From contig JASSKH010000035.1 of NCBI GenBank assembly GCA_031763025.1, positions 3,136,320 through 3,200,319 on the forward strand: a DNA stretch of 64,000 bases, given 5' to 3'. The DNA comes from Macrocystis pyrifera. Taxonomy: Eukaryota > Sar > Phaeophyceae > Laminariales > Laminariaceae. The notes under the pieces are model-generated. The model was given only the letters and a program-made list of their open reading frames with translations. It had not been told where the DNA came from and made no database searches. A program made the translations under genes and the position numbers. Positions within the stretch are counted from its first letter, which is position 1. Every line of letters starts with the position of its first letter. Below are positions 1-64,000 of this stretch, one piece after another.

Positions 1-48
1 TGACAATACCACATGCAGCATGTCTTGCCCCGAGCGTTGCTGTGGATA

Positions 49-148
49 GACACAGTCTGCCTGACGAGTACTTGTGCTAGTTGGACAGGCACAGTCTGCC
101 TGCTGGGCTGTGGACAGGCACAGTCTGCCTGCTGTGGACAGGTACAGT
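49..148. repeat. Short minisatellite, unit about 25-40 bp
   Basis: The phrase ACAGTCTGCCTG recurs at short intervals, preceded by GTGGACAGGC or close variants. Four degraded units are visible. The spacing is irregular because one unit carries extra bases. Confidence 0.8.
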
Positions 149-943
149 CCTTTGGTTTTTTACGTTAAACTCTCGAAACAAAAACCGTCATCGTATGTTA
201 ATATTTTACGGTTGGTTCTGATTGTTTCAAGCCATGGCCAGCCATGTGCCTACACACGTTGCCGCACCTAGCTCGACCAACTCTGAACGACTTCCAAACG
301 CACCAGCACGAGAAGGTTTCGTTACTGCTGTGTGTGCGTGCACAGGGCCCACCGGGACTGGCATTGGTGCCATGTGCGTTGAGCGCGGTGGACAAACGTG
401 GCCGAAAAAAATGTTGAATCACACACACGATGACACACTCACACACACAGAAACTCAGAACCTTGGGCACCCTACTCTCGTACGATCCATTATGAAGAGG
501 CTTTTTTTCCGTGGAAAACCAAGAAAAAAAGGCTCGCGCTTCGCGCTTGCGCGCCTCATTCTTACCTGATACCAGGTATAGACGAGCTGGTTATCTTCAA
601 CTCTACCGTGGGACAACCCTCGTGCAGAGCTGCAGAACAACGAGCTCAGAAAAACAAGTAATACGTCTGCGTGTCCCTGCCGCCATAAATAGACTCTGCT
701 TGATCCTGAGGGCGTTACTTCGTTATTTCATGAACAATTAACCTAACTCCCCGAGAGTACCCCCAGAATACGCATGGTGATAACAACATCATTACCGGTT
801 TTCGGTTTTCGCGTGTTTTACGTATGATGACACCGCGTGATGAGACAAATACGGGGGAACATACGTATTATTAATAATGGTAATCAGAACCAAATATGGT
901 GCATAAAAACGTTAAAACATACCAGGTATCGTAGGGGGAAACT

Positions 944-1056
944 AGTATTACGGGGGTCCATAGTTAACGGGACCAAATTTTGTTAGTAAAAATAGTTAAA
1001 TATATAGGTTTTTATGTATACCATAGGTCCTATTAACTATGGACCCCCGTAATAGT
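944..1056. mobile_element. Miniature inverted-repeat element, family A copy 1
   Basis: The ends are near-perfect inverted repeats: TATTACGGGGGTCCATAGTT on the left and its reverse complement on the right, about 110 bp apart. The interior is AT-rich and has no coding capacity. Flanking TA bases fit a TA target-site duplication, as in Tc1/mariner-type MITEs; that class assignment is inference. Related copies lie at 6943-7052 and, truncated, at 44,868-44,969. Confidence 0.85.
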
Positions 1057-2469
1057 GCCTGTTTTCAAGTTCATCGAGGGTTCGGATCGCCATTATATGG
1101 CCCTCCGGTATTATTAAAATGGTGCTATTCATCGTCATGCAGGGCGCAGTTCTTACAGCTGTTTGTCCTCGCTCATTAACGTAGCACCCGCTGCTTTTGC
1201 TCTGTTGGTGCTCACTTGTCGGGCTCCACGAAGTTGAAACCGTCGAAAAATCGCATTTTGTATTTTCTCTATTCTGCCAACGAAACGCCATGCTGTTCGT
1301 GTAGTCTATATACGATAGTAGCATCAGAGACATCAGTAATAAGAGGGCGCGTGTGGCGGCTACGTATCAGAAGATCGTCCCGCATGTACGGCAGTAGTAC
1401 CCGTACGTAGTAGCTGCCAGTTAGTAGTTTTCACGAGTGCGGGGGTGTTCGTCTTATCAAATTGACCCCCTTGTTCTCTAATAGACGGAGAGCGAATCAC
1501 ACCAGCGATCAATTAATGCGGAGTGCAGTACATTCCAGGACACCTATGATGAGAAACAGGAAAACTGGTCCACGCTGGATATCTCTTTTTGAGAATGGAT
1601 GCGTTCTGCACTAACTTCAGTACAATGACTGCCAAAATTCGTATTTTGCTGTAAATCTCAGCCTATCTTTCTTATTGCTCGTTTTCTTATCAGAGTCCTG
1701 CGCCGTAGGGACGTCAACAAAGGTTGACATTTTTACGTCAAACGTGTCTTACGTGTGTCGGACGTCGGCCACACGCTTCAGAGTAGTTACGACTTGCAGA
1801 GGTGTAACGCTGCACCTTGCGGAAACCCCGCCGTCCTCGGGCGCCCATTGATTTCCCCTCCTGGCTGCTTCATGCCGCCGCGGTAAGTACAGCCCGGCAG
1901 ACGCAGGGGCGGCACTAACCACCGGCAGCACCACGGAAGAGAATAACATTGATGACGTCGCAGTCTCAGTCTTTTTCGTGCGCCACGGCATGCCACCAGA
2001 GATACTATTACGGCAGAGCACAGTAGTCAAAACCCAATATAGTACGTAAATATAAGGGGTAATACGCCTCTTGGGTACGTTGTGGGTTCTGATTAGTTTG
2101 CCCCCCCGGGTAATATTAATAGTAGACCGTGGTTTGACCGCTTGACTGCCCCCCCCCCCCCCCCCCTAGATTAAAAGCAATAGCTGCTATATAATACGGT
2201 AAGGCTACATTAAAACCAATATTGTAAGGCTCCTTAGGAGGCTTTGGCGTGCCCCGAAAGACGCGTCTCTTAGCTCTTTCCATGCCACCATCTCTTCATC
2301 TTGCGCTCCAGGTGGACGATACGATATCAGGATCGAGGCGGATGAACAACGTGCGCGTGCAGAAGCTTCCCAGGCAGGATAGAGCTGTTTCTAGCCTACA
2401 TATATAGGCTACGTATGACGGCATGAAAACATATACCAGGCATGTACATAGTCTAGTCGACTGCTGTGG

Positions 2470-2665
2470 CCCATATATGGCTGGAATCGATCGTTCGTTC
2501 TCCAGGAGGCGTCAACGAGTCGGGGGGGGGGGGGGGAGATAGACCGCCACCTGAACCTCGGTGGTCCATATATGGCTGGGACCGATCGTTCGTTCTCCAG
2601 GAGGCGTTAACGAGTCGGGCGTGGGGGGGGGAAGGAAATAGATCGCCACCTGGACCTCGGGAAAG
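2470..2665. repeat. Tandem duplication, unit about 100 bp
   Basis: Two consecutive units each begin with CCATATATGGCTGG and continue with GATCGTTCGTTCTCCAGGAG, then a poly-G stretch, then ATCGCCACCTG (or ACCGCCACCTG). The units differ by point changes and in G-run length. Confidence 0.9.
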
Positions 2666-5399
2666 GCATACTGTATGGACGAAATTGTTGATGTTGGAAG
2701 TTATGCGGTCGGCAGTGTGCGTTCAGTTCGCTTTCAACGCTTCCTTGCGGAGGACCTGAAAAATAAGGGCGACTACGGAAGAGGGGTGTACTCGTGTCAT
2801 GCATGGCCTAGTCGTATGACCATAGACCCTCGCATCCCTACAGTGTCGCGGGCAGGGAAAGAGGCGGGGGGGGGGCATAGACGTAGCGCCTTTCCCTCTG
2901 ATGCACGTTGGCCTGATGGACAATCCTCTTTACCTTACAACCTGTCAGGTTATACGTGCGCGACGTGTGTGCGTCGAATTGGTGCACCAAAGATTTCAAG
3001 ACGAGAAGGTGCACGAGTATGGGGTAAGGTTGTCGGTCCTCCTGTTCTTCCAATGACTTTTTTTTTTTTGTGCACGAGATGTTTGGAACGTCGGAAGAAA
3101 GCAACAAGACGGTCCTGCGAAGGTGTATACTGTATCTACCCTCTGGGGATAGTTGCGCTTGGCAGCTCCGAGGGGTATGATACACTGCGTAGACTATAAT
3201 GTCGGTAGGGTTTGTGTGGTATGTATATTGCGTGCAGTGTCTCCATGGGCGGCATTGTTTCAGCGCGCTGGTCCCTCTGAACTGTAGTGAGATACGTATG
3301 ATGTAAACGTGGAGGAGAGGGGGGGGGGGGAGGTCTGACCAAAACTCAGCCGGGTGAACGATGTGTCAACACACCGTCAAGTACCGGGGGTGAAGCCATT
3401 CATAAAAGGGGTTGGGTAGGTTCTCACTCGCTTTTCATGTACTTCCGGGTTGGCATGTCATATACGTAACCAATGTAACCAACAGTGCGGGTATTTTCGT
3501 TTACTAGGGTCCATGCCTATACATTATGTAACGTAAGTAGTGTGGGCATTGCGTGGGGTAAAAATTACATTGGTGCTGCCGCGCTCCCTTCAGTTTGCCT
3601 TGATTGTCGAGTGGACGTACGCATACACCTGGAACCTTGCCAAAACTTTTTGTGGTGTACCATAGTTGCTTGTACAGAAACTGGCAGACTCTGACCGAAT
3701 GGGGTCAAGATCATTTTTAGTTCTAGATAAGACAGGCCTTCCAGCACAGGAAGACTAAGGTTGTACTTGAAATAAGAAGTTTAGGGGTTCGGGCTTCACG
3801 GCTGAGCAATATTGTAGAGTAGTGGCATCTGCCCCGGTTTTAGGTGTTTTTTCAAAGAGTCTAAAATTAAATCTGGCATTGTCATTTGAGGCGGCCAAAT
3901 ATCGACCGTTTGCGCGTATGTGTCGAGGTTAATTGTATCGAGCGCTACGTTCTACACCGTTCAAAAATGTTGGAAGCTTTTTGTTTAAATTGTGTGTGTG
4001 GTGTGGCCACTCCTCTGTATCGGTACTCAAACGAGGCACAGGTACACAGTAGTAGGCACACACTTTGAAGCTACAAAGTTGCCACAGGACCCTCACGTCC
4101 AAACAAAAACCAGCAGCAGCCGAAGAAATGCCAACTATTGTGACTTGACACGTATGATTTGATGTTTATTCGACACGTGATCCTTCTCTCAACAAACTTA
4201 CGGTGTATACTTCATGTTAACTGGTGCTCATGTTGAACGATCATCCTGTTCTGTGGCCCGTCTGCAATGCTACTGTTGATAGAGCTTACCTGCGCCTTGC
4301 TCGACGCCGAACGGTTGCCTCATGCACGGAACACTGATGACGAAAACACTGGATCTATGGTCACAAAAAAACTCACGTCCGCTATAACCAGACTCCGACA
4401 ACACACAAACAACAGTACTTTCATCGCCCGTTACCCTCCAGAGCAGGCGGATATTGTCTGCTGTTGCCCTCAACACGCAATACACGCAAACAGCGACTGC
4501 CTGTTTCGATGGTAAACCGACTCTTCGGCGAACTCCCCGATTTTAAAGAACTTCTCCGGCCCACGTCAGGTCCTCATAATATTTGTTAGCTTGCCAACCG
4601 GCTCTTTCTCTCCATTAAAACGCGATGCAAAAGCATGCTCATCAAAAAGCGGCAACCCGTCTCTCTCTATCCTTTCCGCGCTGCTGCTCGTTTTCGACGC
4701 AGGCCATTCGGTCCGCTTCGTCCACTGCTCATCTTGCCCCTACGGCGGAAGCCAATGAAAAACGAAACTAAAAGCTCAAAAACATTGTACTACGGTATCA
4801 ACTCTTTCTGCGGTGGCGAAAGTATCATACGTCGTGCGGGGGCCGGGGCGTCGCCCCTGCCTTGCCGACCGCCTTCCCGTCTATATCAACTCCGTGCTGC
4901 CGCTTCATGGCAGGGGGGGGGTAGGGCCAACAGAGCGTAAAAATGTCACAACAAAGCCCAGACGGTCGACAAGAAAAAAAAAAAAAAAAAAAGAGGAAAA
5001 AGTGCGCCCCCCCCCCCCCCCCCCCCCTATTTGATGCAAACGCGGCCGCTGTCCACTACCGACGCACTAGGGGTTTGACGGGTACAGCAGAAGCTGCCGT
5101 CAAAGTGAGCGTCTCTTTTATTTCCGCCGCAAGAACAAATCAAGTCGCATAGTTCCTCGCAGAGTGTACTACAGTACCTTGAAGAGTTGCTGGGCGCGGG
5201 TGGCCACGGCACCCTCTCCCTCGACGCGCCAACTGGACCGCGGCAATTCCACCGCATCGCGCCGTCTTGAACATGAAACGGTTACTTCAAACTACTGTAA
5301 GAACCATGACCCGGGAGACCAATGTCTCACACAAACACCACACACCAACAAAAAGGACGGATGCACGTGTGTACCTCAAGTATTATAAGGCTGCGATGC

Positions 5400-5699
5400 C
5401 TAGGCCTTGGGGAGGTCGTTGGGGAGGACCTCTCCTTCTTTCGCGTTTTTGATCCGCTCTTCCTCCTCCTTGTCTTCCTTCGCTTCCCGTTCCGCGCGCT
5501 CGGCGAGCTTGATGGCGTCTTGCGCCTTGGACTCGAGGCGTTCCGCCAGGCGCTTCTTCTCCCTGATCTCGATCTCCTTGAACAGCTGCGCGAATTGAGA
5601 AAGGTAATCGGTCGATTGAAACGCGATGAAGAAAGGTGCCAGATAACGTGTGTGGTAACTAAACAAAGCAGGCCGGTATATCATTTCTGACTAAATCGT

Positions 5700-5730
<31 letters not shown>

Positions 5731-5794
5731 TCCGACTGTCTGACATATGATAGAGGATGGGCGGGAGTTCCACCGTGTCACAGAATAGAGGGAA

Positions 5795-5826
<32 letters not shown>

Positions 5827-8800
5827 CGCCACACCGAGGCTTGCAGGCGCCATTGAAACGACAAGCACGAAAAAAAAAAACAATCGCATTGAGGGTTTGA
5901 GTACATCTCGAGATGCATAGTGTTTCACGGCACATATACAATAGCGTCAAAACTCTGGACTCGTACGGACATTGGAACACCGAAAAAAAAATCCAGCTGC
6001 CAAGATCTGGGTCGACAAAAACACAAACCACCGCCCAACATCTACCTATTGGAAACACGGCTAAGAGTTACATACGGAAAGAAGGGAAAGGGAAACAGGC
6101 AAATTATGGACATCAGGCCCCCCTTCCCCAAGATTGTACCGCCAAACTATGGACACGATCGCACCCAAGGTCTGTCACTCCGTTCCGTGTAGACCCGAGG
6201 TGCCGACCCAACTCGGTGCGTACTCCACACTCCACACCACCCCACACCAAAAAATAGCAAGACTGAAAAACTGATGTGCTGAACTCATACACAAAAAATA
6301 GCCAAGACTGAAAAACTGATGTGCTGCACTCATACGAACAGCACTCTGCATTCCTCTCCTACGTTCGGCGCAGTCAAGGACTCACCATCTCTGCCTGCTC
6401 GATCTTCCCCACTTGCTCTTGGTAAAGGTTTAGGTCCTTCACCGCGGCTGCTGCCGGCGTCCCCAACACGCCGAACCACTTCTCCACAATCTGGAATGGT
6501 TGTGACACGCGAGGCGAAGGGGGGAAGAATGATCAGCTCGAGGCAGTACCCAGAACAAGCGAAATCGTACCTGGTACGAATTACTGACGAACCTGCATAG
6601 CATCAGCCGCCGACGTGAAGTCAACGAACGCAAGGTTATTTCAGCCGATAAAACGGCGATGAAAAGTACGACGACCAGGTGCCGAATAACTTTGTATCCT
6701 GTGGGTGAGGTTCTCGAAAATCGCGTCTGAATCGTTTGGAACCGAAAACGTACCGGTATGCTATTGCGGAAGCAACACGGGCGAACTTCGAATACCACAA
6801 TGAAAGCACACCCTCCCTCCGGCCCCCGCCCGCCGCTTGCATCAAGCGTGCGAGTCGGTGGCTACGGGTAGAATCGGCGTTCTACTGTAGTAAACGATTT
6901 TCAGTGCCCATCAACACAGCATATACTTCGTGCGAATAAATTTTTTACGGGGGTCCATAGTTATTAGGATCTATGGTATACATAAAATCCTATATATTTA
7001 CCTATTTTTACCAACAATATTTGGTCCTATTTACTATGGTCCCCCGTAATAGGACAATGCACCAGACCAGACGGAGGGACAAAGGCCGCCACAAACATCG
7101 CTGCGTCTTGCTCACGGACTCTCACGGACCCCGACCACCATACCACTGTCATCGCAAAAAAAAAAGGAAGTCAGCGAGTGAGATGCCAAACGTACTTGGT
7201 TACGAAAAAAGCTCATCACAAACCGTGTAACACACAACACACCGAACGAAACAACCAAGGCGACAGGCCTGATAGTTACGCGATTGACACAGAACGACAC
7301 TGGTTGATGGAGGTGGGACTGATACTGGCATCATACTGGTACTAGTGGTGCTACTGGTACTGGCACTGACCTCCTCCGTCGGCTCTAGGCCGATGTCCTC
7401 CATCAAGGAGAACACTCCCACTGCCCACAAGCGGTTGTACAAAAACCACTCTACGTCCTCCCCCTTCTCCTCCCACCCTTCCCCAAACGCCCCGAGACCC
7501 GTACGCGCAACGTAGAAGCCAGCGGTGACGAGGTCGCTGAGAGAGAGATAAAGAGATCAGGCAAATGCAGCAGCGGCAAGCAAGCGTGGAAGTAAAGCAA
7601 AAGAGACAAATCACGGGCGCATCAAACCGGACATGTCGCGGCATGACCAGGGAAGAAGCGAAAACTACAAGCCGGGCGTAGCAAAGCGTACAGCGGCACG
7701 GTACCGGGTACCGCATGCTGCAGCGTCGGCGAAGCAATAGCCCACATTTTTCGAAAACCAGTCGTGCATAAATCGACAGCACTATAAAAAAAAAAAGCTC
7801 CTCATCTTACGTACCAGGTACGTATGATGGGCTCGAAAGGCTGAACTTTCAATTTTTATTGAGGTGCGTCGTACATTAATTTCAGCACAAACAAAACTCC
7901 TCATCTTACGTACGTATGTTGGGGCTCGAAAGGCTACACTTCCGATTTTCATTGAGGTGCGTCGTACGTTAATTTCCGCACAAACAATAGTTTTCCTTTG
8001 TTTCCGCCCAAAAGTCGAGCCAGAAAATCGTAACTTGTACGTAGCGTAGCACATTTTTTTTTTCAACTCTTTCTTTTCACTGCAAAATGCATCTCACACT
8101 GCTCGCAGTTCCAACTATTTTCCACCCCAGGAATACGAGCGTGGTCACTTCTCAAGGGGAGTCAGGCGCTGTCGGGTACTGTAATCCAACCGGTGCTTAC
8201 CTGGTGTCGTCTGACTTCATCGCTGCTACTACGTCGTCCTCCGTCTTGCCCTCGGCCCAAACTTTCAGGGCGGCGGTGTCTTTCCTCATCTGATCCGGGT
8301 CGAGCCCGTTTCCGATTGCCTTAACGACCGCGTCGAAGATCAATTCCGCCTGTCCCTCCGCCGGGTAGGCGCGCATGAACCTACAGTTACAACGCGGGAC
8401 GACAAGCGAGGAGGGCGATGCAATCAGACTAAACGTTGAATAAAGAACACTATTTGTAGTACCTCTCATGCACAGCACCAGCGCTTGTGATAGTTGGGCA
8501 GAGGCTGTTACCGTATCTTCAGCTCGCGCACAACACTGCGCTCTCTTCCACATTTATGTATGGTATAAATGTATTGCGGGTACGCGTACTGACGATTTTT
8601 TCCTGAGGTTCCGCTTGTGTACACTCCAAAGCCGTCAGGAAGCGAAAAAAAAACGCTGCGTAAAAGCTAGCCCCGTATTGGGCGAGGCACCTTCATAGAA
8701 AAGGGCGCGCCCGCAGTCTAGCGCGGTAGGTGGCCTTCGGCAATCAAAACTGAAAGTGAACCACGCCACACTACTCACTACTCATTTCCTGTCTCGTTCG

Positions 8801-11800
8801 TTATCAATAGTCCAGACGCTTCGAGTGCCAAGCAGCTCAATGCTCCTCGACGACAACATTTCCCCACCAAACAATGCCGCATCACGTATCAATTTCTTAC
8901 TGTAGTTTTTCGTCCGCATGCACTATCTTATGCCGAAGGGCTGAACCCTTTACAACTGCACTCATGTTTTTGGAAACAACACTATTTGGATTTAGTGTGG
9001 GAAAAGTTACGCAAAATCGACAAGGGCTCCGTCGCCAAAGTAGACAAGCCACGGAATATCGAGCGCGGCTTACTCTGGCGACACTCAGCGCTGACCTACA
9101 GTCAGGTTCGTACAAAACTTGCGTGCAAGTCGGCACGGGTTGTTACCTATTTTAAACTGGGGCGACTCAACGCTGACCAACTGCCTTGCAGGCTTGTACA
9201 AACGTGATTGCAAGTCCAAAGAGTTTATAACCGATTTCATGTCCGCAGGGGCTCCTGACCTACTGACTGTAAGCTTGTACAAACGTGCGTGCAAGTCTAA
9301 GGAGGTTGCAACCCATTTCGAACTGGGGCGACATTCAACGCTGACCTATTGCCTTGTAAGGTTGGCTAAACGTGAGTGCAAGTCTAAACGGGTTATCACC
9401 GACTTCAAGTCCACAGTGGCTTCCGGCCTACTCTAGGCTTGTACGAACGTGCGCTCAAGTCTGTGGAGATTGCAGCCCCAGACCCATTATCAACTGGGGC
9501 GGCACCTATCGCTGACCTACTTGCACAAACGCCAGCCAAAGTACGAATGTCTTAGTTCACAGCGCGCAACGCTGACCTACTTTAGGCTTGCACAAACGCC
9601 AGTCGGCGTACAAATGTGTCTGTTCACAGTGCAGTCGCTACAGGGTCAAGGCTCCTGGCAGGCTTGGACTGACCTCATGAAGCTGGTGTAGAATCCGACG
9701 CCGAAGAGGGGGTCGTACTTGAAGCGCGCATCGTACACGGTCAGGTGGGTGCTCTGCAGGTATTCCGTCACCACATTCCGGAACTGCGTGATCACCACCC
9801 TCTTGTACTGAACACGGTCGAGGGGCCACGGGGGGGAGGGGGGGCAATGTTGATACAGTAGGTCAGTCACCCCTGTCTAGCAAGTCCCTAAATCGCTTGT
9901 TTGCTGTAACTGCAAGTAACTATGCAGCGTTTCTTCCAAGAGTATACCTTTTGGCGAATGAGGCCCTCGGCGCTTGACCGTGGTGCTTCGTCTGATGCTC
10001 TGGCATACCACACCAGATATCAGGTGCAAGCTTGCAAAGCTTTCAAGTCTGGACACAAATGAGCTCGACTGGTCAGCTTATGCTCGTACTCGCGCCAGCA
10101 AAGTACACGAGGACTACTGTGTTGCTGCTGCTACGTGATGAGCGTCCAAGCTTGTTTGCTCTTTGTTGGGTATCAGGTATGTTTTATGTTCTGTGTGCTG
10201 TATTCACCGGCGGGCGTCACACGGCCAAAACCTGACGCGCTCGTACAGACACGGAGGGGAGGTATTATACCAGATACCGGTAATACTGTTCAAGTACACT
10301 TCAGCAGCTATTGATAGCTACCAGTACTTGTCATGATATTCATCATCCCGTTTCCCCTCTTTTATCGAGGAGGCGTGTTTCTGATGAAACGCGCCGAACA
10401 AATAATATATATACTGCACCATACACACCACCAGCAGGCGGTATAAGTTTCGAGGGGAGCCTGTTGCGAGGATACGATTGGCGCGTGACGGAACACCGCC
10501 ATTTAATGCCCGTAATCCGCGACATTATCCCAGACACGAAATCAATCACCACCCTGCACGCGTTTAGAAAAACACCGCATGTTGACAAGAAAACTGTTAT
10601 TACAATAGTTACCTGGAAATAGTCGATAGGACCGGTAATCCAACGATAGTTGTAAAGGGGAACCGCCAGGGATTTCCAACGCGAAGGCACCAAATGTCGC
10701 AAAGGGCGGGTGGGCTAACCGCCCCCCCTCTCCTCTCCCCCCCCAAAATGGAGGCAGCCCTGTTCAACTGTGGAACCTCGACCGAACGAATCGGAGATGA
10801 AAACAATCTGACGCCTGATACCTGATACGAACTGTATACGAAGGGTAACATCCTCCTCGTTTTTCGGCAGGTCAGACGGATAAGGCCTTCCCTGAATATT
10901 ATCTAACATTTGGACTTGTGGACTGCTGTACTCGCATACGAAGGCTATACAAAAAAAAAAAACGGTCGTATGTGCAGCAGCAGCACACAACACTCGTCGA
11001 CCAGGTTCGCAAGAAACGCACTCGAAGATTGGAGACGAAACCGCGAAATCACATACAGAGCGAACATCAGTGTTCGAAGCAACGCACGCAGGGCACGTGG
11101 GGTACGATTCATGATACCGGCATGTACGGTGCTACACACGATGTGAATGAACACCAGTAAGTTTCTCGAGAGTCGCACAGCACCGTCGAGCCGTCGAACT
11201 CAAACACACAGCTTCGTCAAGATATTTGAGCTTCCGAAAGGAGCTTGCTACAACTAATAGTCCATTACGCTCCGCCTCCGTCTGCCCAAGCCCCGTCCGA
11301 TGGATGCTACAGATGTACCAGGTATACGAGTAGAATGTTGACCCTACAACCAGTAGCCAGGTTAGGGTTTCCCTTCCCCAATGCTTATGGTTTGTGCTGG
11401 TGCTTACATATGTGTAGAAGTCGGCGACAGTCTCCGACACGGTCTTGATTTTGGCTCCACGAAGGTGTCCGTACTTCCTCGTCATCGGAGTGTCGGGGAT
11501 CGATTGCTCGTAGATGTAGTCGTCCGGAGTGGGCCTGGGCTTCGGCTTCGTCAAGTCCAAGCCGATCGCCTCCTGATCATGACGATCATGATGACAGCAG
11601 AACGGGTACATATCATGGGGATATTGGATCATCGAGGGTATCGGTGCTGCGTTGGGAGAAATACCAACCGCTGCTGCTGTTGCTGTATATCGCGTCTGCG
11701 ATCGTGTGTCTTCTGTGACCAAGATCAGTAAACGTCACCACTCGTACGAGTATAGTACCAGGTAGTTGGGGAGACATGTTCATGTATGATCATGATAACC

Positions 11801-12746
11801 TGCTCTACTCGTATCATGATCGACGTTTCTGATGCGGGTTGTCACGTGTCTTGGCTCACGGGCCTTGAGCCTACGTATTACCTTTATATACGTGGTAAAT
11901 TTACACCACGTAGAGGCGTACTCGAAGTCGGACGATGGATGCTACCCAGTTTTCTCTCTGTCCGTCAGACTGCAAGACCTCCACGACCAGCGAGAGACGC
12001 TCACGACTCGGAGGCAACGCAACGGCAGTATGATTTTTTCGTGTAGGCGTGCACATAAAAGCAGACGTGATCTCTCTCGTCTATCGCTGCTGCTGTTGTG
12101 GCAGGTACACAGCAGTAGCAGTTCGTACGCTTTTCTTGTACAGACACTGAAAATCAAATCAGGAACGTCATCCAACCGAATCGTAGTCATGTGAGTAGTG
12201 AGTCACCAAACTCATCATCATTTTTCTTATCTCGTATTTGCATTTTCGGCACGGAATCAAAGCACGAGACAATCGGCGCTCACCCCGGGGTTGGACTGCG
12301 TGGCTGCCATGCACAGCGGGAAGCCTTGCCTCGCCTCCACAACTGCTGTGCTGCTCGAGCTGACCATCAACATGCGGAAACGGAAGGTCAACGATGGAAC
12401 GAGAAGGAGACAGATACGAGTCAGAGCAAACTTCCGCTTGTCGGATCCTCCAGGTCCTCAGGTGCACCCACCCAGAATAACAACGTCACGCACTGCTCAT
12501 CTCAACACATGGTGCTGTAGGCCAAACCCATGCAAGCGTCTTCTCGACAGCGGGATTCGCATGATTTATCCGCTCAGTATCGTCCAGCCGCCGGGCTGGG
12601 TGCCTCGCAGGGCGCCCAGTTTCGACCGAGCTGGCTCACCTGATAATCGGGCGGCTCGTCCACGAGTTGGGCACCGTCGTTGACGGTACGAACGCGAGCG
12701 CGGACCCCGCCAGGCTCGACACGCACAAGAAGGAGGTGTGCTTCAT
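5400..12746 (-). CDS. THF1: Plastid THF1/Psb29 thylakoid formation protein, split gene
   Basis: This is a THF1/Psb29 family protein, needed in plants and cyanobacteria for thylakoid formation and photosystem II assembly and repair. Exons read on the minus strand, with matching phases: 12746-12640 (signal peptide and SALAFVPS plastid-targeting motif), 12359-12284, 11572-11408 (ends TVSETVADFYTY), 9807-9674 (YKRVVITQF...FKYDPLFGVGFYTSFM), 8380-8201 (RFMRAYPAEGQAELIFDAV), 7536-7371 (YNRLWAVGVFSLMEDIGLEP), 6490-6386 (KDLNLYQEQVGKIEQAEM) and 5585-5400 (Lys/Glu-rich coiled coil, stop TAG). These match the family blocks TVSxTKxxFY, YRRVVxEL, YDPxFAxGF, RFMxGY, IF, YSRxFAVGLFxLLE and the charged C-terminal helix. 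The family normally has about eight residues (RPxPS type) between FY and YRRVV, so a short in-frame exon is probably missing from the 11407-9808 intron. A candidate reading GRPYPSD lies near 10,894, but its donor is weak. The visible exons give 372 residues. Confidence 0.92.
5702..5825 (+). repeat. Two very long poly-G tracts in last THF1 intron
   Basis: Runs of 29 G (5702-5730) and 31 G (5795-5825) are separated by 64 bp of ordinary sequence. Both lie in the intron between the last two THF1 exons, so the transcript carries them as poly-C. Such runs are prone to length error in sequencing and to slippage in the cell. Confidence 0.9.
6249..6336. repeat. 46-bp tandem duplication in THF1 intron
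   Basis: The unit CAAAAAATAGCAAGACTGAA followed by AACTGATGTGCTGAACTCAT is present twice, with two small differences, in the last THF1 intron. Confidence 0.9.
6943..7052. mobile_element. Miniature inverted-repeat element, family A copy 2
   Basis: The left end TTACGGGGGTCCATAGTTAT and the right end ACTATGGTCCCCCGTAATAG are inverted repeats about 110 bp apart, matching the element at 944-1056. It sits in the THF1 intron between exons 7536-7371 and 6490-6386, away from the splice sites, so it need not harm the gene. Confidence 0.85.
7794..7990. repeat. Tandem duplication of about 105 bp in THF1 intron
   Basis: Two adjacent units share CTCCTCATCTTACGTAC, GGGCTCGAAAGGCT and ATTGAGGTGCGTCGTAC. 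The first unit additionally carries an ACCAGGTACGTA stretch (the TACCAGGTA motif seen elsewhere in the window). Confidence 0.9.
9040..9640. repeat. Degenerate minisatellite in THF1 intron, unit about 90 bp
   Basis: About six diverged units carry the landmarks GGCTTGTACAAACGTG, GCAAGTC, AACTGGGGCGAC and AACGCTGACCTA in the same order. The array fills much of the intron between exons 9807-9674 and 8380-8201. It encodes nothing recognisable. Confidence 0.85.
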
Positions 12747-13019
12747 ACTTGTGTCTGCTACGGGATTTTGAGCGGTCTCTTCTCTTGCACGGCAGGATGT
12801 GTGAGCGGGCGTGCCAGAAAAATCAAGTCGCTCGATCGTCAGTCCTGTGCTCCGCTGTTTTCGGTCTTCGCTGGCGGGGATAAAGAAATAAATTCTCCGA
12901 TACATTAAAGCTTACAAAAATTATGGAACTCCCTCGTTGTTGGTAGCTTGAACCCAGCTGTAGGCATGTTGGAAGCTGGAAACACCAACTATTAATTGCG
13001 CGGTTGAGCTTGGGGATAG
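12747..13019. promoter_or_regulatory. Shared divergent promoter region of two plastid genes
   Basis: This 273-bp gap separates the start codon of THF1 (minus strand, 12746) from that of the flavin-reductase-like gene (plus strand, 13020). Because the genes diverge and both encode plastid-targeted proteins, this segment must hold both 5' untranslated regions and both core promoters unless upstream noncoding exons exist. An A/T-rich stretch (ATAAAGAAATAAATT, near 12,881-12,895) is the only obvious TATA-like feature. Co-regulation is inference. Confidence 0.55.
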
Positions 13020-16000
13020 ATGAGGAGACGACAAAGTCTCTACGCCATTGGCACGTCACTCTTGTTCGTTTCGACCGTCTGCTTGGGAGAAGCGTTCGTC
13101 CCTACTCGTAGTATTTTTGGTGTTGATGTATCTGGCACGTATAGGCCCGTGAGCGATGGTCCGCAACGGACTCATGTCTCGTTTCTCCAAGCCAAGGAGG
13201 CAGCAGGCGAGAACCACGTTGCGTCGAGCATTGTCAAGACTTCAACCCCCCCCGTGGTGAGCGCTGGTGGTAGTGGAGCTTCAGTAGGTAGTCAATATAT
13301 ATATGTGTGTTGTACCCAACGCTAACCACGATTGCTTGAGACTAGTTGGGAACATGACCGCGAGAACAAAATGGGAGCTGAACCTGGCTGAACCGAGCAA
13401 GATGTTCGAGGACCAGGAGGAGCCCCCATGCACAGCACAGCGCTCACGCGCCTCCGACATACAGCTAGTAGAACCTGGTATCGTACATTGCGCTCAGATA
13501 CAGGATCGTACCTGTCATCTAGCTCAATTCGGATTTCCACTCACGAGCTCGAAGTAGAAAGCGAACAACAACCGGCAACTAACTGCTGCTGTCACTGCTG
13601 TTGTGCGATTTTGTCTTTGGTACAGCAGTAGTCCTGGACCAAATCATCATGGACATTGCTGCTCGACTTTGTCAGCAGTTACAACTGCTTTTTGTGTACG
13701 AGGAGCTGTCGGACGCGTCCGCTGTGTTGCACGCGTGGTCTACACCATAGTCTACACCATGGTCGTCGAGGAAGAGCAGTAGATATATTACACCACCACA
13801 CCGAAATACGCCCTCACACAGAAGCACACTACCTGATTGTCAAAGGCTCCAATTCATATTAGGCGGTCCAATACCTTCACGTCAGAGGTCACGCCACGTA
13901 AACAACACAGGGATAAGCCGTACCTTTTGTCACGCTCTACCCTCTCATATGTAACGAGGAGTAGCTTAGCATCAAACCCCGGGTCGTATCTTAGCATCAC
14001 GACTGCCTCGCAAGGCGAGCCATAGAACTACTCACTTAGACCTCGATCTCTGAACGTGCTCGGTTGGTACATCCCTGGCGTCTCAGAGCTCCCACTTGGA
14101 AATCGCCTCCTTTTATTACTTGCCGGACTTTTCCAGCGGGTCTTTGTTTTCTCCATTTCTGGTCGTACTTTCAGTCCTTTCCGTTTTTCTTCTTTCGTTT
14201 CGTGTGCGTGTGTGTACTCCGAGCACGACGCCGCGGGCGAACCCGGCACCGTCGCGGGTGTCAGCGGATGCTGGCAGGTAGAGGGGGAGTTGCAAGGAGC
14301 GCGGTCGCCGCTTTCGTGCCCAGGCGTTGCGTGTGCCTCGAGACACGAGGGATGGATCAATAGGCTCTGTCTGGCCTCCATTTGTGATTTTTGATACGAG
14401 AGTACGTGCGAGTATTTAGGGGTCGTTCGGGATTGTAAGATACCTGGTAATATTCAAGCGGTGCTTATTTTCGCGACAGGGATGAAAGTTACAAGAGGGA
14501 GGTACCCCGAATGAGCACCACCATTGTATGCGTCGAGGTCCACGGTGAGCACCGGGCTTCACGCGAGGCGGGCGACGGGGCTCACTGTGGAAGAGAGGGA
14601 GGAAAGCTTTGCCCGGACTGAATCGGTGGCGAGATCGTTGCGAGAGGGGCGGGCGGGGCGTACGAGGCTGAGAGAGAAGCTCTGCTGTTTGATTATTTCT
14701 TTTTTTCTTTTTTTCTTTTTGACTGCTGTAAGGTGTTCCAATCCGGTAATAACTTATTATACGAAAGGGGACGGGGGGTTTTTTCTTTCAGAAAAATTTG
14801 GTTTCATTTTCATTGTTTTTGCTTTGTAACAGTTGCTGTGCCGTGCTGTGCTTTATCTTTTGTACATACGAGTACAGACACAGAGCATATCGAAAGAAGA
14901 AAATAAGTAACCTATCTGGGGTATGTACGTATGTACGACATGTGAGCGAGCGTAGCGGAAAACCGCCCGCGACTCGAAGCATATGTGGCGTCCGAGCTGT
15001 TTTCTCCTGAAGTATGGCGGCAGGACTCTTGGCATTATCAAGTCGCCAGAGTTTGCAACTACGGGGATCATGAAAAAAACAATATTCAATCATGGACCTC
15101 TGTCCGCCGCCCGCGGAGCGAAGCGCCTTGTACTCACATACCCACATCCCAGAAGACTCGGGCATCCGAAATAATGCCTAGACACATAATACGAAACCCC
15201 AGAATATGTGTGAAACCGTCAGATATCCCCAGACCAGTATCGAGTACAGCGAATCACAAAGAACCAGTAGTCTGTATAGTTACGAATATGAGTTTCGACG
15301 AAGTGATAACCTTCGATCTCACTGATGCTGAGGTGTCAACCCTCGAAGCCATTATTATATCACGTATCTCCCGCCGGGTAGGGCGAGCTACGATGGAGGC
15401 GGAGGAGGACACACAAGCTACAAGCACAACCTTTTTTCGGTTTGTCTCTGTTATACGTACGAGGTATCATGAACAGGGGACAGAGAATAGTACCGCAGGT
15501 ACAGTGGGGGCTACGGTTTTACCCTTTTGGAACTGCAGGCCCGCTTTGGGGACAAACTACGCAAATCCCAAGTAGTTTGTCCCCAAAACGAGACTGCAGT
15601 CCTAAAAGCTCAGGGCCGGTTTAAGCGGGGTCGAAATGACTTGGCACACCACTCTCTTAAACCGAACCCACCTCTAACCCCCCCGCTCTTTTAGCCTGAG
15701 TTGGATACTGTTAAATGTATTTAGCTGTTAGTGCAGCGCCTCAGTCCGGGGGTGAAGAATGGAACTCCCGATGGAGACCTTGGCGAGGCGCTTGAGGGTC
15801 TGGGGTTGGTAGCTGGAGCTGGCCCAACTCTGGCTTCTTTGTATGTGGTCGAGTCATGGTTTGGTGTAGAGGAGAAAAAAGACATGGCGCGAGCGGTGAT
15901 CGCAGATCTAAAGGACGATCTTTGTGATATGTTGCTTGCCCACTGAACGTGGACTCGGATGACGACGACGCCGACTCTTCGGCGGGAGCAAGGACCAGCG

Positions 16001-19000
16001 CACGCAGCCCGAATTCTCTCCTCGTCCACCACCGTACGCTGACGACGTAGCTCAGCAGTTTGGGGACCTTGAGCGAATAGCAGAGAGGTGTAACATGGCC
16101 GAGGTGCCTTACCATCTTCGTAAAGCCAAGCTGGCATGGATGACCGAGTTGCGGTCAAGGAAAACGAAACAAACTGGCATGGCAGGCTTCTTGTACCGTT
16201 GCAGAAGTTGCCGACAGGCACGTGTCATAATGTCTGCTGCTGGGTAGGACGGATGTAGATGCTTGAAAGAGTAGCATTTGTGCAGTACGACGCGACAGCA
16301 GTAAAGCAGTGTGCGGTTTTCCGTATTTTTTGCTTTTGTTTTCTTTGCTCCCGAGATGTGACGAGCGTGTGACATGCATGGGTGCTTCTGTGTTCTGTTG
16401 GCCGCTATGTTATGTTCAGATGATACAGTATGTACAGCAGTACAGTATTGGACCACGGAATATATCGTTGTCTTCAACACGCACAAGGAGGGATCGTGCT
16501 GGGTGTTGTTGGTCGTGCAACGCACGAGAATGTTCCGAAAACAAGATACAAAAAGCTCTTTGAACACTTCGGTGAGGCATCACGGCACGAGCACCCGAGC
16601 TCTTCATTCCACCCACAGGCAGTCTGAAACCCATGTATTCGGTTTCAATGTAGATTTCTCTAAAATCGGTGTCTCCGTTTAAGGGAAAACCTATCGTAAA
16701 CCGATTCAAGAGAAGGTCGTGTTTAAGGGAGTTTTTTTGGTATGTCACACCCCTCTCTTAAACCGTATCCCCCACTGTGCTAGGTTTGAGTGTTACGTGT
16801 ACGAAGACCTGCAGTAGGGCCTTCCAACATGTATGTATGTTTGTTGGTGCCAAGGTTAAGGTTGTTCGTTCCGTCTCTTTGAATGACGGTTACGTACCGC
16901 TTGGTACCATTGCCTATGGTGGGGCTGGGCTCTGGCGCAGTATGTACTGGCTGTCGTAATCTACTGATTGAGTCGGCCAGTACCTTCGACAGTAGTTATA
17001 TCTTACGTACGTCCAAGAAGCTCGCCATATTATAGTACGGAAACACACCAAATGCGTTTCGGGAGGAGAGAAAAAGATTGTCACATATCATCGCCACACG
17101 TTGCATGCATTTTTCTTGATTTTTTAAAATTCAGTTTGCCGTTTTTCGATGACCGTATTCACCCCTGATGGTCAACGCAGTTTTTTTGAGCCCCGATGTT
17201 CATCGGAAATGAAGCGATATCGCGTTTTTTTTTTGCCTCCTGCGACATCTTCAGTGGGCTCCCACCACCCGGGGGAGGCCGATTGGCCGAGTGTGGCCAG
17301 TATAATGCTACAATCCAGCATACTGGTTGATTTCGACCACATTATAATCACTACAAATTGAGTCCGCCAGTGCCCAGCCCTACGAGTACCTATTGTGGGT
17401 TCTGCGATTCTTGACTTCTGAGGCTGTAAGTGGTGACGCACGAAGCTCACTTCACCTACCCCTACCCTGTGGGAGACCAATAATACATGACCTGAAACAT
17501 CCATCCATAGAGTGCCATGGAGTCTGGGCTACCCTTACCTGGGGCCACGAACATTCTAGAGTGATGGTCCACAGCCTCATGGGGGATGACATTGCGGACC
17601 TTCGAGCTCATCAAGTATTGGAACAGGACTTTGTTTTCGAACAGCGGAGTCAATAATGCGCAAGACGCTGGGGAGCACGGCACCGCACCGCTTTTGGAGA
17701 AGAAGAGCAGCCTTGACTTCAAAACTCGGGAGGAGTCCGATGGAAACCGACAGCTAATCATCGCTTGTACAGCAGGAGGGATGATATACCACATCGTCGG
17801 AACTAGCGGATGGTGGATGCGAGAGCCGGGTGGGGGGCCCCACAGACGATGTCGTGGAGACGGCGTTGTTTTCAGGGAGAAGCTGCTGCTGTACAGCAGT
17901 AGTAGCTCAAAGTCCTACGGCGACAGCTGTAGGCATCCCAGTCATGCATGGCGGAAGGGGGAGATTTCAAGTAGTGCGGGGTTTATTTACCGTACGCACT
18001 CCACGTCAAGGGATTGGTTTTGGAGGAGCAGCAGATATGGGGGTATCGCGAAGCGAGGGGAAACATGTTTGCATATTTCGCGAAATGTCGCGTGATATAA
18101 TATAGTCGCGTGCCCTCTGCCGGTGGGAATTTAGTGGCGGAGGAGCGGGGGCATGGGAGCCGGGTGCTGTCTGCAGTAGTAAGTACTACGACGAAGGGAT
18201 ATAGCATCCGCAAGGCAGCGAGTACTTCATGACGGCAGCAGCAGCAAAAGCAGCACCGGGGAATCGTGGAAGTAAAAAGACAAAGGTATATAGTCAGCTG
18301 GAGATTTTTTAAGTTTCGGCAACATGGCGGGGTGAGGTGGTATCGTCTGGTCTTTCAGGTGGGTATTCGTAAGAATGTTTTTTTTTTGCGATTGAATAAT
18401 ATCTTGATCGTACAAATTTGAATATGGAGATGTATTGTATGCAACTGGGTGGATCTCTGAATGGTAGGAGATTTATACTTCTTTCCGGGTAAGCACTACC
18501 AGGTATATGATAAATATCGATTGCCACTAGGATTGGATTTATGAATGGTAGGGAAACTATCGTTCATTCCTGGTAGAGTCGTGGGTGGTGATGGGAGACA
18601 GATAGTTTGTTCGGATGGGAGATCTGATTTGTAGGGAAATCATCGTTTGTTCCCGGGTAGAGTCGTGGATGATACGAGACATATAATTTGTGTCCGTCCC
18701 GAATGATTTTCCCCCCCCCCCCTACATGTATGTAGACAAGCTGTCTTGTAATTTTTATAAATTTTGAAATACGTCAGCTGTGAGTTCGACTGATTAAATA
18801 GTTGATACTCAACTTTGCAAGCTGCGTAATACGCCTCGTCTATATTCTATTTTTACCTAATTTTACAATTATTGTGATAAACCGAGCGCGCGTATTCTAT
18901 ATGTGATTCCTTGTCAAAGATATAGGCCAGCGGCTCCCCTGGATGCTGCCCGGGTCAACAGGACAATTTTAACTAATCACTCTGCGCACTGATACTATAT

Positions 19001-22000
19001 AACCCGGACAAGGGATATTGATATGATGTTGCAACATGTTGAAACCTTTGCATTTCACCACCACGCCATGTGACGTTCTCTGGAGGGCGTAACGGTTGGT
19101 ATAAACAGGCTAGCTGTCTTGTATTTCCTACACGTCATGTGGCGCTCCCTGCAGGACATAAATAGTTGATTTTTTTCGGTTGAGGGGGGGCGAGGGTAGG
19201 TACACCTTGACGGGCGTATTTTTTTCAACATTATTGGTGATGATTGATTGTTTCGAATTTTGCTGGAATTCTTTGTTTTTGACTGTTTCCTGGTCGCAGA
19301 GAAGAGGGGGTTTGGATATTCATTTATGAGTGGTTGTTCTACCACCAGCTTTGTTTTGCGAACTTGGTGGTGGTTGCGAAGGAGAAAAATGGAACATCAG
19401 ATGTTTTGCGGATGATCCGATAGCTTCATTCGCTGGGAGGGCCTATGATAGGGCGTTCGTGTTGACAGTAGTGGCAGCAGTTTCATGTTTCTTTTTTCAG
19501 CTATTAGGAACTAGTGTACAAAAGCCCAAAATGTGTATTTTTCGAATTTATGATGGCATCACGAACGACTATTATTTTGGGTAATTTTAGCGCCAGATGA
19601 ATTCTATATAAAATTATGATGTAGGCTATCTCGCGTTTACCGCCGCGATCTGTGAATCTATGGCGGGAGTATGGGATAAAGGAGACTTTTTGTCCGAGGG
19701 TACAGGGTTCCTTGCGATCTCTTGCATTGTATTTTTCGCGTTCGCCTTTATTTTGTGGCGCGACTGCTGTAATAGTTTCCGTGATCGGGGTAGTTTTGTG
19801 TGGAATTGAAGGGGGGGGGCTTTGCTTGTTCGGGGTGAGTTCCCTGCCATAGCTGCGGCTGATTTAAGTAAGGAGTTGTGTTCCGGTTGTCTTATGGTTC
19901 GTCACTGTTATGCAAAGAGCCAGGGAGGGTGTCCGCTTGGTCTCTTTAAATGAAAGCTACGTACCGTTTGGCACTATTGCCTATTGTGGATTGTGTGACT
20001 CTTGACTTCTGAGGTGGTGACGCACGAAGCTCACCTCACCTTCCCCTACCCTGTAGGAGACCATAATACATAGCCTAAAACATCCATCAATGCAATAGAC
20101 TGTCAAACAGTCCGATCTACCGTTGCCTGGGGCTACGAACAAAGGTGTCCCTTGGGTGCGGGGCTTAGGGATGTCGCCGCTGGTCATCATCGCTCGTTGA
20201 GCAGCGTTTTCTTGTCATCAGGATTCCTCGGGGTTGGGTCATAGAAGTAGCATGTGGGGGTCAAGACAGACTTGAGTATCTCCTATGCCCGGCGTCCAGA
20301 ACCCCCATGGGGGTGATATAAATACGTAGTTAATTTTAATATATACGAAGTAGCTACGTATGGTATATTCGAGTATATAGCAACCCATAACATTGGCCCA
20401 CCCTGGATAGTCGTAAATGCAGGTCACGCGACGATCCAAGTATGTCAGCTATAGCATCCCGAAATCGAAAAAGAGTTTGAAGAAGCGGCTGTCTGAAGCT
20501 AATAAATGAGGGCTACAGACGAACCCTACACCTCGTGATGAGACTAAGGACGCTTCTCGTAAGATTTACTCCCTTATGATTCGGAAAGGGCAGCTGAGGG
20601 ATTGGGTATGTACTTGCAGTAGGTCAATGAGAAGCGGGGTACGAGAAGGTAAAGGCCAGGGCAGCTAAGGTGTAGGACAGGTGTAAAAAAAACCCATCAT
20701 TTCCATACGGTTCTCGTCGAAGAAATGTGTACATGCACCCCGAACCATGAACTGTCGCATTTTGCCCCACACTCGAAATGTGGATCACAACGACATGGCC
20801 ATTGCATGTACTACCAATTCCAGCCATCTGCCATCGTCTGACTATACCTGGTACATGTTTCTGCTCCCCTGCAACATCAATCGCAACGACAGCTGAGCGT
20901 GCCTGTTTTCAGCCTTTCAACGTTAAACGAGGATGGAACGACCAACATGAACATCGTCACATATGCATCGCCGGTGGGCATCGAGCCCGAACGTCTTTGG
21001 ATGGTGTCCTTGTACAAGGTGACCTTAGATCCCTCATTTTCGTTGTCCTTACACGAAAATACAACACGATTTCCCTGGCATTGAATTTTTCCTCCCGCGC
21101 ATGATTAGTACGTGCGTAGTAGATAAGGGCGGACGTAGGGGCGGGCGCGTCCACGCGGGGACAATGCCGTTTTTTTGCTGTATTAACGGGCTGCCAGTGT
21201 ATTATTTGCGTTGTGTGTTCAGCCACAGAACGTCGCACGTATTCGTGGCGAAATCATATTGAACCCCACAGGCAATCCTAAAATCGGAGTGGGAAGGAGC
21301 TTTTCATTTTCAGGGCCTTACACGACACCATTGTTTTGTTTTGTGCTGCCACGTGGCCCTGCCTATTAACAGTGAACACCCTTTTCTACCCCGAACCAAC
21401 ATGCCTCCCGCTCTTCACGACTGCTGATCCAGAGCACGCTGAGCCACGACAATTTCTCCCGAGAGGGCTGGGGAGTTCTACAGCTTTTGCAGAAGAAGCA
21501 CGCCCCGCTGGTATCAATTTTGGGTGAGCGTTTGGCCTCGCGGTGTATTATGTACATACAGTCCACCTCGTGCTCTGTCTGGCCCAGCGTGTTCGTCGCC
21601 GTGGAACGCGAGGCGACATGGCGAGCAAGCATGATTTTGGCATCCAAAAGCAGCGCATCGGTTACCCGATGTGATGACGGCAACAACTGATTCGTCGACG
21701 GCCAGCAGCACTTGTTCGCCACCATGACAGGCTTGACTATGGTTTCACTGCGAGCTTGCCTCCCAAAGCGTATGTGCTCACGGTGACCACCTTTCGCCCG
21801 CCTTCTAAATCCGAATTCCCCCGTCGTGCTTCCTCGTGCTGTCGACCACCCCTCAGGTAAAAACAGTGGCAGGGACATCGACAAAGCGCGAAGATGCGCA
21901 CAAGAGGCATTCCCTTGGGAAGAACCCTTGCCCGAAGTGCTCTCTGCCCCGAAAACAATTGCGATCGTTCCCGACTCCGCGGTGCTGGTGACTTTACGCA

Positions 22001-23329
22001 TGGTCAGCAAGCAGGTGCGGCCCTGCTCGCGCGTTGTGCCTGCCCGAGTCATACTACGTACCTGGTAAGCGTTTTACCGCCGCATACACTCTTCTACTCC
22101 AATCCCAAGCAGTTCGTCCCCCGAGCGTGGGTGTAGCTGTGACCGGATCAATGACCGAGATTCGTGCGCGAGGGGGCATAGAGACTGGACCTGTTGCGGC
22201 GTATCTTACCCCCCCCCAGAGAGCATTGGGACGAACCGAATGGAATATCATTTGCCGAATGAATTGGTGCTGATTGCTTGTGGGAAACGATTAGATTCAG
22301 TGCAGCTCGAGAAAAACAGTGTATCTAGCAAGAGGAAGAAGTGTTGTACCCCTTTTTCTTCTTTAGGAGGACCGAACGACTCGACCGAACGGGAACAATG
22401 GCATACCGTTTGATGTAGATGGACACCACCGAAGATGGATGTGGACACCAATTTGCCTGGAACGTGCTAAAGATATCGTTCGTACTGATTTGGCTCGCGT
22501 GGCCCAGGATTCTGCGTGGACCAAAACACGTTTTTTTACACAGGCATGGAACGAATGACCACGAGCAGCCTCGTTCCGGTCCGCTCGTTACCATGCTCTT
22601 TGGAGGGAGTTAAGGCGCGTCCTCGAAAAGTATAGAATGTCCAGGAATATGCCAGGTAGAAGTTGTCGATCGTTCAATACAGCAGTAGAACGTATCGATG
22701 TCCAGGAAAAAAAATCGCCATGAAGTCGCATTGAGCATCAATGTACGGGACGCAGTCAAAAGCTGAATCAGCTGTCTTTTCGAGAGTCCTCCGGCGATCC
22801 CCCGGCGGAACTTTACGGTGTGATGGGTGGTCTAGCGTGCTGTCTCTGGATAATTCGTCAACGGCCTATCGAAATATCCTGAATCTATTCGCACACGAAT
22901 CGTTTCCGTTGGTAAGTTCCGTTCGTCGGAGCCAATTTTGCAGCTACACCGATAGTCCCACTATTAACAAAATACGCCAGTACGCGGTCTGATTTTGTCG
23001 TTCCCTTTGGCTCCACGAAAAGGACCGGGTTTTCCAATGTAATTGGGCGGGAAACGAAAAGGCGAGCGTGTTCGATCATGAAGGGTATGGCATAACCGCG
23101 CTCAGGTACGTACACCCACGAATTACGTTGTAGGCTTAGGCAAGGGAGACGTCATCCTCCTCCCACGCTTTTTTTCTCCGCGTTCCGAATGCAGCCGGCA
23201 GGTGATCATGACGCCATTGTTTGTCGGGTCCTGGGCACCGCGGAACCCGACAAAGGGCAACGGGTACCTCTAAACTCGGAGCCCGAGACGCTGGAAACGC
23301 GACATCTCCGCGAGGCTGGCATCATTTGA
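13020..23329 (+). CDS. Plastid-targeted flavin-reductase-like FMN-binding protein
   Basis: Five exons join with consistent phases: 13020-13256, 20893-21018, 21433-21523, 21857-22014 and 23195-23329, giving 248 residues. Exon 1 encodes a signal peptide ending GEAFVPT (complex-plastid targeting motif) and a linker. Exons 2-5 form a flavin reductase-like split-barrel domain: VFSLSTLNEDGTTNMNIVTY, then ASPVGIEPERLWMVSLYK; STLSHDNFSREGWGVLQLL; HAPLVSILGKNSGRDIDKA; and the late PAGDHDAIVCRV motif typical of the family. Such proteins bind FMN and reduce flavins or act as FMN-dependent oxidoreductases; the substrate here is unknown. Splice donors are GTGAGC, GTGACC, GTGAGC and GTGCGG. Intron 1 is about 7.6 kb and full of repeats. 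The assignment of exon 1 to exon 2 rests on phase 0 to phase 0 and on lack of a better partner, so an extra exon between them cannot be excluded. The C-terminal exons are secure. Confidence 0.87.
14021..15131. repeat. Dispersed 1.1-kb repeat R1, copy 1 (in intron)
   Basis: This block, inside intron 1 of the flavin-reductase-like gene, is repeated in the same orientation at 24,855-26,468. Shared landmarks include GAGCTCCCACTTGGAAATCG near the left end, GTCGAGGTCCACGGTGAGCA in the middle and GCGGAGCGAAGCGCCTTGTA at the right end. Several overlapping open frames of about 100 codons occur in both copies, but none resembles a known protein, and they overlap on both strands. Nature unknown: an unclassified transposon fragment or a segmental duplication. 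Confidence 0.85.
15524..15608. mobile_element. Short hairpin element, family C
   Basis: The left arm (CTTTTGGAACTGCAG... TTTGGGGACAAACTAC) and the right arm (GTAGTTTGTCCCCAAAACGA... CTGCAGTCCTAAAAG) are imperfect inverted repeats separated by about 11 bp. Related elements lie at 39,931-40,014 and in the mirror position of the other large arm (about 54,812-54,895), with the shared core GTTTTGGGGATAAACTAC. A non-autonomous DNA transposon remnant is the simplest reading. Confidence 0.7.
16861..17560. repeat. Dispersed repeat R2, copy 1
   Basis: Two pieces of this segment recur at 19,930-20,175: a TACGTACCG / CATTGCCTAT block, and a block with TTGACTTCTGAGG, GGTGACGCACGAAGCTCAC and CCCTACCCTGTGGGAGACC. 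In copy 2 the pieces are adjacent, while here about 440 bp separates them. A minus-strand open frame (17,794-17,462, about 110 codons) covers part of it, with FVAPGKG and VGEVSFVRHH echoed in copy 2. This may be a decayed mobile-element ORF; the family was not recognised. Confidence 0.6.
18105..19920. other. AT-rich intron sequence without recognised features
   Basis: This stretch lies in intron 1 of the flavin-reductase-like gene. It is more AT-rich than its surroundings and contains several near-repeats of GGGTAGAGTCGTGG(A/G)TG and GATGGGAGA... between about 18,520 and 18,700, plus a run of C at 18,711-18,722. No coding exon fits. Confidence 0.5.
19930..20175. repeat. Dispersed repeat R2, copy 2
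   Basis: This is the compact copy of the repeat described at 16,861-17,560, with TACGTACCGTTTGGCACTAT followed directly by the TTGACTTCTGAGG block and a segment encoding FVAPGNG on the minus strand. Its interrupted partner suggests that the 440-bp separation there is an insertion, or that this copy suffered a deletion. Confidence 0.65.
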
Positions 23330-24854
23330 TGAATCGTTTGATGCCGAATCGAGGTGCGTCAAAAGGACTTCGCTCTTTTTTGAGATTTTGACGGTGAGGT
23401 TGCTTTTCGATAGCGGGTGCCTGAGATTTCATAATGTACCATTGTTTTGATTTGCCGCTATATAGACTGAGCGGCGGCTGCCGATGCTGCCGGCAGTAAG
23501 ATTGCCATAGTTTTTTTTGGCTTCGTTGTTATATAATCTTCATATACAGGTATATACTGGTCGGTATGTTTGAAGCCAGAAACGTAGTTTATCCATGCTA
23601 CCGGCAGTATGTTATTTTTTCCCTGTTAATACTTACCTTGTGGATTCGATTTTATAGTATTTTCTATTATTCATTCTCCGGCGCGTTTGTAGGTTAAAAA
23701 ACACTTTCCTTGTGCGCTGGAGAGCACTTCCCTTGTACGTTAGAGAGGGCGAGGTCTCTGGTTGCTGTTCACCTGTCCCACCAGGCAAGCAAAAAAACTC
23801 AGCCTTTCCCTTGCCGTTTCCTTCCCTTGCCCGGGCGTTTGTCGAACAGTTATTAATACTTCGGCCGCTCCATGGTATCTACCGGTGCGTTGCACTACTG
23901 CTGTATGGCGAAGTCTCCAAAAAGTTCAAGACCCCTGCGAGCTGTTTCCAGCTCTACGATCTAACTCCGCACGGTGGCGCCGACCATTTTTTTTCCATGG
24001 CTTATTCCCATGAGCACTTGCCTGAGCTAAGGCTGTTTGGCAGTGGGGAACTCGGGTGTGGGGTGGGCAGACTGTTGTAGCTCTGATGGTTGGCTTACCC
24101 AATGCGTTCGCTGAGTGCGGTGGTGCCGAACACCTGGTTTGTGCGGAGAGTCGCCAGGCAGTGTTGCTAAGTTATTTTGATTGGATACTTTCGAATGTGT
24201 ATGTCTGCGTACCGGAGACGAGAGCTGCCTTTAGTGCTTTGGTTACCGCTACTTGTAGTAAGGATGTTATGTGCGTTCGTATTTTAGTATGTATCGCCAG
24301 ATGTTGACTACATCGAACGGCGTCCGTAGCTCTGTAGACCCTACCTCCAATTAAGTTTCTATATGGCGGACTATTCATTGGCCCTCCAGAAGAGGTATTA
24401 ACTTCGTGTGTATATAACGAGACTGACGCAAGCCAGCACCTGCGAGTATAAACCAACGGTCCCGATTCCCAACTGGCGTGCAAAAGCGCGTAGTGTATGA
24501 GTGCACCGTTTCCCGTCCCTCGCCGCCTGCACTATTGATAAGTCATGGCATCGACACCGTGCTCCAGATTCCTTCAGATATATATAAACGTTAAAGTCTC
24601 TCCTGGCGGTCTTCGCATTGACGAACCAAACCCGACATGCCGCGCTCGTTCTCGTGTTGGCACCTTCCTGGTCTCGTCTGTCAAGGAAGCAGTCCCAACA
24701 TTTCGCGGTAGAAGCACAACATACTGTATCCAGCATGGAGGATTAGAGCACTGTTCTGCGACGCCGTCTACGGACGGCGGGGGGCGAGATGTGCAGCTCC
24801 CTCGAGAGAGTGAACGCCGGCGTCACCACACTGCCGTTTGTAGTGTACCTGGTA
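23330..24854. other. Downstream region of flavin-reductase-like gene
   Basis: The 3' untranslated region of the plus-strand gene must start here. Several open frames of about 80-120 codons exist on both strands, but none has recognisable motifs, splice context or a conserved partner in the window. A TACCTGGTA motif lies at 24,846-24,854, exactly abutting the start of repeat R1 copy 2. Confidence 0.5.
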
Positions 24855-26468
24855 CATAGAACTACTTACTTAGATCTCGATCTCTGAGCGTGCTCGATTG
24901 GTACATCCCTGGCCTCTCAGAGCTCCCACTTGGAAATCGCCTCCTTTTATTACTTGCCGGACCCTTCCAGCGGGTCTTTGTTTTCTCCATTTCTCGTCGT
25001 ACTTTCAGTCTTTCTTTCCTTTTTTCGTCTTTGGTTCCGTATGCGTGCGTGTACTCCGAGTACGGTTCCGCGGACGAACCCGGCACCGTCGCGGGTGTCA
25101 GCGGATGCTGGCGGGTAGAGGGAGAGTTGCAAGGAGCGCGGTCGCCGCTTTCGTGCCTAGGCGTCGCGTGTGCCTCGAGACACAAGGGATGCATCAATAG
25201 ACTCTGTCTGGCCTTCATTTGTGATTTTTGATATGTACGAGAGTACGTACGAGTATTTAAGGGTCGTTCGGGATTGTAAGATAATATTCAAGCGGTGCTT
25301 ATTTTTGCGACAGGGATGAAAACCACAAGAGGGAGGTACCCCGAATGAGCACAACCATTGTCGAGCTTGCGTCGAGGTCCACGGTGAGCACCGGGCTTCA
25401 CGCGAGGCGGGCGACGGGGCTCACTGTGGAAGAGAGGGAGGAAAGCTTTACCCGGACTGAATCGGTGGCGAGATGGTCGCGAGAGGGGCGGGCGGCGTAC
25501 GAGGCTGAGAGAGAAGCTCTGCTGCATGATTTTTTCTTTTTTCCATATTTTCTTTTTGACCGTGTAGGGAAATGTAGACTAAAAATGTTACGTAACAAAC
25601 GCTACATGAATTTAAGGCTTATAAACTCGATTTCCACCACATTCTCCCTCACTAAACCTGACTTATCTCTTCTTTCGAGTAAGTCAGGAACCCCGATGAG
25701 ACTCTTGAGTATCCAAGTTTTACCTCCGACTTTTCGGTACCGGACTCAGTATGCAATGATCGCATTGCTCTTATCGTTCCTTCCTGGGTGTTTTCTAAGT
25801 GAGTGAGTTTTACAGGTTATTGAACATGAGATATTCCCCTTTTTTTTTTTCCTTTTTTCGGGGGATGAAGGCAAGAGTCGACCCACGGATCTCGCTCTTC
25901 ATAATCTCACGCCCTGTCTGCGACGCCATTGTAGGGAAATGTAGACTAAAAAAGTTACGTAACAAACGCTACATGAATTTAAGGCTAGTAAACTCGATTT
26001 CCACCACAACTGGTGTAAGGTGTTCCAATCAGGTAGTAAATTATTATACGAAAGGGGACGGGGGGGGGGGTTCTTTCAGAAAAATTTGCTTTCATTTTCA
26101 GTGTTTTTGCTGTGTTGCTGTGCCGTGCTGTGCTTTATTATCTTTCGTACATACGAGTACAGACACAGAGCATATCGAAAGAAGAAAATAAGTAACCTAA
26201 CTGGGGTATGTACGTATGTACGACATGTCAGCGAGCGTAGCGGAAAACCGCCCACGACGCGAAGCTTATGTGGCGTCCGAGCTGTTTTCTCCTGAAGATG
26301 GCGGCGGGAATCTTGGCATTGTTAAGTCGCCAGTTTGCAACTACGGGGGTCATGAAAAAAAACAATGTTCAATCAAAGACCTGTCCGCTTCGCATCGTTT
26401 GATATACTTTTCCTTCCTGAGCGAGCGTAGCGGGCGGCGTAGGCCGCCCGCGGAGCGAAGCGCCTTGT
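24855..26468. repeat. Dispersed repeat R1, copy 2, with insertion
   Basis: This is the second copy of the block at 14,021-15,131, in the same orientation and clearly diverged. It is longer because it carries a 446-bp insertion at 25,563-26,008 that is absent from copy 1. After the insertion the homology resumes with TGTAAGGTGTTCCAATC and continues to GCGAAGCGCCTTGTA. Confidence 0.85.
25563..26008. mobile_element. Miniature LTR-flanked insertion (TRIM-like)
   Basis: Two 79-bp direct repeats (25563-25641 and 25930-26008) flank a 288-bp interior. Each begins TGTAGGGAAATGTAGACTAA and ends GATTTCCACCACA, so they have the TG...CA ends typical of retrotransposon LTRs. The insert is bracketed by ACCG (25559-25562) and ACTG (26009-26012), a 4-bp target duplication with one change. 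The uninterrupted site with a single ACTG is present in repeat R1 copy 1 at 14722-14725. No clear primer-binding site, polypurine tract or coding capacity is visible, so the element must have been mobilised in trans if it is a TRIM. The LTRs differ at only a few bases. Confidence 0.8.
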
Positions 26469-26924
26469 ATGTATGTACCAATCTGTCCGGAAATGTCAGG
26501 AATATTTTCTTTTTTTCATACCAGGTACCTGGTACAATGGCCAAAATTGATCCGGTGCTGGCATCTATAGAACCGTAGGTTGGAGATTCGGCAGAACAGA
26601 AGTACTATATGAACAGTGGCCATAGCCAAGCTCTGTGGAAAACAGCACAGCAGTCAACAGAGCTCAGAGGGGGCGGGTGCAGATTTGTTTGGCGTTCGTG
26701 TTGATTTGATGTGGTGGATTCTTGTATGATAATTCCACAATCGGTACGCTTGTGGTCTCAAGAACGGATTAAAAAAAGTGTATGTCTGTCTGCCTGTCCG
26801 CATGAGGGTCACTCTATGGTCGCCTACGCACAAATTTATTTCAAAACGGCTACGCCCATGCCGCACGCATCAGGTCGAAGCCCTCGCGGAAGCGATCGTC
26901 ATGGCCCAAGCCACACCTCATCGG

Positions 26925-27215
26925 GTGCCCTGTGTGTGGATCCCAAACGGGGTGACGGATCGAGCAGCATCAATCTCTCGGCCGAGGCCAGCGGAAAAAA
27001 AATGTTTGTCAACTCTATTTTCAAGTGGAATAAGTTGGATGGAGTTCATTTTTGTGCTGTGCTACGAGCGATCATCGGCACAGCAGTGGCTAAGGCTTTC
27101 CTCCATCTCTCCCCCCTTCCCGCTTCTCTCCGTCCCTCCTCTCTCTCTCCCTCCCTCCTTCTCTCCTCCCTCCCTGCCTGCCCCCCCATCCTTGCTTCCT
27201 TGTACCTCGCGCCCT
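26925..27215. repeat. Duplicated segment with CT-rich tract, copy 1
   Basis: CCAAACGGGGTGACGGATCG begins a segment that continues through ATGTTTGTCAACTCTATTTT and CAGCAGTGGC into a long CTCC/CTCT microsatellite. The same order recurs at 27,630-27,880. Confidence 0.85.
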
Positions 27216-27629
27216 GGTACCTGGTACCTGTAGTAAGCACGCTGACCTAAAACGATAGTGCGGTCCTAAAGGGGTAAACTAGCAAACTTACCTTCGAAAC
27301 TTTCGTAAGTTTTATTTGTCAGCTCTTTTTTCAGGTGTGTGTGTGTTCTTCACATTGAACCGTTCGTTCTACCCGTCGACATCCAGCACAAGCAGTGTCA
27401 GCGCCGATTCTTCAATCCTAGAGAGGTACAAGTTCAGCGGTCACAAAACTACGCCACAGAGATATATTAGTACATTGTTACGTAATCAGTAATTTAAGCA
27501 GAGTAGACAATGCAATGCCATGTCATCATCCTGAATACGACAGGCACGGCATACACATTATATGAAAGAAAGAAAACAAAAGAAAAACCAATACCCTGTG
27601 TGTGGAGTTATCAGAGTTGACTTCCACCA

Positions 27630-27880
27630 TCCCAAACGGGGTGACGGGACGAGCAGCGGCAATCGCTCGCCCGAGGCCAGCGAAAACAAATGTTTGTCAA
27701 CTCTATTTTCAAGTGGAATAGGTTGGATGAAATTCATTTTTGTACTGTGCTACGAGCGATCAGCTGCACAGCAGTGGCAAAGGCTTTCCTCCATCCCTCC
27801 CTCCTTTCCGCTTATTTCCGTCCCTCCTCCCTCCCTCCCTCCCTCCCTCCCTCGCCCCCTCCCTCTTTCCTCCCATCTGT
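27630..27880. repeat. Duplicated segment with CT-rich tract, copy 2
   Basis: Second copy of the segment at 26,925-27,215, in the same orientation, with CCAAACGGGGTGACGGGACG, TGTTTGTCAACTCTATTTTC and a nearly pure CTCC tract (about 27,825-27,856). Confidence 0.85.
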
Positions 27881-28327
27881 GCTGTTTCCAACTATTTTAC
27901 GAACTTTGCGTTCCTTTTAGTGAATGGGGTAAGATAAACAAGTGAGATAATCAAGTGCGAGGTAGGGCGCCTTGCATCGCCTTCTCGGACCCTCAGAAGT
28001 CGTTCACAAAATAATGGAAAACGCGCGGACGGTTCACGTAGCTTGCAAAGTTGAGTATCGACCGATCTGCTGACCGGTTGAACTCACAGCTGACGTGCTT
28101 TTTTAGTTTTTAGTAACACAAAAACAAATCCCATCTGGAGAGACAGAACTATCTCCGAGATTGCCGTAGATGAATTGCAGCCACATGAATCACACCATGC
28201 TCCCTGCGTCGCAAGTAGGGTACAGCTCCTTCACCTTGCGTTGCAACTATTAGCAGGGCTCTGCTCCGTGTGACCATGCTGCAACCGACAATTTTTTCCG
28301 ACTTTTTTCGCCTCCACACTACTAGCT

Positions 28328-28411
28328 GTACCACTCTGTCCCGTAATATAAGTACCGTTTGTAGATCAATATTCACTCCAAACGGTACTTATATGTAGCG
28401 ACAGAGTGGTT
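28328..28411. mobile_element. Hairpin element with GTACCACTCTG ends
   Basis: The left arm TACCACTCTGTCCCGTAATA + TAAGTACCGTTTG pairs with the right arm CAAACGGTACTTATATGTAG + CGACAGAGTGGT around a short loop. A related end (CTGTACCACTCTGAGCGGAA + ATATAAGGACCGTTT) is found once in each large arm, at 33,661-33,697 and 61,262-61,301. It looks like a MITE built from terminal inverted repeats. Confidence 0.75.
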
Positions 28412-31200
28412 CAAGCAGGCATCATCGAGTCCCGAAGGGGTTAATAATGTATAATAATCCCGTCGGAACATGACGTTGATCAACTTCCACGCCTATTTCC
28501 GAGGCTTGTAGACAGGGGGAAGGTCATGCTAAAAATAAAGGTGGGTCGGTCGTCACCTACTTCTGTTCGGATTACTATTAATAGTTCCCAACCGAATTTA
28601 ATCCGAACCCTAACATTGACCACCACCATACACGCCGATCGCCATACACGCACGTATTAAGGTGGCACCTAACATAGCAACGCATATCGTTGGCTCTGCT
28701 CTTCAGAACTATATCCAAGTATATTCAAGTCCCAAAGGGATGGAATCAATACGGTGGTACTCCCGTCTGGACGTAAGGTTCTACTATCATTGCGTCGGTA
28801 CGCCTTTCCAGCGTCGTGAAGACGAATCGACTGTGCCGCCTCGTGCGTGTGGGACCTGGTTCCGCCCAACTCGAACTCGCGAGTGCCGTCATAAAGATCA
28901 TCGTTCGCGGTCTTCTAGGTTACGGATACGTCAACCGCCAAAACATTGTATTCGCTCACAGATACAGCAATCAAACCATCTTCCCCCGACGAAGCTCATT
29001 TCTCGTTCAAGACCCCAAGATCATCATTGACGGCTCATCAGAATAATGTGCACACACGGCAAAGGCCCGGCACACGCTGCCATTATTGGGAAGAAAGACG
29101 CCTCGTATTGCTTCGAGCTCCATCAAGTTAGCGCCGTTGCGCGTGTTAGTGTGTACCGTCCATAGACGAGTCTTGCGGAGCTGACGTAGGCAGGCCCGCA
29201 AGAGAGTTGGGTCCCTCTTCTCGTAGTCATGACTCTTCGCTTATCGTGTTGATTTCGTGAAGGCATTCGCGCGGTCAAGGATCCGTTAGGAAACTGCAGC
29301 TGTAGCGGTATCGCAGGAGAAACTAGCAAGCATCGGTTCGAACCTTTGTCGGCTTGAAGCTGTTCATGTGATATTAATAGTTGCATCTACGGTACCGTGG
29401 CAGCAACAGTGTCAGCAACCGTGCCAATAGCTCAGTCCAAGAGACTAAAACGCCTCGGTGAAGGTCATCACCGAGAAGTACAGCAGCAAGGCACTGACGC
29501 TGTCGAGACATCCTTAGGAAACAGCGGCCGACACCGTTGAAGCAACAAGAAAAAAACATTGGTTCGGACTGCTGCTCAAAAACGCTTCGTGCGATAGTTG
29601 CATCTACTGACTGCACCGCTCCGAAAAAACAACAGACGAGATAGATTGTTTTGCCTGAAAGTCTAACTCTTCGGTCAGAACCGCGGAGCGTGCAGATGCG
29701 GCATTGCAAACCACAACCAAATAAACAAACACACGATATCTCTGTCATCACTACACTAACAAAGAGCCGTCAAGGCGTGCGCTACAGCTCGCGGCGGCTG
29801 TTCATCTTCTCATGTATACCGTCCTAGCCGCAACTTTACCTTCTTCGTAAACTAAATGCCAGGGTATACACAGAGAGAAAGCGCGACAACATGCAACTCG
29901 TGTACTGTAAGGTTCCACACCCAGAACACAACCCGTCTTTGCCCCCATCAACGATAAACATAGCATCCGCAAGTTCCTTCTGGTTATAGCACGCCTTTTC
30001 CAGGAACGACGTTAGCAGCGGCTACAACAAGAATGAGTGGGGGGTCACGGTTCTCCCACGATAAAAGTTCTACAACGTACCACTCCGAATGAAAAGGCAA
30101 GGAGCGTTTGGTCTCCATACTTGTACTCCAATGGTCCTTACATTCCGCCCAAGTGATAGTGGTGTGGGAGAAGGCTGCGCTCATGCACCTCCCAAACAGC
30201 CAGGAACATCGCGAGGGAACATCAACGCCAGTCAAACGGGCCACCAACGTCTCTCGACCTACAGGACACCATAATTAGTTTTACCAGTCACATTAAACTA
30301 AAGCGCACTTCACCGGTGGTGACTATTTTCGCATAAACTACTGTAATACCAGGTACTATTCGCGTACACTACATTATTTTTTACGTTTGCCATCCGACGG
30401 CAGCTTGCAGCATGAGCTTCAACATCGATCACTAGAGCAACACATACAGCGAAAAAAACATTCCCAGAAAGACGAAGAAACCAAGCAAGGCAAATCGAAA
30501 AAGTAAACCTATTGCACGAAGTTCAACTAGCCCTTACTCTTTGTACCTACAGTAGTTCCGACGCAAGATCCATTAAATAGCAGATTTACTCCATCCACCT
30601 GCTGCGCATTACATTCAATACATCAACTGAATTCCCCTCCGTACATACATACGTACCGGCACATGGGATTGCGGCAGGCAACGTCGAATTCCTGCGTCCG
30701 GAACCCGCCCAACCATCGCTCCTAGCGCTAGAAATTCGCGCTAGAGTTTCATCATATATCGCAAATGTTCGCCGCCGGCAGGCCTACCGGGAGCCCTGGT
30801 GATAGCAACGACAACAACAAGAAGAACGCCGCCTTCCTACACCAAAACTGGTATATTGAGGTAAATTCGAAAGGAGCGCTCAAAATGACCGGACTCCTAC
30901 CATATTTGCTGCCTTGTGTCTTGTGACAGTGCATTCTTTGATTCGTAGGGATCCATCGCGATTCCGCCGCCTCTTGTAGCAAGAGCGGAAGAAGCGGGCA
31001 AGGCGATTCACTATGAGAGACCTTGCGAAAGCTCTACGACCTACTGCACCTTTCCTCGAGGGTAAATGCGCAAACGAGACAACTGCGCCATAAAAATCCA
31101 ATGCTGACGAAAATCCCTTTGTTATACATGCGTGTAGTACGGCAAGAACTGGTCTACTCTGATTCCTTATCGCTTTCTCGAAAAAATATGAGCGCAGCTA

Positions 31201-31580
31201 GAGGGGTTTTAAGCACCCTCGACACAACACAAAGCTTGTTTTATTCAAAAAGTTCCGGACCCCATATCCGGTTACACAAAGAAGAAAAAGAGAAGGACCA
31301 CTACACTGCGACAACAACCAGCAGCCGCCGATGACACATACTCCCTCCCCAGTCACCCAGCACCAAGCAAGCGTCCTCTGCCTCTATAGAGGGGTTTCAA
31401 GCGCCCAACACACAACATGCACCTTGCTTTCTGTGAGAAGGCTCAGCACCCCACCCGGTTACACACAAAATAGAAAAGAGAACAAGTGAAGGACCACTAC
31501 ACCACGACAGCAACCAGCAGCGGACTATAACAAATACTTCCTCCCCACCCAGCACCAAGCAAGCGTCCTCTGCCTTCTGT
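31201..31580. repeat. Tandem duplication of about 190 bp near outer part of left arm
   Basis: Two units each begin GAGGGGTTT(T/C)AAGC, contain a GGTTACACA block and GGACCACTACAC, and end CAAGCAAGCGTCCTCTGCCT. Both units are mirrored in the other arm at about 63,410-63,800, so the duplication predates, or was copied with, the large inversion. Confidence 0.85.
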
Positions 31581-32812
31581 ATAGCAGAATCCCAGGTTCT
31601 CGCACCACGGGCGGAAGCACGGGTAAACGCGAAGAAAACCAACAAGAGAAGGTTCACCACACGACCGCACAGCCGGCACACTATACGGACATCAAACTTG
31701 CAATCCGATCGCTCACAGCCCCGAGGGCCCTCTGGTTCTCTAGCAAAAACATAGGTCCGCTGTGGTCACCCACCTACTACTTACGTACCTCACTATCTTA
31801 AAAATCCCATACCACACCACGGACGGTGTTACCCAAAAATACTAGAGAGGAACCCGTCTTCTTCAAAAACGTGTCGAGTGGCGCAGTCGCACAACGGCTT
31901 TCGAACCTTCGCCATCCGCCGGACAAGGACGGGACAGGCAATCTGCCGTGTCGCATCAATCAAGGACGAACACGAGGCCACACACGAACAACGGCAGCGA
32001 GGGTTTTGCCAGAGCGGGGGGGGGGGGATGGGCGACGCGAATGCACCAGGTAAATGTCAAACAAATGCCATGCCCAATGGTTGAATACATATCCCTGCAT
32101 TCCACGCTTTCAGACTGTGTTCCCTCAGCAAGGGATACTCATATATATATACATATACATCCTCTACGAGGCCAGGTAAAATCCGTAGCAATCGCGATCG
32201 AAGCACGACACACAGCTGGCAAATATGAGTTTCGACAAAATGTTCGATCTCACCGACGGCTACTGTTTCTTATTCTTATACATATACTTATTATTAGGGT
32301 TGCAGTCAGAGGGTTAGCGTGATGGTGCGCTGAAAACGCGGGCCTGGTAGATGCAAGTCTCATCTTGAAGTACACTGATACGCGCGCTTGCTTTTGTAGT
32401 TAGTTTTTGCTTGTTTTTTTAGTTAGGTTTTGGTGGCCCAAGTGTGTCTCATAAGGTATGGTTCAGGGTATATGCATATATCTCGTCCGTAGTAGGGCGG
32501 AATAAACCACCGAGCTCACAGGATAAGTTCACACGCGAAGGCGTGAGGGCCACCCCAACCAGTGTAAACTTCTTCGTAGCGCATGTGCGAGAAAACAGAG
32601 TAGGCGAATACGAACCGGATGTGGGCAACTGCCCCACTTCCAACCGACTTGCTGAAACATATAACCACGGCTGATATACCCGGACACGTGTATTCTTGTT
32701 CTGTGTGCTACAAATGACACAGTGCTTTTTCCCTCTCTCCTTGGAGCTACCGCTGACGATGATGCTTCATACTTCCACGCGCAAAAACAGGACACGCATC
32801 AGGCACCTGTAC
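31581..32812. other. Sequence beyond last recognised RBR exon, left arm
   Basis: On the minus strand a short Cys-rich open segment (CRLCGRVVN, near 31,660-31,681) and a frame near 32,449-32,643 are open in both arms, but I could not connect either to the RBR gene by phase. They may belong to its 3' end or untranslated region. A TATATATATACATATA tract lies near 32,140-32,155. Confidence 0.4.
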
Positions 32813-35800
32813 CTGGTGACTGCAGGCCTCCGTGCGGTCCTCGCACTCGCACCCCTCCAGAACCTTGGCCCCGGCCTCTTCACGAGCACGCATCCGAGCG
32901 AGCTCCACATGAAAGGCCTCGGAGTTAAATTGCCGCCACCACGTCGCGTATCGCACAGTGGACTCCAGCTGTTTCGAACGCACCGGGACGACGGAGAAAG
33001 AGAGAGTTGAAAAACTATCCTTGCGCGTTTTCTTCGGAGAGGACGCACGAGATAGGGGTAAAACCAAGTACTGTATCGCGAACTGACGGGAATCCTCCTC
33101 ATCCATTGGAACTGAGAAACTACCCCCAATATCTCTGGGTTCCGATTCGGGTGATGGGCGTAGATGTGCCAATTTTAAGCCCATCCAGTTTGAAGCCATA
33201 GTAGAGATAAGACTAGATAAAAAAACGGCTTGTCGTCGCGAGCAAAAAGCCTGCTTGGAATTAGAATGAGATCATTGTTTTTCAGCAGCAAGAAATAAAA
33301 CCAAAACGGAGATAGGACCACGGAAATTGCCTGGTCACGGGGTAGCCTTCAAATGGGTACACCACTTTAGCTGCTTACCGTATGTTCGGCTTAGCGTGAG
33401 CTTACCACAATAGTTGCTTACAATGTTTGGCGCGTCCTACAGGGTATCACAGTTTTTTTTGCTTTGCAAGGCAAGTATTTCTGACCAAGTGGAACCTCAG
33501 CCGAAGAACTGCCCGGTATATACTGTATGTATCCCGTTCATGTGTGTTTACAAATGTTATTCGGTTTGAAACCAGGCGATGAGATTTGTTATCGGGTTAA
33601 ACAAACCCTGCAACTCTGGTCGTAAACACAAGAACCATTTGATTTTCATATTAATATCTAAACGGTCCTTATATTTCCGCTCAGAGTGGTACAGAATTTT
33701 TCAGAAGAACAAGTTTTGGGTGAGGAATGCAGCCCCCTCCTCATGTGTGCATCTCAGAAACATGCACAGATCATCTATATATTATCTACTAGATCATCCC
33801 CACTTCATGATATAGATCTTGCGAAGCACATCTATTCCCGATCTTGCATGATCTAGCTCATGCTGCCCGGTGGGACCCGGATAACCCGCATGATATAGCA
33901 CATAATTCCTGAGTTGCATCTGTACTATGATATGCAGATCCTGCACAAACTCTCACAGCGGCAGGTGAGAAACTAGATCATCTACAGTAGACAGATCAGA
34001 TAGATCATCATCTATCTGTCTGAGGTGCGCAAACATTAGGTGCTATGCCACCCTTATCTTAGCGCGCGCCGTTTCCGAAAGTCGGTTGTAGGATGTGAGC
34101 TGTAGAGGTTATCGAGCGAGGACCCCAGAAAAACCACTGTAGATGCCCGTACCCCTATGTTAGCACGCGCCAGTACTTAGCAGTAGGTGAGTAAGTGAGA
34201 TACTATCTTGTCCCCTTCCCTTCCGGTGGAGGTATCGAAACCATAACATGTTCCTACGGTACGTAAAAATACATATTTTTCTCAAACGTGAGCTGTGAGA
34301 TCGATCGAGATAGTCATCGAAACTCATATTTTGCAAGCTGTGTGTGATGCTTCAATCGATCGCGCGTTTCACGTACGGGTTTCATGCTTTGTAAACACGC
34401 CACCGCTGTATTTAAATACTGCTCACCTTACAGTCGCACATCATATTACGTTTGACCAACACCGGGACGACGGACAGCACCAAAGCCGCGGCCACGGCAG
34501 CAGCACCTTGATCTCCGTGGGTGTCCGAAAACCGTATCGCTCCTATACGTGAACGATTGTGCGATTTCCACGCGTTTGCCAAGCTCTCGAGGGTTCGCTG
34601 TTCCATGCTTCTGACCCTACCATGGCCGCCCCACTTGCCGCACATCTGCAAACACGACCGGCTTTGCTTGTCATCCGGCTTGAGAGGTGGCCGGTTCCCG
34701 ACGTTGTCGGCGTTCGATTGTCTCTCGGCCGATCGTCTCTCGGAGTACGAAATGTACGCCCCGTACGCGCGCTTGAACGATCGCGAGAAACAGCAAGCAG
34801 ACCCCACCACCACGTCCGGGTCCCTGCCGTTGTGGTCGTTGCCGTCACTGCTGGGCTCCTCGCCTTGGCGTGTACAACGACCTTGCTCGGCAGTGTTCAG
34901 TGGAAAACGAGGAGGAGAGTGCATCGCCTCCCACGCTGCTGCTCGCTGCACGATCACGTCCGCACGGACGCGATCAATCACCGCCCAGTGTAGACGCACG
35001 AACGCCTTGAGCATGGGTCCCTGTTCAGCAGCCGCGTGCTCCGGGTAGCTCTGCAAAAACGTGACACGCCGTGCTGCCGTTTCCACTGCGCGCTGCTCTT
35101 CGAGGGGGTCTCGGCCGGTGCCGGCCAACACCTTCACGGCGCAACACAAACTTCGCCTACCCCACAGTGCGATCCAGGCCTGAGACAGTCGCTCTTCCTC
35201 TAGTGCCTGTTTGCCGAACGAAGGGCGTCGCACACAACGGACAGATATAGAACGATCTAAATCATATGGATCCTACCCGGCCACTATGAGACGTTGTGCA
35301 GGATCTGTATTGTACAAATCCAACTCAGGAACACGTACTAGGTCATGCAGACTATTGCGGCTTCCATCCGCGGAAACATGAGCTAGATTATGCAGATCAG
35401 GAATATACCTGCCCTGAAACATTTACCTGGTAGATAATTGCGTGGGAAAGATCTGTATTATCTATAACATCTGTCCGATGTGTGTACGAAAGAGGCGTGA
35501 TTCCAAGCACATCGGGGGCTGGTCGTCGGGAGAGTGATGCGCCGCAAGCTGTGTCCAGTTCGTCACGCTGCGAGGGAGGAGCTCTCCTCCTAAGGGGTGC
35601 ATGCATGCATGCCTCGCCTCTACGAGAAACCCTGGTCACGCCAAAGCGATTCACTCAATAATATCTACCACGGTATGCGATTACCTGGTAGACAATTTAA
35701 TATAGGATGACCGAAACAAAAACAAAGGATTTGGTGCGGTTCACAAGACCTCGTAAAGAGGGTGTAGTTTACCTCATGGTGAGAACGCAAACAAGAAGCA

Positions 35801-38800
35801 ACCCCACTCACCATTTGGCGTCTCAGCCGTCTTTGCCTTCCCGCACAACTGGCGAGCCACGTGAAAACACCATCCCCAAGCTGCTGCGACCCGAACGACG
35901 ACACCACAGACACCTTCCTCGTCAAAATGAGCCGCGGGCAGGTCGCACGAGGCTGGGCAAGCCGCCTTGGCGGGTGCCGCCTCCATATGTTGGCTGGCGG
36001 CGGTAAAGGCCTGGCGTAACCTACGCTCATCCTAGAAGACGCCACCGGCGTTACCGTGTTGCCAAGCGCTGGAGTCTGCGAAGAAGGGCCTTCCGCTCCG
36101 TCGTTCTCCGCAGAGTTCTTTATCCTTATGCCGAGCCAGTCAAAGAGAGGTGCTTGAGCGGGCTCTATGGCCGCGATGCGCAACGCGCGGCGGGAGTACT
36201 CGGCGGCGGCGTGCACATGGGCGATATTATCGCCGCTGCTTTCGTTGCCATAGAAGGCCTCCACGAGAGATAGGCGTGCGGCATGCTTGCTTCGTAATAC
36301 ACGACGAACGAGCCGCTGCATCAATCAGTATGAAAGAAAGAAGGAAGCGGGGACGAAAATTCGAGGTCAAAACCCTGTCGATTTATGTGGTTATTGAGTT
36401 GCGGATGACGGTTTACCCCCGCCGTGACGGTGTCTTTTGCTATTAACAGCACCCCTTTCACACAATCATAAACGTGCACAAGTCGCCCTGCGCGCTCATG
36501 TAGTTGCCTCGCAAAAGCGACCTCCTCCTTTACCAAGACACCAAGACGACTGACTACGAGTTATTCCGACGACATGTGTGGTACACGTGTGCGGCTGCAA
36601 ACATCAGATGCATCATGGGCAGCCTGCCCTGTTTCGGAAAAGGCGCTATTGGCGGCTGATTGCATCCACGCTCGCGTCGAACGAGATCACTCCCTCCAAT
36701 CATAGACCCCCATCATCTCTTCAACATCTCCGTCGACAGGCTCACATTGTTTTCACCGAGCCAAGCCCTGGCAGACGTCGCTTCCCACGCCCGTTCGGCC
36801 TCACTCTGATTCACGGGTCGGGTGCATGCTATACCAGAGTAGCCCAAGGGTCCGGGCACCCTGTTACTGCATCGGTGCGCCTGTGGACACGGCGGCAAGA
36901 AACAGACAAAAACAAAAACGAACGAGACAAATGATTTTCTCTTGCAACGCTCTTTCACTTCACACTTTTCTCACCCGAGCATTCATCACTCATCGGGCTG
37001 CTCCCCAGCCACTTCACGAAACCCCATCAGCCAATGGGGCCGGTCGCTTTTCATGCAACCTATCAGCCAACGAGTGGCGCGCGACCTCCTCCTCCTCCGC
37101 CTCCTCCTCCCGATATGTCAGCACTCACCTGGTGCAACGCCCAATGGGCAGTAAAGTGCGGGTTTTCCTCGCCGTATAACTCCGCTCGAGCTAGCCTGGT
37201 ATCGCCCTGATATGTGTTGGCAAACATCTGTGCCGTGCGCAACTCCTCCGCCGATCCTGGCTCTAGGAGGGGTGTATCTTGGACTGGTTCCGGGACCGGC
37301 CCTTGTACTGGTGCCGAGACCCGGTTATGGAGTGGCTCCGGGACCGGCTCTTGGACCAAGTGTGGCTCATGAACCACCAGCGAAGCGGCTTCGCCCCCCC
37401 CCACATCTTCGATGATCTAGGAACCAATCCGAAGACAACCGAAAGGTAGACAGATTTGAGTTTAGTTTGGTGGAGGGTGATGGAAAGCGTTGTTGAGCAT
37501 TTTCAGCTCCTTTACCGTCGACTTCGACCTTCTACTGCGCGTGGTGAGACCGAACGAACGGGCGTGCGTGTTGTGGTGGCAAATGCTCTCAAATACGGGT
37601 TGCTGTGTGTCATTTGACTGAGGGGTCAATCGGCGCCCCGCCCTGAGCTAATCGTACATCGTCGCTTGGAAAAATAACAGGGCCGGCCCTGGGTTAGCTC
37701 GAGTAATCTCTGGTGTCGGCAAAGAAGCAATATTTGGAATTATTGGAAACTGTTTAATCTCTGCAGATGCCCCTTGGTTTGCTTGGACAATAAGTGCCAT
37801 CACACCTATCAGCGTCATCATCGGTGCCATAGAATACGCCCGCATCTGACAGCCCGCGGAAGAGAATGGAATCAATGAATTACGCGCGTTTCCACCAAAA
37901 CAGCCGACGGTAGTGCAACGTTTATCACACTGTAGGAAAATGATCCTTTCGCAAGAGAGGCAAAAAGAGGAGGACAGAGAGAGAGAGATGGGGGCAAGAA
38001 CTATCTATCGTAGTTAAGCAGCCAGCCTGAGCGTTATCTGGTTAAAGAAGGGAAGAAGATCACCTGCCCACAATCTTCGTCGACCGCAGCAACCTCTGCG
38101 GCTCTGACTTCTGCCTCTCTCAAACCAAGGAAGTCTTGCCGAAGGATAATCACGGCCGCTCGGGCTGGGTCATCGGCGTGATCGGCTCGGAACATGTCAC
38201 ACATCTGGGTCGTGCAACCATCGCCGATGGTGCGGTTGGTGCGGTTGGTGCGGAAGGGGGGGTGAGGGAGAGGGGAGGGTGTTGCACCATTTCCGGCGTT
38301 AGCCCCGGGAGGAACAAGGACCACAGTCTGTCACAACTTGAAATACAATCACGGCACAGCACAGGGACTTACACATCTATACAGGTAATTCCGCCTGATC
38401 TACCAACGGATGGGACGAGGCGGAGTCATTGTGTCCCCCTCCCGTGGAAAAAACGTAGCGAGAGCCAAAAAGTTGCAGGTGTCTCTATTAGCAGCAGGAA
38501 CACTTCTCCATCTCGGGAGAGATGCGCGGTCGATGACTAATTGACTAAGGCAAGCAACAAATGAGTACACCCCCCCCCGCGCTCCCCCGTCACTCACGCG
38601 ACTATTGCGTACACGGGTATACAGGTAAATGAGCTTGCCTGGGCAGTCCTCTCGCGAACCAGCGCATCCCAGCAAAACTCCTTCCCGCATACGCACGTGA
38701 TCGTATTGCAACCTGCAGTATCAGAGTGTGATAATATAGTACGCTGGTTGGTTAGATAGCGCGCTTACGAATGGCTTCGAAGCCCCGCGGAAAGTATTAT

Positions 38801-41800
38801 CATCCGTATATACGAGAACATTTGTTTTGTTTCGCCCCAATTTGTTCAATATTACTAAACCAAAGGAGGTTGCTAGTTTAGGCGGCTGCCCAAAATAGAT
38901 CATGCCTTTTATGGAATGCCGTACTTATCGGCTAGGTGAAACCAGAGATCCTGCGTAGGAGGTACAAAAGATGTGAAGCTGGATCTCCACCCAGTCCGAC
39001 CGAAAAAGTCCAAAAATCGTTTTTAACGCCTTCCACCAGCGAACACAGTTGATGACAGTCAGGCTTGTCTTAATACCAAATGCTCACCAGCGTGAATTCC
39101 TAGCGAGGCTGAGGCATGCCCTATCTTTACTCGTAGCGATGAATTCTTCCAGTAAATAGCTGCTAACTAGAGTGTGACCCACAGGGGGCCGGAACAAAAA
39201 ACCTATCGGTATGACCCAATGTTTACCTTGCTCCGCCTCCAAGCCCTCTTCGACTACACGCTAACGCACAGTTTCAAACCTGCCGACGGCACGCTCTCAA
39301 GGGTGGCTAACGAAGTCATCCACCCCTAGACATGGTTCAGCGCGTCCTATTCGAAAGACATTTTCGCGAACCCTTGCGCTGTACTGCGAAACTAGCTATT
39401 AATTGCAGCAGACGCAAATGATGTATAATAAACACACCGGATAGATTACTAACCCCCACTGCATGACCTAGATATCCGAGGCCGGACATATTCCTCATCC
39501 GTATGATCTAGCTCATCTTTCACGGCGGGAGCGGCATGATCTGCATGATCTTGCACATGTTTCCTGAGTAAGAAACGAACTTCAGTGTACATACAGATCC
39601 CGCACAACATATCATAACGGCAGATACATGATATAACTTATCTAGATGATCTGTAGATGATCTGTCTCATGTGTGAGATACGACAACCAACAAGGCGGCT
39701 AGCGAATCGAGGCAGCGTTATGCGAGCGAGAGCATCCGCAACCACCAGGTACGATCACAGAAATCGCCTTCTTAAGGTATAAACCCTGCGAGGCTTTCGC
39801 TTTGGCGGGTCGCGCTAAAAACCGCAAAACTAAAAACGAAAAAACACAACGGCTTGACGATTGGCGGAGTCAGCTGTGACCACAGTGGTTGGTACTCGCG
39901 GAAACTCTTCCGCGCCTTTGCTGCCTAATCCTTTTAGTACCACAGTCCCGTTTTGGGGATAAACTACTGACAGTTTAAGAGGTATAACCAAAACGAGACT
40001 GCATCACTAAAATAGTCTAGCCCTCTAGAACTGCAAAACTTACCCTACTCCAATTTCACGCGTTTTGTACTCGTGGCGGGGGTTCAATGATAAAGGTGCT
40101 CAGCGCCGTCTCACCGTCGCCCTTCACGACGTATACTCTGCAGCCGGGGCACTGGTAGACGTCTTCGTGCCCACGTTGCGTCTCGTATTGCTCGCAGGTC
40201 ATCGAGGGATGACCGTCCTTGACGCGACATCTGAAAGTTGCGAAAACAAGGCTGGGTTTTGGGGTTGGAGGCCCTCAATGCGACAGGTGCTACGAGATCG
40301 TTCGGTCAAGCCCTGAGAGGCTCTGCGTAAGGGAGAGGGGCCAACGGATGCCCTCAACAGCTATGATACCCTCAGTTAGCACCCTAGATGCCATCCTCAG
40401 GGTGTTTGTTTGGACTATCCGCTTCCCACCACGAACAACGCCCAAATCTTTCTACTATACCCAAACACACCAAGGCGACTGTCTTGAAATGTGTACCAGG
40501 TATGCCTGTAGGTAACCCTAAGCCTGCATCCTAGGAGCAAGCAAGCAAGCGGGCATGGTGCGTGCATTCGTTTCCCCAGCGCAAGGTGGCACTCGACCAA
40601 TCGGGGCCGCGTAAAGATAAATCAAACCGTACTTTGGTCAGGTCGACCAAGAGCAAATGTATCGAAAAAAAAACCGCATGTGAGCGCCTCGTATCGTGCG
40701 TGGACGCAGGACGTGACATAACCACGATATGCCGATGGTGCGATCCAGAGCGGAGGCATTCCTCACCGGAAGCAATGCAAGTAGTTGCAGCACACGGTGT
40801 GCACCATGGGGTGGAAGCGAAGAAAGCGAATGTGGAGGCTGGCCCTTCGCTCGTTGTCTGGTATCCCGCCATGGCATGGCATTCGGGGAGAAACGCATGG
40901 AGGGAAAGCGGACGACGGTGGATGAGGTCAGATCAGCCAATGCTCAAGTCACTTGCATATTAAGCAACACCTACTGCAAGCATGTGACACTCTTGCTGCA
41001 TGATCACTCTACTGGTATCGAGAGGTATACAAGGAAGGGTTGTAAAGGAACAGGTCTCGCTATTGCTAGGAACTCTACCGATAGCAACAAGATTTTTGTA
41101 CCTGTCGTCAACTTGTTTGCGTTGGTGGTAGTGGGCAGCATCTCTTTGTTTTTGGTAGTGGTGGATGGTGACCTTCTTTTATCGCGGTCGGTCGGGTGTT
41201 ACAGCGATTTCGGAAGCTGTCCCAATTTTTCAGATGCGGTCAAAATTAGAAACTCGCACAATAAATATTGCATTTCGAGAGGGGCGAAGGGATGAAATCA
41301 CACCTGATATATCAACAGTCGAGAGACACGATACATAAACCAGTAAGAGGGGTGAAGAAATAGAGCACAAACCGGGCGCCTGAAGTGTTGCTATCTGCCA
41401 ATTGCAGTGACGGCATACATGGTGAAAGCCAAAAGTGCGTGTCTAACCCAAACGAAAAAAAAACACTTTCGTTTACGTAGCCAGCCCCGACGACCACCAC
41501 TCACCCTCCACGCAGCGCAGTACGTCCACCATGCGCGAGTGCCGGTCATTTGCTAGAGTCTCCCCGAAGGCCAGCGAGAGAATCGCCTCTACCTCATCGT
41601 AAAGCTTGACCACATCCACGTCCTCTCCGAAGATGTAACGCTCGAATGCCAAGCGGAACGACGCAATTCGAGCGTTACTGGAACCGTCGCCCTTTGCGTC
41701 GTTCGGGTCTTCGACCTCTTCGTCGGCTGCCTCGCAGTTGCCATCGAGGTTCGCGGCGATGTCGGCCATCAAATGTTCGAGCGCCAAGCTTTAGAGCACG

Positions 41801-43775
41801 TGTTTTGCGGTATTATCCAGGGCGGTGAGGGGAGGGGGGCGAGGGGTTAGGTTGCTGCTTGTGCGTGCGTTCTAACTGTAATGCTCCTTCTTTGGAGGTA
41901 CGACGGCAGTGACATGGCGGCAACTCAGTCGCGAGCACCGCGGCGAACGAAAAGCCAAGAACGCTTGGGCATCTTGTCCCTCCTACAGCAAAGCACCAAG
42001 CCGCCGTTCGTCGGAGTCACTTTCGAACCACCTCCTATGCCGCAAGCGACACGAGGATTGCTGCTGTTGCAAAACTTTTGGAGGTTTGCTGTGTGCCCAT
42101 TCACGACGAGACCAGATGTAACAGAGTTGACGGAGCAAAGTCGGATGGAAACTAACCTGTACGAGTGGTCGGCTGGCGGGACGACCATGGCGCTCCCGCG
42201 GAGGTGGCAGCTATCGCACTGTAGTGGCCCATTGGTTGACGAAGCAAACACCGGTGGACACGGTCGGAGTGGCGACGGGAAACGGGTGAAGCAGTCGCGA
42301 TCGGTTCTCGGGGATAAATGTATCATGTAGTCCCCTAGGGCGCGGCTCTCGGCCAAAACATGCAGAGCCTTGGCGCGCTGTGCTTTCTATTGCATGGCTT
42401 CTCCATGACGAGAGGCAGGCCCATGAACGAGATGACACACAATTGTCCCGGCACTAGTGACTAGATATTTGATGTTCGCCTGGTTGTCTTACCTGGAGCG
42501 AGAGCAGGGTTGCCGCCCGCTGTTTGAACTTTTCGAAGACGGTAGGGTCTACTAGTGGTCCCCATGCCCACTGGCACACCACGCGGGGGCAGCACATGCA
42601 CCGCATGCGTGGGCAGGCACCATCGAAGCCCGCCATGACGATACCCTGCGTGTGTAATCAGGCCCAGCCGAGTTTCAAAGCAGAAGCACAATGGCGGGGC
42701 ACATCAGGGTCAAGTACGATTTTGTCTGCTGTGTTCCAATTCTATTTATACCTGGTACATACTATTGGTTCATGCCTGGTATGTGACACGAGGTGTTTCT
42801 GCCCCAAAGTTGACTCCAAACTTGCGATCGACTTTCTGTTCAACAAGCTTCTTCTCGAACACTACCAGTTACAACTTTTGCTCTACATCGAAGCTATCTT
42901 GAGTAACTTAGCGTAGAGACTCGTAGGTGCCATAAAGTTGCGTATTCACAAGAAGAGCGTATTTCGCCAGGCAGAAAGCAGGCATTCAAATTACAAATTA
43001 CCCTCCCGAAAGCCCAAGGCTGACGTATCGGTCCTCGTGTATGAAACTAACCATTGGGCGAGTCTACTGTACATAGGTCGGTGGCGCTGAGTCGCAATCG
43101 AGCAGTGGCGGCAGAACATAGAGTGTCAGAGTCACGACAGTTGGTTAGAGGGCACAACTACGTCGTACAGTAACATAGGATAATAGCTCTTGGACTACAC
43201 TACGTACTCAGCTTCGTTTTATATCCTGGTAACGAATAACCGCTCAATGGTGAATAACCGCTCGATTGTAGGGGACTTACCTCGAAATATGTCTTGAGAC
43301 AGGAGACACAGGCACTAACGGTGCAGCCCGTCTCTCCGCCACCATCGTCAGCCGCTGCTGCCGACGCCGCGGCAACAGCAGTGGATTCTCGATGAAGCCA
43401 AGCGGCCCCAACCATCTCCTCAGAGTCCGCGAGGCACACCACGCAAGTGCCGGGAGTGGTCGTCGGCACGCTGCCTCTTGCGGCAGGTTCTTGCGCGGCG
43501 CTAGCGGTGTTGCTGGCACTAGTGGCACTAGCAGGCGTTTCGCAAGGTGGCAGCGCTAGGGCGGGTGTCGTCGGTATTGTGTCGACAACTCCACGGCAAA
43601 CCCGACGTTCAGTCGGCACCACCTGCGATCGGCCGTTAAGTCGGGGGGCGGGGGGAGTTACACCATTTCTCAGCTTCGCATGATGAGTCTTCATGTCTTG
43701 ATATTCCTCGGCCGGACTGAGAGCGTCGTTCCATACTTCCCAGGTACGTGGCATATAACCGTCCAATCTGTTCAT
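32813..43775 (-). CDS. RBR-type E3 ubiquitin ligase-like protein, left-arm copy
   Basis: A long split gene whose exons join by phase: 43775-43281, 42645-42493, 42377-42157, 41788-41505, 40857-40767, 40230-40115, 38712-38598 (3' end uncertain), 38204-38064, 37845-37806, 37406-37129, 36880-36746, 36527-36417, 36315-35812, 35256-34427 and 32968-32813, roughly 1,200 residues. The N-terminal part has a RING1-like segment (CVVCLADSEE ... SACVSCLKTYFE, then CPRMRCMCCP). Exons 5-7 give an IBR end (VCCNYLHCFRCRVK, HPSMTCEQYE) and RING2 (YQCPGCRVYVVKGDGCNTIT, CVCGKEFCWDAL) with the catalytic-type Cys in GDGC. RBR ligases receive ubiquitin on that Cys before transfer to substrate. The C-terminal part is repeat-like, with LYGEEN/FYGNES motifs. 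Start ATG is the first in frame after an upstream stop; upstream exons are possible. In one of two possible frames of exon 36315-35812 there is a TAG near 36,030. Confidence 0.75.
33661..33697. repeat. Single end of hairpin family (GTACCACTCTG)
   Basis: AACGGTCCTTATATTTCCGC followed by TCAGAGTGGTACAG matches one arm of the hairpin at 28,328-28,411. The opposite arm is missing here. The mirror copy is at 61,262-61,301. Confidence 0.65.
33764..34025. repeat. AGATCAT-rich element, family G, copy in RBR intron
   Basis: The segment is rich in AGATCAT/ATGATCT and GCATGATCTAGCTCATG. It starts and ends with inverted AGATGATCTA-type ends. Related segments occur at 35,240-35,480 and 39,460-39,675, and all three are mirrored in the right arm (about 60,950-61,215, 59,350-59,580 and 55,145-55,385). 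It is a likely short non-autonomous transposon family residing in introns of the RBR gene. Confidence 0.7.
35240..35480. repeat. AGATCAT-rich element, family G, second copy
   Basis: Shares GTGCAGGATCTGTATTGTAC-type and GAAACATGAGCTAGAT-type blocks with 33,764-34,025 and 39,460-39,675. It abuts the acceptor side of the large RBR exon (35,256), so part of the exon border may derive from the element. Confidence 0.6.
39460..39675. repeat. AGATCAT-rich element, family G, third copy
   Basis: Contains GTATGATCTAGCTCATCTTT, GCATGATCTGCATGATCTTG and TAGATGATCTGTAGATGATC in the same order as the related copies. Lies in the RBR intron between exons ending 40115 and starting 38712. Confidence 0.7.
39931..40014. 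mobile_element. Short hairpin element, family C, in RBR intron
   Basis: CTTTTAGTACCACAGTCCCG + TTTTGGGGATAAACTAC on the left and a degraded inverse (ACCAAAACGAGACTGCATCA + CTAAAA) on the right match the hairpin at 15,524-15,608. The mirror copy in the right arm is about 54,812-54,895. Confidence 0.65.
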
Positions 43776-44867
43776 GCTCGGATCTCTAAATGTGCAGGGG
43801 GTACCCGTACTTGCTGCTGCTGGCGATGCGCTCTGTATGCCCGTCGTCGGAGTTCGGGTGTCAGAGCTTTTTTCGAGGGCGAAGATTTTGTGGCAAACGG
43901 CACAAAATCGGTGACCAAGGCGATAAAACACATCGATCGCTCCAGCAGAGTGATAGATGGTCACGTCACGTTAAACCTCTGTCCCAACTTCTTCCGAATG
44001 TCATCGAGCGTATGATACTGGTACCTGGTTCCACGTATGTGTATGGTATGTTTCTGACTTGGAATGGTCCGTATCAATCGCAACAGCGGGTGGGCATGAA
44101 TGCCACGATTAAATACATGCCGGTACTACAGTTAGTGGTATTCAGGTGTGTCGATTTATTGAAGCATGTACTGTAATCATCTCTTATGATATGATGCAGT
44201 AGTCCTCAAGTGGCACAGATCCCTAGTTGGAGTCGCAGTCTGACCTTTATCGTTGGGACACTACGCCCCCGAGACGCAATCGTATGGCTATTTGTTGCTT
44301 GACCATTTACGACGCGGTGAGCATCATTAACAGCCAACATTCGATGAGAGTCGATTACTTTTACGAAAAAGCGACTGAAGCACTGACATGTTGACACCCA
44401 TGGCGTGATTTAAGCCTAGGCGCGTTCTGTAGCCCAGCAGGGTGGGCTTAAGAAGCCGAGATCTGCATTTTTTTTTCAACTGCTGTACGGACATATAAAG
44501 AGCAGCAAGGAAAGCGATGTAGTATGACAGAACACGGGCTGAAACATGGGAAGTACAATAATAGAAAAATGAACCGAAAACTCTGGGATTGACGCATGCG
44601 TGACGTGTGTAAGCTATTGGCAGCACCGTTCACGTTGATGCGCACACGCAGCTAAAGTAAGTAGGCATCGGTGTCGTCAATGTTTGTTGTGCCTACTGTA
44701 CCATACCTGGTACATATTTATGTGTGTACGTGCTGATGTAGTACCTGGTACGTACCAAGTACGAAATACACTGGCGCCGGTTGAAGTCCCCGTCAGCAGG
44801 CAGGCGCATACATCATGACCGCTCATGCGGCATATCATATATTCCGGGCGACCATACATACCTGGTA

Positions 44868-44969
44868 GTAAATAGGACCTACGGTACAGACAAAAACCTA
44901 CCATGTATATATTCATCTATTTTCACCAACAATATTGGGTCCTACTTACTATGGTCCCCCGTAATAGTA
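44868..44969. mobile_element. Miniature inverted-repeat element, family A copy 3, truncated
   Basis: The interior (TTTTCACCAACAATATTGGG) and the right end (ACTATGGTCCCCCGTAATAG) match the element at 6943-7052. The left terminal repeat with its GGGGG block is absent and replaced by ATACCTGGTAG, so homology breaks at a TACCTGGTA motif. Confidence 0.8.
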
Positions 44970-45101
44970 GTTTAGTGTACGCATGGGTATGTGCTCCATG
45001 GATCTGCAGCTAGCGTTGCAAATGCAGCGATTCGCCTACCGTTGTACCAGGTATGACACGGATACGTACTTGGTTTTCGCTCGGAAACCAGCGAGTGTAC
45101 A

Positions 45102-45173
45102 CTAGACATTTTTCCCCCTTTGCTCAATAAGGTCTGCGCACGTACTACTGTAACTCTTCCTCACCTCCACTGC

Positions 45174-45212
<39 letters not shown>

Positions 45213-45737
45213 AACCGCCAGATCTGCCGGAGGAGAAGAAGTTTCGTTCGCCGAAACAGCTTCAAATTCCTCAACTTCTTCTTCTTCTACCCCTTCGGAG
45301 GCAATAACCGTCTCCAGCGCCACTCCTTCACAGAACGACGCTCGAACCGCTACTTCATGTGGTATCATCGCCGAGTCCGACAAGACAGCAGTTTGAGAGT
45401 CATCGCATTGAGGCGTGATGCCGGAGATATGCGGTGCCATCGGCGAGTGAACTACCGGCCACACAATGTCCACGACTGGGGCATCCAGGAGACCAGCGTT
45501 GTCGACCAGTGCTGTTGTTGTTGTCACCGTTCTGGTCGCTGACGTGTTGTTGTTGTTGCTGGAGCTGCACGTAGTATTGATAGCAGCAGCAGCCACCAGG
45601 ATGTTCGCCGATTGGAGGATTTGATGAGATGATCCGCCAGCGGGCGAGGTATTAATAATATTAATAGTAGTGTTATCAATAGTAGCAGTACGTCGACGGC
45701 GGGCGGTAGGCTCGCTGTAAGAGCGTCGAAGGAGCAT
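45102..45737 (-). CDS. Alanine- and glutamate-rich ORF, copy a, unknown
   Basis: A single open frame of 211 codons from ATG at 45737. It begins MLLRRSYSEPTARRRR, has a Thr/Asn/Ser-rich middle, a conserved block (PQCDDSQTAVLSDSAMI), an acidic stretch (EGVEEEEVEEFE) and a pure alanine run encoded by a GCA repeat (CTG/CAG microsatellite, about 45,174-45,213), then a basic tail. No signal peptide, membrane segment or known domain is visible. A head-to-head relative lies at 46,611-47,198. Retention of an open frame in both copies despite indels argues for coding, but low complexity weakens that. It may be an exon of a larger gene or an element-derived ORF. Confidence 0.45.
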
Positions 45738-46329
45738 CGTACCCCTAAAAAAGGTTGCAAGAGGACCCAGTTCCCCACTAGGTTAGGAGCGTACCGTAGT
45801 TGCGTAGTTTTGGCTAACCGGCGGCTGAATCAATGATGATGTTGTGGTGGTGGCTATTAATAGTTCGATGGGTGCGGGGAGAGCGGGAGCATGCTGTGCG
45901 ACGAATTCAGCGCGACTGCTGTCGGCATGGAGAATCGGAATGGGGAACGTTCTCACGGGCCAGGAGCCAAGAGCACCCGTTCCGCCATTCGAAATACCCC
46001 AGACGGTTTGAAAATCCGGCTCTTCACCTGGATCTACGTGAAATGTTTTTTTTAACATGAGATTAAATAATTATGTCGTACTGGAAATAGAGAGAATTAT
46101 TTATTTTCCGTCTTCGGGCACACGAAAGCAGTACGTATACGTGCCACTCTGGATACCTGCTATATACCTGGTAATATTTATTTTCCGGATTCGGGGAGAA
46201 CAAATGGATATAGACGAGTAGACGAGACGTAGTGTGTAGTACGCAGCACGCAAAGTTGAGTACACAGTAGTAGTATCGAACTTGAGAGGTGTGACGTATT
46301 TCATGATAATTTTATAAAAAATAATTTTG

Positions 46330-47650
46330 TACCTGGATTCTTGGCCAGGACACGACAACTGGCGCCCCTGGCTCCTGGCCCGTGAGAACCGTTCCCCATT
46401 CTGTATGCTGACAGTCCCGCCGGATTGCTCGCTCGCATGCTCCCGCCCCCCACACTGCACAACGATACGTATCCTCGAACCAGCTAACACGGCTACATAA
46501 ACAGCCGCCGGCGCAAAATCTAACCAAAACTATCGCAACTACAGCAGTACGGCACACTCCTAAAACCTGGTGGGAGCTGGGTCCTCTTGCGACTTGTAAC
46601 CTCTAGCAGTACGATGGTTCTTCGACGTTGTTACAACGAGCCTACCGCCCCAGTCGTGGATATTGTGGGGCCGGTAGTTCACTCGCCGATGGAACCGCAT
46701 AGCTCCGGTATCACGCCTCAGTGCGCTGACTCTCAAACTGCTGTCTTGTCGGACTCGGCGATGATACAACAAGAAGTAGCGGTTCGGGCGTCGTTCTGTG
46801 AAGGAGTGGCGCAGGAGACGATTGCTGCCTCCGAAGGGGTAGAAGAAGAAGAAGTTGAGGAATTCGAACCTGTTTCGGCGAACGAAACTTCTCCTCCGGC
46901 AGATCTGGTGGTTGCAGCAGCCACAGCAGCAGCCACAGCAGCAGCAGCAGCAGCAACAGTAGCAGCAGTGGAGGTGAGGAAGAGTTGCAGTATGTGTGCA
47001 GACATTATTGAGCAAAAGGGGGGGGGGAAATGTCTGTACACTCGCTGGTTTCCGAGCGAAAGCCGAAAACGTATCCGTATAATACAACAGTTACTAGCAG
47101 TAGTAATAGGTGAATCGCTGCATGTATGTGCAACGCCACAAGTAGTAGCAGACACAGGCAGTGCACATATCCATACACTGACGAACTACGCCGCATGAGC
47201 GGTCATGATGTATGCGCCAGCCTGCTGACGTGGACTTCAACCGGCGCCAGTGAATTTCGCACCTGGTACGTACTACAGCAGCGTGTACACGCGTAAATAT
47301 ATACCAGGTATGGTACAGCAGTAGGCACAACATCTTTTTTTTTTTTTTTTTTTTAATCCTCCGGCGGATTGGTAAAAATAAAGCTTAAGCTCACCACACT
47401 TCGTACATGGACAACAATACCCGATGATGCTTTTACCCTTACCTAATGCTGTGTACTTAACCTATGTGTGTGCGCAGTTTTAATTCGGTGATTGTGCGTG
47501 TTGAGCATCAACTTGAACGGTGCTGCGAATAGCTTACACACGTCACGCATGTGTCATTGCCAACGTTTTCGTTTTTTTTTTTCCTTTGTATTTCTATGTT
47601 TCAGCCCGTACTTTCGCTGTCCTTCCTGCTATTTTTTTTCATAAAATTTG
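46330..47650. repeat. Right arm of nested inverted repeat in spacer
   Basis: Inverse partner of 44,463-46,060. It has lost about 0.2 kb relative to its partner in the ORF region and carries independent poly-T runs (47,334-47,354 and 47,571-47,582). The right end fades near 47,650, shortly before the motif array. Confidence 0.85.
46611..47198 (+). CDS. Alanine- and glutamate-rich ORF, copy b, unknown
   Basis: An open frame of about 195 codons from ATG at 46611 (MVLRRCYNEPTAPVV...). Relative to copy a it lacks a block of about 75 codons after EPTA, in frame, and its alanine tract is interrupted by Thr and Val. The conserved block PQCADSQTAVLSDSAMI and the EEEEVEEFE stretch are kept. The C-terminus differs because a G-run near 47,020 and read-through extend the frame past the equivalent of the copy a stop. 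The two copies diverge from a common centre near 46.15 kb. Function unknown. Confidence 0.4.
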   Translation, partial: TMVLRRCYNEPTAPVVDIVGPVVHSPMEPHSSGITPQCADSQTAVLSDSAMIQQEVAVRASFCEGVAQETIAASEGVEEEEVEEFEPVSANETSPPADLVVAAATAAATAAAAAATVAAVEVRKSCSMCADIIEQKGGGKCLYTRWFPSESRKRIRIIQQLLAVVIGESLHVCATPQVVADTGSAHIHTLTNYAA

Positions 47651-47949
47651 TTTGTACAGTACTGCTGTTGTAGTTGAAAAACATCTGTAGATCCCGGTTT
47701 CTTCAACGCCCCTCGCCCCCTCTATGTTATATACAGTACCTGGTATATATATGGGTTGGGTTGGCGTCGATTGGCGACGACGCTGTAAAACACGCATCTC
47801 AGTGCGTGACCTAGACAGCCAGGGTACCGTTTTTTTTTTTTTTTTTTGGCGGTTACCACGGCTGGCGGTCGAGTTACTACTGTCGATCATGTTCACACCT
47901 CGGATAACGCCACACTCAAATAACGCTAATCTACGATATGGGGCCTAAC

Positions 47950-49870
47950 AGAGGAACGCGGTAACATACTAACATAGCGTTAGCACTGGAGAAGCGATCA
48001 CGGTAACGCAATAACACCGTGTTAACTGGAAACCCACGAACGTGCACGCGCCTCAACGTTATGTTGTTGCTCGGTCTCGTCCAGCTCTGGTACAGCAACA
48101 TTATGTTGTGCAGTGATCAGTCCTTGAACTATTAATGACACCGTAACGCAGTGTTAGGCTTTGACCAAACACGCACATTATCACTCTAACATGCCCAGAT
48201 CGATATCCGCATGTTTACTAACACGATAACATAATGTTTTTATCGACGCAGCGTTAGACGCAACACGATAACATTATGCTACCCTTAGGAGCAGTGTTAT
48301 ACGTAACACCCTAACATAACGTTACCATGTTGGCCAGCACTACTAACACATAATAAACATTGTGTTAGAGATTACATACTAACGTAACATAACAGATACG
48401 CAATAACGCAATGGCCGGCACTCCTGACACTACGTTGTCTGGACCCCCCATCTGATTGCCTTAGGGTCGGATAACGTAACACTTGACGTACGATATATAC
48501 GTTACAGTCTTAGCCGGCCCATACGTAACATTATGTTAGGATGTTAGCCTAAATGCGGAAGTCTCTGTAACATTATGTTACGGTGTTAGTAAAGATCTGA
48601 TTATTACATTCCGTTACCCTGTTACCATAAAAACCAATCCGGGTCTAACTTTATGTTACTGAGTTACCGTTGGGGCCGAGGGCGTTCTAACGTAATGTTG
48701 CTACGTTACCCTTTGGATTTTCCCGAGATCTAACATGTGTTAACTGTGTTAGTGGTAAAGCGGGCGTGTGGGAGTAACATAGCGTAGCCGTGTTATCCTA
48801 TTTCGCCGACATCCCAGTAGGGGATACCACAAAAGTATCCCCGGGGGGAGGATAGCATGGCATCCCCGTAAAAAACGCCTCCATATTTTAACCCCCAAAC
48901 AGGGGATATTTAGGAGGGGTCCCCGCAAAAAAACGCCTCATTCGTTTTGTGGAAACCCCGCCAGTACGTTATCCATCTATAACACATTACGTTATCCATC
49001 TATAACACATTACGTTATCCATCTGCAACACATTACGTTATCCATCTATAACGTAGTCTGTACACTCGCACGTACCAGTTAACACGGCAGTAACATATTG
49101 TTGATGTTAGATTGGGGGTGTACGTTATCTGTTAACTTGTGTCACCAAATACATTGCATACGAGTTGACAACATTAACATAGTGCTATCAATAGTGTTTA
49201 TCGATCACATACGTTATCCGTTTGACGTACGTTGTGTTGTTATGGTATCAGGACTTCCGTAATACCCTCACATAACGTCGCTCGGAACGGAGTGCTGCTG
49301 CGGCTGATGCGGTAACACAATGTTAACGTTGTATTGACCATAGTATACGTCATCCCTCTAACGTGTGTTACGATATCCCCTAGGAGTTTCACTAACACAC
49401 CAACATAGTGTTATGCACGCGTTTATTTGGCCGTGTACGTTATCCGTCGAAAGGGTGTTACGGTAGCAAGAAGAATCCCGCTGATACACTAACATAGCGT
49501 TACTCGCTACGAGCTGATGCTGCTAACACGGTAACATAATGTTAACGTTTAATTGACCATGTACGTTATCCCTTCAACGTGTGTCACGATAGCCACCAGG
49601 AATTCCGATAACACGCTAACATTGTGTTACTCGCTATGGGCTGCATACCCTAACACCGTAGCACATATACTGCGGTCAGTACGAGATCAAGATAACACTC
49701 TGACATAATGTTACGCGGTCGCCCGCCAAAATCATAACACATTAACACTATGTTATCACAAAATCCAGAAAGAAGTTAAGGTAGTAACGTAATTTTACGG
49801 GTTTTTTCGCTGACGCCTAACATTAACATAAAACGTTAAGTGTTACGTTATCCGAGGTGTGTAAATGTTT
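47950..49870. repeat. Array of near-palindromic TAACATAATGTTA motifs
   Basis: Some dozens of short motifs of the type (C)TAACATAATGTTA(G), GTAACATTATGTTA and CGTTATCC / GGATAACG occur every 20-60 bp in both orientations across 1.9 kb. Many are perfect or near-perfect palindromes. From about 49,080 to 49,640 a degenerate higher-order unit is visible: AACACGGTAACATAATGTTA, then AACGTTTAATTGACC, GTACGTTATCC, AACGTGTGTTACGATA, then ACACGCTAACATAGTGTTA. No open frame crosses the array. Nothing comparable occurs elsewhere in the window. Confidence 0.85.
48963..49054. repeat. Tandem array of 23-bp unit, four copies
   Basis: The unit ACGTTATCCATCTATAACAC + ATT is repeated four times in a row, almost perfectly (one unit has CTGCAAC in place of CTATAAC). 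It sits inside the motif array and looks like a recent local amplification of one of its motifs. Confidence 0.95.
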
Positions 49871-51042
49871 GTACGGGGAGAACATTTACTCCGCACAAGG
49901 GGGATGATCGTATCACGTAGTGTGTATATGGTGAGGCACCCACGAGGCAGCAGCTACATAATAAACCCATTGCTGTCTCTGGAAGTGGCCACACCAGAAA
50001 TTAAACCAATTCATTGAAGAAAATCCGCCTCTAAATCGGTTCTTCGTAGGATGCAGCTCAATCTTCATGCGACTCGCCCAACACCTCACGACGCTTCGCG
50101 CTTGGTGAAAGCAATGTCAGCCTGGTCGGTGAAAACCCGACGTGCTCCCTCCCGGCGTTTTAGGGATGCGGGGGCCTATGGTCATACGACTACGGCCATG
50201 CATGATAAGGGTCGATCTCAACGAGGACTGTTTTTCATTTTTTTCTCAATATTTTCGGTATTTTTCGATTTTTTCCTCAAGGAAAATACCGAAATTTCGG
50301 GAAAATACTGAAAACAAAACTGAAAAACACTCTTCGTTAAGATCGACCCTAATGAGTGCACCCCCCCCCCACGCCCCGTGCTGGGCTACAGAACGCGCCT
50401 AAGCTTAAATCACGCCATGGGTGTCAACATGTCAGTGCTTCAGTCGCTGTTTCGTAAAAGTAATCGACTCTCATGGAATGTTGGCTGTTAATGATGCTCA
50501 CCGCGTCGTAAATGGTCAAGCAACAAATAGCCATACGATTGCGTCTCGGGGGCGTAGTGTCCCAACGATAAAGGCCAGACTGCGACTCCAACTAGGGATC
50601 TGTGCCACTTGAGGACTACTGCATCATATCATAAGAGATGATTACAGTACATGCTTCAATAAATCGACACACCTGAATACCACTAACTGTAGTACCGGCA
50701 TGTATTTAATCGTGGCATTCATACCCACCCGCTGTTGCGATTGATACGGACCATTCCAAGTCAGAAACATACCATACACATACGTGGAACCAGGTACCAG
50801 TATCATACGCTCGATGACATTCGGAAGAAGTTGGGACAGAGGTTTAACGTGACGTGACCATCTATCACTCTGCTGGAGCGATCGATGTGTTTTATCGCCT
50901 TGGTCACCGATTTTGTGCCGTTTGCCACAAAATCTTCGCCCTCGAAAAAAGCTCAGACACCCGAACTCCGACGACGGGCATACAGAGCGCATCGCCAGCA
51001 GCAGCAAGTACGGGTACCCCCTGCACATTTAGAGATCCGAGC
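49871..51042. other. Spacer edge and 5' region of right-arm RBR copy
   Basis: Contains the right flank of the motif array, a hairpin element (50,208-50,350), the inner edge of the right arm near 50,381, and sequence upstream of the first in-frame ATG of the RBR copy. A frame with no stop runs from 50,854 into the first recognised exon and includes CAVCHKIFALEKSS, so coding may begin earlier or another exon may lie here. Confidence 0.45.
50208..50350. mobile_element. Hairpin element at inner edge of right arm
   Basis: AGGGTCGATCTCAACGAGGA + CTGTTTTTCA on the left is inverted on the right as TGAAAAACACTCTTCGTTAA + GATCGACCCT, about 140 bp apart. The interior is also self-complementary in part (AAAATACCGAAA). 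It ends 30 bp before the inner edge of the right arm. Confidence 0.85.
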
Positions 51043-54000
51043 ATGAACAGATTGGACGGTTATATGCCACGTACCTGGGAAGTATGGAACGACGCTCTCA
51101 GTCCGGCCGAGGAATATCAAGACACGAAGACTCATCATGCGAAGCTGAGAAATGGTGTCAACCCCCCCCCCCCCCCCGACTTAACGGCCGATCGCAGGTG
51201 GTGCCGACTGAACGTCGGGTTTGCCGTGGAGTTGTCGACACAATACCGACGACACCCGCCCTAGCGCTGCCACCTTGCGAAACGCCTGCTAGTGCCACTA
51301 GTGCCAGCAACACCGCTAGCGCCGCGCAAGAACCTGCCGCAAGAGGCAGCGTGCCGACGACCACTCCCGGCACTTGCGTGGTGTGCCTCGCGGACTCTGA
51401 GGAGATGGTTGGGGCCGCTTGGCTTCATCGAGAATCCACTGCTGTTGCCGCGGCGTCGGCAGCAGCGGCTGACGATGGCGGCGGAGAGACGGGCTGCACG
51501 GTTAGTGCCTGTGTCTCCTGTCTCAAGACATATTTCGAGGTAAGTCCCCTACAATCGAGCGTTTATTCACCATTGAGCGGTTATTCGTTACCAGGATATA
51601 AAACGAAGCTGAGTACGTAGTGTAGTCCAAGAGCTATTATCCTATGTTACTGTACGACGTAGTTGTGCCCTCTAACCAACTGTCGTGACTCTGACACTCT
51701 ATGTTCTGCCGCCTCTGCTCGATTGCGACTCAGCGCCACCGACCTATGTACAGTAGACTCGCCCGATGGTTAGTTTCATACACGAGGACCGATACGTCAG
51801 CCTTGGGCTTTCGGGAGGGTAATTTGTAATTTGAATGCCTGCTTTCTGCCTGGCGAAATACGCTCTTCTTGTGAATACGCAACTTTATCGCACCTACGAG
51901 TCTCTACGCTAAGTTACTCAAGATAGCTTCGATGTAGAGCAAAAGTTGTAACTGGTAGTGTTCGAGAAGAAGCTTGTTGAACAGAAAGTCGATCGCAAGT
52001 TTGGAGTCAACTTTGGGGCAGAAACACCTCGTGTCACATACCAGGTATGAACTAATAGTATGTACCAGGTATAAATAGAATTGGAACACAGCAGACAAAA
52101 TCGTACTTGACCCTGATGTGTCCCGCCATTGTGCTTCTGCTTTGAAACTCGGCTGGGCCTGATTACACACGCAGGGTATCGTCATGGCGGGCTTCGATGG
52201 TGCCTGCCCACGCATGCGGTGCATATGCTGCCCCCGCGTGGTGTGCCAGTGGGCATGGGGACCACTAGTGGACCCTACAGTCTTCGAAAAGTTCAAACAG
52301 CGGGCGGCAACCCTACTCTCGCTCCAGGTAAGACAACCAGGCGAACATCAAATATCTAGTCACTAGTGCCGGGACAATTGTGTGTCATCTCGTTCATGGG
52401 CTTCCCTCTCGTCATGGAGAAGCCATGCAATAGAAAGCACAGCGCGCCAAGGCTCTGCATGTTTTGGCCGAGAGCCGCGCCCTAGGGGACTACATGTTAC
52501 ATTTATCCCCGAGAATCGATCGCGACTGCTTCACCCGTTTCCCGTCGCCACTCCAACCGTGTCCACCGATGTTTGCTTCGTCAACCAATGGGCCACTACA
52601 GTGCGGTAGCTGCCACCTCCGCGGGAGCGTCATGGTCGTCCCGCCAGCCGACCACTCGTACAGGTTAGTTTCCATCCGACTTTGCTCCGTCAACTCTGTT
52701 ACATCTGGTCTCGTCGTGAATGGGCACACAGCAAACCTCCAAAAGTTTTGCAACAGCAGCAATCCTCGTGTCGCTTGCGGCATAGGAGGTGATTCGAAAG
52801 TGACTCCGACGAACGGCGGCTTGGTGCTTTGCTGTAGGAGGGACAAGATGCCCAAGCGTTCTTGGCTTTTCGTTCGCCGCGGTGCTCGCGGCTGAGTTGC
52901 CGCCATGTCACTGCCGTCGTACCTCCAAAGAAGGAGCATTACAGTTAGAACGCACGCACAAGCAGCAACCTAACCCCTCGCCCCCCTCCCCTCACCGCCC
53001 TGGATAATACCGCAAAACACGTGCTCTAAAGCTTGGCGCTCGAACATTTGATGGCCGACATCGCCGCGAACCTCGATGGCAACTGCGAGGCAGCCGACGA
53101 AGAGGTCGAAGACCCGAACGACGCAAAGGGCGACGGTTCCAGTAACGCTCGAATTGCGTCGTTCCGCTTGGCATTCGAGCGTTACATCTTCGGAGAGGAC
53201 GTGGATGTGGTCAAGCTTTACGATGAGGTAGAGGCGATTCTCTCGCTGGCCTTCGGGGAGACTCTAGCAAATGACCGGCACTCGCGCATGGTGGACGTAC
53301 TGCGCTGCGTGGAGGGTGAGTGGTGGTCGTCGGGGCTGGCTACGTAAACGAAAGTGTTTTTTTTTTTTTCGTTTGGGTTAGACACGCACTTTTGGCTTTC
53401 ACCATGTATGCTGTCACTGCAATTGGCAGATAGCAACACTTCAGGCGCCCGGTTTGTGCTCTATTTCTTCACCCCTCTTCCTGGTTTATGTATCGTCTCT
53501 CTCGACTGTTGATATCAGGTGTGATTTCATCCCTTCGCCCCTCTCGAAATGCAATATTTATTGTGCGAGTTTCTAATTTTGACCGCGTCTGAAAAATTGG
53601 GACAGCTTTCGAAATCGCTGTAACACCCGACCGACCGCGATAAAAGAAGGTCACCATCCACCACTACCAAAAACAAAGAGATGCTGCCCACTACCACCAA
53701 CGCAAACAAGTTGACGACAGGTACAAAAATCTTGTTGCTATCGGTAGAGTTCCTAGCAATAGCGAGACCTGTTCCTTTACAACCCTTCCTTGTATACCTC
53801 TCGATACCAGTAGAGTGATCATGCAGCAAGAGTGTCACATGCTTGCAGTAGGTGTTGCTTAATATGCAAGTGACTTGAGCATTGGCTGATCTGACCTCAT
53901 CCACCGTCGTCCGCTTTCCCTCCATGCGTTTCTCCCCGAATGCCATGCCATGGCGGGATACCAGACAACGAGCGAAGGGCCAGCCTCCACATTCGCTTTC

Positions 54001-57000
54001 TTCGCTTCCACCCCATGGTGCACACCGTGTGCTGCAACTACTTGCATTGCTTCCGGTGAGGAATGCCTCCGCTCTGGATCGCACCATCGGCATATCGTGG
54101 TTATGTCACGTCCTGCGTCCACGCACGATACGAGGCGCTCACATGCGGTTTTTTTCGATATATTTGCTCTTGGTCGACCTGACCAAAGTACGGTTTGATT
54201 TATCTTTACGCGGCCCCGATTGGTCGAGTGCCACTTTGCGCTGAGGAAACGAATGCACGCACCATGCCCGCTTGCTTGCTTGCTCCTAGGATGCAGGCTT
54301 AGGGTTACCTACAGGCATCCCTGGTACCCATTTCAAGACTGCCGCCTTGGTGTGTTTGGGTATAGTAGAAAGATTTGGGCGTTGTTCGTGGTGGGAAGCG
54401 GATAGTCCAAACAAACACCCTGAGGATGGCATCTAGGGTGCTAACTGAGGGTATCATAGCTGTTGAGGGCATCCGTTGGCCCCTCTCCCTTACGCAGAGC
54501 CTCTCAGGGCTTGACCGAACGATCTCGTAGCACCTGTCGCATTGAGGGCCTCCAACCCCAAAACCCAGCCTTGTTTTCGCAACTTTCAGATGTCGCGTCA
54601 AGGGCGGTCATCCCTCGATGACCTGCGAGCAATACGAGACACGACGCAGGCACGAAGACGTCTACCAGTGCCCTGGCTGCAGGGTGTTCGTCGTGAAGGG
54701 CGACGGTGAGACGGCGCTGAGCACCTTTATCATTGAACCCCCGCCACGAGTACAAAACGCGTGAAATTGGAGTAGGGTGAGTTCTGCAGTTCTAGAGGGC
54801 TAGACTCTTCTAGTGATGCAGTGTCGTTTTGGTTATACCTCTTAATCTGTCAGTAGTTTATCCCCAAAACGGGACTGTGGTACTAAAAGGATTAGGCAGC
54901 AAAGGCGCGGAAGAGTTTCCGCGAGTACCAACCACTGTGGTTACAGCTGACTCCGCCAATCGTCAGGCCGTTGTGTTTTTTTTTTTTTCGTTTTTTGTTT
55001 TGCGGTTTTTAGCGCGACCCGCCAAAGCGAAAGCCTCGCAGGGTTTATACCTCAAGAAGGCGATTTCTGTGATCGTATCTGGTGGTTGCGGATGCTCTCG
55101 CTCGCATAACGCTGCCTCGACTCGCTAGCCGCCTCGTTGGTTGACGTATCTCACACATGAGACAGATCATCTACAGATCATCTTTAGATCATCTAGATAA
55201 GTTATATCATGTATCTGCCGTTATGATATGTTGTACGGGATCTGTATGTACACTGAAGTTCGTTTCTTACTCAGGAAACATGTGCAAGATCATGCAGATC
55301 ATGCCGCTCCGCCGTGAAAGATGAGCTAGATCATACGGATGAGGAATATGTCCGGCCTCAGATATCTAGGTCATGCAGTGGGGGTTAGTAATCTATCCGG
55401 TGTGTTTATTATACATCATTTGCGTCTGCTGCAATTAATAGCTAGTTTCGCAGTATAGCGCAAGGGTTCGCGAAAAGTGTCTTACGAATAGAACGCGCTG
55501 AACCATGTCTAGGAGTGGATGACTTCGTTAGCCACCCTTGAGAGCGTGCCGTCGGCAGGTTTGAAACTGTGCGTTAGCATGTAGTCGAAGAGGGCTTGGA
55601 GGCGGAGCAAGGCGAACATTGGGTCATACCGATAGGTTTTTTGTTCCGGCCCCCTGTGGGTCACACTCTAGTTAGCAGCTATTTACTAGAAGAATTCATC
55701 GCTACGAGTAAAGATAGGGCATGCCTCAGCCTAGCTAGGAATTCACGCTGGTGGGCATTTTATATTAAGACAAGCCTGACTGTCATCAACTGTGTTCGCT
55801 GGTGGAAGGCGTTAAAAACGATTTTTGGACTTTTTCGGTCGGACTGGGTGGAGATTCAGCTTCACATCTTTTGTACCTCCTACGTAGGATCTCTGGTTTC
55901 ACCTAGCCGATAAGTACGGCATTCCATAAAAGGCATGATCTATTTTGGGCAGCCGTCTAGACTAGCAACCACCTTTGTTTTAGTAATATTGAACAAATTG
56001 GGGCGAAACAAAACAAATGTTCTCGTATATACGGATGATAATACTTTCCGCGGGGCTTCGAAGCCATTCGTAAGCGCGCTATCTACGTACTATATTATCA
56101 CACTCTGATGCTGCAGGTTGCAATACGATCACGTGCGTATGCGGGAAGAAGTTTTTCTGGGATGCGCTGGTTCGCGAGAGGATTGCCCAGGCAAGCTCAT
56201 TTACCTGCATACCAGTGTACGCAATAGTCGCGTGAGTGACGGGGGAGCGGGGGGGGGGGGGGTGTACTCATTTGACGCTTGCCTTAGTCAATTAGTCATC
56301 GACTGCGCATCTCTCCCGAGATGGAGAAGTGTTCCTGCTGCTAATAGAGACACCTGCAACTTTTTGGCTCTCGCTACGTTTTTTCCACGGGAGGGGAACA
56401 CAATGACTCCGCCCCGTCCCATCCGTTGGTAGATCAGGCGGAATTACCTGTATAGATGTGTAAGTCCCTGTGTTGTGCCGTGATTGCATTTTCAAGTTGT
56501 GACGGACATTGGTCGTTGTTCCTCCCGGGGCTAACGCCGGAAATGGTGCAACACCCTCCCCTCTCCCTCACCCCCCCCCCTTCCGCACCAACCGCACCAA
56601 CCGCACCATCGGCGATGGTTGCACGACCCAGATGTTTGACATGTTCCGAGCCGATCACGCCGATGACCCAGCCCGAGCGGCCGTGATTATCCTTCGGCAA
56701 GACTTCCTTGGTTTGAGAGAGGCAGAAGCCAGAGCCGCAGAGGTTGCTGCGGTCGACGAAGATTGTGGGCAGGTGATCTTCTTCCCTCCTTTAACCAGAT
56801 AACGCTCAGGCTGGCTGCTTATGCTTGCCCCCATCTCTCTCTCTGTCTTCCTCTTTTTGCCCCTCTTACGAAAGGATCATTTTCCTGTAGTGTGATAAAC
56901 GTTGCACTACCGTCGGCTGTTTTGGTGGAAACGCCGTAATTCATTGATTCCATTCTCTTCCGCGGGCTGTCAGATGCGGGCGTATTCTATGGCACCGATG

Positions 57001-60000
57001 ATGACGCTGATAGGTGTGATGGCACTTATTGTCCAAGCAAACTAAGGGGCATCTGCAGAGAATAAACAGCTCCCAATAATTCCGAATATTGCTTCTTTGC
57101 CGACACCAGAGATTGCTCGAGCTAACCCAGGGCCGGCCCTGTTATTTTTCCAAGCGACGATGTACGATTAGCTCAGGGCGGGGCGCCGATTGACCCCTCA
57201 GTCAAATGACACACAGCAACCCGTATTTGAGAGCATTTGCCACCACAACTTATAACGCACGCCCGTTCGTTCGGTCTCACCACGCGCAGTAGAAGGTCGA
57301 GGTCGACGGTAAAGGAGCGGAAAATGCTCAACAACGCTTTCCATCACCCTCCACCAAACTAAACTCAAAGCTGTCTACCTTTCGGTTGTCTTCGGATTGG
57401 TTCCTAGATCATCGAAGATGTGGGGGGGGGCGAAGCCGCTTCGCTGGTGGTTCATGAGCCACACTTGGTCCAAGAGCCGGTCCCGGAGCCACTCCATAAC
57501 CGGGTCTCGGCACCAGTACAAGGGCCGGTCCCGGAACCAGTCCAAGATACACCCCTCCTAGAGCCAGGATCGGCGGAGGAGTTGCGCGCGGCACGGATGT
57601 TTGCCAACACATACCAGGTGGATACCAGGCTAGCTCGAGCGGAGTTGTACGGCGAGGAAAACCCGCACTTTACTGTCCATTGGGCGTTGCACCAGGTGAG
57701 TGCTGACATATCGGGAGGAGGAGGCGGAGGAGGAGGAGGTCGCGCGCCACTCGTTGGCTGATAGGTTGCATGAAAAGCGACCGACCCCATTGGCTGATGG
57801 GGTTTCGTGAAGTGGCTGGGGAGCAGTCCGATGAGTGATGAATGCTCGGGTTAAACAAATGTGAAGTGAAGTGAAAGAGGGTTGCAAGAGAAAATCATTC
57901 GTCTCGTTCGTTTTTGTTTTTGTCTGTTTCTCGCCGCCGTGTCCACAGGCGCACCGATGCAGCAACAGGGTGCGCAGACCCTTGGGTTACTCTGGTATAG
58001 CACGCACCCGACCCGTGAATCAGAGTGAGGCCGAACGGGCGTGGGAAGCGACGTCTGCCAGGGCTTGGCTCGGTGAAAACAATGTGAGCCTGTCGACGGA
58101 GATGTTGAAGAGATGATGGGGGTCTATTAATAGGAGGGAGTGCTCTCGTTCGACACGTGCGTGGATGCAATCAATCGCCAATAGCGCCTTTTCGAAATCA
58201 TGGTGGCAGGCCGCCCATGATGCATCTGATGTTTGCAGCCGCACACGCGTACCACACATGTCGTCGGAATAACTCGTACTCAGTCGTCTTGGTGTCTTGG
58301 TAAAGGAGGAGGCCGCTTTTCGGGGCAACTACATGAACGCGCAGGGCGACTTGTGCACGTTTTTGATTGTGTGAAAGGGGTGCTGTTAATAGCAAAAGAC
58401 ACCGTCACGGCGGGGGTAAACCGTCATCCGCAACTCAATAACTACATAAATCGACAAGGTTTTGACCTCGAATTTTCGTCCCCGTTTCCTTCTTTCTTCC
58501 ATGCTGATTGATGCAGTCGCTCGTTCGTGGTGTATTACGAAGCAAGACCGCCGCACGCCTATCTCTCGTGGAGGCCTTCTATGGCAACGAAAGCAGCGGC
58601 GATAATATCGCCCATGTGCACGCCGCCGCCGAGCACTCCCGCCACGAGTTGAGCGTAGCGGCCATAGAGCCCGCTCAAGCACCTCTCTTTGACTGGCCCG
58701 GCATGAGGATAAAGGACTCCGATCTCACCTATTATTCGCAGACTCTAGCGCTCGACTATACGGTAACACCGGTGGCGCCCTCTGGGAGAAGAACATGGTA
58801 CGCCAGGCCTTTACCGCCGCCAGCCACCATATGGAGGCGGTACCCGCCAAGGCGATTTGTCCCGCCTCGTGCGACCTGCCCGAGGCTCGTTTTGACGAGG
58901 AACGTGTCTGTGGTGTCGTCGTTCGGGTCGCAGCAGCTTGGGCATGATGTTTTCACGTGGCTCGCCAGTTGTGCGGGAAGGCAAAGACGGCTGAGACGCC
59001 AATTGGTGAGTGGGGTTGCTTCTTGTTTTGCATTCTCACCATGAGGTAAAACTACACCCTCCTTACGAGGTCTTGTGAACCGCACCAAATCCTTTGTTTT
59101 TGTTTCGGCCATCCTATATTAATATGTCTACCAGGTAATCGTATACCGTGGTAGATATTATTGAGTGAATCGCTTTGGCGTGACCAGGGTTTCTCGCAGA
59201 GGCGAGGCATGCATGCATGCATGCACCCCTCAGGAGGAGAGCTCCTCCCTCGCAGCGTGACGAACTGGACACAGCTTGCGGCGCATCACTCTCCCGACGA
59301 CCAGCCCCCGATGTGCTTGGAATCACGCCTCTTTCGTACACACATCGGACAGATGTTATAGATAATACAGATATTTCCCACGCAATTATCTACCAGGTAA
59401 ATGTTTCAGGGCAGGTATATTCCTGATCTGCATAATCTAGCTCATGTTTCCGCGGATGGAAGTCACAATAGTCTGCATGACCTAGTACGTGTTTCCTGAG
59501 TTGGATTTGTACAATACAGATCCTGCACAACGTCTCACAGTGGCCGGGTAGGATCCATATGATTTAGATCGTTCTATATCTGTCCGTTGTGTGCGACGCC
59601 CCTCGTTCGGCAAACAGGCACTAGAGGAAGAGCGACTGTCTCAGGCCTGGATCGCACTGTGGGGTAGGCGAAGTTTGCGTGGCGTCGCGAAGGTGTTAGC
59701 CAGCACCGGCCGAGACCCCCTCGAAGAGCAGCGCGCAGTGGAAACGGCGGCACGGCGCGTCACGTTTTTGGAGAGCTACCCGGAGCACATGGCTGCCGAA
59801 CAGGGACCCATGCTCAAGGCGTTCGTGCGTCTACACTGGGCGGTGATTGATCGCGTCCGTGCGGACGTGATCGTGCAGCGAGCAGCAGCGTGGGGGGCGA
59901 TGCACTCTCCTCCTCGTTTTCCACTGAACACTGCCGAGCAAGGCCGTTGTACACGCCAAGGCGAGGAGCCCAGCAATGACGGCAACGACCACAACGGCAG

Positions 60001-62149
60001 GGACGCGGACGTGATGGTGGGGTCTGCTTGCTGTTTCTCGCGATCGTTCAAGCGCGCGTACAGGGCCTACTTTTCGTACTCCAAGAGACAATCGGCCGAG
60101 AGACAATCGACCGCCGACAACGGCAGCGACCACAACGGCAGGGACCCGGACGTGGTGGCGGGGTCTGCTTGCTGTTTCTCGCCATCGTTCAAGCGCGCAT
60201 ACGGGGCCTACATTTCGTACTCCGAGAGACGATCGGCCGAGAGACAATTGGCTGCCGACAACGCCGGGAACCGGCCACCTCTCAAGGCGAAACACAAGCA
60301 GGGCCGGTCGTGTTTGCAGACGTGCGGCAAGTGGGGCGGCCATGATAGCGTCCGAAGCATGGAACAGCGAACCCTCGAGAGCTTGGCAAACGCGTGGGAA
60401 TCGCACAACCGTCCACGTATAGGAGCGATGCGGTTTTTAGACACTCACGGAGAGCAAGGTGCTGCTGCCGTGGCCGCGGCTTTGGTGCTGTCCGTCGTCC
60501 CGGTGTTGGTCAAACATAATATGATGTGCGACTGTAAGGTGAGCAGTCTTTAAATTCAGCGATGGCGTGTTTACAAAGCATGAAACCCGCACGTGAAACG
60601 CGCGATCGATCGAAGCATCACACACAGCTAGTAAAATATGAGTTTCGACGATTATCCTCGATCTCACAGCTCACGTTTGAGAAAAATGTGTATTTTTACG
60701 TACCGTAGAAACATATTATGTTTTCGATACCTCCGCCGGAAGGGAAGGGGACAAGATAGTATCTCACTTACTCACCTACTGCTAAGTACTGGCGCGTGCT
60801 AACATAGGGGTACGAGCATCTACAGTGATTTTTCTGGGGTCCTCGCTCGATAACCTCTACAGCTCACATCCTACAACCGACTTTCGGAAACGGCGCGCGC
60901 TAAGATAAGGGTGGCATAGCACCTAATGTTTGCGCACTTCGCAGAGATAGATGATGATCTATCTGATCTGTCTACTGTAGATGATCTAGTTCCTCACCTG
61001 CCGCTGTGAGAGTTTGTGCAGGATCTGCATATCATAGTACATATGCAACTCAGGAATTATGTGCTATATCATGCGGGTTATCCGGGTCCCACCGGGCAGC
61101 ATGAGCTAGATCATGCAAGATCGGGAATAGATGTGCTTCGCAAGATCTATATCATGAAGTGGGGATGATCTAGTAGATAATCTATAGATGATCTGTGCAT
61201 GTTTCTGAGATGCACACATGAGGAGGGGGCTGCATTCCTCACCCAAAACTTGTTCTTCTGAAAAATTCTGTACCACTCTGAGCGGAAATATAAGGACCGT
61301 TTAGATATTAATATGAAAATCAAATGGTTCTTGTGTTTACGACCAGAGTTGCAGGGTTTGCTTAACCCGATAACAAATCTCATCGCCTGGTTTCAAACCG
61401 AATAACATTTGTAAACACACATGAACGGGATACATACAGTATATACCGGGCAGTTCTTCGGCTGAGGTTCCACTTGGTCAGAAATACTTGCCTTGCAAAG
61501 CAAAAAAAACTGTGATACCCTGTAGGACGCGCCAAACATTGTAAGCAACTATTGTGGTAAGCTCACGCTAAGCCGAACATACTGTAAGCAGCTAAAGTGG
61601 TGTACCCATTTGAAGGCTACCCCGCGACCAGGCAATTTCCGTGGTCCTATCTCCGTTTTGGTTTTATTTCTTGCTGCTGAAAAACAATGATCTCATTCTA
61701 ATTCCAAGCAGGCTTTTTGCTCGCGACGACAAGCCGTTTTTTTTTCTAGTCTTATCTCTACTATGGCTTCAAACTGGATGGGCTTAAAATTGGCACATCT
61801 ACGCCCATCACCCGAATCGGAACCCAGAGATATTGGGGGTAGTTTCTCAATTCCAATGGATGAGGAGGATTCCCGTCAGTTCGCGATACAGTACTTGGTT
61901 TTACCCCTATCTCGTGCGTCCTCTCCGAAGAAAACGCGCAAGGATAGTTTGTCAACTCTCTCTTTCTCCGTCGTCCCGGTGCGTTCGAAACAGCTGGAGT
62001 CCACTGTGCGATACGCGACGTGGTGGCGGCAATTTAACCCCGAGGCCTTTCATGTGGAGCTCGCTCGGATGCGTGCTCGTGAAGAGGCCGGGGCCAAGGT
62101 TCTGGAGGGGTGCGAGTGCGAGGACCGCACGGAGGCCTGCAGCCGCCAG
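51043..62149 (+). pseudogene. RBR-type E3 ligase-like gene, right-arm copy, damaged
   Basis: Mirror copy of the left-arm gene. Exons: 51043-51539, 52175-52327, 52443-52663, 53032-53315, 53965-54055, 54590-54705, 56117-56231, 56632-56772, 56974-57013, 57418-57695, 57949-58083, 58306-58415, 58517-59005, 59568-60538 and 61994-62149. Lesions relative to the other copy: the C-run at 51,162-51,177 shifts the frame in exon 1; RING2 reads CGKKFFW, replacing the zinc-ligand Cys with Phe (codon 56,155-56,157); exon 58306-58415 is one base shorter (110 against 111) and so shifts frame; and a TGA is present at 58,945-58,947 in the frame that matches upstream repeats. It also carries a 47-codon in-frame duplication at 59,981-60,262. 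Exons 53032-53315 and 53965-54055 are identical to the other arm. The C-run could be a sequencing length error, so the pseudogene label is probable, not certain. Confidence 0.7.
59981..60262 (+). repeat. In-frame 141-bp tandem duplication within RBR exon
   Basis: Two 141-bp units start at 59,981 (GGCAACGACCACAACGGCAG) and 60,122 (GGCAGCGACCACAACGGCAG). Each encodes a block with DHNGRD, GSACCFS, SFKRAY, SYS and SAERQ. The left arm has a single unit, which accounts exactly for its ORF being 47 codons shorter. Confidence 0.95.
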
Positions 62150-64000
62150 GTACAGGCGCCTGATGCTTGTCCTGTTTTTGCGCGTGGAAGTATAAGTAGC
62201 ACCGTCAGCGTTAGCTCCAGGGAGAGAGGGAAGAAGCGCTGTGTTATTTGTAGCACACAGAACAAGACTTCACGTGTCCGAGTATATCAGCCTTGGTTAT
62301 ATGTTTCAGCAAGTCGGTTGGAAGTGGGACAGTTGCCCACATCTGGTTCGTATTCGCCTGCTCTGTTCTCGCACATGCGCTACGAAGAAGTTTACACTGG
62401 TTGGGGTGGCCCTCACGCCTTCGCGTGTGAACGTATCCCGTGAGCTCGGTGGTTTATTCCGCCCTACCACGGACGAGATATATGCATATACCCTGAACCA
62501 TACCTATGAGACACACTTGGGCCACCAGAACTTAACTAAAAAAGCAAGCAAAACCTATCTTAAAAAACAAGCGCGCATATCAGTGTACCTCAAGATGAGA
62601 CTTGCATCTACCAGGCCCGCGTTTTCAGCGCACCATCACGCTGACCCTCTGACTGCAACCCTAATAGTAAGTATATGTATAAGAACAAGAAACAGTGGCC
62701 GTCGGTGGGATCGAACATTTTGTCGAAACTCATATTTGCCAGCTGTGTGTCGTGCTTCGATCGCGATTACTACGGATTTTACCTGGCCTCGTACAGGATG
62801 TATATGTATATATATGAGTATCCCTTGCTGAGGGAACACAGTCTGAAAGCGTGGAATGCAGGGATATGTATTCAACCATTGCGCATGGCATTTGTTTGAC
62901 GTTTACCTGATGCATTCGCGTCCCCCATCCCCCCCCCGCTCTGGCAAAACCCTCGCTGCCGACGTTCGTGTGTGGCCTCGTGTTCGTTCTTGATTGATGC
63001 GACACGGCAGATTGCCTGTCCCGTCCTTGTCCGGCGGATGCTGAAGGTTCGGAAGTCGTCGTGTGACTGCGCCGCTCAAGACGTTCTTTATGAGGACGGT
63101 TTCCTCTCTAGTATTTTTGGCTAACATCGCCCGTAGTGTGGTGTGGGATTTTTAAGATAGCGAGGTACGAATGTTGTAGGTGGGTGACCACAGCGGGCCT
63201 GGGTTTTTGCTAGAGGACTAGAGGACCCTCGGGGCTGTGGGCGATCGGACTGCAAGTTTGGTGTCCGTACCGTGTGCCGGCTGTGCGGTCGTGTGGTGAA
63301 CCTTTTCTTGTCGTTTTCGTTCGCGTTTACCCGTGCTTCCGCCCGTGGTGTGAGAACGAAGTATGGGAGCTAGATGACTCTACAGCAGGCCTGGGTTTCT
63401 GCAATGCAGAAGGCAGAGGACGCTTGCTTGGTGCTTGGTGCTGGGTGGGGAGGAAGTATTTGTTATAGTCCGCTGCTGGTTGCTGTCGTGGTGTAGTGGT
63501 CCTTCACTTGTTCTCTTTTCTATTTTGTGTGTAACCGGGTGGGGTGCTGAGCTTTCTCACAGAAAGCAAGGTGCATATTGTGTGTTGGGCGCTTAAAACC
63601 CCTCTATAGAGGCAGAGGACGCTTGCTTGGTGCTGGGTGACTGGGGAGGAAGTATGTGTTATCGGCGGCTGCTGGTTGTTGTGGTGGTGTAGTGGTCCTT
63701 TTCTTTTTCTTCTTCTTTGTGTGTAACCGGATATGGGGTGCGGAACTTTTTCAAGAAAGCAAGATTCGTGTTGTGTATAGGGTGTTTAAAACCCCTCTAG
63801 CTGCGCTCATATTTTTTCGAGCAAGCTATAAGGAATCAGAGTAGACCGGTTCTTGCCGTACTATACGCATGTACAGCAAAGGGATTTTCATCGGCATGAG
63901 GTTTTTATAGCGCAATTGTCTCGTTTGTGCATATTAGCCATTGTGAAAAGGTGCAGTAGGTCGTAGAACCTTCGCAGGCTCTCTCATAGTGAATTGTCTT
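62150..64000. other. Outer part of right arm
   Basis: Sequence mirrors 31,000-32,812. It contains the tandem 190-bp duplication (about 63,410-63,800) and a Cys-containing open segment (CRLCGRVVN, near 63,274-63,300) also present in the left arm. The two copies differ downstream of it (insertion near 63,360-63,390). No exon could be joined to the RBR gene with confidence. Confidence 0.45.

Follow-up and report, generated by a model that had tools for sequence, protein, structure and literature searches.

A palindromic motif array in the kelp Macrocystis pyrifera belongs to a dispersed family of non-autonomous DNA transposons with putative protein-binding units

The locus and its features

The analyzed stretch of DNA from Macrocystis pyrifera, here called the window, comprises 64 kb and contains an imperfect palindrome (31000-44442 and 50376-64000) whose arms are at least 13 kb long and reach the window end. 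These arms are mostly 99-100% identical over the 3.8 kb closest to the spacer, and ~87-98% identical in the outer pieces. A second imperfect palindrome of ~3 kb (44534-45482 and 46647-47609) lies inside the spacer and adjoins the element described below, and a self-complementary, hairpin-like 150-bp stretch (50205-50353, ~79% identity) adjoins the right arm.

In the spacer between the two large arms, an initial annotation of this DNA had noted an array of near-palindromic motifs at 47950..49870. This location is correct, as the element that contains the array lies wholly within the spacer, but the limits need to be corrected: the element spans 47894-49861 and is thus slightly wider on the left. 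No open reading frame of at least 150 aa is present between these positions in the list of open reading frames, Pfam searches with 20 open reading frames (17 of the window and three of the further copies L029 and L030) gave no match, and Rfam and tRNA scans of the window found nothing. The following features can be assigned:

47886..47893, no strand: putative decayed 8-bp target duplication, left copy (ATCATGTT), 5/8 match to the right copy, weak alone
47894..49861, plus strand: non-autonomous DNA transposon copy, 1,968 bp, delimited by end alignment of copies, as homology to the dispersed copies stops there
47894..47916, plus strand: left terminal inverted repeat, CACACCTCGGATAACG..., from self-alignment of both ends and the outer 20-mer count
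47970..48367, plus strand: left block, motifs at 47970, 48012, 48054, 48096, 48144, 48227, 48269, 48312 and 48355, third half-site mostly upstream (units with ≤2 mismatches oriented)
48526..48700, minus strand: second block, motifs at 48526, 48568, 48604, 48646 and 48688, third half-site downstream, i.e. in opposite orientation, in the four units scored
48965..49052, plus strand: central 23-bp tandem, 3.8 copies, with TACGTTATCC, the core of the terminal repeat
49091..49797, plus strand: right block, motifs at 49091, 49175, 49313, 49401, 49490, 49532, 49617, 49701, 49743 and 49785
49839..49861, minus strand: right terminal inverted repeat, ...AGTGTTACGTTATCCGAGGTGTG, from self-alignment of both ends and the outer 20-mer count
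49862..49869, no strand: putative decayed 8-bp target duplication, right copy (TAAATGTT), 5/8 match to the left copy

The array (47.97-49.83 kb) is built on the 13-mer TAACATAATGTTA, of which 11, 20 and 28 copies are found at ≤1, ≤2 and ≤3 mismatches, respectively, as compared to means of 0, 0.17 and 1.7 (maxima 0, 2 and 4) in 60 dinucleotide-preserving shuffles. The half-sites TAAC/GTTA occur 102 times versus 33 times in shuffles (maximum 55, n=200 shuffles), the spaced form TAACN5GTTA 12 times versus 0.12 expected from shuffles, and ACGTTATCC, counted on either strand, 9 times versus 0.035. A motif frequency equal to that of shuffled sequence with the same dinucleotide content would have spoken against the array, but the shuffles are far exceeded, and the claim of a palindromic motif array beyond chance holds. 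Across the window, all 20 matches to TAACATAATGTTA with ≤2 mismatches and 28 of the 37 with ≤3 mismatches are inside the array. The periodicity had been called loose, and while the periodicity itself is real, it is sharper than this word implies: among 23 neighbour gaps, 10 measure exactly 42 bp and 16 are within 1 bp of 42 or 84 bp, and 21 motif pairs are spaced by 42 or 84 bp (±1), whereas 5000 randomisations gave a mean of 2.0 and a maximum of 9. This spacing test used 24 of the 28 motifs, leaving out three inside the 23-bp tandem and the match at 49818.

Ends, target sites and dispersal of the family

The exact 13-mer TAACATAATGTTA occurs 2,298 times in the genome, as compared to 11 occurrences of a reversed control, and a match to the element was found in all 28 loci that were fetched for it (eight automatically, and 20 chosen among the first 100 places, largely those that had at least two matches). 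When 47895-49862, i.e. a query shifted by one base to the right of the element limits, was searched, at least 28 other places among the 40 scored of 1,495 candidates covered at least 1,963 of the 1,968 bases at 86-91% identity, and the remainder of the 40 were partial matches to the element. Two of the 28 near-full-length places (copies 5 and 7) represent one duplicated insertion. Among the matches scored, the copies are spread over many contigs, their homology ends at the same points in the end alignment, and their flanks are unrelated, though some copies share flanks through segmental duplication. The array is not a local feature but a single member of a dispersed family of non-autonomous DNA transposons, and the idea of one such array per chromosome has to be given up in view of the frequency of the 13-mer and the distribution of the copies.

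The element starts with CACACCTCGGATAACG and ends with CGTTATCCGAGGTGTG. Its terminal inverted repeats (TIRs) are about 23 bp long; the two ends can be aligned over 26 bp in the copy of the window, over 23 bp in L022, and over 18 bp in L029, which is an older copy. The outer TIR 20-mer is found 588 times genome-wide in exact form and not once as reversed control, and judged by this count, the family probably comprises several hundred copies. In viral contigs, neither the TIR 20-mer nor the unit pattern described below was detected. Among the first 100 TIR places listed, there are 29 inward-facing neighbour pairs, of which 19 are spaced by 1,590-2,075 bp, six by 2,583-5,759 bp, and four by at least 55 kb.

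Flanks were compared for 35 copies (20 from the element-search list and 15 earlier ones). An 8-bp target duplication is exact in 14 of them and present at ≥7/8 bases in 19, as compared to 14 of 1,190 mismatched flank pairs that served as control. As copies 5 and 7 as well as L016 and L032 share flanks and thus are duplicated insertions, the independent insertions with such a duplication (≥7/8) amount to 18 of 33. The target preference is nAnnnnTn, with A at position 2 in 19 of 19 sites and T at position 7 in 18 of 19. A clear 8-bp duplication is absent in 16 of the 35 copies, including the window copy, and four of these 16 match at 7/7 bases instead; with only 5 of 8 matching bases, the duplication of the window copy is at best a decayed one. 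TIRs, a fixed-length duplication, dispersal with unrelated flanks and the lack of coding capacity together characterize non-autonomous TIR DNA transposons, and all of these are found here.

The repeat at 49878-50208 of the window also lies near element copies in L022, L027 and L021, at varying distance. On contig C217, left ends of the element are found at 116852, 155813 and 194890, i.e. ~39 kb apart, and this contig also has several hAT matches, which suggests a large repeated region.

What does the family imply for the other roles that had been envisaged for the array? A replication origin, a centromere-like array, or a recombination site behind the inverted duplication would be in line with the position in the spacer of a palindrome with such long arms. 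However, there are hundreds of copies in the genome, the target duplications are found at the family's own ends, and the arms start 0.5 kb and 3.5 kb away from the element ends, which makes roles of this kind highly improbable. The suggestion of an origin or centromere-like array thus loses its basis. A link to the formation of the inversion is not needed, as the element is accounted for by its own ends and by the family, whose copies elsewhere share the TIR ends and in 19 of 35 cases have the 8-bp duplication. The element copy need not have any causal link to the inverted duplication around it.

Units, grid and blocks

The architecture was determined with 209 motif instances from 11 elements, after six near-duplicate rows had been dropped. 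The composite unit has 21 bp and consists of TAACACnn followed by TAACATAATGTTA, with TAAC(A/G)(C/T)N(C/G)-TAACATAATGTTA as the fuller form, and it thus contains three half-sites. The third half-site, defined as TAAC at a distance of 8 bp upstream or GTTA at the same distance downstream, with ≤1 mismatch, is present in 158 of the 209 instances (99 upstream, 50 downstream, 9 on both sides) and absent from 51, whereas TAAC with ≤1 mismatch is found at only 7.6% of positions at other upstream offsets. Across elements, 80 of 198 neighbour gaps are exactly 42 bp, and 31 are 83-85 bp. According to the third half-site, three blocks can be distinguished: it is mostly upstream in the left block, downstream in the second, and upstream where present in the right block, i.e. 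in six of ten units, the other four being without it. The TIR core TACGTTATCC recurs not only in the central tandem but also along the right half of the element, and the right block contains a partial 127-bp higher-order duplication (a two-copy repeat).

The likeness over whole periods that is expected of satellite DNA was not observed, and the initial view that the array is no simple satellite is borne out by a 42-bp grid with nearly unrelated spacers. In four copies, the mean identity of the 21-bp spacers is 0.260-0.268, as compared to 0.249-0.250 after shuffling (26% versus 25%), which is ~1.6-2.7 SD above the shuffled value. Because of this slight excess and the 127-bp duplication in the right half, part of the 42-bp grid can be ascribed to duplication. 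One may go further and regard the entire array as a decayed satellite or as functionless tandem duplications inside the element, and the 23-bp tandem, the 127-bp two-copy repeat, the marginally raised spacer identity and the weak conservation of the motif over its surroundings (see below) would agree with this. But the 21-bp units match while the spacers between them are nearly random, the 42-bp grid is exact, and the arrangement is common to copies that reside on many contigs and have the same ends. An origin of the array as decayed satellite or as functionless duplications is therefore disfavoured and in our opinion quite unlikely.

Conservation of the motif

A comparison of L022 with 18 loci gave 8.0% differences among copies for the motif core and 8.95% for its surroundings. 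The core is thus hardly more conserved than its surroundings, as is to be expected when inserted non-autonomous copies are free to decay. In the same comparison, the TAAC/GTTA half-sites outside the 13-mers show 6.6% differences versus 9.4%. Between subfamilies, L005 is the only one whose core value (0.176) is lower than each of the 24 shifted controls (mean 0.276; minimum 0.188). In L012, the core value lies below the control mean (0.119 versus 0.176; control minimum 0.112), for L029, L033 and L021 it is near this mean (0.244 versus 0.270, 0.156 versus 0.170, and 0.124 versus 0.135, respectively), and for L018 both are equal (0.105). These sequence comparisons therefore give limited direct support for selection on the motif. 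The initial proposal of a selected protein-binding site must be judged in two parts: the exact 42-bp phasing with nearly unrelated spacers fits it, whereas the weak conservation of the core does not.

The search for an autonomous partner

The few long copies that were read did not include an autonomous one; they comprise four of six pairs of inward-facing TIRs at 2.2-6 kb (L032, L034, L033 and L023) and part of the 3.2-kb pair (L015), but not the 2.6-kb and 55-kb pairs. L032 (5.8 kb) has intact TIRs and a perfect GAAGTTTG duplication and encloses a LINE-like open reading frame of 1,249 aa (L032:614-4360), which is uninterrupted and, judged by eye, resembles a LINE endonuclease and reverse transcriptase. 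L034 (3.9 kb, perfect AAAAGGTT duplication) holds two 502-bp direct repeats with 99.6% identity, which we read as a nested LTR element. L033 (5.4 kb) turned out to be an older copy with insertions, and L023 (3.0 kb) an element copy plus extra sequence.

Genes of the hAT type are common in the genome, with 150 PF05699 matches scored. A comparison of 115 of these matches with 100 of the element's 119 left ends placed no hAT gene between these TIRs, and the single PF05699 match within 40 kb inward sits beyond the right end of the respective element. The hAT gene of L037 was rejected as partner, since it is positioned outside the TIRs. The KDZ profile PF18758 is silent in this genome, and it is equally silent in all 14 controls.

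Proposed function of the array

Overall, we think it very probable that 47894-49861 is a diverged copy of a high-copy, non-coding family of cut-and-paste transposons, the body of which is composed of putative protein-binding units. As no transposase gene was found between the TIRs in the copies read, we infer the binding to these units. The initial annotation had offered subterminal transposase-binding repeats of a large DNA transposon as one possibility. Transposase-binding repeats of a DNA transposon indeed are the best reading, but instead of being the subterminal part of a large element, the array makes up the body of a non-autonomous element of 2 kb.

Mechanistically, the 21-bp units are putative binding sites, either of a transposase provided in trans or of an accessory protein that binds DNA. 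A dimer would occupy each palindrome, and a further subunit would occupy the third half-site. The 42-bp grid corresponds to four turns of B-DNA and would place successive complexes on the same face, by which the whole short element could be loaded and its ends could be brought together for excision. A protein that binds repeatedly along one face of the DNA would select for such an exact four-turn grid and leave the spacers free.

Alternatively, the transposase of this non-autonomous transposon might need only the TIR, and the arrays might bind a host protein, e.g. a MYB-like factor, for transcriptional or chromatin activity. Sites of plant MYB-like factors contain TAAC. In agreement with such a host protein, the units fill the body and not the ends alone, and the second block is oppositely oriented, unlike in a simple end-recognition scheme. 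On the other hand, the body contains further copies of the TIR core TACGTTATCC, and the GTTA/TAAC half-site is common to TIR and units, so that the array is linked to end recognition. Binding of a host protein is therefore possible, albeit rather doubtful.

It is also conceivable, though unlikely, that the family represents a so far unrecognised lineage, with 8-bp nAnnnnTn targets and CACACC ends, whose mobilising protein forms a filament or a wrapped particle over the entire element. In such a lineage, the whole DNA and not the ends alone would be the recognised substrate, via three-subunit sites on a four-turn grid.

Be that as it may, the element as such is of an ordinary type, namely a non-autonomous DNA transposon; what is unusual and informative is its architecture. 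Subterminal transposase sites usually are few, short and irregular. If transposase binds to the ~20 composite sites that natural copies offer on a 42-bp grid with free spacers, the geometry of the transposase-DNA complex would be legible from the sequence, and if the partner protein is found, the family would be a ready system to test what makes long arrays necessary for some transposons. With regard to kelp genomics, a family is described and an apparent origin or centromere candidate is removed. By topic, no published description of this family was found, but repeat libraries of kelp or Ectocarpus may list it.

Comparison with known systems

Like MITEs, the family is non-coding, has TIRs and target duplications, and reaches a high copy number. 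Unlike MITEs, its members are ~2 kb long and are built of phased units that resemble protein sites. En/Spm (CACTA) elements contain many copies of a subterminal 12-13-bp motif that is bound by the element-encoded TNPA. The many motif copies of similar length and the termini that start with CAC are reminiscent of En/Spm, but the motif is a different one, and the duplication has 8 bp here and 3 bp in EnSpm, as stated in the available part of the source (PMC12730594).

With hAT elements (Hermes, Ac/Ds, Tol2) and their non-autonomous derivatives, the family shares the 8-bp target duplications and short subterminal repeats. The hAT target consensus is nTnnnnAn, and hAT TIRs begin with CAGNG. In contrast to this typical consensus, the targets of the kelp family are nAnnnnTn (A2 in 19/19 and T7 in 18/19 sites), which argues against a typical hAT element, its TIR begins with CACAC, and ~20 phased units fill the whole element. 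A mechanistic precedent is Hermes, in which, according to the available part of the study, the octamer contacts three left-end repeats through its BED domains; two of these repeats form a quasi-palindrome, and exact phasing is held to be crucial (PMC10368747). A phased quasi-palindrome plus a third repeat is what the unit of the kelp family resembles as well. The same part of this study considers it unlikely that extra transposase on inner repeats supports transposition in cells (PMC10368747), and for piggyBat, the accessible text describes an inner site by which activity is restricted (PMC11707139). By analogy, an array that covers the whole body may either help or restrain transposition.

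KDZ transposons (Zisupton, Dileera and Kyakuja) are a further group for comparison; in the brown alga Ectocarpus, their families are prominent according to the part of the source at hand (PMC12477816). In the available text on these elements, 8-bp target duplications are given for Zisupton as well as for the Dileera lineage Zisupton-1_PGr and thus agree with those of the kelp family. Kyakuja is described with CA..TG termini, a further point in common, but with 7-bp duplications and no TIRs, in which it differs from a family that has TIRs and 8-bp duplications (PMC12730594). Phased palindrome arrays, as found here, are not mentioned for KDZ elements in the portions of these two sources that were available (PMC12730594, PMC12477816). 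The 8-bp duplications of the kelp family fit both hAT and Zisupton.
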